Below, one piece after another: positions 1 through 64,000 of a stretch of DNA of 64,000 bases. The notes beneath the pieces were generated by a model that made no database searches, had not been told where the DNA came from, and was given only the letters and a program-made list of their open reading frames with translations. Source of the stretch: Saccharothrix ecbatanensis (GTDB lineage Bacteria; Actinomycetota; Actinomycetes; Mycobacteriales; Pseudonocardiaceae); the NCBI RefSeq assembly GCF_014205015.1, contig NZ_JACHMO010000001.1, forward strand, positions 1,922,001 through 1,986,000, given 5' to 3'. The translations under genes were made by a program, and so were the position numbers. Every line of letters starts with the position of its first letter. Position 1 is the stretch's first letter.

Positions 1-1
1 C

Positions 2-3000
2 GTGGACGACATCGAACTGCTCGACGAGGCTGAGGTGGACGCTCTGCTCGAGCTGGGCAGTGGCGAGCCGGCGGACGTTCTCGCGTCGTCGTTGCTCGAC
101 GCTCTGCGGATTCGCGCCGCCGAGCGGCCCGAGGCGATCGCCATCCGTGCCGCCGGGATCACAGTGACCTACGCACGCCTCGTGCGGCTCGTGAACGGGG
201 TCGCCGTCCACCTCACGTCCCGTGGCGTGCACCACGGCGACGTCGTCGCGGTGGGCATCGGCCGCTGCGCGCTGCTGCCGGTCGTTGCGCTCGGCGTGAT
301 GGCGGCCGGGGCGACGTACCTGCCCATCGATCCGCTCCTGCCTGCCGAGCGCATCGACTTCATGCTCCACGACGCGTCGGCCACCGCTCTGGTGCGCGGT
401 GGTGAGGGCGCTGGGCTCGCTGTGCCCGATGCGGTCCTGGCGGTCGATCTCGCCTCGATTGACGCAATGGAGGAGGCCGACGAGCCGCCGGCGGCCGCAG
501 CCACGACGGACGACCGCGTACCCGCATACCTCATCTACACCTCCGGGTCCACGGGCCTGCCCAAAGGGGTCGCGGTCGGGCGTGGTGGCCTGGCCAACCT
601 GGCGGACTGGCAGTGCCGGACTCTCGCCGTCGACGCGAGCGCGGTTGTGCTGCAGTACGCCTCGCCGGGGTTCGACGCCAGTGTCTGGGAAATGGCCATG
701 GCGTTCGGTTCTGGTGCGACACTGCACGTCCCGGACCGGGCTGCCGTCGCAGGCAGCGCTCTGGCAGCGGAGATCGTCGCTTCCGGCGCGACCCACGTGA
801 CCCTCCCTCCATCGGTGCTCGCGACCCTCGCGCCCGACCAGGTTCCCGGCCTGCGGCAGGTGATCGCGGCCGGCGAGTCCTGCCCAGGACCGCTGGCGCA
901 GACTTGGGCGGCCCGCACCTCGTTCCACAACGCCTACGGCCCCACCGAGACGACGGTGTGCGCGACCGCCCACCGATGCGACCCGGACGAGGGCGTCTGG
1001 CCCCCGATCGGGCGGCCGTTGCAGAACCTGTCGGTCCGCGTGGTCTCCGAAGGGCTGCGTCTCGCTCCCCGCGGCGTGGTCGGCGAACTTGCCGTCGGCG
1101 GACCCGCCGTGGCCTTCGGATACCTGAACCGTCCCGGACTCACCGCCTCCCGGTTCGTCGAGGACCCGTGGCGGGCAGGGGGACGGCTGTACCTCACCGG
1201 CGACCGCGTCCGATGGCGCGCCGACGGCGGTCTCGAGTTCCACGGACGGCACGACGACCAGGTCAAGATCAGGGGGCAGCGCGTCGAACTCGGGGAGATC
1301 GATGCCGTTCTCGCCGCGCACCCCGCCGTCGGCCACGCGGTGACCGGCACTACCGGCGCCGGCATCGGCATCCGGCTGGTCGCCCACGTCACCGGTGCCG
1401 GACTCGATCCCGGCGAACTGAAGGCGTGGGCGGCGAACCGGCTGCCGGCCCACATGGTGCCCGCGACGATCGAGGTCGTCGACGCGTTCCCGCTGACCAG
1501 CAGCGGCAAGGTCGATCGCCGCGCACTCGCCGCAGCCGACCTCGGGCCGACCGCCCTCGATCCGCCTGCCACCGAGGTCGAGGAGCGCCTGGTCGCGCTG
1601 CTCGCGGAGGAGCTCGGGCTCGACCGGGTCGGCGTGCACGACGACTTCTTCCTGCTCGGGGGTCACTCGCTGCTCGCAGCGCGGCTGGCCTTCCGGATCC
1701 GCGAGGAGTTCGGCACCGAGGTTCCGCTCGCCGACGTCCTCGCCCGTCCCACCGCGGCCGGCCTCGCCCGCTCGCTCGACTCTCCAGCGGCTCGGACGCC
1801 CGGCCCGTGGCCCCGCGCCCACCCTGCGCCCCTCAACGAAGGGGAGCCCTTTCCCCTCACCGACGTGCAGCAGGCTTACCTGCTCGGACGCCGGAAGGAC
1901 TTCACTCTCGGCGGCGTCTCCGCACACGGCTACTTCGAGATCGAGGGACCCGATCTCGACCCCGATCGCCTCAACGCAGCCTGGAACGCGGTGGTCCGGA
2001 AGCACTCGATGCTCCGCTGCGTCATCGTCGGCGACCAGCAGCGGATCCTGACGGAGGTGGACGATTACCGCATCGAGGTCCACGACCTCCGCGACGGCTC
2101 GTCTGCGGCGGTCGAGGCTCGTCTGGCCGCTCTGCGCGCCGAGATGTCCCACCAGGTGCTGCCTGCGGACCTGTGGCCGTTGTTCGACATCCGGCTGACC
2201 AGGGTGCCGGGCGGTCGCAGCCGGCTGCATCTGAGCGTGGACGGTCTCGTCGCCGACGGGACCGGTATGCGAAAGATCCTCACCGAGTGGCACGACGCCT
2301 ACCAGGGCCGCGACCTGGCTCCGGCCGAGGAGGTGACGTTCCGCGACTACGTGCTGGCCGAGCGGGCGCTGGAGGCCACCGAGCTGTACGAACGGTCGCA
2401 CTCGTACTGGCAGGAGCGTCTCGACACGCTGCCCGCCGGTCCCGTACTGCCCTCGCACCCGGCCTCCGGCGATGACGGGGCGCGTGGCCGTTCGCCGCAT
2501 TTCGACCGGCTCCACCACCACCTGCCCTCGGCGACCTGGCAGGCACTGCTGGAGGCCGCACGCCGCTCGGGGCTGACCCCCTCGACCGTCGCCCTGACCG
2601 CGTACGCCACCACGCTCGCGGCTTGGTCGAGTTCGCGGCGCTTCACACTCACCCTGACGATGTTCAACCGGCTGCCGCTGCATCCTCGGGTCGACCACAT
2701 CGTCGGCGACTTCACCACGGTGACGCTCATCGAGGTCGACCTGCGCGCATCCCGCTCCTTCCTGGAGGCCGCGCACGAGGTGCAGCGTCAACTCTGGTCG
2801 GACCTGGACCACCGCTACTACAGCGGCATTCGTGTCAAGCGAGACCTCGCCCGCCGCGCAGACGCCGTCTCTCACGGCGGCGACATGCCGGTCGTGTTCA
2901 CCAGCGCGCTGGACGACGCGGGAGGCGGATGGGGCTTCGAGGGTTTCGGCGAGCTGGTCAACGCGACGAACCAGACCCCGCAGGTGTCGCTCGATCACGT

Positions 3001-5074
3001 GGTCGTCGAGCGCGATGGCGGCCTCGACGTGGTGTGGAACGTCGTGCGCGCCGAGTTCCCGGACGGGGTGCCCGACGCCATGTTCGTGGACTACCGGGCG
3101 ACGCTCGAACGGTTGGCGCACGACGGATCGGCCTGGGCGGAGGTCCGGCGCGACCATCGCCCGCCCGAGCAGATCCTGGAGCACCGCGAGGCGAACGAGA
3201 CGGCAGCGCCGCAGCGGCTGCCCCTGCTCCACGAACCGTTCTTCGACATGGCCGCCCGGCAGCCCGACGCCATCGCGGTGCGGACCCCTCACCGCGGCGT
3301 CACCTACCGCGAGCTCGAGCGTGACGTGCTGCGGATCGCCACCCGGCTGGCCGAGTTGGAGCTGCCCCCGTCGTCGCTCGTGGCGGTCAGCCTGCCCAAG
3401 GGCGTGGCCCAGGTCACGGCGGTGCTCGGGGTGCTGCGTGCGGGGCTCGCCTACGTTCCGGTCAGCCCGTCGCTGCCCCGTCAGCGCCAGGAGACCCTGA
3501 TCCAGCAGGCCCGCCCCGGCGCTGTGCTGTGCCTGGCCGGACACGGGGCCGTGGCCGGACCACCAGCCGGATCGGTACCGGTCATCGAAGTCGACCGTGT
3601 TCCCGACCAGACCGCGAAGCCCCCCGAGATCGCGACCGCGGAAGGGGATTTGGCTTACGTCATCTACACCTCGGGTTCCACCGGGGCGCCGAAAGGCGTC
3701 ATGATCGATCACGGTGGCGCGATGAACACGATCATCGACATCAACCGGCGCTACCGGATCACGGGTGCCGACTCGGTGCTCGGCGTCTCCAGCCTCAGCT
3801 TCGACCTGTCGGTGTACGACGTCTTCGGCGTCCTTGCCGTCGGCGGGACGCTCGTCCTCCCGGATCCCCGCCACGAGACGGATCCCGCCCACTGGCGGCA
3901 GCTGATCAGTGAGCAGAAGGTGACCTTGTGGAACTCCGTCCCGGCGCTGATGCGACTGCTGTTGCAGTGGGACGAGTTCGAGGAGGTCGGGGCGCTCACA
4001 TCACTGACCACGGTCATGCTCAGCGGTGACTGGATCCCGGTCGACCTGCCCGGCCTGATCCGCGCGCGCTGCCCGGGGGCCGAGGTCATCAGCATGGGCG
4101 GGGCCACCGAGGCGTCGATCTGGTCGGTCTTCCACCGCGTGGGCGCACAGCTGCCCGACTGGTCGAGCGTCCCCTACGGCCGGCCTCTCGCCGGCCAGGA
4201 GATGTACGTCCTCGACGAGTCGATGACTCCGCGGCCTACGTGGGTGCCAGGGGATCTCTACATCGGAGGGCGCGGCGTCGCGCTCGGCTATCTGCACGAC
4301 GCGGAGCTCACCGACGCCAAGTTCGTGCGGCATCCGAGCTGGGGCACGCGGCTGTACCGCACGGGTGACAGGGCTCGTTGGCGACCGGGCGGGCTCCTGG
4401 AGTTCCTCGGCCGCGACGACCACCAGGTCAAGATCAACGGCAACCGCATCGAGCTGGGGGAGATCGAGGCGGCAATCGCCGTGCACCCGGCGGTCGAGGC
4501 CGCGGTGGTGTCCGCGACATCGGCCGGGCGTGACCGTGTCCTCGTGGCTCACGTTGTGCCCGTGCGTGAGGAAGGGCCGCAGGCCGACCTGTCGACGGTT
4601 CCGCCGTTCGACACCAACGGGCTGCGCCAGCATCTCCGGCAGACCCTGCCGGCCCCGATGATCCCGTCGACGATCGTGGCGATCTCCCGGCTGCCGCTGA
4701 CCACGAACGGCAAGATCGACCGGGGCCGGCTGACCCGGGACGCCGCCGCAGCTGTCGTCCAGGGCAAGGAACCGCTCCCGAGCACCGAGCCGACGCTGGA
4801 CGGCCCCCTGGAGCGGGAGCTGGCGGAGATCTGGTCGACGGTCCTGGAGTGCGCTGTGGACAGCAGCCTCGCGCACTTCTTCGCCCTCGGGGGCGACTCG
4901 CTCCTGGCGGTACGCATCCTCACGCTCGTCAACGAGAGCCACGGCACGTCCATCACATTGAGCGACCTGTTCGACGCGCCCACCATCGGCCAGTTCGCAT
5001 CCCAGATCCAGGCCTCTCGGCAGGACACGCGGTCGCAACAGGCTCCGACGGCGTGGGTCGAGGAGGAACTGTGA
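2..5074 (+). CDS. Nonribosomal peptide synthetase A-T-Cy-A-T (5' partial)
   Basis: This synthetase activates two amino acids and heterocyclises the second. The order is adenylation A1 (about residues 25-520), carrier T1 (LGGHSL, phosphopantetheine Ser556), cyclisation domain Cy (about 610-1050), A2 (about 1070-1560) and T2 (LGGDSL, Ser1633). The Cy call rests on the start FPLTDVQQAYLLGR and on D747-x4-D752 in place of HHxxxDG. Reading the ten A-domain pocket positions against GrsA, A1 gives DAWTIAAVCK, a Phe-type code, and A2 gives DLYNMSMIWK, very close to the Cys code DLYNLSLIWK. I infer an aromatic residue followed by a Cys-derived thiazoline. The GTG at 2 is only the first possible start: residues 3-20 look like the linker that normally follows a condensation domain, so the real gene probably begins left of the window. 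The stop overlaps the next start (GTGA). Confidence 0.93.
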   Translation: MDDIELLDEAEVDALLELGSGEPADVLASSLLDALRIRAAERPEAIAIRAAGITVTYARLVRLVNGVAVHLTSRGVHHGDVVAVGIGRCALLPVVALGVMAAGATYLPIDPLLPAERIDFMLHDASATALVRGGEGAGLAVPDAVLAVDLASIDAMEEADEPPAAAATTDDRVPAYLIYTSGSTGLPKGVAVGRGGLANLADWQCRTLAVDASAVVLQYASPGFDASVWEMAMAFGSGATLHVPDRAAVAGSALAAEIVASGATHVTLPPSVLATLAPDQVPGLRQVIAAGESCPGPLAQTWAARTSFHNAYGPTETTVCATAHRCDPDEGVWPPIGRPLQNLSVRVVSEGLRLAPRGVVGELAVGGPAVAFGYLNRPGLTASRFVEDPWRAGGRLYLTGDRVRWRADGGLEFHGRHDDQVKIRGQRVELGEIDAVLAAHPAVGHAVTGTTGAGIGIRLVAHVTGAGLDPGELKAWAANRLPAHMVPATIEVVDAFPLTSSGKVDRRALAAADLGPTALDPPATEVEERLVALLAEELGLDRVGVHDDFFLLGGHSLLAARLAFRIREEFGTEVPLADVLARPTAAGLARSLDSPAARTPGPWPRAHPAPLNEGEPFPLTDVQQAYLLGRRKDFTLGGVSAHGYFEIEGPDLDPDRLNAAWNAVVRKHSMLRCVIVGDQQRILTEVDDYRIEVHDLRDGSSAAVEARLAALRAEMSHQVLPADLWPLFDIRLTRVPGGRSRLHLSVDGLVADGTGMRKILTEWHDAYQGRDLAPAEEVTFRDYVLAERALEATELYERSHSYWQERLDTLPAGPVLPSHPASGDDGARGRSPHFDRLHHHLPSATWQALLEAARRSGLTPSTVALTAYATTLAAWSSSRRFTLTLTMFNRLPLHPRVDHIVGDFTTVTLIEVDLRASRSFLEAAHEVQRQLWSDLDHRYYSGIRVKRDLARRADAVSHGGDMPVVFTSALDDAGGGWGFEGFGELVNATNQTPQVSLDHVVVERDGGLDVVWNVVRAEFPDGVPDAMFVDYRATLERLAHDGSAWAEVRRDHRPPEQILEHREANETAAPQRLPLLHEPFFDMAARQPDAIAVRTPHRGVTYRELERDVLRIATRLAELELPPSSLVAVSLPKGVAQVTAVLGVLRAGLAYVPVSPSLPRQRQETLIQQARPGAVLCLAGHGAVAGPPAGSVPVIEVDRVPDQTAKPPEIATAEGDLAYVIYTSGSTGAPKGVMIDHGGAMNTIIDINRRYRITGADSVLGVSSLSFDLSVYDVFGVLAVGGTLVLPDPRHETDPAHWRQLISEQKVTLWNSVPALMRLLLQWDEFEEVGALTSLTTVMLSGDWIPVDLPGLIRARCPGAEVISMGGATEASIWSVFHRVGAQLPDWSSVPYGRPLAGQEMYVLDESMTPRPTWVPGDLYIGGRGVALGYLHDAELTDAKFVRHPSWGTRLYRTGDRARWRPGGLLEFLGRDDHQVKINGNRIELGEIEAAIAVHPAVEAAVVSATSAGRDRVLVAHVVPVREEGPQADLSTVPPFDTNGLRQHLRQTLPAPMIPSTIVAISRLPLTTNGKIDRGRLTRDAAAAVVQGKEPLPSTEPTLDGPLERELAEIWSTVLECAVDSSLAHFFALGGDSLLAVRILTLVNESHGTSITLSDLFDAPTIGQFASQIQASRQDTRSQQAPTAWVEEEL

Positions 5075-8052
5075 ACATCCCCGAGCTGCTCGCCCGGCTC
5101 GACGAGCGGGGAATCCAGATCGACCGGCGCGAGGACCGGCTGCTGGTCCGATCACTGCACGGCGCCATCGACGACGAGGTGCGGCAGCTGCTGCGCGACC
5201 ACAAGGCCGCGCTGCTCGCCGAAATCGACCGGGCCGGCGCCGACGCACCCGCGTCCTCCGGCCAGCAACAGCTTTGGCTCATCGATCAGGTCGAGGGCGG
5301 CGGGTGCGCCTACAACGCGACCGCCGTCCTACGGGTACCCGGCCCGGTCGACGATGCGGCGCTCGACGCGGCGTTCACCGGTCTGGTGTACCGAAACGAG
5401 GTCTTCCGGACCGGTCTCGTCGTGCGGAACGGCGAACTGCGCCAGCACGTGCGCCCGCCTGCTCCGGTGACGGTGGATCACGTCGACCTCGGCGACCCGC
5501 CGGCGGACACGGCCGACGCCCGGATCCGCGAGATCGCCGACGCCTCCGCCGTGAGCCGGTTCGACCTGGCCAACGATGTGCTCGTGCGCGCGACGCGGCT
5601 CCGGATGGGCGACGGCGACAGCGTGCTCGTCATCACTATGCACCACGTCGCGGGCGACGGGCTGTCGATGGGTCTGCTCCACGGCGAGCTCGCCGAGCTC
5701 TACGCCGCCGCCGCGTCGGGCCGGGAGCCGGTACTGCCCCTGCAGCTGGGGCAGTACCGCGACTACGCCCATCACCAGCGGCAGTCGGCGGGCGAGCGCC
5801 GCAAGCGGCCCGGCGAAGATGAGCAGGCCGACCGGTTCTGGGCTCGCTACCTCGACGGGGCGCCCTCGACCGTGCTGCCGCTGGACCGGCCTCGTCCCGC
5901 GAGGCGCACCTTCGCCGGCGACTGCGTGCGGTTCCGGCTCGACGCCGGTCTGGTCGCCCGGTTGCGCGAGATGGCCGCAGGCCACGAGACGACGCTGTTC
6001 GTGGTGCTGCTCGCCGTGCTCGGCTCCGTGCTCGGCCGGCACGGCGGTCAGGAGGATGTCGTGGTCGCGACCCCCGTCGTCGATCGTCCCGAGCGGCGGT
6101 TCGAGGGAATGATCGGCTACTTCCTCAACACCGTCGTCATCCGTTGCGACCTCTCGGGCGGCGGTGGATTCGGGACGCTCGTCGATCGGGTCCGCGACAG
6201 CACGCTTGACGCCCTCGGGTACGCGGACACGCCGTTCGAACAGGTGGTCCGCGCTGTCGGTGTCCAGCGCAGCGGCACGAGCAACCCGGTCTACCAGGTC
6301 ATGTTCGCACTGCAGACTGGCCGGCGCAGCCGCCCGCGCCTGGCGGGGAACGAGGTCGAGGAGATTCCCTACGACCCGCCGACGGCCAAGCACGACCTCA
6401 CGATCATGCTCGACGAGGACGAGGCCGGACTGCTCGGGCGACTGGAGTACAGCACCGCGGTCCTCGACCGAGAGAGCGCGTGCCTGCTCGCCGAGCACCT
6501 GGTGGCCCTGGCCGCCGCCGTCGCGGCCGATCCGAGCCGGCCGGTGGCAGCGATCCCACTCGCCACCGACGCGGAACGGGCGTGGATCGCCGAGCGCGAG
6601 GGCGCACTGCGCCTCCGCATTGTCGACGGTGAGGGGTCCCGCGTCCCGCCAGGGGTGATCGGCCGGCTCGTCCTGGACGACGAGGTCTCCCCTGAGCGGC
6701 AGCTCGCCCGCCGGGCCCGGTGGCGGCCCCGCGGCGGTATCGAGGTGCTCGACGACGCCCCTGCACAGCCAGGCCAGGTCGGATTCGAGGCCGCAGGCCC
6801 GTCGGCCCACGGGCTGGCGACGCCGTCCGCGTCGGCGCTGGTGGCTGCGGTCTGGGCCGAAGTCCTCGGCCGGCACCCGGCGTCCGACGACGACTTCTTC
6901 GCACTCGGCGGCACGTCGATGGCCCTGATGGAGGTCCATTGGCAGCTGCGCAGCCGAGCTGGCGTCGAGGTGCCGATCGCCGAACTGCTGGACGACCCCA
7001 GGGTCGGCAGCATGGCCAGGCTCGTGGCGCAACACCAGGAACGGGCCGAGCACGAGGGACCGGCAACCCGATGGAGGCGCGCGGAGCTGCCGCTGCGTGG
7101 ACCGGGCCACCTGTGGAACGTCGCCGCGATCTCCACCACCCGGATGTGGGCGGCAGGTGTTCGTGAGATACCTGGTAGCGCAGGGGAGACGCGGTCGGTC
7201 GTGCTGCGCTGGGACGGCGACGGCTGGCACGAGATGCCCCATCCCGAACTCGAGAAGGTGTTCGGTGTCGCGGTCGCCCCATCCGGCGCCGTGTGGCTCT
7301 CGGGCCGGCGGGGACTACTGCGCTTCGACGGCGCGCGGTTCCACCGGGTAGCGGGGGGCGCACCGCGCTACGACTGCGCGTCGGTCACGAGGATCGGCGA
7401 CGAGCTCTGGACCGTCGTGCGCCCCGACGACACTCCAGGGGCGCCGACCTACGTCGCGGCCGGCGGCGAGGACGGCGGGTGGCGGCGACTGCCCCTCCCC
7501 CTCCCGCAGCGGGCGACGACTCGCTTCGGGTGCCTCGACGGAACCTCCGGTCGCGACGTCTGGGCGGCGGTCGTCGTCGACGTCGACGACCGCCGGGAAT
7601 CGTGGCTCACGCACTGGAACGGCGAGGGCTGGCACGAGGTCGTCCCGCCGCCGCTCGGGCGTGCCGGGGTCGAGATCATGCGGGTCGTCGCCCGCGGCTC
7701 GGAGGACGTCTGGGTGCTGGGCGCGCGGCTCACCGATGAGGGGCGCGCCAGCGTCATGGTGCGCTGGGACGGGCGGGTGTGGACCGAGGCCACCCTTCCG
7801 GTCGGTCACCGCGGGCGCATCACGAGCCTCCTGGCAGCGGGCGACGGCACGCTGTGGGCGGTCGGCGGCGGTCAAGGCGACGCGGGTGTCATGTTGCGCA
7901 GCGACGACGGCGGCCGGCACTGGGAAAGCGATGCCGCCCCGTCCTCGGTCCTGCTCGGCGACATCGTCCTTCTCCCAGACGCCGATGGGTTCCTCGTGGG
8001 GGGCGCCGCCGACGACGGGATGGCTCTGTTCCGGTGGGAGCGCATTCGATGA
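5071..8052 (+). CDS. NRPS: docking region-C-(remnant A)-T fused to beta-propeller
   Basis: 993 aa from the GTG at 5071, which overlaps the upstream TGA. Residues 1-50 resemble a TubC-type N-terminal docking domain. A condensation domain follows (about 65-490) with an intact HHVAGDG motif (H191, H192, D196, G197). Residues about 513-565 are only a scrap of an adenylation domain: a VPPGVIGRLVLDD stretch like core A6 and an ARWRPRGGIEVL stretch like A7/A8, with the nucleotide-binding and specificity parts gone. A carrier domain follows (LGGTSM, Ser616). Residues about 670-993 are blades with repeated RWDGDGWHE, HWNGEGWHE and RWDGRVWTE motifs and DVWA/TLWA strands, i.e. a beta-propeller of five to six blades. 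No propeller fused to an NRPS carrier is familiar to me. The module cannot load its own amino acid, so T616 must be charged in trans or used as an acceptor or scaffold site. Confidence 0.9.
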   Translation: MNIPELLARLDERGIQIDRREDRLLVRSLHGAIDDEVRQLLRDHKAALLAEIDRAGADAPASSGQQQLWLIDQVEGGGCAYNATAVLRVPGPVDDAALDAAFTGLVYRNEVFRTGLVVRNGELRQHVRPPAPVTVDHVDLGDPPADTADARIREIADASAVSRFDLANDVLVRATRLRMGDGDSVLVITMHHVAGDGLSMGLLHGELAELYAAAASGREPVLPLQLGQYRDYAHHQRQSAGERRKRPGEDEQADRFWARYLDGAPSTVLPLDRPRPARRTFAGDCVRFRLDAGLVARLREMAAGHETTLFVVLLAVLGSVLGRHGGQEDVVVATPVVDRPERRFEGMIGYFLNTVVIRCDLSGGGGFGTLVDRVRDSTLDALGYADTPFEQVVRAVGVQRSGTSNPVYQVMFALQTGRRSRPRLAGNEVEEIPYDPPTAKHDLTIMLDEDEAGLLGRLEYSTAVLDRESACLLAEHLVALAAAVAADPSRPVAAIPLATDAERAWIAEREGALRLRIVDGEGSRVPPGVIGRLVLDDEVSPERQLARRARWRPRGGIEVLDDAPAQPGQVGFEAAGPSAHGLATPSASALVAAVWAEVLGRHPASDDDFFALGGTSMALMEVHWQLRSRAGVEVPIAELLDDPRVGSMARLVAQHQERAEHEGPATRWRRAELPLRGPGHLWNVAAISTTRMWAAGVREIPGSAGETRSVVLRWDGDGWHEMPHPELEKVFGVAVAPSGAVWLSGRRGLLRFDGARFHRVAGGAPRYDCASVTRIGDELWTVVRPDDTPGAPTYVAAGGEDGGWRRLPLPLPQRATTRFGCLDGTSGRDVWAAVVVDVDDRRESWLTHWNGEGWHEVVPPPLGRAGVEIMRVVARGSEDVWVLGARLTDEGRASVMVRWDGRVWTEATLPVGHRGRITSLLAAGDGTLWAVGGGQGDAGVMLRSDDGGRHWESDAAPSSVLLGDIVLLPDADGFLVGGAADDGMALFRWERIR

Positions 8053-9152
8053 CGGCGACTGTGGACACACCGTCCGGGAAACTCGGCCTCACTTCGGCGC
8101 AAAGCGCGGCGCTCAAGGCCGACACCGCGGACGGCTCCGACCGCGTCGCGCTGGTCGCGGCACATACCGGCGAGCTGGATCTCAAGGCGCTGACGCAAGC
8201 CCTCATGGAGCTGCGGAGACGACACGATGTTCTGCGCACGACCATCCGCCACGGCGACGACGGGCCCGTGGGAGTGATCGGCACTCGGACCGTCGTGCCG
8301 GTGGAACTGGCCGCCGAGCCTCTGCCCGCGGACGGGTACCCACCCAGGGGTTTCGACCTGTGCGGCGGACCGCTCGTCCGCGTCGTGCTCTTCTCCGGCA
8401 CCGGCGGCCGGACGTTGCTGGAGTTCCAGGCCCACCCGGTCGTGCTGGACGAGGAGGCCATCCGCGCCGCGGTCCATGAGCTGGGCCTGCTCTACCAGTA
8501 CTTCGGGGGCGACGGCCCAATTCCGCCAATGGCTCGGATCGACTACCAGGAGCATGTGGCCGCACTGCGCTCTACTGTCGGCCGTGTGCCCCACCGGCTG
8601 CCGGTGGTGTCCCACGAGATCGGCTCCGACACCGCAGATCGCCTGCGCCTCATCGCGTCGTCGCGTGGGCTGCCGGTGGCCCTGCTCGTGCTTGCCGCCT
8701 GGATCTCCGCGGACACGGCGGCATTCGAAGCGGCCGCCGCGCGAGTCGCGGTATCCCTGGGGGATCCATCCGGAAGGCCGCCCCTGGGACCGGCCTGCGA
8801 CCGTGTCCTGCTCCGGGCGGACCCTGGTTCGGCTGGCGACATCGCTGCCCTCGCGGAGCAGTTGCGCACAGCGATGGCCGATGTCGAGCCGGATGACGGC
8901 GGCACCCCGGTCACCTTCACATTCCACGACGACCGCGCCGGCGCGGACGCCGGCCCGTTCGACGTCGTCGAGATGGGCAGCGTGCTCGCACCCTCCGAGA
9001 TCTCACTCGCGGGCCACGGCACGTCGGCGGCGGGTTGGCTCCTGCGTCTCACGCACCGTGCGGACATCGCGGGCGCCCGGGCCGTCCTCGCGCGCACGGC
9101 TGCGCTGCTGGAGAACATGGGCGCCGCGCTGATTGACGAGGAGGTGCTTTGA
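8049..9152 (+). CDS. Stand-alone degenerate condensation-domain-like protein
   Basis: 367 aa; the ATG overlaps the upstream TGA, so it is translationally coupled to the NRPS genes. The fold assignment rests on RRRHDVLRTTIRHGDDGP near residue 60 (the R(H)xxLR region of condensation domains), the PRGFDLCGGPLVRVVLF strand pair, and a position equivalent to HHxxxDG that reads HPVVLDE. The catalytic second His and the Gly are therefore missing. It is also shorter than the usual 430-450 aa. I infer a non-catalytic C-like partner or scaffold for the adjacent synthetases, or a decaying domain kept in frame. No signal peptide or membrane segment is visible. Catalytic acyl transfer seems unlikely but cannot be excluded. 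Confidence 0.65.
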   Translation: MTATVDTPSGKLGLTSAQSAALKADTADGSDRVALVAAHTGELDLKALTQALMELRRRHDVLRTTIRHGDDGPVGVIGTRTVVPVELAAEPLPADGYPPRGFDLCGGPLVRVVLFSGTGGRTLLEFQAHPVVLDEEAIRAAVHELGLLYQYFGGDGPIPPMARIDYQEHVAALRSTVGRVPHRLPVVSHEIGSDTADRLRLIASSRGLPVALLVLAAWISADTAAFEAAAARVAVSLGDPSGRPPLGPACDRVLLRADPGSAGDIAALAEQLRTAMADVEPDDGGTPVTFTFHDDRAGADAGPFDVVEMGSVLAPSEISLAGHGTSAAGWLLRLTHRADIAGARAVLARTAALLENMGAALIDEEVL

Positions 9153-11098
9153 GGGCCGCCGAAGCGCTCTTTCCTGGATCCTCCACGACGAAGGAAGGCA
9201 GTTCCATCAGCGACCGAACGTTCATGTACGGCAAGCCGTCCTCTTCCTCGGACCTGCTGATGTTCTGCCTGCCGTACGCGGGCAGGGGCGCCAGCATCTA
9301 CCGGCAGTGGTGGGAGAGCCCTGGCCGGGGGATCGAGTTCGTACCGGTCCAGTTGCCGGGGCGGGAGAACCGCGTCCGGGAGAGCCACATCCACGACCTG
9401 CGCGAGCTGGTGGAGTCTCTCGCCGCCGACATCGCGCCGCACACGGGGCGGCCTTACGCGCTGTTCGGCTACTGCATGGGCGCGACCATCGCGTTCGAGC
9501 TGGCGCACCGGTTGCCCGAGCTCACCGGACGTCGGCCCCGGCACCTGGTCGTCGCCGGGTGTACCCCGCCGCACCTGCAGCGGGCGGTGTCGTCGATGCC
9601 GCGGCGCACCGACGACGAGATGCTGACCGAGCTGCGCCGGCTGGGAGGCGTACCGCAGGCGATGCTGGACGACGAGCGGCTTCTCGCGTTCGCCCTGCCC
9701 GTGTTCCGGGCCGACTGGAGTGCCCTCGACGGGTACGGCTACCGGCCCGCCCCGGCGCTGGAGGTCCCGATCACGGTCCTCGGCTCCACGGACGATCCCG
9801 ATGTCGAACCGGACAAGCTGCGGCAATGGGAGCGTCACACCAACGCCGAGACCAGGGTCTACGTGTTGCCGGGCGACCACTTCTTCGTGGAGCGATTTCG
9901 TGAGGAAGTCCGAGATCTGCTGGTCAGTGAGCTGGCCGTGAAACCGGCGGACGCGGAGGAACCGCCTGTGGCCCCTGAGACGGCACCGGAGCTGGTTCCT
10001 GGACCCGGTGGCATCGCCACGGCTCTCGAGGTGAGCGGGCGGCGCGCCCTCGGTGACGTCGACACGAACGCGTGGCGAGCAGCACTGCACGACCTCGACG
10101 CCGCCGCCCTCACGGCGATGACACGCGCCGTCACCAACGAGCGGCTTCAGGTGGCTCCACGCCATCGGTGGCTGATCGACCGCTGGATCGCCGCTCTGCT
10201 GGCTGAGGGCTGCGTCGTGCGACGGGATGGCGCGCTCGTCGCGACGAACGAGGCACGGCCGGAGTCGGCTGACGAGGATCGGGTGTCCGGTGCCTGCGCA
10301 ACGCTCGGCTACGGCGCCGAACTGCGCGACTTCTTCCTTCGGTGCAACAGGAATCTGTCCCTGCTGCTTCGCGACAGGCTTACCGTGCAGGAGCTGTGGT
10401 TCCAGGGCGGCGGCTTCGCGGTTGCCGAGTCGACCTACCGGGACAACCCCATGGCCCGTTACCTGAACGCGGCTCTGGCCGAGGCTGTCGTGCATCGCGT
10501 GCGGAACGGGGCGGGAACCGCACCGGTGCGCGTCCTGGAGCTCGGGGCCGGCATCGGCGCCACGACGAGTGCCCTCCTGCCGATGCTGGCCGCCACGGGT
10601 GTCGAACTGCGTTACGTGTTCAGCGACATCTCACCGGCGTTCCTCAAGGCGGCTCGCGAGCGGTTCGCCGACTACCCGTTCGTCGCGTACGAACTGATCG
10701 ACATCAACGACGAGAGCGGGCTGTCCATGCCGCCCGCCGATGTCGTGCTGTCGGCGAATGTGCTTCACAACGCCCACGACGTGGAGGCGACGCTGGCCCG
10801 ACTGCGGCGGATGACCGCGGATGACGGGATGTTCGCGTTCGTCGAATCCAGCCGGGAGCACTACCAGTTGATGGCCTCGATGCTCTTCATGCTGTCGGGT
10901 CTGGACGGGCATCCCCGGCCTGGCTCGGCCGACTTCCGGGCCGCGGAGAACCGCGTCTGTCTCACCCGCACGGAGTGGCACGAGCAGCTGCGCCGGGCAG
11001 GTTTCGCGTTGGAAGCCACCGTGCCGGACGGGGAGCTGGACCCGGCCGCGGTTCTCGAGCAGTACCTCTACGTGACCACACCTGCGGGGTCGGCGTGA
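9149..11098 (+). CDS. Type II thioesterase fused to SAM methyltransferase
   Basis: 649 aa from a TTG at 9149 overlapping the upstream TGA and preceded by GAGGAGG; an in-frame ATG at 9224 is the alternative but lacks a close ribosome site. Residues about 35-265 are an alpha/beta-hydrolase of the type II (editing) thioesterase family, with FCLPYAGRGAS, a nucleophile elbow GYCMG and GDHFFVER for the catalytic His. The nucleophile is Cys109 rather than the usual Ser. Residues about 310-645 form a class I methyltransferase resembling the C-methyltransferase domains of polyketide and NRPS lines (GGGFAVAESTYRDNPMARYL, SAM loop LELGAGIGATT near 463-473, ADVVLSANVLHNAHD). Type II thioesterases clear misprimed carriers; the methyltransferase may act on a carrier-bound intermediate. 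The fusion and the Cys nucleophile are both unusual. Confidence 0.88.
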   Translation: MRAAEALFPGSSTTKEGSSISDRTFMYGKPSSSSDLLMFCLPYAGRGASIYRQWWESPGRGIEFVPVQLPGRENRVRESHIHDLRELVESLAADIAPHTGRPYALFGYCMGATIAFELAHRLPELTGRRPRHLVVAGCTPPHLQRAVSSMPRRTDDEMLTELRRLGGVPQAMLDDERLLAFALPVFRADWSALDGYGYRPAPALEVPITVLGSTDDPDVEPDKLRQWERHTNAETRVYVLPGDHFFVERFREEVRDLLVSELAVKPADAEEPPVAPETAPELVPGPGGIATALEVSGRRALGDVDTNAWRAALHDLDAAALTAMTRAVTNERLQVAPRHRWLIDRWIAALLAEGCVVRRDGALVATNEARPESADEDRVSGACATLGYGAELRDFFLRCNRNLSLLLRDRLTVQELWFQGGGFAVAESTYRDNPMARYLNAALAEAVVHRVRNGAGTAPVRVLELGAGIGATTSALLPMLAATGVELRYVFSDISPAFLKAARERFADYPFVAYELIDINDESGLSMPPADVVLSANVLHNAHDVEATLARLRRMTADDGMFAFVESSREHYQLMASMLFMLSGLDGHPRPGSADFRAAENRVCLTRTEWHEQLRRAGFALEATVPDGELDPAAVLEQYLYVTTPAGSA

Positions 11099-12477
11099 CT
11101 GGAACACAGCATCAGCCCGGGGATCCTGAAGCGGCTGACCGGCGGCCGACGCCTCAAGAACAAGACGCCGGGTCGGCGTCCACGGCGTCGCAGGACGCGC
11201 AGCCCGCCGGGAATGCGCCCCCGCTGCGGCGCAACCGGGACTTCAGGCTGTTGTGGATCGGGCAGGTGTTCTCCGCGACAGGGTCGAGCATGACCGGGAT
11301 CGTGTACCCGCTGCTTGCCTTGGCCGTCACCCACTCGGCGACGATGGTGGGGGTCGTCAGCTTCGCGGGCATGTTCGCCGCCGCGCTGACACGACTGCCG
11401 GCGGGCGTCCTGGCGGACCGGTATCCCCTCAAGCCACTGATGGTCGTGCCCGACCTGGTGCGTGCGGCCACCACGCTGTGGATCGTGATCGTGATACTCA
11501 CCGACAGCCTCACGCTGCCGCAGCTGCTCGTCGCCTCCGTCGTCGGCGCTGTCTGCGGTGCGATCTTCGATTCGGCGCAGACCGTCGCGATCCGCCACGT
11601 CGTCCCGCCGGAACAGCTGCCGCAAGCACTGGCGCAGGACTCGGCCCGTGGCCACGTCGCCGGCCTCGCGGGGCAGCCGTCGGGCGGATACCTGTACGGC
11701 GTTGGCGCCGTCCTGCCCGTCCTGGCGGACGCCGTCTCCTATGTCGCTTGCGCAGGCCTGACCATGCTGGTGCGCAACAAAATGAGGCCCAGCCGGGCAC
11801 CGGGCCGGTTGCGCACGCTGTGGCGCGACATCCCCGTCGGGCTGCGGTACGTGGCGTCGTCGCCGTTCTTGCGCGTCACCCTGGCATGCGCCACCGGTTT
11901 CCAAGTCGTCTTCGCCGGCCTCACCATCGCCATCATCGCCTCGCAGGGTGCCCGCGAGGGCGCCGCGTTCCATCTCGGCACGGCGCTCAGCATGGCCGCG
12001 CTCGGCGGGATCCTCGGGGCGTGGGCCGCCCCGTCACTGAGCAGGCGCCTGTCTCCTGCCACGCTGTTGTACTCGTTCGGCTGGGCATGTTGCGCCGCGC
12101 TCGCGACGCTCGGACAGGTCCAGAACATCTACGTGATCGGCGTGCTGCTGGCCGTGATGTTCTTCCTCGCCACGCCGGCGAACGCGACGCTCTTCGCGGT
12201 GCAGATCGACACCACTCCGCCGGAGTTGCAGGGCCGGGTCGTCAGCGCGGCGCTGCTCGCGGCCGGGATCGCCGCGCCCATCGGGCCGCCGCTCGCCGGG
12301 CTACTGCTCGACAGCACCGGACAAGCGCCGACGTTCTTGCTCTTCGCCGCCCTGGTCGCCGTGCTCACGATCGTCATGCACCTGAGCCCCACGATCCGGA
12401 CCATGCGCATGCCGGGCGGTCCGAAGCCAGGCGGACGCCAAGCCGCCGAATCGCCACAGCCGGACCCGCCGAGCTGA
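11095..12477 (+). CDS. MFS exporter (EntS/MFS_3-like)
   Basis: 460 aa from a GTG overlapping the upstream stop (GTGA). A hydrophilic N-terminal tail of about 40 residues precedes RNRDFRLLWIGQVFSATGSSM, the usual opening of MFS_3 drug and siderophore exporters. About twelve hydrophobic segments follow, with the loop GVLADRYPLKPLMVVPDLVRA between helices 2 and 3 matching the MFS signature region. Co-transcription with the synthetases suggests it exports the peptide product or provides self-protection. The C-terminus is Pro-rich and hydrophilic. Substrate cannot be deduced from sequence. Confidence 0.9.
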   Translation: MTGTQHQPGDPEAADRRPTPQEQDAGSASTASQDAQPAGNAPPLRRNRDFRLLWIGQVFSATGSSMTGIVYPLLALAVTHSATMVGVVSFAGMFAAALTRLPAGVLADRYPLKPLMVVPDLVRAATTLWIVIVILTDSLTLPQLLVASVVGAVCGAIFDSAQTVAIRHVVPPEQLPQALAQDSARGHVAGLAGQPSGGYLYGVGAVLPVLADAVSYVACAGLTMLVRNKMRPSRAPGRLRTLWRDIPVGLRYVASSPFLRVTLACATGFQVVFAGLTIAIIASQGAREGAAFHLGTALSMAALGGILGAWAAPSLSRRLSPATLLYSFGWACCAALATLGQVQNIYVIGVLLAVMFFLATPANATLFAVQIDTTPPELQGRVVSAALLAAGIAAPIGPPLAGLLLDSTGQAPTFLLFAALVAVLTIVMHLSPTIRTMRMPGGPKPGGRQAAESPQPDPPS

Positions 12478-12550
12478 CTTTCACGAATGTCCGGAGAAAA
12501 CGTGCAACCGCACATCTGACCTGCGAGTCAACGTCCGGAGTCTGCCCACG

Positions 12551-13765
12551 ATGTCTACTCAGTCCGAAGTTCCGCGGTTCCCGTTCCCGCCGTCTCCGGT
12601 GCCCTACGAGCCGGGGCCGGAAATACGAGAACTCACGGCGAAGTGCCCGGTCAACAAGGTTCTCCTGCCCGACGATTCCACGGCCTGGCTGGTCACCGGT
12701 TTCCACGAGACGCGGGAAGTGATGATCGATCCGCGCTACTCCCGCGCGCTCGTCTTCGCCCCTGGCCGCCACGTGTACGGCACGGAGCCGACGCTCGCCG
12801 ACAGCCTGATCGGCATGGACCCGCCAGAGCACAGTCGACTGCGCAAGCTGGTGTCCGGCGCGTTCACCCAGAAACGCATCCGAGTGCTCCGCGCGCAAGT
12901 CGCCGAGATCGTCGACGACCTGATCGACGGGATGCTCGCCGGGCCCCGGCCGGTGGACCTCGTCCACTCGTTCTCGCTGATGGTTCCGGCAAGCGTGACA
13001 TGCGCGCTGCTCGGAGTGTCCGCAGTGGATGTCAGCCGCTTCCACGCGTTGTCGAACGAGATATTCGGCGACTGGAGCCGCTCGCCGGACGACATCGCCA
13101 GGGCGTACACGGCCATGGCCGTCTTCATGGCGCAGTTGATCGCCCAGAAACGGCGGGCTCCCGAGGACGATCTGATCAGCATGCTGGTCGACCCCGATTC
13201 GGCCGACCGGCTCTCGGACGTCGAACTCATCAAGTTCTGCGTCGGGCTGCTCGCCGCCGGCCACGAGACCACCAGCAACTCGATCAGCATGTCGTTCCTG
13301 GCACTCTGCCGGCATCCCGACGAGCTCGCCCGGCTGCGCGCCGATCCCGACCTCATCCCAGGGGCCGTGGAGGAACTGCTGCGGTACGTGATCATCAGTG
13401 GTAGCGGGTTCGTCCCACTGGCGCGGATCACCCGGGAAGAGGTGTGCCTCGGCGGAGTCACGATTCCAGCCGGGGAGATCGTCCTGCCGACGTTCGACGT
13501 CGCCAACCGGGATCGCACGGTGTTCGACGATCCTGACCGGCTCGATGTCGGACGAGCACCGAAGGTTCACCTGGGCTTCGGTGCGGGCGCCCATCACTGC
13601 CTCGGCGCCCAACTTGCCCGGCTGCAACTGCAGGAGGCGTTCCGCGGGTTGCTGACACGGCTGCCCGGCCTCCGGGTGACCGTGCCGATGTCCGCGCTTG
13701 AAATCCGTTCGGGGCACCGCATCGCCAACGTGCGTGAGCTCCCTGTCACCTGGGACGACGTGTGA
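12551..13765 (+). CDS. Cytochrome P450
   Basis: 404 aa soluble bacterial P450. The I-helix oxygen-binding motif AGHETT lies at residues 236-241, the ExxR motif appears as EELLR near 278, and the heme loop LGFGAGAHHCLG places the thiolate ligand at Cys350. The gene overlaps the open frame leading into the free carrier protein, an arrangement common where a P450 hydroxylates an amino acid held on a carrier. Redox partners (ferredoxin and reductase) are not encoded nearby. Substrate is inferred, not shown: beta-hydroxylation of a carrier-bound residue or late oxidation of the peptide are both possible. The ATG has only a distant GGAG, and a 73-base gap separates it from the exporter gene. Confidence 0.95.
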   Translation: MSTQSEVPRFPFPPSPVPYEPGPEIRELTAKCPVNKVLLPDDSTAWLVTGFHETREVMIDPRYSRALVFAPGRHVYGTEPTLADSLIGMDPPEHSRLRKLVSGAFTQKRIRVLRAQVAEIVDDLIDGMLAGPRPVDLVHSFSLMVPASVTCALLGVSAVDVSRFHALSNEIFGDWSRSPDDIARAYTAMAVFMAQLIAQKRRAPEDDLISMLVDPDSADRLSDVELIKFCVGLLAAGHETTSNSISMSFLALCRHPDELARLRADPDLIPGAVEELLRYVIISGSGFVPLARITREEVCLGGVTIPAGEIVLPTFDVANRDRTVFDDPDRLDVGRAPKVHLGFGAGAHHCLGAQLARLQLQEAFRGLLTRLPGLRVTVPMSALEIRSGHRIANVRELPVTWDDV

Positions 13766-13785
13766 CGAGCCACCAGGAGAGCGTT

Positions 13786-14037
13786 GTGAACAACGTTCGG
13801 GAAACTCTGTCCGGGCTTTGGCTGGACGCGCTCACAAGTTCGACCGAAGGGCGAGTCGAAGGCCACGAGAGGTTCTTCGAGCGCGGCGGTGACTCGTTCC
13901 GCGCGATCAAGCTGTTCATGGAAATAGAAGAGAAACTTGCGGTGAAACTCGATCCCACCGAGTTCATGGGCGCTCTTGCGGAAGATGACTTCAACGGTCT
14001 TGTCAGGCTTGTCGGTGCGCCGGACTGCGGAGGTTGA
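13786..14037 (+). CDS. Free-standing peptidyl carrier protein
   Basis: 83 aa. The phosphopantetheine site is GGDSF in RFFERGGDSFRAIKLFMEIEE, typical of a carrier domain on its own. I chose GTG 13786 because AGGAGA lies five bases upstream; the frame is open back to a GTG at 13762 that overlaps the P450 stop. No adenylation domain is adjacent, so it must be charged by an enzyme elsewhere (A1, A2 or one left of the window). Being directly behind the P450 suggests that the two act together on a tethered amino acid. Confidence 0.9.
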   Translation: MNNVRETLSGLWLDALTSSTEGRVEGHERFFERGGDSFRAIKLFMEIEEKLAVKLDPTEFMGALAEDDFNGLVRLVGAPDCGG

Positions 14038-14155
14038 AGTCAGGGTGCCATGGCGGGCTCGTAGCCCAGGGGTAGGCCGGTCTCCGTGAACCTCGGCGGC
14101 CGCCCGAAGTCCGGCTGCGCCCCTGTACCTGCCGGCGGACATCAGTAGTGGGTGC

Positions 14156-14180
14156 TCGAGTGCGGAATCTCCGCACTCGA
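14156..14180. promoter_or_regulatory. Perfect 11-bp inverted repeat
   Basis: Arms TCGAGTGCGGA (14156-14166) and TCCGCACTCGA (14170-14180) with a 3-base centre. It lies in the 249-base gap between the carrier gene and the next methyltransferase gene, just upstream of a possible TTGACT -35. It could be a terminator for the synthetase operon, although no T-run follows, or an operator. The outer TCGA of each arm recalls the half-sites of StrR-type regulators. Confidence 0.55.
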
Positions 14181-14189
14181 ACACACGCG

Positions 14190-14218
14190 TTGACTCCGTC
14201 GCCGAATAGTTCGATCCT
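14190..14218 (+). promoter_or_regulatory. Weak promoter candidate for tailoring block
   Basis: TTGACT at 14190-14195 could serve as -35. The -10 region about 17 bases downstream (GATCCT) fits poorly. It sits immediately downstream of the 11-bp inverted repeat and 70 bases before the chosen ATG of the next gene, so position and context support it more than the hexamers do. Confidence 0.3.
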
Positions 14219-14286
14219 TGGTGGACGCTGCAAGAGAAGTGCTGCCGCCGCCTTCCTTTTCCGCACAGGTGATCTGGAGACAACAG

Positions 14287-14943
14287 ATGCGAGTCGGCAT
14301 GGCTGACGAACTGCTCGCACGCAATTCCTGGTCGAGCATGGATCATCTGAACGCGATCTACTGGTCGTTGTCGTCCGTGCTGCTTTACAACAGGCCGGGC
14401 GCGGTGCTCGAAGTCGGCTGCAACGCCGGGCACACCAGTGTGTGGCTCCAGCGGGTCATCCAGGACTTCGCGCCCGAGCGCGAGCTGCACCTGTTCGACT
14501 CCTTCGCGGGTCTGCCGACTCCTGGACAGCACGACGTGCTGCTGGGCGACGGCGACCTGGTCGTCACGGAGGAGCAGGTGAAGGAGAACTTCGCCGACTG
14601 GGATCTGCCGACCCCGGCCATCCACGCGGGCTGGTTCGTTGACACACTGCCGAGCTACTGTCCGCGTCAGGTCGCTTTCGCCTACCTCGACGGGGACTAC
14701 TACGAATCGATCCTCACGAGTCTGGAGTACGTGTATCCGCGACTGGTGCCCGGCGGCGTGATCCTGATCGACGACTACTGCGACGCAGAGCAGAATCCGC
14801 GCGCCTGGGACGGTTTCCCGGGCGTCAAGATGGCCTGCGACGACTACTTCCGTGGCCGTCCGAACCCCGTTGAGGTGCTGGCCGGCAGCGCCAGGCTCGC
14901 GGTGGGGGCGATTCGCAAGCCGCTTGACGGCGCGGGTGTCTGA
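14287..14943 (+). CDS. TylF/MycF-type O-methyltransferase (first copy)
   Basis: 218 aa from the ATG at 14287, which has GGAGA six bases upstream; the frame is open to a TTG at 14218 but without a ribosome site. The SAM-binding strand is AVLEVGCNAGHTSVWL. The motifs HLFDSFAGLP, AFAYLDGDYYESILTSLEYVYPRL and GGVILIDDY match the TylF (macrocin O-methyltransferase) family, whose acidic residues bind Mg2+ next to a sugar hydroxyl. The family methylates deoxysugars on macrolides and other glycosides. Together with the glycosyltransferase two genes downstream this argues for a methylated sugar in the product. The upstream N-terminal helices are short compared with TylF. Confidence 0.87.
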   Translation: MRVGMADELLARNSWSSMDHLNAIYWSLSSVLLYNRPGAVLEVGCNAGHTSVWLQRVIQDFAPERELHLFDSFAGLPTPGQHDVLLGDGDLVVTEEQVKENFADWDLPTPAIHAGWFVDTLPSYCPRQVAFAYLDGDYYESILTSLEYVYPRLVPGGVILIDDYCDAEQNPRAWDGFPGVKMACDDYFRGRPNPVEVLAGSARLAVGAIRKPLDGAGV

Positions 14944-15029
14944 CCGGCTGGTGTGTTCGCGGACTTCTTCGTCCGGCACGTGACCGGATCGCCGGATGAG
15001 CTGTCCGCTTCGACTGAAGAGAGTCCACA

Positions 15030-15914
15030 GTGGAGCGTCTCGATCTGTTCGCATTGGAAATCAACGCCACCTGGCACTGCAATCTCGCGTGCGTTGCGTG
15101 CTCACATGCCAGTCCGGTCGCCACGCCCGCCTTCGCCGACCCGGAGGTGGTCCGGCGGGACCTGGCCAACCTGGCGCAGGCGGTGACCGTCCAGGAGTTG
15201 CGGGTCGTGGGCGGCGAGCCGCTGCTGCACCCCCGGATCAACGAGATATTCCAGGCGGTGCGCGATTCCGGGATCGGTGGGCGGCTCTGCCTGACCACCA
15301 ACGGGACTCGGCTGCACCGGATCGACCTGAAGTGGTTGGACGTGGTCGACCTGGTCTACATCTCCCGGTACCCCGGAGTGAACATCCGGCAGCACGCGCT
15401 CGACGAGCTGCGCACCCACGCTGAGCGGAACGGCACCGAGGTGGTGATCAAGGACTACCGCACGTTCCGGCAGGTGCGCTCCGCGCTGCCTCTCGACGCG
15501 GAGCAGACCCAGATGGTGTTCGACACCTGTCAGGTAGCGCACAAGTGGTCGTGCCACACCGTGCACGAGGGGAACGTGTACCTGTGCCCGGTGATACCCA
15601 ACGGGGACGATGCGATGACCGAACGATGCGGAATCGAGCCGTTGGACGGTCTGCGGAACCGACTTCAGCTGTTCTTGGAACGCGAGACCCCGTTGAAGGC
15701 CTGTAGCGGTTGCCTCGGCACGGTCGGCAACGAGATTCCACACGGGCAGGCGAATGCCAAGACGTGGCATGAGCTCACCGGTGCCGGCTCCATCGATGTG
15801 AAGCGGCTGGAACTCGTGCGCCGCAACGACTGGATCGACCACGGCTGCTCGGCCAACACCACACTGGTTCAGCGGCCGGACGAGCACGACACTCGCGAAG
15901 GCGGTATCGCATGA
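15030..15914 (+). CDS. Radical SAM enzyme with extra C-terminal cysteines
   Basis: 294 aa from GTG 15030. The 4Fe-4S/SAM motif CxxxCxxC is at Cys17, Cys21 and Cys24 (WHCNLACVACSH). VVGGEPLLHPRI is the GGE SAM-binding motif and CLTTNGTRL follows as expected. The C-terminal third holds further cysteines (CQVAHKWSCHT, YLCPVIPNG, CGI, CSGCLG), which suggests an auxiliary cluster of SPASM/twitch type. The coding end overlaps the glycosyltransferase start (ATGA), so the two are made together. Such enzymes near glycosyltransferases often carry out sugar epimerisation, dehydration or decarboxylation; which applies here is not determined by the sequence. Confidence 0.9.
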   Translation: MERLDLFALEINATWHCNLACVACSHASPVATPAFADPEVVRRDLANLAQAVTVQELRVVGGEPLLHPRINEIFQAVRDSGIGGRLCLTTNGTRLHRIDLKWLDVVDLVYISRYPGVNIRQHALDELRTHAERNGTEVVIKDYRTFRQVRSALPLDAEQTQMVFDTCQVAHKWSCHTVHEGNVYLCPVIPNGDDAMTERCGIEPLDGLRNRLQLFLERETPLKACSGCLGTVGNEIPHGQANAKTWHELTGAGSIDVKRLELVRRNDWIDHGCSANTTLVQRPDEHDTREGGIA

Positions 15915-16798
15915 CCGAAGTCAGCGTGATGATGACTTTGTTCGGCGAAGGACGCGACGGCGACACGGTGAGGACCGTCGTCGACTCCTGGCTCGATCAG
16001 GACATCTCGTGCGAAGTCGTCATCGCAACGGACGGGGACACGCGTCTTGGCCCGGAGTTCGCCGGGCGGGATGACGATCGGGTCAGGGTGGTGGCTTCAT
16101 CCACCGAGACACCGTCGCGAGGTGTGCTGGGCAACGTCGCGGCCGAAGCCGCCCAGGGCGACTGGCTGTACATCAGCGACATGGACGTCGTCCCGCTGAG
16201 CCGCAGCTATCTGCGCGACGCCAAGGCCGCCGCGGAGGCGGTGGGTGGGTTCCTGGCCCAGCCGAGGATGCTCCGCCTGGTCGGCATGCCCCCAGCCGGG
16301 CCACCGTGGCGGTGGGCGTTGCCGGACAGTTCGAACACCGGGTGTTTCGTGCGAAGGGGTGAGCTGGGCGAGCTCGTGAACCTGCCGGGCGAAACGGTGT
16401 TCGTGTGGTCGGACTTCGACGGACAGCTCTGGGTCGATCCACCCGCGCAGCTCGCTGCGAGCCGTGCCGACGAGTTCTCCCGCCGACCGGCGCTCCACTG
16501 GGGGGCCGTCCTCGTCGACCGGCAGAGGTTCGCGAGTGTCGGCGGTTACTGCGAACAGTACGTCGGCTGGGGATGTGAGGACGAAGACCTGCTGCACAAG
16601 CTGACCGCCACAGCACCCGCGGTGAAGGCGTGGGCGCAGCGCGGGAACCTGCTTTGCCTGCACTTCGAGCACGGGCCGGCACGTGACACGCCCGAGTACG
16701 AGACCAACCGCGTCCGACTGGAAGAGCGGCGGAACTCCGGTGCCGAGGCGATGATCGCCGACGACCTTCGTCGGACCAACGCGTCCGAGCTCCGATAG
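15911..16798 (+). CDS. Family 2-like glycosyltransferase (GT-A fold)
   Basis: 295 aa, ATG overlapping the previous stop. The N-terminus EVSVMMTLFGEGRDGDTVRTVVDSWL is a GT-A nucleotide-sugar strand-loop. LYISDMDVVPL supplies the DxD metal site, and GGYCEQYVGWGCEDEDLLHKL resembles the GWGxEDxD acceptor and catalytic region of galactosyltransferase/GalNAc-transferase-like enzymes. No membrane segment is visible, so it should act in the cytoplasm on a soluble or carrier-bound acceptor. With the two TylF-type methyltransferases and the carbamoyltransferase it points to a decorated sugar on the product. Sugar donor and acceptor are unknown. Confidence 0.88.
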   Translation: MTEVSVMMTLFGEGRDGDTVRTVVDSWLDQDISCEVVIATDGDTRLGPEFAGRDDDRVRVVASSTETPSRGVLGNVAAEAAQGDWLYISDMDVVPLSRSYLRDAKAAAEAVGGFLAQPRMLRLVGMPPAGPPWRWALPDSSNTGCFVRRGELGELVNLPGETVFVWSDFDGQLWVDPPAQLAASRADEFSRRPALHWGAVLVDRQRFASVGGYCEQYVGWGCEDEDLLHKLTATAPAVKAWAQRGNLLCLHFEHGPARDTPEYETNRVRLEERRNSGAEAMIADDLRRTNASELR

Positions 16799-16846
16799 AT
16801 GGCGCACATCGGGCACCACCTCCCGCTCAGCTCACCGGCGAGCGGT

Positions 16847-16873
16847 GGCCGGCACCTCGCCGAGGTGCCGGCC
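16847..16873. terminator. Bidirectional hairpin terminator
   Basis: GGCCGGCACCTCG pairs with CGAGGTGCCGGCC around a very short centre. It lies between the ends of the glycosyltransferase gene (+) and the regulator gene (-), so it can serve both. There is no U-run, as is usual in high-GC actinobacteria. Confidence 0.75.
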
Positions 16874-16915
16874 GGGCTGAACGGGCAGCGCGTATTCGGT
16901 GCTCGGCCCCGGTTC

Positions 16916-17926
16916 TCAGCCGGACTCGGCGTTCCTGCTGTCCAGTTCATCGGCGAAGCCGGTCCAGACCGCCGCGTACTCGCGGGCGATCCGGGCGAGC
17001 CGATTGGTGATGTGTGGCGGAAGACCGTCGATGATCTGGCGGTACTGGCTCACAGTGATCGCCCGAAGCGCGAGCCAGCGCAACATGCCCTGTCCCCGCT
17101 CCGAGTAGCGGATGGACGGATCGCGCCGCAGACCGTCGACCATGGACTGGAGGTCCAGTCCAGGACTGCGCATCTCGGGAAGTGCCGTCACCGTCTGGGA
17201 GTGGTCGTGCGAGGAGCGCACGTCACCCGTCGCCGGGTGCTCGTCCCGCCCGTCCGTGCTCATCTTCATGCGGACGTCGCGAGCCGTGCTCACCGAGATG
17301 CCGGCTCGTGCCGCGACTTCGCGCAGCGACAACTGGGGCTGGTTGGCGAACAGCTGACCGGCGGTCCTGCGTCCCTCCGCAGTGGACAGGGGTCGTACGC
17401 GACCGTCGCGGCCCAGGCGGTGCCGGGAAGGGGGAGCGCCGGTGCGTTTGCGGATGCCGGAAACCGTGCGAGCGGACAAGCCGGCAATGGCGGCGACGGC
17501 TCGATCAGACAACTCCGGGTACGCGGCGATGATCTGGATCGTGGCCGCCTGCCGGTCGGCGCCTGTCAGTGGCAACCCGTGCGCGGTGTTGGTCTGGACC
17601 GCGAGCAGGAACGCTTCCGCGTCGCTGCCGTGGAAAAACTTCACTTCGATCTCGTCGGCGCCGTTCAGGCGGGCGGCGGTCAGCCGGTGCATGCCGTCGA
17701 TGACACGCATGGTCTCGCGATGAACGAGGATGGGGGGCAGTGGTGACGCGACACCGGCCAGTAGCCTGATGTGGTTCTCGTCAGTGCCGCCCAGTCGTGG
17801 CGAGATACCCGCTTCGATCTCGCTGATCCGCAATCTCGTGGGTGTTTCGTCCACTCTGTTCTGTACAGGTCCAGTCGAGGTGGGCAGTGGCACCGGCTCA
17901 CGCAAGGCCCCGGAAGATTGTGACAT
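16916..17926 (-). CDS. StrR-like pathway-specific activator (ParB-like N-domain)
   Basis: 336 aa, ATG preceded by GGGGGA. The first half is a ParB/Srx-type domain (RLRISEIEAGISPRLGG, PPILVHRETMRVIDGMHRLTAARLNG), followed by helix-turn-helix segments (LSDRAVAAIAGLSARTVSGIRKR and LSLREVAARAGISVSTARDVRM). This arrangement is that of StrR, the streptomycin activator, and its relatives in glycopeptide and aminocoumarin clusters, which bind inverted TCGA-containing sites. The gene is divergent from the condensation enzyme at 18199 and convergent with the core genes. The shared upstream region contains a cluster of TCGAA motifs, a plausible target. I infer that it activates the cluster. Confidence 0.87.
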   Translation of the reverse strand: MSQSSGALREPVPLPTSTGPVQNRVDETPTRLRISEIEAGISPRLGGTDENHIRLLAGVASPLPPILVHRETMRVIDGMHRLTAARLNGADEIEVKFFHGSDAEAFLLAVQTNTAHGLPLTGADRQAATIQIIAAYPELSDRAVAAIAGLSARTVSGIRKRTGAPPSRHRLGRDGRVRPLSTAEGRRTAGQLFANQPQLSLREVAARAGISVSTARDVRMKMSTDGRDEHPATGDVRSSHDHSQTVTALPEMRSPGLDLQSMVDGLRRDPSIRYSERGQGMLRWLALRAITVSQYRQIIDGLPPHITNRLARIAREYAAVWTGFADELDSRNAESG

Positions 17927-18198
17927 CTATATTCCCCCGAACTGTCAATCCGTTAGGCATTCGCTATCGCAACGAATGTACGTGCGACGCCTTCGCGTGC
18001 ACCATCGGCTGAACGGGTGATCGGGCAGGTACTGACCGTGTTCGAATCTGTCGAAGATTCTCTGTTGAAATCGTCGAAACTGTCGAATCCGTGCAAACTC
18101 GCGTCGGGGTCTGGCCCGTGGCGGCGCCGGCTGCGGGCCGGACCCCACTGCCGCAGTGTTTTCAATCGCTCGACGCCCCCTATTCTCCTGGAGTCGGT
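17927..18198. promoter_or_regulatory. Divergent promoter region with TCGAA cluster
   Basis: This AT-richer stretch separates the regulator (-) from the condensation enzyme (+). Within 18041-18087 the motif TCGAA (one copy TTGAA) starts at 18042, 18051, 18065, 18075 and 18083. The first pair forms an inverted repeat TTCGA-N5-TCGAA. The spacing does not match the published StrR consensus (GTTCGAct-N11-agTCGAAc), so binding by the adjacent regulator is an inference from position and half-site similarity. Confidence 0.5.
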
Positions 18199-19998
18199 GT
18201 GTCCGCAGAAATCTCTGATTCCGTTCTCCGGCCGGTGCTGTCCTCGACGCTCCGAGTAACAGGCGCCACCGCACGCAGTGGGCTGGCGACGTGGGGGCAA
18301 CTGCACCTGTTGCGCCATCTGAGAAATGCGGGCGACTCGGCGAATGTTCTGACCTTCACCGTGCAGGTCCCGTTGCCGGAACACTGCGACGTACGCGGGC
18401 TGCAGAGCGTGATGTGCGAGGTCTTGCGACGCTATGAGTCGCTCCGCACGACATATGTCACGAAGGGCGGGCCCGTGCGGCAGGTCGTGGCGGGCGAGGG
18501 CGAACTCGCGTTCGACCTGTACGAGACACACGCTGGTCACGTCACGACACTCGCGGGGGAGTTGGCCGAGCGCCTCAAAGAGCTCCCGTTCGACATCGAG
18601 TCCGAGTGGCCCGTTCGGTGCGCCGCAGTGCTCACCGGAGGGAACCCCGCCGTCCTCGTGCTGGCCTTCAACCACATGGCGCTCGACCATGGCGGCGCAC
18701 TGATCGTCACGGCCGAGATGTCCCGGCAGCTCTCCGGAGGAGAGCCGGGCGCGCTTCCCCGGTGGCAACCGGTCGACCAGGCCGATTTCGAACAGTCGCC
18801 GGCGGGGGTGGCAATCTGCACACGCGCCCTCGACCACGTTCGACGGATCCTCCAGCCGGCTGTCGCGACCACCTTGGACGTCCCTCCGGGCGACTTCGGT
18901 CCCATGCGGGCCCTCGTACTGCGGATGCGGTCACCCGCGGCCATTCGCGCGGCCGAGACGTGTGCCCGACGTCTGCGCGTGTCGAGTTCCAGCGTCATCC
19001 TGGCGGCGGCGGCGGTGGCGCTCGGGGTCTGTCTCGACAGGACTCGGGTCGTGTTCCAACTCGTGGCCAGCAACCGCGTTGTCGAACCGCAGCGTTCTCT
19101 CGTGGCGAGTGTTGCCCTGGACACCGCCTGCCTCGTCGATTTCACGGAAATGTCGTTCGACCAGGTCGTGCGGAATGCCTTCAACGCGACGGTCACCGCC
19201 TACATAATGGGCCAGTGTGACCCCCTCGCCAAGGACGCGCTGTTGCGAGAACAAGAGGTGATGATCGGACGTCGGATCGGCCTGGACGTCAAGTTCAACG
19301 ACAGCCGGACAGATCGCAGCGTCGCACCTGAGCCGTCAGCAGAAGTCTTGCAGCAGCTCATGCGGCGGACGGAGGTCGTCGAGGAGGCCTACGAGTTCTC
19401 CGGAGGCGGCGTGTACATGAACGTCTGGGGCACGGGAGCGGCCAGCGAGATCGTACTGGCCGGTGACATCAGTGAGCTGCCGCGAAAGGTGCAGCACGAG
19501 ATTCTGTCCGGCATGGAGCGACTCGTCGTCGCCTCGGCCGTCCAGGACATTCCGGCACGCGAGTTGAACCACGTGGCCGGGGTCGTGCCCTTGGTGCGGG
19601 GACCGAATTGGGTGCGTTGCCCCGGCGGATACGTCGATCTGGATGCCACTCGTGAGGTCTGGAGGCGTGTCGCTCGAACCGATGTCGCCGACGTCTACGC
19701 AGAGCCTGCCGATCTCGGGTACCACCGCCTGGTCGGTTACGCGCTGGCGGTCGACGATCGGTCGCTCGGTGACATCCGCCGGGAGTTCGTGTCCTTTCTG
19801 GACGCGCGGTATGAGATCAAAGCCCCGGACTGGTACGTCCGGTGCGTGAATCCTCCGCACTCCATGAAGGACCGAGCCGGCTGGGAAGGGCTTCAGGTCG
19901 TCGATGAGGGCAACGGTCATGACGATGGTGAGGACTCCAAACAGCCACCGGTCCCGGCTTCAAGCCTGGCTGCGACCCATGCGAAAGATTCGGGCTAA
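18199..19998 (+). CDS. Stand-alone condensation-type acyl/peptidyl transferase
   Basis: 599 aa from GTG 18199 (GGAG five bases upstream). The first 430 residues are a condensation-domain fold: LATWGQLHLLRHLR, LRRYESLRTTYV, and NHMALDHGG at the HHxxxDG position. The catalytic His and the Asp are kept; the first His is Asn and the Gly is His. The last 150 residues contain TREVWRRVARTDVADVYAEPADLGYHRLVGYALAVDD, which I do not recognise as a carrier or adenylation domain. It is probably an active condensation or ester-forming enzyme acting between separate carriers or releasing the chain, but its partner is unknown. It starts the second half of the cluster and is divergent from the StrR-like regulator. 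Confidence 0.75.
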   Translation: MSAEISDSVLRPVLSSTLRVTGATARSGLATWGQLHLLRHLRNAGDSANVLTFTVQVPLPEHCDVRGLQSVMCEVLRRYESLRTTYVTKGGPVRQVVAGEGELAFDLYETHAGHVTTLAGELAERLKELPFDIESEWPVRCAAVLTGGNPAVLVLAFNHMALDHGGALIVTAEMSRQLSGGEPGALPRWQPVDQADFEQSPAGVAICTRALDHVRRILQPAVATTLDVPPGDFGPMRALVLRMRSPAAIRAAETCARRLRVSSSSVILAAAAVALGVCLDRTRVVFQLVASNRVVEPQRSLVASVALDTACLVDFTEMSFDQVVRNAFNATVTAYIMGQCDPLAKDALLREQEVMIGRRIGLDVKFNDSRTDRSVAPEPSAEVLQQLMRRTEVVEEAYEFSGGGVYMNVWGTGAASEIVLAGDISELPRKVQHEILSGMERLVVASAVQDIPARELNHVAGVVPLVRGPNWVRCPGGYVDLDATREVWRRVARTDVADVYAEPADLGYHRLVGYALAVDDRSLGDIRREFVSFLDARYEIKAPDWYVRCVNPPHSMKDRAGWEGLQVVDEGNGHDDGEDSKQPPVPASSLAATHAKDSG

Positions 19999-20001
19999 TA
20001 C

Positions 20002-20073
20002 TTGACAACAATCCGAGTGATCGATAACGTTATTTTTGAATCGCCTCGATAAAACGCGAACCGTGATATCGAG
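20002..20073 (+). promoter_or_regulatory. Strong promoter with two palindromes upstream of GH3 gene
   Basis: TTGACA (20002-20007), 17 bases, TAACGT (20025-20030) is near the sigma-70-type consensus. The -10 lies inside ATAACGTTAT (20024-20033), a perfect palindrome with a central CG as in LacI-family operators. Downstream of the likely start site, CTCGATA (20045-20051) and TATCGAG (20067-20073) form a second inverted repeat with a 15-base centre. A repressor on either site would block transcription. The regulators are unknown. Confidence 0.6.
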
Positions 20074-20167
20074 CTTTCCGGTCGCGCCAACTTACCGGAG
20101 ACACCCGAATTTCGTGTTGTCTTCCCAGGTGCGGACGGCCACCCCATGCGACCTACCGGGGGAATCC

Positions 20168-22972
20168 GTGGACCCAGATCCAGCGGTCGATGCCCTTGTC
20201 CGCCGGTTGACCTTCGACGAAAAGCTGACACTCCTGCACCAGCACGCGCCGGCCGTGCCGCGTCTGGGGCTGGCGGACTTCCGCACCGGCACCGAAATCC
20301 TGCACGGTGTGTCCTGGCTGGGGCCTGCGACGGTGTTCCCGCAGGCGGTCGGACTCGGTGCCACCTGGAACCCGGATTTGCTCGAAGCGATCGGCGCGGT
20401 GGTGGGCACCGAAGTGCACCAGTTGCACCACCTGGACCCGACGGTGAGCCGCAACGTGTGGGGTCCGGTGGTCAATCTGCTGCGTGACCCGCGCTGGGGA
20501 CGGAACGAGGAGGGCTACTCCGAAGACCCGACGCTCACGGCGATGCTCGCGATCGGGTACTGCCGGGGGTTACGCGGCGGTGGTCCTGCGGATCGGTGCG
20601 CCGCCCTGGTGACGGCACCGACGCTGAAACACTTCCTGGCGTACAACCACGAAACCGACAAGGGACGGGCGTGGGCGGAGATACGGCCGCGCGTGCTCCA
20701 CGAATACGACCTGCGCCCGTTCGAACGAGTCATCAGGGCCGGGGTCGTTTCCGGGGTCATGCTGTCGTACAACCGCGTCAACGGGCGCCCGTGTCATGTC
20801 ACGCCGCTGCTTCCACTGCTTAGGTCCTGGCAGCCGGACCTGGTCGTGGTGTCGGACGCCCACGGCACGAAGGGCATGGTCGAGGACCACGGCTACTTCG
20901 AGGACCTCCCGCACGCCTACGCGGCGGCACTGCGCGCCGGACTGGACAGCTTCACCAATGACTCGGCCGACCCGATCGGCACGGTCGAGGCGCTGCGTGC
21001 TGCGGCGGCGAAGGGTCTGCTGTCCGAGGAGGACGTGGACGCGCCGGTCCGGCGCCTACTGAGGATGCGGGCCCGGCTGGGCGAACTCGGGCAGGACGAC
21101 GCCGAGCCCGTGGAGCCGCAGGACACGGCCGAGTTGGCGCTGACGGCGGCCAGGCAATCGGTGGTGCTGCTCAAGAACGACGCCGACCTGCTGCCCCTCG
21201 ACGAGGCGGGTGTCCGCCGGCTCACCGTGGTCGGCCCGCACGCCGACAAGGTTCTCATCGACTGGGTCTCCGGCAGCCTGCCCTACCACCACAGCGTGCT
21301 CGACGTTCTCCGCGACCGGCTAGGCGCTGATCGGATCGATCACGTCGAGGGCGTTGACCGGGTCGTTCTCGAGGTGGACGGCGGCGGCTTCGTCAGTGCC
21401 GAGCCGGACGCCGAGGGTAAGCCGCTCCGCATCGCATCGGTGGGCTCGGACGAGGAGCGGTGGTTCGACGTGTTCGACTGGGGCGGGGACATCGTCACCT
21501 TCCGCGCCGTCACGAACCGACGGTTCGCGTCTCGAGAAGACGACGGTTCTCTCACCAACAGCGCCCTCATCCCGTACGGGTGGGCTGTGCCCGAGGCCTT
21601 CACGCTCGTCCCGGACGAGGACGGCTGGTCATATCTGCGGCATGTCTATTCGGACACCTACGTGGGCGTCTGCGACGGATTCCTCACGGCACGCGTCGCC
21701 GACCCGGACAAGGCCACTCGACTGCGGTTGCACACCGTCTCCCGCGCCACGGACCTGGTGGCGGACCGGGCGGCCGGTGCGGACGCGGTGCTCGTCGTGG
21801 TGGGCACCCACCCCCTGATCAACGGACGCGAGAACGAGGACACGAGCGACATGGCTCTCCCTCGGGCTCAGGAGGCGGTGGTGAGGGCCGCACTGGCCGC
21901 GAACCCGAAGACGGCCCTCGTCATGGTCAGCGGTCGTCCCATCGCCGCGCCGTGGCTGGCTGAGCAGGTGCCGGCACTGCTCTGGTCCGCGCACGGCGGC
22001 CAGGAGCAGGGCCAGGCCATCGTCGACACAGTCCTTGGGACCAGCCCGCCTGCCGGACGTCTGCCGCAGACCTGGTACCGGGACCCGGACCAGCTGGGCG
22101 ATCTGCACGACTACGACATCATCGGCAGCTCCAAGACCTACCTCTACTTCCCCGGCGACCCCCTGTACCCGTTCGGGCACGGCCTCACCTATGCCCGCTT
22201 CCGGTACGGCGAGCCGCGGCTGGACAACGACGTGCTGTCGGGCGACGACGCGTGCCAGGTCACCGTGACCATCACCAACACGGGGCCGGTCGCCAGCGAC
22301 GAGGTGGTGCAGCTGTACGTACGGGCGCCCGGCGAGCGGATCCGGCGCCCGATCCGGGAACTGCGGGGCTTCCGGCGCATCCACCTGCCGGTGGACGAGT
22401 CCGCCGAGGTGTCGTTCCGGCTCGATGCCGACGATCTCGCGCACTGGGACGTCGGTTCCGGACGGTTCGTGACCGGGCCGGGCCGGTACGAGCTCCAGAT
22501 CGGCCGGTCGTCGGCGGACATCGTCGGGACGGTCGCGCTGACCGTGACCGCCCCGCCGGTGGCGCCGCGGGACGTGAGCGGCCGCCTGGCCCGCGCCGTC
22601 GACTTCGACGACAGCCACGACATCCGCATCGTCGACGAGGCGCCGCTGGGCGGTGACGCGGTGGCGGCGCGAGGCGACGGTGGCTGGTTGTGCTTCCGGG
22701 ACGTGGAGCTGCCGGACGTCGACCACGCGGTCGCGCAGGTGGCCACGACCGGCGATGTGCCCGCCACCGTCGAGCTGCGCTTGGACGATCCGGCGACCGG
22801 ACACCTGGTGGCGTGGCTGACTGTGCCGGTCGTGGACCGGGCGTGGCGCTGGTGCACCGTGCAGGCCCCGGCGAACGGCAACGGCCGTCACGACCTCTAC
22901 GTGGTGCTGTCCGAGCACGCCCGGCTGGCCAGCTTCGGACTCGTCCACGGACCTCACCCAGTGGAGATGTGA
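20168..22972 (+). CDS. GH3 beta-glycosidase with fascin-like and CBM6-like modules
   Basis: 934 aa from GTG 20168 (GGGGGA upstream); the frame is open to a TTG at 20036, inside the promoter. The GH3 barrel has RDPRWGRNEEGYSEDP, GTLKHFLAYNHE-like TLKHFLAYN and the nucleophile in VVSDAHGTKG (Asp230). A segment at about 330-500 (TFRAVTNRRFASREDDGSL, SYLRHVYSDTYVGV) looks like an inserted fascin-type beta-trefoil. A fibronectin-type domain follows, and the last 130 residues resemble a CBM6-like sandwich. No signal peptide is visible, so it probably acts inside the cell. GH3 enzymes in antibiotic clusters (DesR of pikromycin) remove a protective sugar; here that role is inferred from the neighbouring glycosyltransferase. 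The carbamoyltransferase follows two bases later. Confidence 0.88.
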   Translation: MDPDPAVDALVRRLTFDEKLTLLHQHAPAVPRLGLADFRTGTEILHGVSWLGPATVFPQAVGLGATWNPDLLEAIGAVVGTEVHQLHHLDPTVSRNVWGPVVNLLRDPRWGRNEEGYSEDPTLTAMLAIGYCRGLRGGGPADRCAALVTAPTLKHFLAYNHETDKGRAWAEIRPRVLHEYDLRPFERVIRAGVVSGVMLSYNRVNGRPCHVTPLLPLLRSWQPDLVVVSDAHGTKGMVEDHGYFEDLPHAYAAALRAGLDSFTNDSADPIGTVEALRAAAAKGLLSEEDVDAPVRRLLRMRARLGELGQDDAEPVEPQDTAELALTAARQSVVLLKNDADLLPLDEAGVRRLTVVGPHADKVLIDWVSGSLPYHHSVLDVLRDRLGADRIDHVEGVDRVVLEVDGGGFVSAEPDAEGKPLRIASVGSDEERWFDVFDWGGDIVTFRAVTNRRFASREDDGSLTNSALIPYGWAVPEAFTLVPDEDGWSYLRHVYSDTYVGVCDGFLTARVADPDKATRLRLHTVSRATDLVADRAAGADAVLVVVGTHPLINGRENEDTSDMALPRAQEAVVRAALAANPKTALVMVSGRPIAAPWLAEQVPALLWSAHGGQEQGQAIVDTVLGTSPPAGRLPQTWYRDPDQLGDLHDYDIIGSSKTYLYFPGDPLYPFGHGLTYARFRYGEPRLDNDVLSGDDACQVTVTITNTGPVASDEVVQLYVRAPGERIRRPIRELRGFRRIHLPVDESAEVSFRLDADDLAHWDVGSGRFVTGPGRYELQIGRSSADIVGTVALTVTAPPVAPRDVSGRLARAVDFDDSHDIRIVDEAPLGGDAVAARGDGGWLCFRDVELPDVDHAVAQVATTGDVPATVELRLDDPATGHLVAWLTVPVVDRAWRWCTVQAPANGNGRHDLYVVLSEHARLASFGLVHGPHPVEM

Positions 22973-22974
22973 CC

Positions 22975-24756
22975 ATGAACGTGCTCGGTATTTCGGCGCT
23001 CTACCACGACGCCGCCGCCGCGGTGTGCGTCGACGGCAGGCTGGAGGCGGCGGCCCAGGAGGAACGGTTCTCCCGCCGCAAACAGGATCGCACCGTGCCC
23101 TGGCGAGCTGCGCGCGCCTGCCTGGACATGACCGGTCTGACCATCGCGGACATCGACTGGGTCGCGTTCTACGAGGACCCCGCCATGAAGCTCGACCGGC
23201 AGCTGTCGATGGCCGCGGCCGAGACGCGACAGGAAGCGGTCACCGAGCTGCTCGGCCGAACCGACCCGCACCGCACCTACCGGGCGCTTCGCGAGGGGAT
23301 CGGTTACGACGGACCGGTGCGTTTCCTGCCGCACCACCTGTCCCATGCCGCAAGTGCGTTCTACTTCTCCGGCTTCCAGGAGTCGGCGATTCTCGTGCTC
23401 GACGCCGTGGGTGAGTGGTCCACGTCCTCGTACGGCTTCGGATCCACGCAGTCGGGGATCAGGCTCATCGAGGCCGATCGGTATCCGCATTCGCTCGGGC
23501 TGTTCTACAGCACCGTGACCTCCTACCTCGGGTTCGAGGTCAACGAGGGCGAATACAAGACCATGGGTCTGGCGCCGCTGGGGCAACCGACCCTCGTCGA
23601 CCGGTTGCGCCGGCTCATCGAATGGAACGACGTCGGCGACATCCACCTCGACCTGCGCTACTTCGACTTCATGGGACTGCGTCGCATGTGGTCCGACAGG
23701 CTTCCCGAGCTGCTGGGGCGGCCTGCACGGGGTGCCGGTGAACCCCTGGCCGACTGGCACGCCGACCTCGCCCGCAGCGCGCAGGTGGTGCTTGAGGAGA
23801 TAGTGCTGCGCAAGGCTGACGCTGTCAGGAAGTACAGCGGTGCCAAGAACATCTGCCTTGCCGGCGGCGTGGCGTTGAACTGCGTCGCCACCGGCAAGTT
23901 GCGCGCCACGGGCATGTTCGACGACATCTTCGTACCGCCGGCGGCCGGTGACGCGGGCGGGGCTGCCGGCGCGGCTGCTCAGGTCTCCTTCGACCTCGGT
24001 GCGCCACCGCCGGTGGAGCGACTCACGCACTCCTATCTCGGGCCGGAGTTCTCCACCGCGCGCGACATCATTCCTGTGATGCGCGCCGCCAACCTGCCGT
24101 ACGCCGACTACCGCGACCGTTTCGACGATCTGCTCGACGATGTGGTCGCGCGGTTGATGGCCGGTCAGGTCATCGGCTGGTTCCAGGGGCGAATGGAGTT
24201 CGGGCCGCGCGCGCTGGGCGCGCGGTCGATCCTCGCAGATCCCCGAGTGCCGGACATGCGTGACCGCATCAACAAGCTGGTGAAGATGCGCGAGCCGTTC
24301 CGCCCGTTCGCCCCGAGTGTTCTGGATCGGCTGGCGTCGAAGTACTTCACTTGCGACGTACCGCTGCCGTTCATGCTCGAAACCACCCGGGTGCGTACCG
24401 ACGACCTGCCGGCGGTCACGCACGTCGACGGGTCGGCGCGGGTGCAGACCGTCCATTCAGGAACGAACCCCCGTTACGCCCGGCTGCTGGAGAGGTTCTG
24501 GGAGCGGACGGCGTGTGGCGTGCTGCTGAACACCTCGTTCAACCAGGGTGGCGAGCCCATCGTGTGCACACCGACAGACGCGCTGGCGTGTTTCGCGCGT
24601 TCGGGGCTCGACGCTCTGATCATGCAGGATGTGCTCGTCGACACGGACGACGTTCCGCCGTCGTGGCGCCAGGCCGTGGCCGCGCGCGGCTTCAGCTCCG
24701 CACAGAGCGATGAGCCCGGTGTCCAGCGCGAGTTGGCCGTCTACGAGCTCGCCTGA
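22975..24756 (+). CDS. O-carbamoyltransferase (NodU/CmcH family)
   Basis: 593 aa. The enzyme transfers a carbamoyl group from carbamoyl phosphate, through carbamoyl-adenylate, to a hydroxyl. The N-terminal Kae1-like ASKHA domain opens with NVLGISALYHDAAAAVCVDG and has the metal ligands in HHLSHAASAFYFSGF (H120/H121 and H124). ICLAGGVALNCVATGKL and EFGPRALGARSILADPR are family signatures, and the C-terminal domain has LLNTSFNQGGEPIV. Length fits the family (about 570-600 aa). It sits between the GH3 gene (2-base gap) and the SGNH gene (overlap), so the three are one unit. The likely acceptor is a sugar or polyol hydroxyl of the product, as in novobiocin, nodulation factors or bleomycin; this is inferred. 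Confidence 0.93.
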   Translation: MNVLGISALYHDAAAAVCVDGRLEAAAQEERFSRRKQDRTVPWRAARACLDMTGLTIADIDWVAFYEDPAMKLDRQLSMAAAETRQEAVTELLGRTDPHRTYRALREGIGYDGPVRFLPHHLSHAASAFYFSGFQESAILVLDAVGEWSTSSYGFGSTQSGIRLIEADRYPHSLGLFYSTVTSYLGFEVNEGEYKTMGLAPLGQPTLVDRLRRLIEWNDVGDIHLDLRYFDFMGLRRMWSDRLPELLGRPARGAGEPLADWHADLARSAQVVLEEIVLRKADAVRKYSGAKNICLAGGVALNCVATGKLRATGMFDDIFVPPAAGDAGGAAGAAAQVSFDLGAPPPVERLTHSYLGPEFSTARDIIPVMRAANLPYADYRDRFDDLLDDVVARLMAGQVIGWFQGRMEFGPRALGARSILADPRVPDMRDRINKLVKMREPFRPFAPSVLDRLASKYFTCDVPLPFMLETTRVRTDDLPAVTHVDGSARVQTVHSGTNPRYARLLERFWERTACGVLLNTSFNQGGEPIVCTPTDALACFARSGLDALIMQDVLVDTDDVPPSWRQAVAARGFSSAQSDEPGVQRELAVYELA

Positions 24757-24779
24757 TGTCAACGGAGGAGGCGGAGCAG

Positions 24780-26672
24780 ATGCGCATTGGCATTTGGGAG
24801 CACAACCCGAACGGCGACCGGTACGAACGCGTCGACGGCGAATGGCCGAACTGGTCGGACAGCGCGGGCTTCACCCGAGTCCCGGACCGACGCCGGGTGT
24901 TGCTGCTAGGGGAATCCGTGGCCCGTGGGCTGCTCTACGAGCCGCTGGTCACGCCCGCGCTGATGATCGAGCAGGCTCTGGACGCCACCGCTCCTGGCCG
25001 GGCCGAGGTGGTGGATCTCGCCCGCAGCGGTGCCCGGTTCCAGGACCTGCTCGACATCGCCGAATCGGCCCGCGACCTGGCTCCGGACGCGGTCGTCGTG
25101 TTCGCCGGGAACAACTGGAAGTACGAACTGACCGAGTGGGCGTCGAAAAGCCGGCAAGCGGACGAGGCCCGTGCGTTGGAGCGGGGCGGAGTCGCTGAGC
25201 TGCTGCGCGAACGGGAGTCCAGGCTGGCCAATGCCGTCACGGACTTCGTGAACGGCATCTGCGACCTGTTCGCCAGTCAGGCACCTGTGCTGTTCGTGCT
25301 TCCCGAATCGAACCTGCTGGACTGGCACACCGTGCCGCTCGCGCCGGTCCTCGGGAACGGCAAGGATTCTGAGTGGCATCGTGTGATGCGCCGGACGAGG
25401 CAGCAAATGCGCGACGGCGACGAGGCCGCGGTGCTGGCCGGGTGCGAGCAGCTGCACCGTCTCGACGGTGGCGTGTCCGAGGAGCCGTACCGCTACCGCG
25501 CCCGCATACACCTGGACCGTGGTGAAACGGACGAGGCGCTGGCCAACTACCGGCACGCCCGCGACGTTCGCCTGTGGTGTGATGGCATTGATCCGTCGTG
25601 GTTACCGTCGATCGGGGTGAACGCCGCGCGGACGGCCGCTGTCAGCCGCGGCGGCGCGGTCGTGGATCTCACGGCTACCCTGCCCGCGCAGTGTGCGAGC
25701 GGCATTCCAGACAGGACGGTCTTTGCCGACTTCTGTCATCTCAACGGCCAGGGCCTGGTGTTCGCGGCGACCGAGATCGCGTGCGCCCTCGGGCCCGTAC
25801 TCGGGTTGAAGGTCACGCCAGAGCTGTGCGCGCGGACGTTGCGCGGGCCGGCCCCGGAGGTCGAGGCCGGCGCGGCGTTCTCCGCGGCGTTCGTGAACGC
25901 GGATTTCGCGCAATCGAGTGAGGTGATCTCCTTCTACGCCCGGCTGGCCGCTCGCGCGGCACCACAGATAGTGGGAGCCATGGAGGCGTACTGTGCCGCG
26001 CCCGCCGCGGCCACGCCTTGGTGGATGCGGACAATCGACATACCGAAGTTCGCGAACGCGGAGCGCTGCCTGCGTGGTATCGGCCGCGTAGGCAGGTACC
26101 TGTACGACGACACGCTTGTCAGGTCCTTCACCGCTGAGATCAACGCGGCGCGCGGTCGGCCCGATGACGATCCGCCCGTTCGGTCGCACGCTGCGCTCGT
26201 ACCGGGTACGCGTACCAACCTCCTCGATCCGACCCTGGCTCCGGCTTGGCGTCCACTGGACTGGGAAGGGCTGCTCGACACCCTGCCTGGCCGGCCCACC
26301 GGCTATCGGCACTACTTCCGTGCGCACACCGAGGAGAGCCGCTTCCTCTTCATCGCGGCCGGACCGGCCGTGGTCCACGTCGAGATCACCATGCGGCTGG
26401 GCACATCCGGGGAGGGAACGACCCAGGTGCTGATCAACGAGCACGAGGTCGGCAGCTTCGAACTCGGCGACCGCTGGCACCTCTGCCGGTTCTCGGTTCC
26501 GGCCGAGCAGGTGGAGACGGGCCGCAACGAACTGGTGATCCGGTGGCAGCGAAGCCTGATCGAGACGACCCCTTTGCCGATCCTTGCCCGACGGATCGAA
26601 CAAGGTCTCGGCCAGGAACTCTCGATCGTCTTCGGCGAGGTGCACTCGGTGCATGCCACGGCGGCGGCGTGA
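24780..26672 (+). CDS. SGNH-fold protein with TPR-like and C-terminal beta modules
   Basis: 630 aa from ATG 24780, with GGAGGAG nine bases upstream; ATG 24756, overlapping the previous stop, is the alternative. The opening VLLLGESVARGLL is SGNH block I (Ser46), VVVFAGNNWKYEL carries the block III Asn, and FADFCHLNGQG gives the block V Asp/His pair. Between blocks lies a helical stretch of TPR type (YRYRARIHLDRGETDEALANYRHARDV). The last 200 residues (RFLFIAAGPAVVHVEITMRLG, GSFELGDRWHLCRFSVPAEQV) look like a beta-sandwich. I infer an esterase or acyltransferase acting on the product or its sugar; the coupling with the carbamoyltransferase supports a tailoring role. No signal peptide is seen. 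Confidence 0.72.
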   Translation: MRIGIWEHNPNGDRYERVDGEWPNWSDSAGFTRVPDRRRVLLLGESVARGLLYEPLVTPALMIEQALDATAPGRAEVVDLARSGARFQDLLDIAESARDLAPDAVVVFAGNNWKYELTEWASKSRQADEARALERGGVAELLRERESRLANAVTDFVNGICDLFASQAPVLFVLPESNLLDWHTVPLAPVLGNGKDSEWHRVMRRTRQQMRDGDEAAVLAGCEQLHRLDGGVSEEPYRYRARIHLDRGETDEALANYRHARDVRLWCDGIDPSWLPSIGVNAARTAAVSRGGAVVDLTATLPAQCASGIPDRTVFADFCHLNGQGLVFAATEIACALGPVLGLKVTPELCARTLRGPAPEVEAGAAFSAAFVNADFAQSSEVISFYARLAARAAPQIVGAMEAYCAAPAAATPWWMRTIDIPKFANAERCLRGIGRVGRYLYDDTLVRSFTAEINAARGRPDDDPPVRSHAALVPGTRTNLLDPTLAPAWRPLDWEGLLDTLPGRPTGYRHYFRAHTEESRFLFIAAGPAVVHVEITMRLGTSGEGTTQVLINEHEVGSFELGDRWHLCRFSVPAEQVETGRNELVIRWQRSLIETTPLPILARRIEQGLGQELSIVFGEVHSVHATAAA

Positions 26673-26727
26673 GCGTGGCGAACGCGTAGTGGCCAGTCGA
26701 GGCGGTTTGCACAGCGGAAAGGTGCGG

Positions 26728-27492
26728 ATGAAGGCGGACGGTCAGCTGTATCTCGATCTCATGAAACGCACCCTGACGAACACGATCTACCGGGGTGTGC
26801 CGGTCGCCTGGGTCGAAGGCCAGCCGGTCTTCGACACAACGCGCCGCGAGCACGGCACGCCGTGGCTGAACATCGCGCACACGATGGTGAGTGTGAGAAG
26901 GCTGGACAACCTCCAGTTCTGTCTGGAACGCGCGCTCGCCGATGGTGTGCCCGGTGACTTCATCGAGACGGGCGTGTGGCACGGCGGTGCCTGCATCTTC
27001 GCCCGTTCCCTCTTCAAGGCACACGGGGTGCAGGATCGCACGGTCTGGGTAGCAGACTCGTTTCAGGGAGTGCCGACCACTACAGCCGGCAGTCACCCGA
27101 TGGACCAGGAGCTTGCGTTGCACGAGAAGAACGCCATGCTCGCGGTCAGCGAGGAGACCGTTCGGGAGAACTTCAGCCGGTACGAACTCCTCGACGAGCA
27201 GGTGTCTTTCCTGAGTGGCTGGTTCGCCGACACTCTTCCTGGCGCCCCGATCAGCCAACTCGCGGTCATCCGGCTGGACGGTGACCTGTACAGCTCGACG
27301 ATGGACGCACTCGAGCACCTGTACCCGAAGCTTTCGCCCAGGGGGTACGTCATCGTGGATGACTACGGCATACCTGCTTGCGCGACCGCGGTGCACGAGT
27401 ACCGGGAGCAGCACGGCATCGAAGACGAGATCTGCTTCATCGACCCCTACTCGATCTACTGGCGACGCAGCACTGGCTCTTCTGGCTGGTGA
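26728..27492 (+). CDS. TylF/MycF-type O-methyltransferase (second copy)
   Basis: 254 aa from ATG 26728 with GGAAAGG upstream; this is the usual length of macrocin O-methyltransferases. Family motifs: YLDLMKRTLTNTIY at the N-terminus, DFIETGVWHGGACIFARSL (SAM site), VWVADSFQGVP, LAVIRLDGDLYSSTMDALEHLYPKL and YVIVDDYG (metal-binding acidic residues). It is more complete and canonical than the copy at 14287. Two TylF-type enzymes suggest two sugar positions, or two sugars, are methylated. It is the last gene of the biosynthetic cluster. Confidence 0.92.
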   Translation: MKADGQLYLDLMKRTLTNTIYRGVPVAWVEGQPVFDTTRREHGTPWLNIAHTMVSVRRLDNLQFCLERALADGVPGDFIETGVWHGGACIFARSLFKAHGVQDRTVWVADSFQGVPTTTAGSHPMDQELALHEKNAMLAVSEETVRENFSRYELLDEQVSFLSGWFADTLPGAPISQLAVIRLDGDLYSSTMDALEHLYPKLSPRGYVIVDDYGIPACATAVHEYREQHGIEDEICFIDPYSIYWRRSTGSSGW

Positions 27493-27507
27493 GCACCTCT
27501 GGCCGGT

Positions 27508-27539
27508 GTCAATGCGGAGGTGGAAGGTGTCCGCATGAC
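27508..27539 (+). terminator. Possible terminator after cluster's last gene
   Basis: GTCAATGCGG can pair with CCGCATGAC with one bulge and a 13-base loop, 16 bases after the methyltransferase stop. Position supports termination; the stem is modest. Confidence 0.35.
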
Positions 27540-27559
27540 GTAGCACCAGCAGTTCGACG

Positions 27560-27676
27560 GACCTCGGGCTGGCGATGGCCGGCTCGTTCCTGTCCACCAT
27601 CCCGCTGGTCGTGGTGTTCATCCTGGTCGAGCTGCGCATGGTCGCGGGCATCCTGGACGGCGCTTTCAAGGGCTGA
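27560..27676 (+). pseudogene. Relic of ABC sugar permease (MalG-type) C-terminus
   Basis: Thirty-eight codons ending in TGA read DLGLAMAGSFLSTIPLVV then VFILVELRMVAGILDGAFKG. This is the last transmembrane helix and tail of a MalG-family permease; compare the intact permease in this window, which ends VVYLFLQRQIADGVTAGATKG. No start codon or upstream homologous sequence remains in frame; a few bases before, another frame reads QQFDG, consistent with a frameshift. It marks an old deletion or insertion boundary between the biosynthetic cluster and the polysaccharide locus. Confidence 0.7.
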
Positions 27677-27688
27677 TGCCGCGGGCCT

Positions 27689-27739
27689 GTCACCGGCCAC
27701 ATCCCGCCGACTCACGGTCGGTGGGATGTGGCCGGTGAC
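27689..27739 (-). terminator. Long hairpin terminator
   Basis: A 23-bp stem (arms 27689-27711 and 27717-27739, one G-U-type mismatch) with a 5-base loop. It lies 18 bases downstream of the minus-strand esterase gene and would also stop plus-strand readthrough. Confidence 0.85.
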
Positions 27740-27756
27740 GACGATCAGCGAAGCGC

Positions 27757-29082
27757 TTAGGCGCGGGCCCAGCGCTGGTTCGCGCCGGTGTGGCAGTTCC
27801 ACAGGATCACTGTGCTGCCGTTGGCGGTGGCGGCGCCGTTGACGTCGAGGCACAGCCCGTTCTGGGCGTTGCTGACGGTGCCGTTGCTGTTGACGTTCCA
27901 CTGCTGGTTCGTGCCGCCGTGGCAGTCCCAGATCTGCACCCGGGCGCCCGCGGCGGCGTTGGCCGGCGTGTCCAGGCACTTGCCCATCACCTGAAGCGCC
28001 TTGCCGTTCAGGGTGAACTGCTGGTTGGCGCCGCTGTTGCAGTCCCAGATGATCATCGCGGTGCCGTTGGCCGAGTTCGCGCCGTTGACGTCCAGGCATC
28101 GGCCACTGGCCTCACCGCGCAGCCGGAACGTGGTCGGGTCCGGACCCGGACCCGGACCCTGGTCACCGGTGAAGAACTTCCACACCTCGCCCTTGACCCA
28201 GCTCCTGGCGCCGCTCTCGCAGCCCGCGCACCCGTCCACGGGTCCCTGCTGGTGACCGCCGTCGAACGGCGCCCAGACCACCGGGTACCCGGTCCGGCAC
28301 CCGGAGTAGGCGGTGCTGATGTGCGTGTTGCTGCCCCGGGCCGGCTCCGGCGGGTTCTGCGCCGTGCAGCCGTTGTTGCGGACCCACCTGTCGCGCTGGG
28401 CGCGTCCACCTCCGATGTTGTCGCTGAGGCCGTGGATGCCCATGTAGGCGACGGGTGCGGTGCCGCCCGAGCACCCACTGATCTCACCGGGCGAAGCGAT
28501 GGCGGCGATGGCGCGGAACATCGTCGGCCGGGAGCACGCGAGCGAGATGCTCATCGCGCCGCCGTAGCTGAAGCCGAGCGAGAAGCGCTGCGTGGTGTCG
28601 ACGCAGAGATCGTCCTCGATCCGCTTGATCATGGCGTCGACGAAGTTGACGTCCTCGCCGCCGGAGTTGCCCCAGCCGTTGTTGAGGCCCTGGGGCGCGA
28701 CGAAGATCGCCGTGTTGTTCGACAGCTGCTTCAGTCCGTAGTGGGCGTAGACGGCCCCGTCGCTCCCGCCACCGGCGACCTGGTTCATGGTGCCGCCCAA
28801 CCAGTGGAACCCGAAGACCAACCGGTGCTGGTAGGTGTTGTTGTAGGTGTCGGGGACGCTCAGGATGAAGCTGCGGGTCTTGCCGCCGCTCTGGATCGTG
28901 TGCGTGCCGCTGCGCAGGGTCGGTGTCTTGCCGCACCCAGGGGTCGCGGCGGCGGTGACGACATCGGCTGCGACGGGTGCCCGCGCGGGTTCGGCGCCGG
29001 CGACATCGGCGCCGGTCAGGAGGAGCACGGCGGCGGCGCCGATCAGCGTCCAACGCCGGTGGAGGCGGTTTTCCTTTGACAC
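27757..29082 (-). CDS. Secreted CE1-like esterase with CBM13 (ricin) module
   Basis: 441 aa from GTG 29082 with GGAAG upstream. A signal peptide (RRWTLIGAAAVLLLTGADVAGAEPA) precedes an alpha/beta-hydrolase of the feruloyl/acetylxylan esterase and PHB depolymerase-like family: FGFHWLGGTMNQ, IFVAPQGLNNGWGNSGGEDVNFVDAM, nucleophile elbow GFSYGG and PVVWAPFDGGHQQ with the His. A PGPGPDP linker leads to a C-terminal ricin-type trefoil with repeated QxW motifs (ANQQFTL, TNQQWNV, ANQRWAR), which binds xylan or other polysaccharide. It likely removes acetyl or feruloyl groups from hemicellulose. It is the last gene of a minus-strand run with the membrane protein and the ThuA-dehydrogenase. Confidence 0.87.
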   Translation of the reverse strand: MSKENRLHRRWTLIGAAAVLLLTGADVAGAEPARAPVAADVVTAAATPGCGKTPTLRSGTHTIQSGGKTRSFILSVPDTYNNTYQHRLVFGFHWLGGTMNQVAGGGSDGAVYAHYGLKQLSNNTAIFVAPQGLNNGWGNSGGEDVNFVDAMIKRIEDDLCVDTTQRFSLGFSYGGAMSISLACSRPTMFRAIAAIASPGEISGCSGGTAPVAYMGIHGLSDNIGGGRAQRDRWVRNNGCTAQNPPEPARGSNTHISTAYSGCRTGYPVVWAPFDGGHQQGPVDGCAGCESGARSWVKGEVWKFFTGDQGPGPGPDPTTFRLRGEASGRCLDVNGANSANGTAMIIWDCNSGANQQFTLNGKALQVMGKCLDTPANAAAGARVQIWDCHGGTNQQWNVNSNGTVSNAQNGLCLDVNGAATANGSTVILWNCHTGANQRWARA

Positions 29083-29152
29083 GTGGGTGCTTCCGTTCTG
29101 TGTGGTGTGCCTTCTTGATGGGTGCACGCCGGCTGATGGGTGCGAGCCGACG

Positions 29153-29851
29153 TCACCCGCTGCCTTCCGGCGCGGTGTCGGCCGGGATCGTGCCGGAGTC
29201 CGGGCCGGACGGCAGGTACACGTGCACGTGCCCCTTGCCGGCGTCGACGCTGATCACGTCCAACTGGAGCGCGGCGACCGACCAGGTGCGCAGTGCCAGC
29301 GTGCGTTGGGCGCCGGCCAGGGTCAGCAGGTCGCGCGCCAGTGGCTCGGGAGCGGTGACCGCGGTGGCGAAGCCGTCGACCGCGGCGGCGAGTTGTTGGA
29401 CGGCGGTGCGCATCCCGGTGCGGGCGACGTTCACCCCGTTGCCCGCGGACGGTGTGTCCACGTAACGCTGCGTCTCCGCGGACACCACCTCGCGCCAGCC
29501 GCGCACCTCGTCGATCGTCGGCGCGGTCGGCGGTGCCGTGTCGGGGAGCGGGGACGCTTTCGCCATGGCTTCCAACACCGGTGTCAGGCGTTCCCGGCCG
29601 CCCTTGGCCAACTCGATCAACGTCCCGACCTGGTCGATGTCGCGCCGTGCCTCGGCCTCCTTCAACTCGGCGATCCGGCGTTCCGTCGCGTCCGGCCCCG
29701 ATGTCCACGAGCCGGACACGAACGCGACGGCGAACCCGAGCGCGAACGTGGTGACCAGGGCGGTGGCCGATCCCCACAAGGAACGCGGTGCCTCAGGACG
29801 GCGTGCGGGCTTGCCCGGCCGTGCCCGCCCCACCGACGTGGTCCTGCCCAT
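29153..29851 (-). CDS. Membrane-anchored protein of unknown function
   Basis: 232 aa; the ATG has AAGGAGG six bases upstream. A short basic cytoplasmic tail (residues 1-26) precedes one transmembrane helix (about 28-47, ATALVTTFALGFAVAFVSGS). The remainder, outside the cell, is mostly helical and Ala/Glu-rich (ERRIAELKEAEARRDIDQVGTLIELA in outline), ending in a Pro-rich tail. I do not recognise the family. It sits between two secreted polysaccharide-active enzymes in the same orientation with gaps of 70-80 bases, so it is probably co-expressed with them. Confidence 0.7.
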   Translation of the reverse strand: MGRTTSVGRARPGKPARRPEAPRSLWGSATALVTTFALGFAVAFVSGSWTSGPDATERRIAELKEAEARRDIDQVGTLIELAKGGRERLTPVLEAMAKASPLPDTAPPTAPTIDEVRGWREVVSAETQRYVDTPSAGNGVNVARTGMRTAVQQLAAAVDGFATAVTAPEPLARDLLTLAGAQRTLALRTWSVAALQLDVISVDAGKGHVHVYLPSGPDSGTIPADTAPEGSG

Positions 29852-29932
29852 GACCGTCCTCCTTGCCGTGCGGTGAGATCTCGCGGTGGAGGTCCGCGGC
29901 TCCGGCGCGTGCCGGAGCCGCGGACCGCCCGC

Positions 29933-32900
29933 TCAGGACAACGTCCACCGTTGGTTGGCGCCGCCGTTGCAGGTCCAGATGATCAACTGGGTGCCGTCGG
30001 CCGAACTGCCGCCGTTGGCGTCGAGGCACTTGGCGCCGTTGCGGATCGTGCCGTCGGACTGCACGGCCCAGTTCTGCGCGGACGAACCGTTGCAGGTCCA
30101 CAGTTGCACCAGCGCGCCGTCAGCGGTGCTGCCACCGTTGACGTTGAGGCACTTGCCCAGGGCTTGGAGCGTCTGCCCCGTGCGCGCCCACGTCTGGTTG
30201 GCGCCGCCGTTGCACGTCCAAAGCTGGACCTTGGCGCCGTCGGTGCTGCTGTTGCCGTTGACGTCGACGCACTTGCCGCCGACGCCGACGATGCGGCTGG
30301 TTCCACCGCCGGGACCCGGTGTGCCGACCCCGTTTCCGGTGAAGGTCATCGAGTCCAGGTCGTACGTGGTGCCCGTGCCGGTCTTGAACACCACGAACAA
30401 CTGCGTGGTGCCACCGGGATTGGTGACGTTCACGGCGGGCGTGCTCGCGTAGTTGTCCCAGCCGCCGGTGCTCGGAACCGGAACGGTGGCGATCAACGCC
30501 CCCGTCGGCGAACCGGCGCGCAGTTCGACCGACCCACCACCGCCCGGCGACGACAGCCGCAGCGACACCTGGTTGATGCCGGTGAAGTTGTACGGGGTGA
30601 ACGAGATCCAGTCGTTGTTGCCGATGTCCCCGACCCGCGCGCCGGACTCCGCCCCGGCCTGCGCCACCACGCGCACGCCGGACGAGCCGGTGAAGTACTC
30701 GGCCTGCTTGCGCTTGGGCTGGAGCAGGACCTTGCGGCTGCCGTCGAGCGCGGGCACCCCGGTCGTGCCGTTGTCGGTGTACTTGCTCGCCGCCACCCAG
30801 AACGAGTTCAGCTCGGCGTGCGCGGTGTCGGTCTCGGCCTTGAGCGTGCCCGAGCAGCCCGGGATCGGTGAGAGGTCGTGCCCGTGCTGGTCGTGCCCCA
30901 GGGCGGGGGTCGTGGTCACGCGAGCGCAGTCGATCGTGGTGTCCTCGGGATCGGTGACCGTGACCGTGTACGGGATCGAGTCACCCCAGCCGAACATGCC
31001 GCCGTCCGGGATGCTCAGGTTGACCGTGGGCGCGGTGTTGCCCGAGGTCACGATCACGCTGGTCACACCGGTCTTCCCGCCGACGTCGGTGACGGTGAGC
31101 TTGGCGTTGAACTGTCCCCTGGCGGTGTAGGTGTGCGTGGGGTTGGCTGCGGTGGACGTGCCGCCGTCACCGAACTCCCACCGGTACGTCACCGGGCCGC
31201 CTTCGGGGTCACCGGAGCCCGCGCTGGAGAACCGCACCGACAACGGCGAGGTGCCCGAGGTGGGCGTCGCCGTGGCCGTCGCGACAGGACTCCGGTCACC
31301 GCTCTTGTAGTCGATCCGGTAGAGCCCGGAGTCCGGGTTGTCCCGACCGTAGCCGGATCCCCACTCCAGCAGGTACATCGCTCCGTCGGGGCCGAACTTC
31401 ATGTCCAGCGGCGACTTGAAGCTCAGGTTCGACAGGAAGTCGTTGATCTTCAACAGCTTCCCGTCCTGGCCGACCCGGAACTCCCACATCCGGTTGCGCG
31501 ACCACTCGCCGAAGAACGGTGTCTGGTCGAAGTAGGCCGGGAACTTGGTGGCCGACGGGTTGTTCGCGTCGTACTGGTAGATCGGGAACGCGCCGGGCGC
31601 CTCGCCGCCGCTGGGGCTGCCCAGCTCCGGGAACTTGTTCCCGTTCGCGCCGTTGCCGTACCAGACGTCGGCCTTGCGCGCGGCCGGCAGCTCGGTCAGG
31701 CCGGTGTTGTTGGGGGAGTTGTTCACCGGCCGGTCGCAGTTGAACTTCGCGCCCGACTGCCCGGTGGCGAAGTTGTAGTCGTTGAACGGGATGTTGTCGC
31801 CGATGCAGTACGGCCAACCGTAGAAGCCCGGTGACGTGATGATGTTCCACTCCACGGTCCCGCCGGGCCCGCGGTTCGCGTTGTCGTTGGCCGCGTCGGG
31901 GCCGTAGTCGGCCGCGTAGATCGCGCCGGTCGTCGGGTGCACCGAGAACCGGAACGGGTTGCGGAAGCCCATCGCGTAGATCTCGGGCTTCGTCCTGGCC
32001 GTGCCCGGTGCGAACATGTTGCCGGCCGGGATCGTGTAGGTCCCGTCGGTCTCGGGGTGGATGCGCAGGATCTTGCCGCGCACGTCGTTGGTGTTGGCCG
32101 ACGTGGCCTGGACGTCGTTGCTCGCCCAACCCGGCCGCTCGTCGATCGGCGCGTAGCCGTCGGAGCGGTGCGGCTGGACGTCGTCACCGGTGCCGATGTA
32201 GAGGTTGCCGTTCGGGCCGAACGCGATGTAGCCACCGGTGTGGCCGGGCTCCGGCGCCTGCCGTGACGACGGCACCTTCATCAGCACCCGTTCGCTGGCG
32301 ATGTCCAGCGTGTCGCCGTTGACGGTGAACCGGGAGACCCGCGCGATGTCCTCGTTGCCGCCCGCCGGCGAGTACATCAGGTAGATCCACCTGGTGGTGG
32401 CGAAGTTCGGGTCGAGCGCGAGCCCGGTCAGCCCGTCCTCACCGCCGGTGTAGACGTTGAAGGTGGCCGCCGTGACGGTGGTGCGGGTGCTCGGCTTGTA
32501 GACCTTGACCTTGCCGCCGTACTCCGCGTAGAACACGCGGCCGTCCTTGGCGACGTCCAACGCCGCCGGCCCGACCGTGTTGTCGTCCAGCGCCACCTTC
32601 TCGAAGCTGCCCCACGAGGTGGGACCGCAGTCGGCCTGGACCTTGGCGCCCGCCGACTCCACGCCGCCCTTGACGTGCTCGCGGAACAGCGGCTCGGAGT
32701 AGCTGGACGCCTGGTGGCCCATGGCGGTGGCCCACAGCCGACCGCCCTCGAAGTTGCGGCACCACGAAATCGGGTGGTCGTAACCCATCCGGCTCGTGCC
32801 GGGGTCGTACGTCGTCTCGTCGGCGGTCACCAGCACGTGCGCGTTGCCGCGGACCGAGCGGGTGAAGTTGTACCACTCCTCGGTGCGCGTCCAACGGTCC

Positions 32901-33406
32901 GGCAACGCCGTGCCGGACGGGTGCTTGCGGTCGGCGACCTTGGCGGTGCCGGACACGGTGGCCGAGTGCTGCGTCATGGTCGCGCCGAGCATCTGGTCCC
33001 ACCACGGGAACTGCTGCTCGACGTTCATGTCCGTCGCGTTGTGGATCGCGACGAAACCGCCACCGGCGCGCATGTACTTCTGCGCCGCGGCGCGCTGGGC
33101 GTCGTTGTCCCACACCATGCCGGACGTCTGGAGCATGACGACCACGTCGAACGTGGCGAGCGCGGCGTCGTTGAAGACCGAGGAGTCCTCGCTCTTGGTC
33201 AGCTCCCAGTCGTTCTGGGCGGCCAGCTGCTCGAACATCGTGATGCCCGCGGGGATCGAGTCGTGCCGGTAGGCCCCGGCGGCGGTCTTGCTGAACAGCA
33301 GGACGTGGAACCCTTCGGGGTGCGCGGGCGCCGGCGCGGAAGCCAGGCCCATCAGCACCAGCACGCAGCCTGTGATCGAAAGAAGGCGCGCGAATCTGTG
33401 TCGCAT
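29933..33406 (-). CDS. Secreted ThuA-PQQ sugar dehydrogenase-PKD-CBM6-CBM13 fusion
   Basis: 1157 aa from ATG 33406 (GAGGAG five bases upstream; a GTG two codons earlier lies on the ribosome site itself). After a signal peptide come a ThuA-like domain (about 33-260: HVLLFSKTAAGAYRHDSIP, EWYNFTRSVRG, HPISWCRNFEGGR), a PQQ-type glucose/sorbosone dehydrogenase propeller (about 270-690: GEDGLTGLALDPNF, GNLYIGTGDD, MGFRNPFRFSVHP), a PKD domain (about 700-790, YRWEFGDGGTSTAANPTHTY), a CBM6-like sandwich (about 915-1035, RKQAEYFTGSSG) and a ricin trefoil. It would oxidise glycosides outside the cell; ThuA relatives act in keto-sugar metabolism. The minus-strand run continues into two further genes. 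Confidence 0.88.
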   Translation of the reverse strand: MRHRFARLLSITGCVLVLMGLASAPAPAHPEGFHVLLFSKTAAGAYRHDSIPAGITMFEQLAAQNDWELTKSEDSSVFNDAALATFDVVVMLQTSGMVWDNDAQRAAAQKYMRAGGGFVAIHNATDMNVEQQFPWWDQMLGATMTQHSATVSGTAKVADRKHPSGTALPDRWTRTEEWYNFTRSVRGNAHVLVTADETTYDPGTSRMGYDHPISWCRNFEGGRLWATAMGHQASSYSEPLFREHVKGGVESAGAKVQADCGPTSWGSFEKVALDDNTVGPAALDVAKDGRVFYAEYGGKVKVYKPSTRTTVTAATFNVYTGGEDGLTGLALDPNFATTRWIYLMYSPAGGNEDIARVSRFTVNGDTLDIASERVLMKVPSSRQAPEPGHTGGYIAFGPNGNLYIGTGDDVQPHRSDGYAPIDERPGWASNDVQATSANTNDVRGKILRIHPETDGTYTIPAGNMFAPGTARTKPEIYAMGFRNPFRFSVHPTTGAIYAADYGPDAANDNANRGPGGTVEWNIITSPGFYGWPYCIGDNIPFNDYNFATGQSGAKFNCDRPVNNSPNNTGLTELPAARKADVWYGNGANGNKFPELGSPSGGEAPGAFPIYQYDANNPSATKFPAYFDQTPFFGEWSRNRMWEFRVGQDGKLLKINDFLSNLSFKSPLDMKFGPDGAMYLLEWGSGYGRDNPDSGLYRIDYKSGDRSPVATATATPTSGTSPLSVRFSSAGSGDPEGGPVTYRWEFGDGGTSTAANPTHTYTARGQFNAKLTVTDVGGKTGVTSVIVTSGNTAPTVNLSIPDGGMFGWGDSIPYTVTVTDPEDTTIDCARVTTTPALGHDQHGHDLSPIPGCSGTLKAETDTAHAELNSFWVAASKYTDNGTTGVPALDGSRKVLLQPKRKQAEYFTGSSGVRVVAQAGAESGARVGDIGNNDWISFTPYNFTGINQVSLRLSSPGGGGSVELRAGSPTGALIATVPVPSTGGWDNYASTPAVNVTNPGGTTQLFVVFKTGTGTTYDLDSMTFTGNGVGTPGPGGGTSRIVGVGGKCVDVNGNSSTDGAKVQLWTCNGGANQTWARTGQTLQALGKCLNVNGGSTADGALVQLWTCNGSSAQNWAVQSDGTIRNGAKCLDANGGSSADGTQLIIWTCNGGANQRWTLS

Positions 33407-33759
33407 TGCCACTCCTCTGGGGCATCGAACGGCGACTGGCTGGATTACGCGGCGGCGGTGTACGTGTGGGTCAGGGTATGTGTCTGACTCATTTTGGAGG
33501 GCTGAGCGTGCAGGTCCAGCCGGCGCGGCACGGCACGGTGCAGGCTCAGTAACGCATTCCGGTTAGCCGGTAGAGGTGAGACCTTCGCAGGGCTGGATCG
33601 CCGGCAGACTGACACGTGTCATACAGAAAATCGCGTGGTCCTCGGCGATTTGTAGCACACATCCGCGCGGCGAGTCCAGATGTGCCAACACCGCGCGGAA
33701 CCGGTGTCCAGGTCGTCGTGGACGTATCCCGGAGCGCTCGTGGGCCCGATCCCGGAGCG
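33407..33759. promoter_or_regulatory. Intergenic region upstream of ThuA-dehydrogenase gene
   Basis: This 353-base gap lies between the dehydrogenase start (-) and the end of the GntR gene (-). It contains an ATGTGT-CTG-ACTCAT box at 33478-33492 and the perfect palindrome TGACACGTGTCA at 33610-33621. No gene was recognised. The promoter of the minus-strand run must lie here. Confidence 0.5.
33478..33492. promoter_or_regulatory. ATGAGT-N3-ACTCAT-type operator (copy 1)
   Basis: ATGTGT-CTG-ACTCAT, about 70 bases upstream of the minus-strand ThuA-dehydrogenase gene. It carries the GTCTGAC core and matches the copies at 44287-44301 and 44443-44457 with one arm mismatch. GT-Nx-AC palindromes are typical of FadR-class GntR regulators, and such a gene lies next door. 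Confidence 0.5.
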
Positions 33760-34533
33760 TCAGCCGAAGAGGCGGCGCTGGATCTCGCGGCGGTAGTCCT
33801 GGAGCGTGTTGTCGAGGTGGAGACCGGCCGCCGCCGCGGCGGCTTCGGGGTCGCCGGCGCCGATCGCCCGGTAGATCGCCAGGTGTTCCTCGACCGCCTC
33901 GGCCGCGTGGCCGCCGACGGAGCCGTGCAGCCCGATGGTGCTGGACTGGCGCTGGAGGCGGCGGGCTTCGCGCACCGCGGCCACCAGGAACTGGTTGTGG
34001 GACGCCGCGGCGACGGCGAGGTGGAAGTCCTCGTCGCCGCGCTCGAACAGCGAGGTCTCGGAGGTCAAGTGACCCTGCCGGCACGTTTCGGCGGCGTCGG
34101 CGATGGCGCGCAGTTCGGCGGGAGTGGCATGGGTCGCGGCCAGTCGGCTGGCCGCGGTCTCCTGCACGCGGCGGAACTCGAAGAGCATGTAGACGTGGTC
34201 GAGGTTGGTCGGCAGGAAGAAGCCTCCCCAACGGGAGGAGCCGAGCATTCCTTCGTCGTCGGCCACGTAGAGCCCACGGCCCTTGTGCGCCCGCACCCGT
34301 CCGATCGCGGAGAGGATCTTGATGGCTTCCCGCGCCACCGTCCGGCTGGTGCCCATCCGCGCGGCCAGCTCGTTCTCGGTCGGCATCCGGTCGCCCGGTT
34401 GCAGCCCCAGCTCGGCGATCAGCTGGAGGATCTGCTCCGCGACGAGCTCGTAGCCCGGCCGGTACGGACCGGGCGCCGGGGTGGCGTCCGGTTGCCCGGT
34501 CGGACCGTCCGGCACAAGTGCGCCATCCGTCAA
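33760..34533 (-). CDS. GntR-family regulator, FadR/FCD subfamily
   Basis: 257 aa from TTG 34533, which has AAAGGAG five bases upstream; the frame extends to 34581 without a ribosome site. The winged helix is at about residues 28-95 (ELVAEQILQLIAELGLQPGD, MPTENELAARMGTSRTVAREAIKIL, GRVRAHKGRGLYV). The all-helical FCD effector domain follows (LFEFRRVQETAASRLAATH, DEDFHLAVAAASHNQFLVAAV, EHLAIYRAIGAGD); the Asp and His residues in these segments usually hold a metal and an acidic or sugar ligand. It probably responds to a sugar-derived ligand and controls neighbouring polysaccharide genes. The palindrome at 34701-34722 is upstream and suggests autoregulation. Confidence 0.88.
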   Translation of the reverse strand: MTDGALVPDGPTGQPDATPAPGPYRPGYELVAEQILQLIAELGLQPGDRMPTENELAARMGTSRTVAREAIKILSAIGRVRAHKGRGLYVADDEGMLGSSRWGGFFLPTNLDHVYMLFEFRRVQETAASRLAATHATPAELRAIADAAETCRQGHLTSETSLFERGDEDFHLAVAAASHNQFLVAAVREARRLQRQSSTIGLHGSVGGHAAEAVEEHLAIYRAIGAGDPEAAAAAAGLHLDNTLQDYRREIQRRLFG

Positions 34534-34700
34534 CGCCGCTCCTTTGTGACGGGTCGCCTGAAGAGTGTGTTGGCAGTTCACCGCTGTCCGCCCAGCCTAC
34601 ATCCGGGTAGGCCGGCCGGTGTCGAGCGTGCGTCGCGGTGTCGGGCACTACACGTCCCATGATCGTACTTGGCGCGAACGGATGTGCGATCAGCCGGGCA

Positions 34701-34722
34701 ACGAATAGGTATACGTATTCGT
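34701..34722. promoter_or_regulatory. 22-bp near-perfect palindrome upstream of gntR
   Basis: Outer arms ACGAATA and TATTCGT flank a GTATAC centre; 20 of 22 positions are symmetric. It lies 168 bases upstream of the chosen GntR start, in the gap behind the GH95 gene. A regulator dimer site is likely; binding by the GntR product is inferred from position. Confidence 0.55.
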
Positions 34723-34751
34723 CCCCTGGCTTGTGGGTTGCCGTGGGCGGT

Positions 34752-34791
34752 CGTGGCCGCAACGCCGCACGAATGCGGCGTTGCGGCCACG
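34752..34791 (-). terminator. 18-bp hairpin terminator of GH95 gene
   Basis: An 18-bp perfect stem (arms 34752-34769 and 34774-34791) with loop CGAA, starting 15 bases after the end of the minus-strand GH95 gene. Confidence 0.88.
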
Positions 34792-34805
34792 CGGGACAGC
34801 GGTGG

Positions 34806-37670
34806 TCAGGCGCGCTGGAGCAGGAATCGCTGGTTGTCGCCCCCTCCTGGGGTCCATTGCGAGATGCGCGCGCCGTCGGTGGTCGACGCGCTCCACACGT
34901 CCATGGCCAGGTTGCTGAGGCGGTTGACCAGGCTGATGACACCGCCGCCCTGGTCGACCACACGCCACTGCTGGCTCGTGGCGTTGGTGTCCGGCTGCTG
35001 GGTGATGTCGGCCCCCGTGCTCGCGCTCGCGACCTGGAGCACCAGCCCGCTGTGCCGAGCCCGGACGCGGTAGTAGCCGCCGCCCGAGTCGACGAAGTCG
35101 AACTGCTGGTTCAACCCGCCGGTCGGCGACCACTGTTGCAGCAGGGCTCCGGCAGCGGTGGACACGCCGCTGATGTCGGCGAACTTGCCGCTGTGCCGCG
35201 CGACGAGCCGGTAGTAGACCCCCGGCTGGACGACCGACCCGCTGCCGCCGCCCTGCCCGGTCGCCCGGTACGTGTGCCCGGCCTGGCCTTGGAACTGGAT
35301 GACGTCGGCCTCGGGCTTGGTCGGCTGCACGATCGCACCGCTCGTCGTGTCGGTCAGCTCGAACGTGCCGGTGAACGCCCGGTTGCGGACCCGGACCGCG
35401 CCGTCGCGGTCAGGCGTGACGGACAAGGTGATCGCGGTGTTGCTCCAGGTCGCCCCGACGGTGTACCCGCCGCGCCCGCGCAGGCCCGTCACGCTGCCCG
35501 CCGACCACGCCGGCGGCAGTGCGGGCAGCACGTGCAGCTCGCCGTTGTGGCTGTGCAGCAGCATCTCGGCGATGCCGGAGGTCGCGCCGAAGTTGCCGTC
35601 GATCTGGAACGGCGGGTGCAGGTCGAACATGTTGGGCGCGAGCCTCGCCGGTGTCACCAGGTAGCGGATCAGGTCGTGCGCCCTGGCGCCCTCTTCCATC
35701 CGCGCCCAGTAGTTGATCTTCCAGGCCAGCGACCACCCGGTTCCGTCGTCGCCGCGCAGTTGGAGGGTCCGACGGGCGGCCTCGAACAGCTGGGGCGTGC
35801 CGCGCTTGGTGATCTGGTTGCTGGGGTGCAGTCCGTAGAGGTGGGAGACATGCCGGTGGCTCGGCTCGGTCTCGACCCAGTCGTAGAGCCACTCCATGAC
35901 GTTGCCGCGGGAACCGACCCGCATCGGGGCGAGCCGTTGGCTCGTCGCGCGGACCCGCGTGCGGAAGTCGCCGTCCACTCCCAGCACCTCCGAGGCGCGG
36001 GCGCAGCCCTCGAACAGGTCGCGCAGGATCTGCATGTCCATCGTGGGGCCCGCGCACACGCTGGCGTTCGCGTGGTGGGGCAGCTCCGGGGAGTTCGACG
36101 GGTTGGTGACCAGCCACTTCAGCGTGGGTTCCTCCACCAGGGTTTCGAGGAAGAACTGGGCCGCGCCCTTCATCGCGGGGTAGTAGGACCGCAGGAACTC
36201 CACGTCGCCGGTGAACAGGTAGTGGTCCCAGATCATGGTGGCGAGCCACGCGCCGCCGGTCTGCCACATGCCCCAGAGCGCGCCGTCGACCACCGAGGAG
36301 CCACGCCACCCGTCGGTGTTGTGGTGTGTGACCCAACCGCCCGCGTTGTACTGGGCCCTCGCGGTGCGGGCGCCGGTCGCGGTGAGGTCGTTGATCATGC
36401 GGAACACCGGCTCGTAGCACTCGGCGAGGTTCGTCGTGTCGGTCGGCCAGTAGTTCATCGGCAGGTTGGCGTTGATCGTGTACTTCGAGTCCCACGACGG
36501 GGTCAACTGGTCGTTCCAGATGCCCTGGAGGTTCGCGGGCTGGGTGCCCGGCCGCGACGACGAGATCAGCAGGTACCGGCCGTACTGGAAGAGCAGGGCC
36601 GAGAACTGCGGGTCGACGGCGCTGCCGTGCTGGGCGATCCGGACGTCGGTCGGCTGGTCCGCCGCCGCCGTCCGCCCCAGGTCGATGGTGACGCGCCCGA
36701 ACAACCGCTGGTAGTCGGCCACGTGCCGGCTGCGCAGCACGTCGTACGCCGTGCCCTGCGCGCCGCTCAGCCGTCCGCGGGCGATGCCCTGGTAGTCGCC
36801 GCTCACGTTCCGGTAGTCGACGTAGCTGGTGCCGATCGAGATCAACAGCGTCACGCTGGTGGCGTTGGACACCCGCAGCGTGCCTCCGGAGCTGCTGGTG
36901 GTCCCTCCCTCGGCGATCGCCTTGGCCAGCACGAGGAACCGGACGGAGCCCGGGATGCCCCGGTGGTCGCCGGACCGGCCGTCGAGGCCGATCGTCGTGC
37001 CGTCCGGGCTCGACGCCGTCGCCCGCTGCGGCGTGCCGAACGACGCGGTGAACGAGATCGAACCGGGCGTCTCGGCCGTCAGGCGCATGGCGATCACCTG
37101 GTCGGGCGCGCTGGCGATCACCTCCCGTCGGTACCGCACGTTGTTCGCCACGTAGGTCACGACCGTCGTGGCGGTGGTCAGGTCGAGCCACCGCTGGTAA
37201 CCGGACATCCCGTTCGCGGTGGGGAACGCGAGCCTGAGGTCGCCGACGGTCTGGTAGGCGAGCTGGGCGGCCGGGTTGCCCAGCATCGCCTGGTCGATGA
37301 GGGTCTGGGCCTGCGACCACTGGTTCGCGAACACCAGGCGTCTGATCTCCGCCAGGGCGGCCGCGCCTCGCGTGTTGGTGTAGTCGTGGGGACCGCCCGC
37401 CCACACCGTGTCCTCGTTGAGCTGCAACCGCTCCGTGTCGACGTTGCCGAAGACCATCGCGCCGAGGCGGCCGTTTCCGATCGGCAACGCGCGGAGCCAC
37501 TCCGCGCCGGCCTGCCGGTCGTACCACAACGCCAGGTCGTTGACCGCACGCACTTCCGGCGGCGCGGTCGAGCCGGCACGTGCCACCGCCGTCCAACCGC
37601 CCGGCATCAGCAGGGCTCCGGCGCTCGCCGCACCGAACTTCATCACTTGCCTGCGTGGCAGATCCGACAT
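34806..37670 (-). CDS. GH95 alpha-L-fucosidase/galactosidase with CBM13, Tat-exported
   Basis: 954 aa from ATG 37670 with GGAGG seven bases upstream. The N-terminus [21 protein letters not shown] is a twin-arginine signal. The family 95 body starts [21 protein letters not shown] and continues with [10 protein letters not shown] and [13 protein letters not shown]. It also shows [39 protein letters not shown] and [12 protein letters not shown], all standard GH95 segments. Residues about 815-954 are a ricin-type trefoil ([24 protein letters not shown]). The enzyme should remove terminal L-fucose or L-galactose from xyloglucan or similar glycans outside the cell. It is divergent from the dehydrogenase at 38050; their shared promoter region holds several palindromes. 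Confidence 0.93.
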
Positions 37671-37865
37671 CCTGGGTCCTCCCAAGCGGATGATGATCGC
37701 GATGCGACGACGGCCGCACGCGGACGCCGCTACTCGAACGAACGTCGGAGTGCGGGCACAGCTGTCCTCAGTGGAGCTTTCCACCGCATGAATCGCCGTC
37801 ATCGAAACCCGTTGGGCAAAAGTAGCCACCGGTGAACCCGGTCGTCAACGCCGGAACGGCCTGGT

Positions 37866-37881
37866 GCTAACACTTTTAGCA
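37866..37881. promoter_or_regulatory. GCTAACA(C/A)TTTTAGCA box, copy 1
   Basis: GCTAACACTTTTAGCA is an inverted repeat (GCTAA/TTAGC) and matches the sequence at 57095-57110 at 15 of 16 positions. Both lie upstream of polysaccharide-active genes on divergent promoters. A common regulator is likely but unidentified. Confidence 0.6.
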
Positions 37882-37900
37882 ATGCGCTTGCCGGCGCGGG

Positions 37901-37928
37901 CGGTTTATCGAATGTATTCGACAAACCG
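37901..37928. promoter_or_regulatory. 28-bp near-perfect palindrome
   Basis: Arms CGGTTTATCGAAT and ATTCGACAAACCG are complementary at 12 of 13 positions around a GT centre. It lies midway between the two divergent genes, about 20 bases before the promoter candidate at 37933. Confidence 0.6.
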
Positions 37929-37932
37929 GGCC

Positions 37933-40935
<3,003 letters not shown>

Positions 40936-40944
40936 GCAAGGACC

Positions 40945-40987
40945 GCGATGTGGCGTCGTTCCCACGACCGGAGCGACGCCACATCGC
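40945..40987 (+). terminator. Hairpin between dehydrogenase and ThuA-DUF1080 genes
   Basis: GCGATGTGGCGTCG and CGACGCCACATCGC form a 14-bp perfect stem with a 15-base loop. It starts 76 bases after the upstream stop and ends 23 bases before the next start, so the downstream gene may rely on readthrough or on a promoter hidden in the gap. Confidence 0.75.
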
Positions 40988-41009
40988 CCTCCTGCAAGGA
41001 GGCTAGGAC

Positions 41010-42707
41010 ATGCGAATTCCCTTCGCCCGGCGCGTGACAGGTGTGGCCGCTGCCGCCCTGACCATCGCCGCGCTCAACTCCGCTCCGCCGGCCGCCGCGG
41101 CCGACGCGCCGTACGACGTGCTGGTGTTCTCCAAGACCGCGGGCTTCCGCCACGACGCGATCCCGGCCGGCATCCAGCTGATCCGAGACCTGGGCGCGGC
41201 CAACAGCTTCACGGTGACCACCACCGAGGACTCGAACCACTTCACCACCGCCAACCTGGCCCGGTACGAGAGCGTGGTGTTCCTCAACACCACCGGTGAC
41301 GTGCTCAACGCCACGCAGCAGACCGCGTTCGAGTCCTACGTCCGAGGCGGTGGCGGGTACGTCGGCATCCACTCGGCGTCCGACACCGAGTACGACTGGC
41401 CGTTCTACGGCGAGCTGGTCGGCACGTACTTCACCTCGCACCCGGCCATCCAGCAGGCGACGGTCCGGGTGGAGAACCGGGCGCACCCGGCCACCGCGCA
41501 CCTGAGCCCGGCGTGGACCCGTACCGACGAGTGGTACAACTTCCGCGGCAGTGTCCGGTCGACGGCCCGGGTCCTGGCCACGTTGGACGAGTCGACCTAC
41601 AGCGGCGGCTCGATGGGCGCCGACCACCCCCACACGTGGTGCAAGACCGTCCAGGGCGGACGCTCCTTCTACACCGGCAGCGGACACACGCAGGCCAGTT
41701 ACGCCGAGGCCGGTTTCCGCGCCATGGTCCTCGGTGGCATCCGCTACACGGCCAACCGGGCCGATGCCGACTGCCGACCGGAGAACGGCTACACCGCGCT
41801 GTACAACGGTTCCACCACCGGCTGGTCGCAGGCCGGACCGGGCGGCTTCACCAACAGCGACAGCACGCTGACCTCGTTCGGCGGCCAAGGCCTGTTGTGG
41901 AACAGCGCGCGCGAGTACCGCGCGTACTCGCTCAAGCTGGACTGGCGGATGCCCGGTGACGACAACTCCGGCGTCTTCGTCGGCTTCCCGCCGAGCACCG
42001 ACCCGAACTCCGCGATGGCCAACGGCTACGAGGTGCAGATCGACGCCACCGACACCGCGGACAAGACCACCGGCGCGATCTACGGCTTCAAGGGCGCCGA
42101 CCAAGCCGCCCGTGACGCCGCGCTCAACCCGCCCGGCGCGTGGAACACGTTCGAGCTGCTGGTCGAAGGCGAGCGCCTCCAGGTGTTCCTCAACGGCACG
42201 CTGATCAACGACTTCACCAACACCGACCCGGCCCGGTCGCTGGTGTCCGGGCACATCGGCATCCAGAACCACGGCGCCGGCGACGACGTGTCGTTCCGCA
42301 ACATCCGCATCAAGGAACTGGGCGGCACCGTTCCGCGCACCGGGCCGATCACCGGCGCCTCCGGCAAGTGCGTGGACGTCAACGGCAACAGCTCGGCCGA
42401 CGGCGCGAAGGTGCAGTTGTGGTCGTGCAACGGTGGCGTGAACCAGCGTTGGACGGTCAACGGGACCACGTTGCGCGCGTTGGACAAGTGCATGGAGGTG
42501 GCGGGCACGGCCAACGCCGCCGCGGTCCGGCTGTGGACGTGCAACGGCAGCGGTGGCCAGAACTGGACCGCCGGCGCCAACGGCTCGTTGGTGAACCCGC
42601 AGTCGGGCAAGTGCCTGGACGCCAACGGCGGCAGTTCCGCGGACGGCACCCAGCTGATCATCTGGAGTTGCCACGGCGGCACCAACCAACGGTGGACCCT
42701 GCCTTGA
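41010..42707 (+). CDS. Secreted ThuA-DUF1080 (keto-glycoside hydrolase)-CBM13 fusion
   Basis: 565 aa; ATG 41010 follows AAGGAGG. A signal peptide precedes a ThuA domain (about 34-255: YDVLVFSKTAGFRHDAIPAG, GGGGYVGIHSASDTEYDW, HPHTWCKTVQGGRSFYTGSGH). Residues about 262-430 are DUF1080, a concanavalin-like domain (GYTALYNGSTTGWSQAGPGG, DWRMPGDDNSGVFVGFPP, GIQNHG) whose characterised members cleave 3-keto-glycosides. The rest is a ricin trefoil. Family knowledge links ThuA proteins to keto-sugar metabolism. Placed next to the dehydrogenase gene, it could cleave or convert the oxidised glycoside outside the cell. Confidence 0.88.
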   Translation: MRIPFARRVTGVAAAALTIAALNSAPPAAAADAPYDVLVFSKTAGFRHDAIPAGIQLIRDLGAANSFTVTTTEDSNHFTTANLARYESVVFLNTTGDVLNATQQTAFESYVRGGGGYVGIHSASDTEYDWPFYGELVGTYFTSHPAIQQATVRVENRAHPATAHLSPAWTRTDEWYNFRGSVRSTARVLATLDESTYSGGSMGADHPHTWCKTVQGGRSFYTGSGHTQASYAEAGFRAMVLGGIRYTANRADADCRPENGYTALYNGSTTGWSQAGPGGFTNSDSTLTSFGGQGLLWNSAREYRAYSLKLDWRMPGDDNSGVFVGFPPSTDPNSAMANGYEVQIDATDTADKTTGAIYGFKGADQAARDAALNPPGAWNTFELLVEGERLQVFLNGTLINDFTNTDPARSLVSGHIGIQNHGAGDDVSFRNIRIKELGGTVPRTGPITGASGKCVDVNGNSSADGAKVQLWSCNGGVNQRWTVNGTTLRALDKCMEVAGTANAAAVRLWTCNGSGGQNWTAGANGSLVNPQSGKCLDANGGSSADGTQLIIWSCHGGTNQRWTLP

Positions 42708-42914
42708 GTCGAAGGAGTGTTCGATGAGGACCAGCGGGTGAGGCATCCGCCTCCCCATGGACACGACGCTATGCTCCGACCCGGTCGTGCCGCGATCGGT
42801 CGAGCGCGACGGGCGGCTGGCGGCCCACGGCCGTGCGCGACTTCCTGTTGGAGCTCCAAGGGATTCCGGCGGCGGAGGTCAGCCGCTGAGCTCACGACGT
42901 CGCGTGCGGCCCGC

Positions 42915-43970
42915 TCATCGCGGCGGCGCTACGGAGTCACGGTCGCGGACGGGCATGGGGACGTAGTGGGGCCTGCTCCGGTGCGACCGGCCCACGTCCT
43001 GCTGCGCGGGTTCGGCGAAGAGGAGGTCGACGGCCTTCGCGCCGAGGTCGTGGTGGGGGAGGGCGACGGTGGTGAGGGCGGGGCGCAGCCACGAGGCGAT
43101 GGGGTGGTCGTCGAAGGAGACGACGGAGACGTCGTCGGGCACGGCCAGACCGGCGTCCTGTAATGCCTGGTAGGCGCCGAACGCGAGCCGGTCGTCCAGG
43201 CAGATCAACGCGCGCGGGCGCTGTTCGGCCAACAGGTCGCGGGTCGCTTCGAAGCCGTGCTTCGGCAGCCACCACCGGCACGGGCGTCCGCTTGCCACCT
43301 CGACGCCCATCGCACCCAGCTCCTGGCGGATACCGGTGAGCCGGTCGAACGCCGCGGAGCGCCCCGGAGGGACGTCGTCACCGGACGGATCGGCGCCGAT
43401 GACGTGGATGCCCTCGTCGTGGCCCGCGTCGAGGAGCACGCGCGCGGCGGCACGGCCGGCTTGCACCTCGTCGGGCAGCACGGAGATCAGCGGCGACGGC
43501 TCCCGGGGCAGCACGTTGAGCAGCACCGCGGGGCCGGTGGCGAGTTCGCTCGGGATGCTGATCGTCCTGGTGTGCACCGAGGCGAGGATGATGCCGTCGA
43601 CGCGGCAGTCGTGCATCGTCTCGATCAACGTCCGCTCGAAGCCGGAATCGCCCTCGGTCTCACCGAACAGCAGCGTCACGCCGTGCCGGCGGGCGGCGCC
43701 GAGCGCACCTTTGATCATGTCGCCGGCCAACCGTGAGCTGGCGACCGAATCGGACACGAAGGCGATCGTCTGCGTCCGAGGCCCGCGCTGTCCCAACGGG
43801 ACCCGGTTGCGGCGGTACTCCATCTCCGTCGCCGCCTCGCGGACCCGCCGCTGCATCTCCTCGGAGATCCGCAGGTCCCGGCCGCGCCCCGACAACACCA
43901 GGGACACGGTGGTCTGGGAGACGCCGACCACCTTGGCCACGTCGGCCAAGGTGACCCGTCGTGTGCCCAA
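42915..43970 (-). CDS. LacI-family transcriptional repressor
   Basis: 351 aa from TTG 43970, preceded by AGGAGG six bases away; the frame extends to a GTG at 44027 without a ribosome site. The N-terminal helix-turn-helix is VTLADVAKVVGVSQTTVSLVLSG. A periplasmic-binding-type effector domain follows (TIAFVSDSVASSRLAGDMIKGAL, GIILASVHTRT, DDVSVVSFDDHPIASWLRPALTTVALP). A GGGAGCGCTCCC operator lies 95 bases upstream, so autoregulation is likely, and the same box precedes the GH6 gene and the 38050 dehydrogenase. It is a good candidate for the CebR/CelR-type repressor of this locus, inactivated by an oligosaccharide. Its recognition helix (SQTTVSLVLSG) is not the usual CebR one as I recall it, so this is inference. 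Confidence 0.88.
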   Translation of the reverse strand: MGTRRVTLADVAKVVGVSQTTVSLVLSGRGRDLRISEEMQRRVREAATEMEYRRNRVPLGQRGPRTQTIAFVSDSVASSRLAGDMIKGALGAARRHGVTLLFGETEGDSGFERTLIETMHDCRVDGIILASVHTRTISIPSELATGPAVLLNVLPREPSPLISVLPDEVQAGRAAARVLLDAGHDEGIHVIGADPSGDDVPPGRSAAFDRLTGIRQELGAMGVEVASGRPCRWWLPKHGFEATRDLLAEQRPRALICLDDRLAFGAYQALQDAGLAVPDDVSVVSFDDHPIASWLRPALTTVALPHHDLGAKAVDLLFAEPAQQDVGRSHRSRPHYVPMPVRDRDSVAPPR

Positions 43971-44064
43971 CGTGGACCTCCTGTTCTCCGAGTCCGGCCT
44001 CCGGTCAACGGCGACCAGTGCGTGCACGACAAGGGACGGGCCGTTCGGATCGTGACCGGCCGTC

Positions 44065-44076
44065 GGGAGCGCTCCC
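44065..44076. promoter_or_regulatory. CebR/CelR-like operator, copy 2
   Basis: GGGAGCGCTCCC, flanked by C and A (CGGGAGCGCTCCCA), upstream of the minus-strand LacI gene. One base differs from the CebR/CelR consensus. Confidence 0.8.
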
Positions 44077-44284
44077 AGAGCTGGTGTGGCTTCGCGCGAC
44101 GGCTATTCGACGGCCATTCGACGGTCATTCATCGGGAACCCGGCGGCAGCCCGTCAGTCGGGGCCGCCGGGCGGGGCCGCGAGGCGGGGCGCGCAGGGTG
44201 CGCGGCCGTTGGGCCGTTGTGGCATGAGCTGCTCCACTACGTCGTGGTGCTCGTGGGTCGGAGTCCGAGAAGCAGGAGCCTTGT

Positions 44285-44303
44285 CGATGAGTCTGACTCA
44301 TCG
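44285..44303. promoter_or_regulatory. ATGAGT-N3-ACTCAT operator (copy 2, perfect)
   Basis: CGATGAGTCTGACTCATCG is a perfect 19-bp palindrome with a GTC-T-GAC core typical of FadR-class GntR sites. It lies 310 bases upstream of the ABC binding-protein gene. Confidence 0.6.
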
Positions 44304-44442
44304 AGCCGTAGGCCTAGCAACCTATGACAGCCCCTGAGCTGCCTTCCCGTCAAGGGCGCAGCATGTCTATTTTGGGGAGACAACCCTGCCGACTGGTGGG
44401 TTTGCCCGGTTGCCGGGTCAACCGGGCGGCGACGTCCCCAGA

Positions 44443-44457
44443 TTGAGTACTACTCAT
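44443..44457. promoter_or_regulatory. ATGAGT-N3-ACTCAT operator (copy 3)
   Basis: TTGAGT-ACT-ACTCAT, with one arm mismatch and the same spacing as copy 2, 155 bases upstream of the ABC binding-protein gene. It may lie near that operon's promoter. Confidence 0.5.
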
Positions 44458-44612
44458 CGTTCCCTGTTGGGCCATGGATCGGTATGGTGTGCCGCAGTCG
44501 TTGGCCGTGCGCCTCGCGACGGTTCAGCACAGTGGCCGTGCGAGGGAGTCGTCCACCACGCAATCGCTCCCGTGCGCGCAGGCGCCGGTCGCCGTTTGGA
44601 AAGTGAGCCGCA

Positions 44613-45881
44613 ATGAAGCAGCGCGCACTGTGGTCGGCTGCCTTGGTGCTGGGTCTGACCCTGGCGTCCGGCTGCGGAAGCGCCACGGCGCCGGGATCCT
44701 CCGGCGGCTCGGGCGACAAGCTGGTGGTCTGGGACTGGAAGTCCGGCGATGCGAACGTGGCCGCGTACCTCGACAAGGCGAAGGCCGATTTCGCCAAGAG
44801 CCACCCGGACACCGAGGTCGAGTTCGTGGCACAGCCGTTCGACCAGTACTACACGCTGCTCGGGGCGGCGATCCAGTCCGGCAAGGGGCCCGACGTCATG
44901 CTCTTCAACGGTGGCGGTCAGCTCCGCGACCGGGTCGACGCGCTGGTGCCGCTGGACGAGTACGTCGCCCAGGACAAGCAGCGGCTGGCCGGCTGGGACG
45001 CGTTCACCAAGGATGGGAAGACCTATGCCTCGCCGGTGACGCTGCAAGGCCACCCGCTCTACTACAACAAGGCGCTGTACAAGCAGGCGGGACTGGACCC
45101 CGAGGCGCCTGCCGAGACGTGGGACGACTTCGTCGAGGACTGCGGCGCCATCACGGGCAAGACGGGCGCCAAGTGCTTCGGCGTCGGCAACAAGGAAGGC
45201 ATCGGCATCCAGTTCTTCCTGTCCGGCATCGGTTCGGCGGTGCTCACGCCGCAGGAGTACGACGACTGGATCGCCGGGAAGCGGGACTGGGCCTCGCCGA
45301 ACGTGAAGCGGGTCTTCGAACTCTGGAAGCAGGTCGACGACGGCGGGCTGAACAACGACGGGGTCAACTCCACCGCGATGTTCAACGACGCGTTCGCCGT
45401 CTTCCAGTCGGCCAAGGCCGCGCACATCATCGGCCTGATGTCCGACATCGGGCACTGGAAGGACTTCGGCGAGTTCCTCGACCCGGACGACGTCGGCGTG
45501 ATGGCCGCGCCGGTGGCCAACCCCGCGGCGACGCCGAGCCTGCCGTACGACGGTGGCATCGGCTACGCGGTCGCCAAGTGGACCAAGGACCCGAAGTCGG
45601 CCGCCGACCTGGTGCGGTCGTTGACGTCGTCCGAGGCGCTGAAGGCCTTCTACGCCGACGCGGGCGCGATCGCGTCCGACACCACCATCGACGTCTCCGC
45701 CGGCGGCCCGGCCGTCACCACGATCACCGCGGGGATCAAGACCGGCAAGCCCGCCCTGCACGTCGCCTTGTCCAGCAAGACGATCGACCTGATGGGTCGC
45801 CTCTCACAGCAACTGCTCAGCGGCTCGATCACCGTCGACGAGACCGTGGCGCAGTTGGCCGCCTCCGACAAGGCGAGCTGA
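44613..45881 (+). CDS. ABC transporter sugar-binding lipoprotein
   Basis: 422 aa. The lipobox LTLASGC places the acylated cysteine at residue 21. The mature part is a cluster B (MalE-like) extracellular solute-binding protein: DKLVVWDWKSGDANVAAYLDKA, DVMLFNGGGQLRDRVDALVPLDEY, ASPVTLQGHPLYYNKALYKQAGLDP, MAAPVANPAATPSLPYDGGIGYAVAKWT in overlapping outline. It should capture an oligosaccharide or sugar acid and hand it to the two permeases immediately downstream. No ATPase gene is in the operon; actinobacteria often share one (MsiK). The substrate is not fixed by sequence; the cellulase and hemicellulase surroundings suggest plant cell-wall oligosaccharides. Confidence 0.92.
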   Translation: MKQRALWSAALVLGLTLASGCGSATAPGSSGGSGDKLVVWDWKSGDANVAAYLDKAKADFAKSHPDTEVEFVAQPFDQYYTLLGAAIQSGKGPDVMLFNGGGQLRDRVDALVPLDEYVAQDKQRLAGWDAFTKDGKTYASPVTLQGHPLYYNKALYKQAGLDPEAPAETWDDFVEDCGAITGKTGAKCFGVGNKEGIGIQFFLSGIGSAVLTPQEYDDWIAGKRDWASPNVKRVFELWKQVDDGGLNNDGVNSTAMFNDAFAVFQSAKAAHIIGLMSDIGHWKDFGEFLDPDDVGVMAAPVANPAATPSLPYDGGIGYAVAKWTKDPKSAADLVRSLTSSEALKAFYADAGAIASDTTIDVSAGGPAVTTITAGIKTGKPALHVALSSKTIDLMGRLSQQLLSGSITVDETVAQLAASDKAS

Positions 45882-45884
45882 TCC

Positions 45885-46805
45885 GTGCCGCCCGGAGGTC
45901 CTCTGTCGGTCCGCCCGGTGGTGGCCGGACGGACCGGGGGAGAAGCGGTCACGAAAGCGGTGGGCTTGCCACCGACCAAGCCGTCACGGCGGCGTGTCCG
46001 TCGCGGGTCGCGGGCCGAGCGCCTGGCTCCACTGGTCCTGGTGGCGCCGACCGTGCTGATCATCGTGGCGCTGCGGTTGTGGCCGCTGGTGCTCGGGGTG
46101 AACTTCTCGTTCACCGGCGACGGCGCCCGCAACGGCGCGGCGGTCGGCCTGCTGGTGCTGCTGCTCCCGGTGGCCGTGGCGATCCCCGGTCTGCTCGCCA
46201 CGTCCATCTACCTCAGGGTGCCCGGACACCGGGTCTACCGGGGTGTCTACTTCTTCCCGGCGGTGTTGTCGCCGGTGATCGTCGGGGCGATCTTCAACCT
46301 GCTCCTCGCCTACGACGGTCCGCTCAACACACTGCTCGGCGGCGTGGGCCTCGGGCCGGTCGACTGGCTCGGCGACCCGGACGTGGCGATCTTCGCGGTC
46401 GTCGGCGTGCACGTCTGGGCCACGTTCGGCATGGCGCTGGTCGTCTTCCTGGCCGGGTTCGCAGCCCTCGATCCCTCGCTGCTGGACGCGGCCAAGGTGG
46501 ACGGCGCGTCCCTGCCGCAGACTATTTGGCACGTGATCATCCCAGGGCTGTCCCGCACGATCCAGTTCGTCTTCGTCACCACGATGATCGGCATGCTGAC
46601 GTCGATGTTCGGCCTGCTGTTCGTGATGACCAGCGGCGGTCCGGAGGCGTCCACCTACCTCCCCGAGTACTACATCTGGGTCCAGCAAGGACAGTTCAAC
46701 CAGCCCGCGCTCGCCTCCGCGGCGTCGACGGCCCTGTTCCTGATCATGCTCGTGGTGGGACTCGCCCAGATCGGCGTCCTGCGACGTGCCGGCAGGGAGA
46801 GCTGA
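45885..46805 (+). CDS. ABC sugar permease, MalF-type
   Basis: 306 aa from GTG 45885, three bases after the binding-protein stop; a GTG pair near 45918 could be the true start. Six hydrophobic helices are visible after a basic N-terminus (RRRVRRGSRAERLAPLVLVAPTVLI). The cytoplasmic coupling helix (EAA loop) reads LLDAAKVDGASLPQTIWHVIIP, as expected for a sugar permease that docks on a shared ATPase. The stop overlaps the ATG of the second permease. Confidence 0.93.
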   Translation: MPPGGPLSVRPVVAGRTGGEAVTKAVGLPPTKPSRRRVRRGSRAERLAPLVLVAPTVLIIVALRLWPLVLGVNFSFTGDGARNGAAVGLLVLLLPVAVAIPGLLATSIYLRVPGHRVYRGVYFFPAVLSPVIVGAIFNLLLAYDGPLNTLLGGVGLGPVDWLGDPDVAIFAVVGVHVWATFGMALVVFLAGFAALDPSLLDAAKVDGASLPQTIWHVIIPGLSRTIQFVFVTTMIGMLTSMFGLLFVMTSGGPEASTYLPEYYIWVQQGQFNQPALASAASTALFLIMLVVGLAQIGVLRRAGRES

Positions 46806-47632
46806 TGGCCGGTCGGCGGTTGACGAAGTGGTTTGTCGCGGTGCCGATGGCGGCACTGGCGTTGGCGACGGTGTACCCGTTGCTGTTCACCGCCAACGTC
46901 GCCATGAAGACCCGCCGCGAGTACGTCCTCGACCGGTTCTCGTTGTCGGGGGCACTGCGGTGGGAGAACATCGCCTCGGCGTGGACGAGTGTCGGCATGT
47001 CCCGGTACTTCCTGAACTCGGCGATCGTGGTGACGTGTTCGGTCGCGTTGCTGCTGCTGTTCGGGTCGATGGCGGGGTTCGCGCTCGCCCGGTTGCGGTT
47101 CCGCGGTTCCTCGGTGTTGTTCCTGGGCTGCCTCGCCGCGCTGTTCATCCCGTTCCAGGTGATCATGATCCCGCTCACCCGGGTCATGGCCGACGCCGGC
47201 CTCGTCGACACCTACCCGGGGCTCGTCCTCGCCTACGTGGCGCAGTTCCTCCCCTTCACGGTCTTCCTGATGACCAGCTACTACTCGACCGTGCCCGCGG
47301 AGATCGTGGACGCGGCGCGGATCGACGGGAACACGCTGTACGGCGTGTACTGGCGGATCATGCTCCCGCTGGGCCGCCCGGCACTCCTGTCGGTCGGCGT
47401 GCTCAACGCCCTGTTCTGCTGGAACGACGTCCTCATCTCCCTGCTCATGATGCCGTCCGCGGAGAACCGCACGCTCATGGTCGGGGTCACCTCGTTGCGG
47501 GGGCAGTACTCGGATGACATTCCCGTGTTCGCCTCCGGCGTGCTGATCGCCGCGGTACCCGTCCTCGTCGTCTACCTGTTCCTGCAACGCCAGATCGCCG
47601 ACGGCGTCACCGCAGGGGCCACGAAGGGCTGA
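46805..47632 (+). CDS. ABC sugar permease, MalG-type
   Basis: 275 aa, starting inside the last codons of the MalF-type gene (ATG 46805). Six transmembrane segments; the EAA loop is IVDAARIDGNTLYGVYWRIMLP. The C-terminus VVYLFLQRQIADGVTAGATKG is the family's usual ending and resembles the relic at 27560-27676. Together with the previous protein it forms the membrane channel of the importer. Confidence 0.93.
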   Translation: MAGRRLTKWFVAVPMAALALATVYPLLFTANVAMKTRREYVLDRFSLSGALRWENIASAWTSVGMSRYFLNSAIVVTCSVALLLLFGSMAGFALARLRFRGSSVLFLGCLAALFIPFQVIMIPLTRVMADAGLVDTYPGLVLAYVAQFLPFTVFLMTSYYSTVPAEIVDAARIDGNTLYGVYWRIMLPLGRPALLSVGVLNALFCWNDVLISLLMMPSAENRTLMVGVTSLRGQYSDDIPVFASGVLIAAVPVLVVYLFLQRQIADGVTAGATKG

Positions 47633-47633
47633 T

Positions 47634-51361
<3,728 letters not shown>

Positions 51362-51366
51362 CCCAC

Positions 51367-51397
51367 CGCGCGGAGGCCGTCCGCCGGCCTCCGCGCG
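51367..51397 (+). terminator. Hairpin terminator after beta-helix gene
   Basis: A 13-bp perfect stem (51367-51379 with 51385-51397) and loop TCCGC, five bases after the stop. Confidence 0.85.
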
Positions 51398-51423
51398 CTG
51401 GTCATGTCAAGCGCTGCGCCACC

Positions 51424-51453
51424 GTTGCTTTAGCGCTGGTTTAGCACCTACGG
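51424..51453 (+). promoter_or_regulatory. Promoter with TTTAGC tandem, copy 2
   Basis: TTGCTT (51425-51430), 18 bases, TACGGT (51449-51454), with TTTAGC motifs at 51429 and 51440. It is 24/30 identical to 37933-37962 and has identical spacing. It would drive the GH54 gene 128 bases downstream. Confidence 0.55.
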
Positions 51454-51580
51454 TCGGCAGTAGTCGAAGCGATTCGAAACCCTGCCCAACGAGCTGTTTC
51501 GGCACTTCACGCACCCGGCGCGTCCTGGTGCGCTTCCGCCGCCGCACACCCTGCCCTCCCACATCGTCGTAGGAGTGAGA

Positions 51581-53098
51581 ATGCAGCCCTTACCCGGTTC
51601 CCCGCAGGCGTCCGTGAAGCGTTGGTGGCGCTCACGGGCGGCGGTGCGCGCGCGTGTCGTGATGGCACTGGCCCTGTTGCCCGCGGCGTTGACGACGTGG
51701 TCCGCACCGGTGACCGCGTTGGCGGCCGGCACGGGACCGTGCGACATCTACGCATCGGGCGGCACGCCCTGCGTGGCCGCGCACAGCACGACGCGGGCGC
51801 TCTACGGCTCGTACGCCGGAAACCTCTACCAGGTCAGGCGTTCGTCGGACAACACGACGAGGAACATCGGTCTGATGGCCGCCGGCGGCACCGCCAACGC
51901 CGCGACCCAGGACTCGTTCTGCGCCGGCACCACCTGCGTCATCACGGTGGTCTACGACCAGTCCGGCCGGGGCAACGACCTGTGGTACCAGGGATCGGAC
52001 GTCGTGCCCGGGTCGCCCCAGAGCAGGCCCGCGCTCGCGACCTCCGAGTCGCTGGCGGTCGGCGGCAGCAAGGCCTACTCGCTCTACATCAACCCCGGCA
52101 ACAGCTACTGGCGTGACGGCCACCTGACGGGCGTGCCGACCGGCGCCCAGCCGGAAGGCATGTACATGGTGACCAGCGGCACCCACGTCAACAACGGCTG
52201 CTGCTTCGACTACGGCAACAGCGAGACGACCCGGAAAGCCGACGCGGCCGGCGCGATGGACGCGATCAACTTCAGCACGCAGTGCTGGTTCGGCGGGTGC
52301 TCCGGAACCGGTCCCTGGGTCCAGGCGGATCTCGAATGGGGTCTCTTCCCGGGCGGCAGCCAGTCGTGGAACCCGAACCAGCGCGCCTTCACCAGCAAGT
52401 TCGTCACGGCGATGCTGAAGAACAACGGGACCACGCGGTTCGCGCTCAAGGGCAGCGACGCGCAGGTCGGCAACCTCACCACGCTGTGGGACGGCGCGCT
52501 GCCCAACGGGTACAGCCCGATGAAGAAGCAGGGCGCGATCATCCTGGGCAGCGGCGGCGACTGCTGCAAGCCCGACGGCGGCGCGAACCTCAGCGCCGGC
52601 ACGTTCTACGAAGGGGCCATGGTCGCGGGCTACCCGTCCGACGCGACCGAGAACGCGGTGCAGGCCAACGTCATCGCGGCCGGCTACACCACCGGTGGCG
52701 GCACCACCCCGAGCGGCGCGGTGCGCGCGGTGGGCGCGGGCAAGTGCCTCGACGTGCCGAACGGGACGGCGGGCGCGCAGGCCCGGATCTGGGACTGCCA
52801 GGGCGGCGCCAACCAGACGTGGACCCGGACGTCCTCGGGCCAGTTGGCCGTGTCCGCTGGCTCCGGCCAGATGTGCCTCGACGCCTACGGCCAGGGGACG
52901 AGCGCGGGCACGAGGGCGGTCATCTGGTCGTGCAACGGCCAGGCCAACCAGCGCTGGAACGTCAACTCCAACGGCACGATCACCGGAGCGCAGTCCGGCT
53001 TGTGCCTGGACGTGTCCGGCGCGTCCACGGCCAACGGGGCGCAGGTGCAGCTGTGGACCTGCAACGGTGGTGCCAACCAGAAGTGGGGCGTCAGCTGA
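51581..53098 (+). CDS. GH54 alpha-L-arabinofuranosidase with CBM13
   Basis: 505 aa from ATG 51581 (AGGAG five bases before). A signal peptide (VVMALALLPAALTTWSAPVTALAA) precedes a catalytic domain of the AbfB type. Its segments are GPCDIYASGGTPCVAAHSTT, RALYGSYAGNLYQVRR, VVYDQSGRGNDLWYQG and a nucleophile region DLEWGLFPGG (Glu252). It ends GAMVAGYPSDATENAVQANV. In fungal AbfB an arabinose-binding CBM42 follows; here it is replaced by a ricin trefoil. The enzyme removes arabinose side chains from arabinoxylan or arabinan. The GDSL esterase gene follows 81 bases later after a hairpin. Confidence 0.93.
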   Translation: MQPLPGSPQASVKRWWRSRAAVRARVVMALALLPAALTTWSAPVTALAAGTGPCDIYASGGTPCVAAHSTTRALYGSYAGNLYQVRRSSDNTTRNIGLMAAGGTANAATQDSFCAGTTCVITVVYDQSGRGNDLWYQGSDVVPGSPQSRPALATSESLAVGGSKAYSLYINPGNSYWRDGHLTGVPTGAQPEGMYMVTSGTHVNNGCCFDYGNSETTRKADAAGAMDAINFSTQCWFGGCSGTGPWVQADLEWGLFPGGSQSWNPNQRAFTSKFVTAMLKNNGTTRFALKGSDAQVGNLTTLWDGALPNGYSPMKKQGAIILGSGGDCCKPDGGANLSAGTFYEGAMVAGYPSDATENAVQANVIAAGYTTGGGTTPSGAVRAVGAGKCLDVPNGTAGAQARIWDCQGGANQTWTRTSSGQLAVSAGSGQMCLDAYGQGTSAGTRAVIWSCNGQANQRWNVNSNGTITGAQSGLCLDVSGASTANGAQVQLWTCNGGANQKWGVS

Positions 53099-54304
<1,206 letters not shown>

Positions 54305-54317
54305 CCGTGCGACCGGG

Positions 54318-54374
54318 CGCGCCCACCGGGGCATTTCGACGGCGATTCGGAGTATCCGGGTCCCGGTGGGCGCG
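54318..54374 (+). terminator. Long-loop hairpin after esterase gene
   Basis: CGCGCCCACCGGG (54318-54330) and CCCGGTGGGCGCG (54362-54374) form a 13-bp perfect stem with a 31-base loop, 14 bases after the stop. Confidence 0.65.
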
Positions 54375-54416
54375 TGTTCGGAATTATTCGACGAAATCGA
54401 CCAAAGAGGCCACGCC

Positions 54417-54479
54417 ATTCGAATCGAAATTCGCCCTGTCATTCGAATGTTGACAGTCGCGAAAAGCGGTGCGTAGCGT
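54417..54479 (+). promoter_or_regulatory. GH12 promoter with paired ATTCGAAT palindromes
   Basis: TTGACA (54450-54455), 18 bases, TAGCGT (54474-54479). Immediately upstream are two ATTCGAAT palindromes at 54417-54424 and 54441-54448, 24 bases apart. The pair, placed next to the -35, looks like an activator or repressor site. Confidence 0.55.
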
Positions 54480-54525
54480 TTCGTCCGCGTTAACCGCCGA
54501 ATTTCGATGAGAAAGGTGGACCTTC

Positions 54526-55281
54526 GTGCTCAAAAGGTTCATGGTAGCCGTGCTGACCGCCGCCGCACTGACCTTGCCGACGACCGGCACCGCGCAAGCG
54601 GCCGGTAGCTGCGAAGATTTCTACTCGATCACCATGGGCAAGTACTGGATCAACAACAACGTGTGGGGCCAGAACTCGGGCCAGGGGTGGCAGTGCGTGT
54701 GGGACGGCTCGTCCGGCGGCTCGATCTCGTGGGGCACGGCCTGGGACTGGAGCGGCGGGCCGGGTCAGGTGAAGTCCTACGCCAGCTCCGTGCTCGGCTG
54801 GCACTGGGGCACCAAGCTGTCGGGCACCGGCCTGCCGGTCCGGTTGTCGGACAACCGGTCGGTGAACACGGGCGCGAGCTACACGGTCAAGCAGAACACT
54901 GCGAACGTCATGAACGTCGCCTATGACCTGTGGCTGCACCCGATGTCCAACCCGGGCACCACCAACCCGTCCGACGAGATCATGATCTGGACCTACCGCG
55001 CCGGTGGCGCCGGACCGGTCGGCACGCGGCAGGCCACCGTGTCGATCGCCGGCGCCAACTGGGACCTGTACCGGGGCAACATCGGCTGGGAGGTCTACTC
55101 GTTCGTCCGGACGGGCAACACCAACTCCGCCACGTTCAACCTGCGCGACTTCACGTCGCACTTGGTCAACCGGGGTTGGTTGAGCAACCAGAAGTACCTG
55201 ACGAGCGTGCAGCACGGCACGGAGATCTTCAGCGGGAACGGGCAGCTGGACGTGCATTCGTACTACGCCAACGTCAGCTGA
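54526..55281 (+). CDS. GH12 endo-beta-glucanase/xyloglucanase
   Basis: 251 aa, starting at GTG 54526 with GAAAGGTGG upstream. A signal peptide is cleaved around AQAAGSCEDF. The single catalytic domain has the GH12 hallmarks: NNVWGQNSGQGWQCVW, NVAYDLWLHP, the nucleophile in SDEIMIWTY (Glu151) and the acid/base in HGTEIFSGNG (Glu233). Unlike its neighbours it has no ricin or other binding module. It cleaves beta-1,4-glucan or xyloglucan internally. It has its own promoter and ends at a terminator shared with the GH10 gene. Confidence 0.93.
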   Translation: MLKRFMVAVLTAAALTLPTTGTAQAAGSCEDFYSITMGKYWINNNVWGQNSGQGWQCVWDGSSGGSISWGTAWDWSGGPGQVKSYASSVLGWHWGTKLSGTGLPVRLSDNRSVNTGASYTVKQNTANVMNVAYDLWLHPMSNPGTTNPSDEIMIWTYRAGGAGPVGTRQATVSIAGANWDLYRGNIGWEVYSFVRTGNTNSATFNLRDFTSHLVNRGWLSNQKYLTSVQHGTEIFSGNGQLDVHSYYANVS

Positions 55282-55307
55282 TCACCCCTGTGAGTGGGTG
55301 GACGGTC

Positions 55308-55358
55308 GGAACGGGCCGGCGCCCGTGGCCACTGCGGCCACGGGCGCTGGCCCGTTCC
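55308..55358. terminator. Bidirectional terminator
   Basis: A 23-bp stem with one G-U pair (55308-55330 with 55336-55358) and loop ACTGC, between the converging GH12 (+) and GH10 (-) genes. Confidence 0.9.
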
Positions 55359-55367
55359 GTTGCCCGA

Positions 55368-56942
<1,575 letters not shown>

Positions 56943-57043
56943 TTACCGGCCGCGAGAGTCGGGTCGTGCTCTTCAGACTGTGAATGATCGCGCACGCTCG
57001 GTCAAGGCGTCACGCAACTGTTTCGCGTCAGGTCCGGCGGAAA

Positions 57044-57110
57044 GCTAAATTCTGCTCAAAAGTTAGCGCACGCGTTTAGCCCGCTAAAGTCTGCGCTAAC
57101 AATTTTAGCA
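57044..57110. promoter_or_regulatory. GCTAAA/TTTAGC operator cluster with GCTAACAATTTTAGCA box
   Basis: Half-sites occur at 57044 (GCTAAA), 57063 (TTAGC), 57075 (TTTAGC), 57083 (GCTAAA), 57095 (GCTAAC) and 57104 (TTTAGC). The 57075/57083 pair is TTTAGC-CC-GCTAAA; 57095-57110 is the box shared with 37866-37881. Confidence 0.65.
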
Positions 57111-57119
57111 TTCCGGTAA

Positions 57120-57148
57120 TTGACTGGGCCGCTTTGCGTGGTTACATT
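57120..57148 (+). promoter_or_regulatory. GH6 promoter
   Basis: TTGACT (57120-57125), 17 bases, TACATT (57143-57148). The CebR/CelR-like box begins 22 bases downstream of the -10, i.e. just after the expected start site. Confidence 0.6.
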
Positions 57149-57169
57149 CGCGTTTGGTGACCACGCTTC

Positions 57170-57183
57170 TGGGAGCGCTCCCG
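57170..57183. promoter_or_regulatory. CebR/CelR-like operator, copy 3
   Basis: TGGGAGCGCTCCCG, identical to copy 1 at 38000-38013 and preceded by the same CTTC sequence, 54 bases before the GH6 start. A cellulase gene is the classical target of this operator. Confidence 0.85.
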
Positions 57184-57236
57184 GAAAAGCTAGGAGCCGT
57201 CCCCCCCAACACAGCATCGACGCTGCGAGGACCTGA

Positions 57237-60379
<3,143 letters not shown>

Positions 60380-60395
60380 TCCCGTAGCCGGCCGT

Positions 60396-60450
60396 GACAC
60401 AGCGGTTCCCCGTCCGGGACAGCCTCCTCCGGACGGGGAACCGCTGTGTC
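60396..60450. terminator. Bidirectional terminator
   Basis: A perfect 22-bp stem (60396-60417 with 60429-60450) and an 11-base loop, between the converging GH6 (+) and small-protein (-) genes. Confidence 0.92.
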
Positions 60451-60460
60451 GGTGGGGACG

Positions 60461-60721
60461 TCACTCCAGCTTCTCGAACAGGAACTCGTGCTTGAGGAAC
60501 GAGGTGTCGTACTCGTGCCCCGGGTAGGGCGGGATGAGTTGGGAGGCCTGGAAGAGTCGCCAGCCGTCGAGCAGGGCGTCGGTCCCGGTCTCGTACGGCG
60601 GGCGGTCGGTGTCCCCGGTGGTGGGTCGGGTGCGTCCGGTGCCGTCGTAGGACGCCCAGCCGACGACCCGGTCGTCCAGGGACGACGAGGACAGGTAGAG
60701 CACCAGCACTCGCTGCTTCAC
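60461..60721 (-). CDS. Small conserved protein coupled to PhyH-like gene
   Basis: 86 aa from GTG 60721, which overlaps the stop of the dioxygenase-like gene and has GGGAGG upstream. It opens KQRVLVLYLSSSSLDDRVVG and ends with a Tyr/Phe-rich segment (LLDGWRLFQASQLIPPYPGH, then a FLKHEFLFEKLE tail). I have an impression of similar small actinobacterial proteins, but know no function. No signal peptide or metal motif is visible. Coupled translation suggests it assists or is regulated with the dioxygenase. Confidence 0.75.
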   Translation of the reverse strand: MKQRVLVLYLSSSSLDDRVVGWASYDGTGRTRPTTGDTDRPPYETGTDALLDGWRLFQASQLIPPYPGHEYDTSFLKHEFLFEKLE

Positions 60722-61530
60722 GCGGTCCTCCCGGGACGGTTGTGCACCCTGGTCGCCCAGTGCTCGATGTCGAAGGTGTCGTCGCCGGTCAGCGTCCGCC
60801 ACAGCGCGATCCTGTTGTAGATCTCCAGTCGCCCGGTCGCCTGTTCGTACCAGGGGAAGGTGGTCGACAGCTCGGCCACGACGGCGGGATCGTCCAGGTC
60901 GCCGGTGTCCCAGAGGCGGACCTGGGGTTCGGCGGGGTTGAACCTGATCTTGAACATGTAACGGCGGCGTGCGGAGTCGTTGCGCCTGCCGCCGTGCCAG
61001 ATGCCGTGGTGCAGCAGCAGCACCGTGCCCGCGGGGCAGGTCAGCCGGATCTGCCCGAGCAGGTTCTGGTAGCGCCCGGTGTCGCTTTCGTTGGTGAGGC
61101 GCAGGTGGCTGCCGGGAACCAGGAGCGTTCCGCCCATGTCCGGCGTGACCACGTGCGGGTAGTACATGAGCTGGACGTCGAACGCGTCGCGCCGGGTGTC
61201 GATGATCGCGTCGCCGTGCAGGGGTTGGGCGCTGCCCTCGTTCGGCTCGCGCACGTGCACGGCGATGTGGTCGACGGTGGGGTCGGGGCCGACGAGGCTG
61301 TGCAGCGCCCCGGCGACGGGTGGCAGGTCGACGAGGCGGCGGGCGAACGAGTCGTCCGGGAACGCCGCTTCCAGCGGAACTCCGTAGGGCACGCCCGGGA
61401 CCCCACGCGTCATGGCGTCGATCGCCGTGGCGTTGAGGTCGTCGGGCACGACCGCGTCGAGGCGGAGGAATCCCTGTGCGGCGAAGCGCGCCATCAGCAC
61501 TGAAGACAGCAGGTGGCTGGTGGTTTCCAT
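60718..61530 (-). CDS. Phytanoyl-CoA dioxygenase family protein
   Basis: 270 aa, ATG 61530. The Fe(II)/2-oxoglutarate site is visible as the HxD pair in QPLHGDAIID and the distal His in LLLHHGIWHGGRRNDSARRR, with the 2-oxoglutarate-binding Arg likely in that stretch. LMYYPHVVTPDMGGTLLVPGSH is the usual core strand. The substrate is unknown; members hydroxylate fatty acyl-CoA, small metabolites or natural products. It is divergent from the AraC gene, which probably controls it. Confidence 0.88.
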   Translation of the reverse strand: METTSHLLSSVLMARFAAQGFLRLDAVVPDDLNATAIDAMTRGVPGVPYGVPLEAAFPDDSFARRLVDLPPVAGALHSLVGPDPTVDHIAVHVREPNEGSAQPLHGDAIIDTRRDAFDVQLMYYPHVVTPDMGGTLLVPGSHLRLTNESDTGRYQNLLGQIRLTCPAGTVLLLHHGIWHGGRRNDSARRRYMFKIRFNPAEPQVRLWDTGDLDDPAVVAELSTTFPWYEQATGRLEIYNRIALWRTLTGDDTFDIEHWATRVHNRPGRTA

Positions 61531-61574
61531 ACATCGGACACTAGGAGCGCGATGCGGCGGTGTAATGGGTTGTG

Positions 61575-61592
61575 TTCACCATTAGTGGTAAA
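61575..61592. promoter_or_regulatory. Palindrome in PhyH/AraC divergent promoter
   Basis: TTCACCA-TTAG-TGGTAAA has 6 of 7 arm positions paired, within the 70-base gap between the two start codons. It is a natural target for the AraC-type regulator. Confidence 0.5.
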
Positions 61593-61600
61593 TTCTCACC

Positions 61601-62371
61601 ATGGATCACGTCACGGTCCGGCTGGACGCGCCGCCGGTCGTGGTGAACCTGGGCGTGGGTGTGCACGGCGTGGCCGGCCGTCGTGACGAGTTCCTGTTGC
61701 CCGAGCTGTGGCAGCTGCACCTGTACGGCTACACCGCCGATCTGACCGTTGACGGCACGACGCACCCCATCCGCCAAGGCCACGTGAGCCTGATTCCGCC
61801 GGGTGCGCGGGTTGCGTACCGCTACCAGGGCCGATCCGAGCACCTTTACGCGCACCTGCGCCTGCCCGGGAAGGGCGAGGCGTTGACCGTGCCGGTCATG
61901 CAGCACGCGGGCGTCGACACACCGCTGCTCGCCGGTCTGCTGCGGCACGCCATCGCGGTCGCGCCCTCCGCCCCCGACATGGCGGCGGCGGAGGTCTGGA
62001 CCGTCTTGTGGCGGGTAGCCCACCTGGCCGCGTCCGGGAAGCCGCACAACGCGGTGGCCGCGGCGGTCGCGCACGTCGAGGCGAACCTGGCCGAACCGCT
62101 GACCGTGCCTGGCGTCGCCGCCGCTGCGGGGGTGTCGCACAACCACCTGACCAGGCTGTTCCACGCCGAGACAGGGCACACCGTGGTCGCCTACATCCGC
62201 CGGCGCCGACTGGAGCGGGCACGTCACCTCCTGCACGAGTCGACGTTGCCCATCCCGGCGGTCGCGGCGGCGGTCGGGTTCGGCGACCTCCAGGCGTTCA
62301 ACAAGGCATGCCGCCGTGAGCTCGGCGCTTCGCCACGTGCGGTGCGTGCCGGCACACCGAACACCGCCTAG
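61601..62371 (+). CDS. AraC-family transcriptional regulator
   Basis: 256 aa. The N-terminal half is a cupin-like ligand-binding domain (FLLPELWQLHLYGYTADLTV, GHVSLIPPGARVAYRY). The C-terminal half has the two helix-turn-helix motifs of AraC proteins: LTVPGVAAAAGVSHNHLTRLFHAETG and LPIPAVAAAVGFGDLQAFNKACRRELGASPRAVR. It is divergent from the dioxygenase-like gene with a 70-base gap containing a palindrome. Upstream spacing is too short for a separate promoter region, so mutual control is likely. Confidence 0.92.
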   Translation: MDHVTVRLDAPPVVVNLGVGVHGVAGRRDEFLLPELWQLHLYGYTADLTVDGTTHPIRQGHVSLIPPGARVAYRYQGRSEHLYAHLRLPGKGEALTVPVMQHAGVDTPLLAGLLRHAIAVAPSAPDMAAAEVWTVLWRVAHLAASGKPHNAVAAAVAHVEANLAEPLTVPGVAAAAGVSHNHLTRLFHAETGHTVVAYIRRRRLERARHLLHESTLPIPAVAAAVGFGDLQAFNKACRRELGASPRAVRAGTPNTA

Positions 62372-62375
62372 GCGG

Positions 62376-63014
62376 TCACCCGTCCAGGACGCCGCGCCGG
62401 TAGGCCGCCGCGACGGCTGAGGCGCGGTCGGGGACCTCCAGCTTGGCGTAGATGTGCAGGAGGTGGGTCTTCACGGTGGCCTCGCTGATGTAGAGGCGGG
62501 CGGCGGTCTCGCGGTTGGTCTTGCCTTCGGCGACGAGCGCCAGCACCTCGCGTTCACGCGCGCTCAGCCGGACCTCGGTCAGCGGGCGGTGGGGGCGGAT
62601 GCGGGTGAGGAGCAGGGCGGCGACGGACGGGGCGAGGACGGTCTGGCCGCGCGCGGCGGCGCGCACGGCGCGGAACAGTTCCTCGCGGGGGGTGTCCTTG
62701 AGCAGGTAGCCGATCGCACCGGCCTCGATGGCGGGCAGCACGTCGGAGTCGGTGTCGTGGGTGGTGAGGACCAGGACCCGGATGGTCGGGACGCGGTCCA
62801 TCAGCAGGCGGATCAGGGTGCCGCCACTGGGCTCGGGCATCCGCAGGTCGGTCAGCACCACGTCCGGACGGGTCGCGGCCACCACGGTCAGGGCCTCGGT
62901 CCCGGAGGCCGCCTCGCCGACCACCACCAGGTCCGGTTGCGTGCCGAGCATGCCTCGCAGCCCGTCCCGCACCACCGGGTGGTCGTCGACGACCACCAGC
63001 CGCAGCGGCGTCAC
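62376..63014 (-). CDS. NarL/FixJ-type response regulator
   Basis: 212 aa from GTG 63014, overlapping the stop of the kinase gene. The receiver domain has the acidic pair VVVDDHPVVRDG and the phosphorylated Asp in VVLTDLRMPEPSGG, with the switch Thr in VLVLTTHD and Lys in GYLLKDT. The output is a LuxR-type helix-turn-helix (LSAREREVLALVAEGKTNRE, TAARLYISEATVKTHLLHIY). It acts with the kinase encoded directly upstream. The target genes are not evident. Confidence 0.94.
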   Translation of the reverse strand: MTPLRLVVVDDHPVVRDGLRGMLGTQPDLVVVGEAASGTEALTVVAATRPDVVLTDLRMPEPSGGTLIRLLMDRVPTIRVLVLTTHDTDSDVLPAIEAGAIGYLLKDTPREELFRAVRAAARGQTVLAPSVAALLLTRIRPHRPLTEVRLSAREREVLALVAEGKTNRETAARLYISEATVKTHLLHIYAKLEVPDRASAVAAAYRRGVLDG

Positions 63015-64000
63015 CGGTCCACCCCGATCGCCGGGACGGTGACGCTGACCGCCGTCCCGCCACCCGGCGCGCACTCGATGTCGACGTCACCGGCCAACGC
63101 GCGCACCCGCTCCCGCAACGCCGTGAGCCCGAAGCCGCCGGTCTCTCCGGGCGTGAACCCGGTCCCGTCGTCGCACACGTCCAAGACGACCACGTCCTCC
63201 ATATAGGACAGTGTGACGTCCACGCGTCGCGCCTGTGCGTGTCGGCCCACGTTGGACAGGGTCTCCTGGGCGGCACGCAGGACGGTCACCTCGACTTCCG
63301 AGTGCAGCGGCTGGGGTGTTCCGGTCACGGTGAACGTGGCGGGGACGCCGTACTGGTCCCGCCACGTCGTCACGGCCTGCCGCACGGCGTCACCCAGACG
63401 GGCGTCCTGGAGCGGTCCGGGGCGCAGCGCCTCGATCGAGCGGCGGACCTCCACGAGGCTGGTGCGGGCCAGGCCGCCGGCGATCTCCAGCCGGGAGCGC
63501 ACCGGACCGGGCGGGACGGCGCGCTCGTCGATCGCCTCCAGCTGGGTGACGATCCCGGTCAGCCCCTGGGCGACCGTGTCGTGGATCTCCCGGGCCAGCC
63601 GCGCGCGTTCACCGGCGACCCCGGCGGCCCTGGCCTGCTCGACCAGGAGCTCGTGCAGCCGGGCGTTCTCGGCGGCTACCGCGACCAGCTCGGAGTTGAT
63701 CTTCCGGCGCCGGATCGCCTCCCGTTCCATCGCCCTGATCATGGCGCCGACCAGCACGGCCAGCGCCGTGCTCAGGGTGAGGTTGACCAGCAGTTGGCGC
63801 GGTTCCGTCCCGGGGATCATCAGCCACGGGATGTTCGCCGCCACCACGCCGAGGTACGCGGGCCACCCGGGCAGCGTGGTGAACGCGAGCACGTAGCACA
63901 TGGGGACGAACAGCTGGAACGCTTCGTCGCGCAGCACCAGGACGGAGGTGAACGCGAGCAGGCCGACGAAGTACCCGACCATCGGCCACACCCAGCGGTC
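63011..64000 (-). CDS. Sensor histidine kinase, DesK/NarX-type (5' partial)
   Basis: The gene runs off the right edge; about 330 residues are present. Hydrophobic helices (VGYFVGLLAFTSVLVL, VPMCYVLAFTTLPGWPAYLG, LLVNLTLSTALAVLVGAM) form a membrane sensor. A coiled linker then leads to the HisKA_3 dimerisation helix with the phosphorylated His in RLAREIHDTVAQGLTGIVTQ and a HATPase domain (QETLSNVGRHAQARRVDV, VCDDGTGFTPGETGGFGL). It phosphorylates the regulator made from the overlapping gene. The signal is unknown, and the missing N-terminus may hold further membrane helices. Confidence 0.93.
   Translation of the reverse strand, partial: DRWVWPMVGYFVGLLAFTSVLVLRDEAFQLFVPMCYVLAFTTLPGWPAYLGVVAANIPWLMIPGTEPRQLLVNLTLSTALAVLVGAMIRAMEREAIRRRKINSELVAVAAENARLHELLVEQARAAGVAGERARLAREIHDTVAQGLTGIVTQLEAIDERAVPPGPVRSRLEIAGGLARTSLVEVRRSIEALRPGPLQDARLGDAVRQAVTTWRDQYGVPATFTVTGTPQPLHSEVEVTVLRAAQETLSNVGRHAQARRVDVTLSYMEDVVVLDVCDDGTGFTPGETGGFGLTALRERVRALAGDVDIECAPGGGTAVSVTVPAIGVDR

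Follow-up and report, generated by a model that had tools for sequence, protein, structure and literature searches.

Organization of the locus

The window, a stretch of 64,000 nucleotides from Saccharothrix ecbatanensis, carries at positions 5071..8052 (+) a single uninterrupted gene of 993 codons for amino acids, the product of which is ordered TubC_N - C - ghost A - T - propeller (Table 1). This protein is an NRPS module without an adenylation (A) domain of its own that ends in a propeller. Its reading frame runs from a GTG at 5071 to a stop at 8050-8052 and overlaps both neighbours (GTGA at 5071 and ATGA at 8049). The original prediction had reckoned with a stop or frameshift between 7000 and 7100 that would separate two genes. 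None was found there, since the frame is open throughout, and independent sequences show the identical fusion; a two-gene or frameshift artefact was thus ruled out, and the fusion is not an assembly error.

Table 1. Features of the C-T-propeller gene and its neighbours (window coordinates)
Feature	Position	Residues	Strand	Basis or remark
Upstream NRPS, in-window part, C-A-T-Cy-A-T	2..5074 (gene start about window -1324)		+	Pfam
Second A domain of upstream NRPS	3245..4294		+	Pfam; code DLYNMSMIW
C-terminal tail AWVEEEL of upstream NRPS, probable TubC_N docking peptide	5051..5071		+	
TubC_N N-terminal docking domain	5077..5220	3-50	+	Pfam PF18563, 31 bits, cut-off 26
Condensation (C) domain	5245..6582	59-504	+	Pfam PF00668, 280.7 bits
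Adenylation-domain ghost	6592..6768	508-566	+	hhalign profile comparison
Carrier (T) domain	6841..7026	591-652	+	Pfam PF00550 PP-binding, 47.9 bits
Predicted seven-bladed beta-propeller	7066..8040 (about)	666-990 (about)	+	AlphaFold2 and fold matches
Degenerate stand-alone C protein, tail ALIDEEVL	8049..9152		+	Pfam, 35.6 bits, partial
Thioesterase-methyltransferase (TE-MT) protein	9224..11098 (start uncertain; frame opens 9149)		+	Pfam
Cluster P450	12551..13765		+	conserved in L011, L012; not found in L013/G102

The HHxxxDG motif of the C domain is intact (HHVAGDG at residue 191). Pfam confirmed the carrier domain that had been predicted ahead of the propeller, with the putative phosphopantetheine serine, Ser616, in the motif LGGTS (codon 6916-6918). 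The predicted loss of the A domain was borne out, as Pfam gave no AMP-binding match; in place of the A domain of a complete C-A-T module there was only a ghost of 59 residues, which the present analysis adds. Past residue 652 no Pfam family exceeded its cut-off, in line with the earlier statement that no known NRPS domain follows T. Three of the W[DN]GxxW motifs that had been noticed in this region were counted (residues 714, 849 and 899) compared to 0.011 expected, and no composition shuffle out of 20,000 had that many.

The window starts within a gene cluster, and a FAAL-ACAD-ACP protein is encoded upstream in the same genome. In the upstream NRPS, we take the first A domain, from our numbering of its code, to be Phe-like (DAWTIAAVC in the window, DAWTVAGVC in the Amycolatopsis locus L013), the next domain to be a Cy domain, from the motif seen, and the second A domain, from assumed positions and code, to be Cys-specific. 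No epimerase domain was visible in the assembly line. TubC_N domains bind acidic C-terminal tails such as those seen here: the upstream NRPS ends in VEEEL in the window, in L011 and in L013, the degenerate C proteins in IDEEVL and VDEELL, and a 209-residue protein of the Amycolatopsis locus in VEESF. We infer that these tails of the NRPS, degenerate C and 209-residue proteins are docking tails for TubC_N.

Three loci with the fusion were found in the genome collection, two in Streptomyces (L011 and L012) and one in Amycolatopsis iheyensis (L013). As far as their stretches reach, L011 and L012 encode part of the FAAL-ACAD-ACP protein, the NRPS (82%), the C-T-propeller protein (77-78%), the degenerate C protein (71%), TE-MT (78%) and the P450 (83%), while L013/G102 encodes the FAAL-ACAD-ACP protein, the NRPS (52%), the C-T-propeller protein (46%), a thioesterase and a stand-alone thioester reductase. 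There was no reductase near the window cluster, the nearest of 15 PF07993 matches in the genome lying >200 kb away.

Fold and relatives of the C-terminal region

The AlphaFold2 model of the last 333 residues (window 7051-8049; pLDDT 89.0, pTM 0.89) contained 28 strands, which were read as seven four-stranded blades with the N-terminal strand closing the last blade. The model of the full protein was moderate (pLDDT 69.8), and the propeller region ranked with its best-predicted stretches. From these models we are confident in predicting that the C-terminal 333 residues form a seven-bladed propeller with a closed ring. The model ruled out a non-propeller fold and upheld the propeller that had been proposed after T, over a span slightly wider than the one first given.

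The top Foldseek match was Ycf48 bound to a D1 peptide (1.8e-8), although membership of the Ycf48/PSII_BNR family was not borne out by sequence, as PSII_BNR scored 16.0 bits for the whole protein and 19.3 bits for the propeller alone, below the Pfam cut-off of 27. Ranked by Z, virginiamycin B (streptogramin B) lyases came first and made up the top four entries (Z 27.6-26.9), a likeness in fold that is tied with WD40 proteins and accompanied by only 11-14% identity. Virginiamycin B lyase acts on a cyclic NRPS peptide.

A search for other C-T-propeller proteins, proposed with the original prediction, found at least 15 database proteins that share the fusion besides the window's own, one of which ends within the propeller. 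Residues 655-993 retrieved at least 19 proteins, among which at least 13 (P0002-P0014) have both a C and a T domain; of these, P0012 stops within the propeller and P0013 is without the N-terminal part. The propeller of P0014 retrieved 54 proteins, including 13 with C and T domains, of which two were new: P0132, from Frankia sp. KB5, and the closely related P0131. The fusion is nevertheless rare. With at most five candidates per genome scored in either scan, 63 of 390 genomes from the window's own taxonomic family matched at 1e-10 in the family scan and only two (the window's own and G102) carried the fusion, as judged by score and open-frame length; 2 of 394 genomes from its class matched at 1e-30 in the class scan, with the fusion only in the window's own genome and, in the other, a 551-residue frame without a C or T match. 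When C-T homologues without a propeller were sought with residues 480-680, there were at least 129 matches; among the best 120, besides 11 fused proteins, most had an A domain by Pfam, and the A-less protein P0045 was ordered T-C-T.

Ten other translated loci (L016-L025) encode stand-alone proteins of 336-380 residues, all ten with N-termini that resemble signal peptides by eye, which agrees with the earlier expectation of secreted relatives. These actinobacterial WDGxxW propellers matched the fused-family profile with a best E of 3.9e-34 in the family scan. By its sequence, the window propeller belongs to this family of mostly secreted propellers and has its repeats in common with them. The secreted members differ in their apparent signal peptide, which the fused branch does not have, in showing no fusion in the frames read, and in mostly missing the invariant polar residues described below.

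The order A-T-propeller is presumably that of the animal protein ACSF4-U26. That an NRPS-like protein with a beta-propeller motif is known in animals (ACSF4-U26/AASDH; PMC4882622) qualifies the earlier statement that no example had been described, which held for C-T-propeller proteins themselves, none being found in the open-licence PMC literature. On the parts of the sources available, ACSF4-U26 is the nearest known architecture; it differs from the window protein in having no usual condensation domain and a PQQ-type motif (PMC4882622, PMC10531068).

Loss of the A domain and conservation of the propeller

Compared by hhalign with 29 A-domain segments, the ghost between C and T matched a stretch of the A domain with a probability of 96.0 and an E of 4.5e-9 (at most 0.7 in 20 column-shuffled controls). 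We take this stretch to be the region around motifs A6 and A7; the remainder of the A domain is absent. Pairwise local alignments of the ghost with the two A domains scored 43 and 47, not above shuffles (best of 500 = 64, made against the second A domain only). The ghost is 25 residues long in P0010, and P0131 and P0132 have between C and T 32 residues that look unrelated to the ghost by eye, Pfam finding C and T and no A domain in either; the propeller is kept in all three. The ghost was also the least conserved part between the two protein groups (mean identity 0.309, 55 pairs). Its dN/dS was 0.97 relative to L013 and 0.38-0.42 in the near pairs, about as for C, and in the near pairs the ghost still looks constrained. 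As judged from these alignments, the A domain has eroded to a ghost and is seen at successive stages of loss, while the adjoining propeller stays.

Relative to L011 and L012, dN/dS was 0.27 and 0.30 for the propeller, 0.39 and 0.40 for C, and 0.58 and 0.52 for T, so that the propeller was the lowest of five parts in both near comparisons; these two lack independence, as L011 and L012 agree at 96% by codons. Relative to L013 the propeller was not the lowest (propeller 0.57, C 0.63, T 0.47), and the L011-L013 comparison gave 0.62, 0.60 and 0.51, respectively. Between the two protein groups, the propeller was slightly less conserved than the other domains (mean identity 0.434, cf. 0.509 for T and 0.464 for C; 55 pairs). 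C and propeller identities co-varied (Spearman 0.83; 55 pairs, 11 proteins), and the C and propeller trees of 16 rows showed the same 11/5 split and the common pairs P0014+L013, P0131+P0132 and P0001+P0002, disagreeing on P0013 and within the 11. As read from these trees and identities, C and propeller are inherited together.

In 13 fused proteins, 20 polar propeller sites were invariant, and the ten secreted relatives shared 13% of these compared to 52% for 58 other invariant sites. Across 16 fused rows with identity down to 44% (the 13 plus L013, P0131 and P0132, leaving out P0012, L011, L012 and G102), 17 polar sites stayed invariant: H680, N683, S709, H724, S744, D768, C769, S771, T781, R784, T817, S844, E868, R871, D900, R916 and D964. 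The secreted relatives, which are partly redundant (nine pairs >70% alike), matched these in 20 of 170 cells, or in 10 of 160 when D900 of the WDG motif was set aside. According to the AlphaFold2 strand list, several of the polar sites fall where an innermost strand begins or in its preceding loop, a placement that suggests, by strand topology alone, that they surround the central channel at its mouth. Taken together, the top-face positions held no higher share of invariants than the strand core (28/108 vs. 45/163), though a higher one than the bottom loops (5/52). Because other actinobacteria keep both the fusion and these unusual polar residues, the propeller is very probably a working part of the synthetase.

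The predicted product and a possible role of the propeller

A 2022 review describes thioamycolamide A as made up of an unsaturated fatty acid, Phe, a thiazoline in the D configuration and cysteinol, with closure through a thioether, which forms without an enzyme in biomimetic synthesis, and states that the gene cluster was not identified (PMC9810689). The thioamycolamides (A-E, from Amycolatopsis sp. 26-4) resemble the parts predicted here, namely an unsaturated acyl starter, Phe, thiazoline and a further Cys, with reductive release in the Amycolatopsis locus. The cluster has a desaturating acyl starter, a Phe-like A domain, a Cy with a Cys A domain and a third extending module, the specificities and Cy being taken from assumed codes and motifs. 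We infer that the cluster follows this enoyl-Phe-thiazoline-cysteinol logic, and the Amycolatopsis locus, which has the reductase, would fit the thioamycolamide order domain by domain. The window lineage instead has TE-MT and the P450; because no reductase lies near the cluster, its product would not be a plain thioamycolamide and should end differently.

If the Amycolatopsis locus fits thioamycolamide in this way, the third residue must be a cysteine on the A-less T. A Cys-type A domain, on the code and numbering assumed above, is present elsewhere in the line, in the upstream NRPS. Because the module's A domain is reduced to a ghost, this upstream domain would charge the A-less T with cysteine in trans, by analogy with yersiniabactin synthetase. 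There, one Cys A domain charges carriers of HMWP2/HMWP1 both in cis and in trans (PMC9547227), and in the related pxb system trans cysteine charging was inferred from mutants (PMC9396620), as far as the available parts of both sources go. The two lines are alike in their thiazoline chemistry, in the single upstream Cys A domain and in a downstream carrier probably charged in trans. They differ in that HMWP1, a PKS-NRPS hybrid, contains a Cy domain, with no propeller being named in the available text (PMC9547227), and in that the yersiniabactin A domain embeds an epimerase, none being seen here. The A-less T did not resemble the Cys-loaded T (0.29 identity), so that this possible sign of a shared loader was not seen.

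We propose that the C-T-propeller protein forms the final module in a short thioamycolamide-type lipopeptide assembly line. The upstream NRPS would build an unsaturated-acyl-Phe(-like)-thiazoline chain and dock through its VEEEL tail onto TubC_N, and the C domain would join this chain to the cysteine on the module's own T, charged in trans following the decay of the A domain. At the position of a release domain, the propeller would then bind the T-tethered acyl-Phe-thiazoline-Cys chain, holding or processing it before release; processing might consist of thioether closure by thio-Michael addition or of setting the thiazoline configuration. That the propeller binds or processes the T-bound chain is the reading that we tentatively prefer over the docking of a partner. 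The probable release enzymes differ by lineage (TE-MT in the window, TE and reductase in Amycolatopsis), but the polar residues stay the same, and this is consistent with a target that the lineages share, such as the chain. Both lineages have a thioesterase and the Cys A domain, as well as the acyl chain presumed on T.

A serious competitor, though in our judgement a somewhat doubtful one, is a protein-docking platform that keeps T close to the upstream Cys A domain, so that it can be charged in trans, or to the free thioesterase. Propellers commonly serve as binding scaffolds, Ycf48 with its bound D1 peptide heads the Foldseek list, and the module needs both an outside loader and an outside releaser, for which a Cys A domain and a thioesterase are at hand in both lineages examined. 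However, the tails of the upstream NRPS and degenerate C proteins look made for TubC_N, and yersiniabactin synthetase charges cysteine in trans with no propeller named in the available text (PMC9547227). The other partners suggested by the original prediction fared worse. Recruitment of the P450 is disfavoured, as Amycolatopsis keeps the fusion with no P450 homologue in 39 kb around the locus (tblastn, 1e-8). Recruitment of the degenerate C protein is weakened, both by its acidic C-terminal tail, which resembles that of the upstream NRPS and suggests docking to TubC_N instead, and by the Amycolatopsis locus, where tblastn found no homologue and the 209-residue protein in its place was not detectably similar to it by BLAST (best E 0.73), leaving the degenerate C protein without support as a part common to both lineages. 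Moreover, His, Cys, Asp, Glu and Arg residues that stay invariant at about 44% identity are, in our view, more typical of a ligand site than of a protein interface that co-varies.

Within the preferred reading, that the propeller acts on the T-bound chain, it is possible, if rather unlikely, that the propeller is an in-cis NRPS enzyme domain of a new kind, catalysing thio-Michael thioether closure or thiazoline epimerisation at the polar channel mouth. Homology identified no catalytic residue in the propeller; the candidate channel-mouth residues, put forward with the same reserve, include His680, Asn683, His724, Asp768, Cys769, Ser771, Arg784, Glu868, Arg871, Arg916 and Asp964. CylK and BrtB provide a likeness as propeller enzymes in natural-product biosynthesis, and in CylK the active site is situated between the propeller's top face and the other domain; they differ, according to the available text, in being fused to a Ca2+-binding domain rather than a carrier and in acting on alkyl halides (PMC8916777). 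Virginiamycin B lyase, one of the best fold matches, is a second precedent for a catalytic propeller. Against an action on the chain stands the non-enzymatic formation of the thioamycolamide A thioether in biomimetic synthesis (PMC9810689).

A purely structural role, in which the propeller would cap the terminal T to stabilise or shield it and make up for the mass of the missing A domain without binding any specific ligand, would suit a propeller directly after T beside an eroded A domain; we consider it improbable, as polar invariants mostly missing from the secreted relatives are unexpected for a mere spacer. A neutral fusion, in which the gene of a secreted propeller became attached fortuitously and was tolerated, is very hard to credit, for although all ten translated stand-alone relatives look secreted, the fusion is kept in 16 aligned proteins down to 44% identity and is under constraint in the near pairs (dN/dS 0.27-0.30).

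The C-T-propeller fusion brings a further type of domain to NRPSs at their carrier-terminated end, and the locus offers a specific candidate for the thioamycolamide gene cluster, which the 2022 review stated as unidentified (PMC9810689). Should the propeller indeed act on the chain, it would represent a new type of tailoring or cyclising domain working in cis.

Genes downstream in the window

The genes at 14218-26672 perhaps constitute a second pathway, and none of this set was seen within the stretches of the two Streptomyces loci (L011 and L012). The lectin-domain proteins that follow look like carbohydrate-degradation functions unconnected with the NRPS.

Features of the window and of the Amycolatopsis iheyensis locus (L013)
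Feature	Coordinates	Content
Upstream NRPS, C-terminal tail	window 5051-5071	acidic, VEEEL
Degenerate C protein	window 8049-9152	acidic C-terminal tail, IDEEVL
Thioesterase-methyltransferase protein	window 9224-11098	fused methyltransferase; GYCMG (Cys) in thioesterase part
Gene set	window 14218-26672	TylF-type methyltransferase, radical SAM, glycosyltransferase, second degenerate C protein, GH3, carbamoyltransferase, SGNH-like protein (by eye)
Lectin-domain proteins	window 27757-37829	ricin-type lectin domains, in a ThuA/GSDH/CBM6/PKD protein and a GH95 protein
209-residue protein	L013:10906-11535	C-terminus VEESF

Tails and related proteins

The tail of the degenerate C protein resembles that of the upstream NRPS; the 209-residue L013 protein otherwise appears unrelated. 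At the position of GYCMG in the window's thioesterase part, the Amycolatopsis thioesterase carries GHSMG. Both Frankia-type fused proteins (P0131 and P0132) lack a recognisable A-domain ghost.

Amycolatopsis loci and thioamycolamide

L013 and G102:C44 (L026/L027) encode FAAL-ACAD-ACP, C-A-T-Cy-A-T, C-T-propeller, a thioesterase and a stand-alone reductase, and are strong candidates for a thioamycolamide gene cluster in Amycolatopsis.
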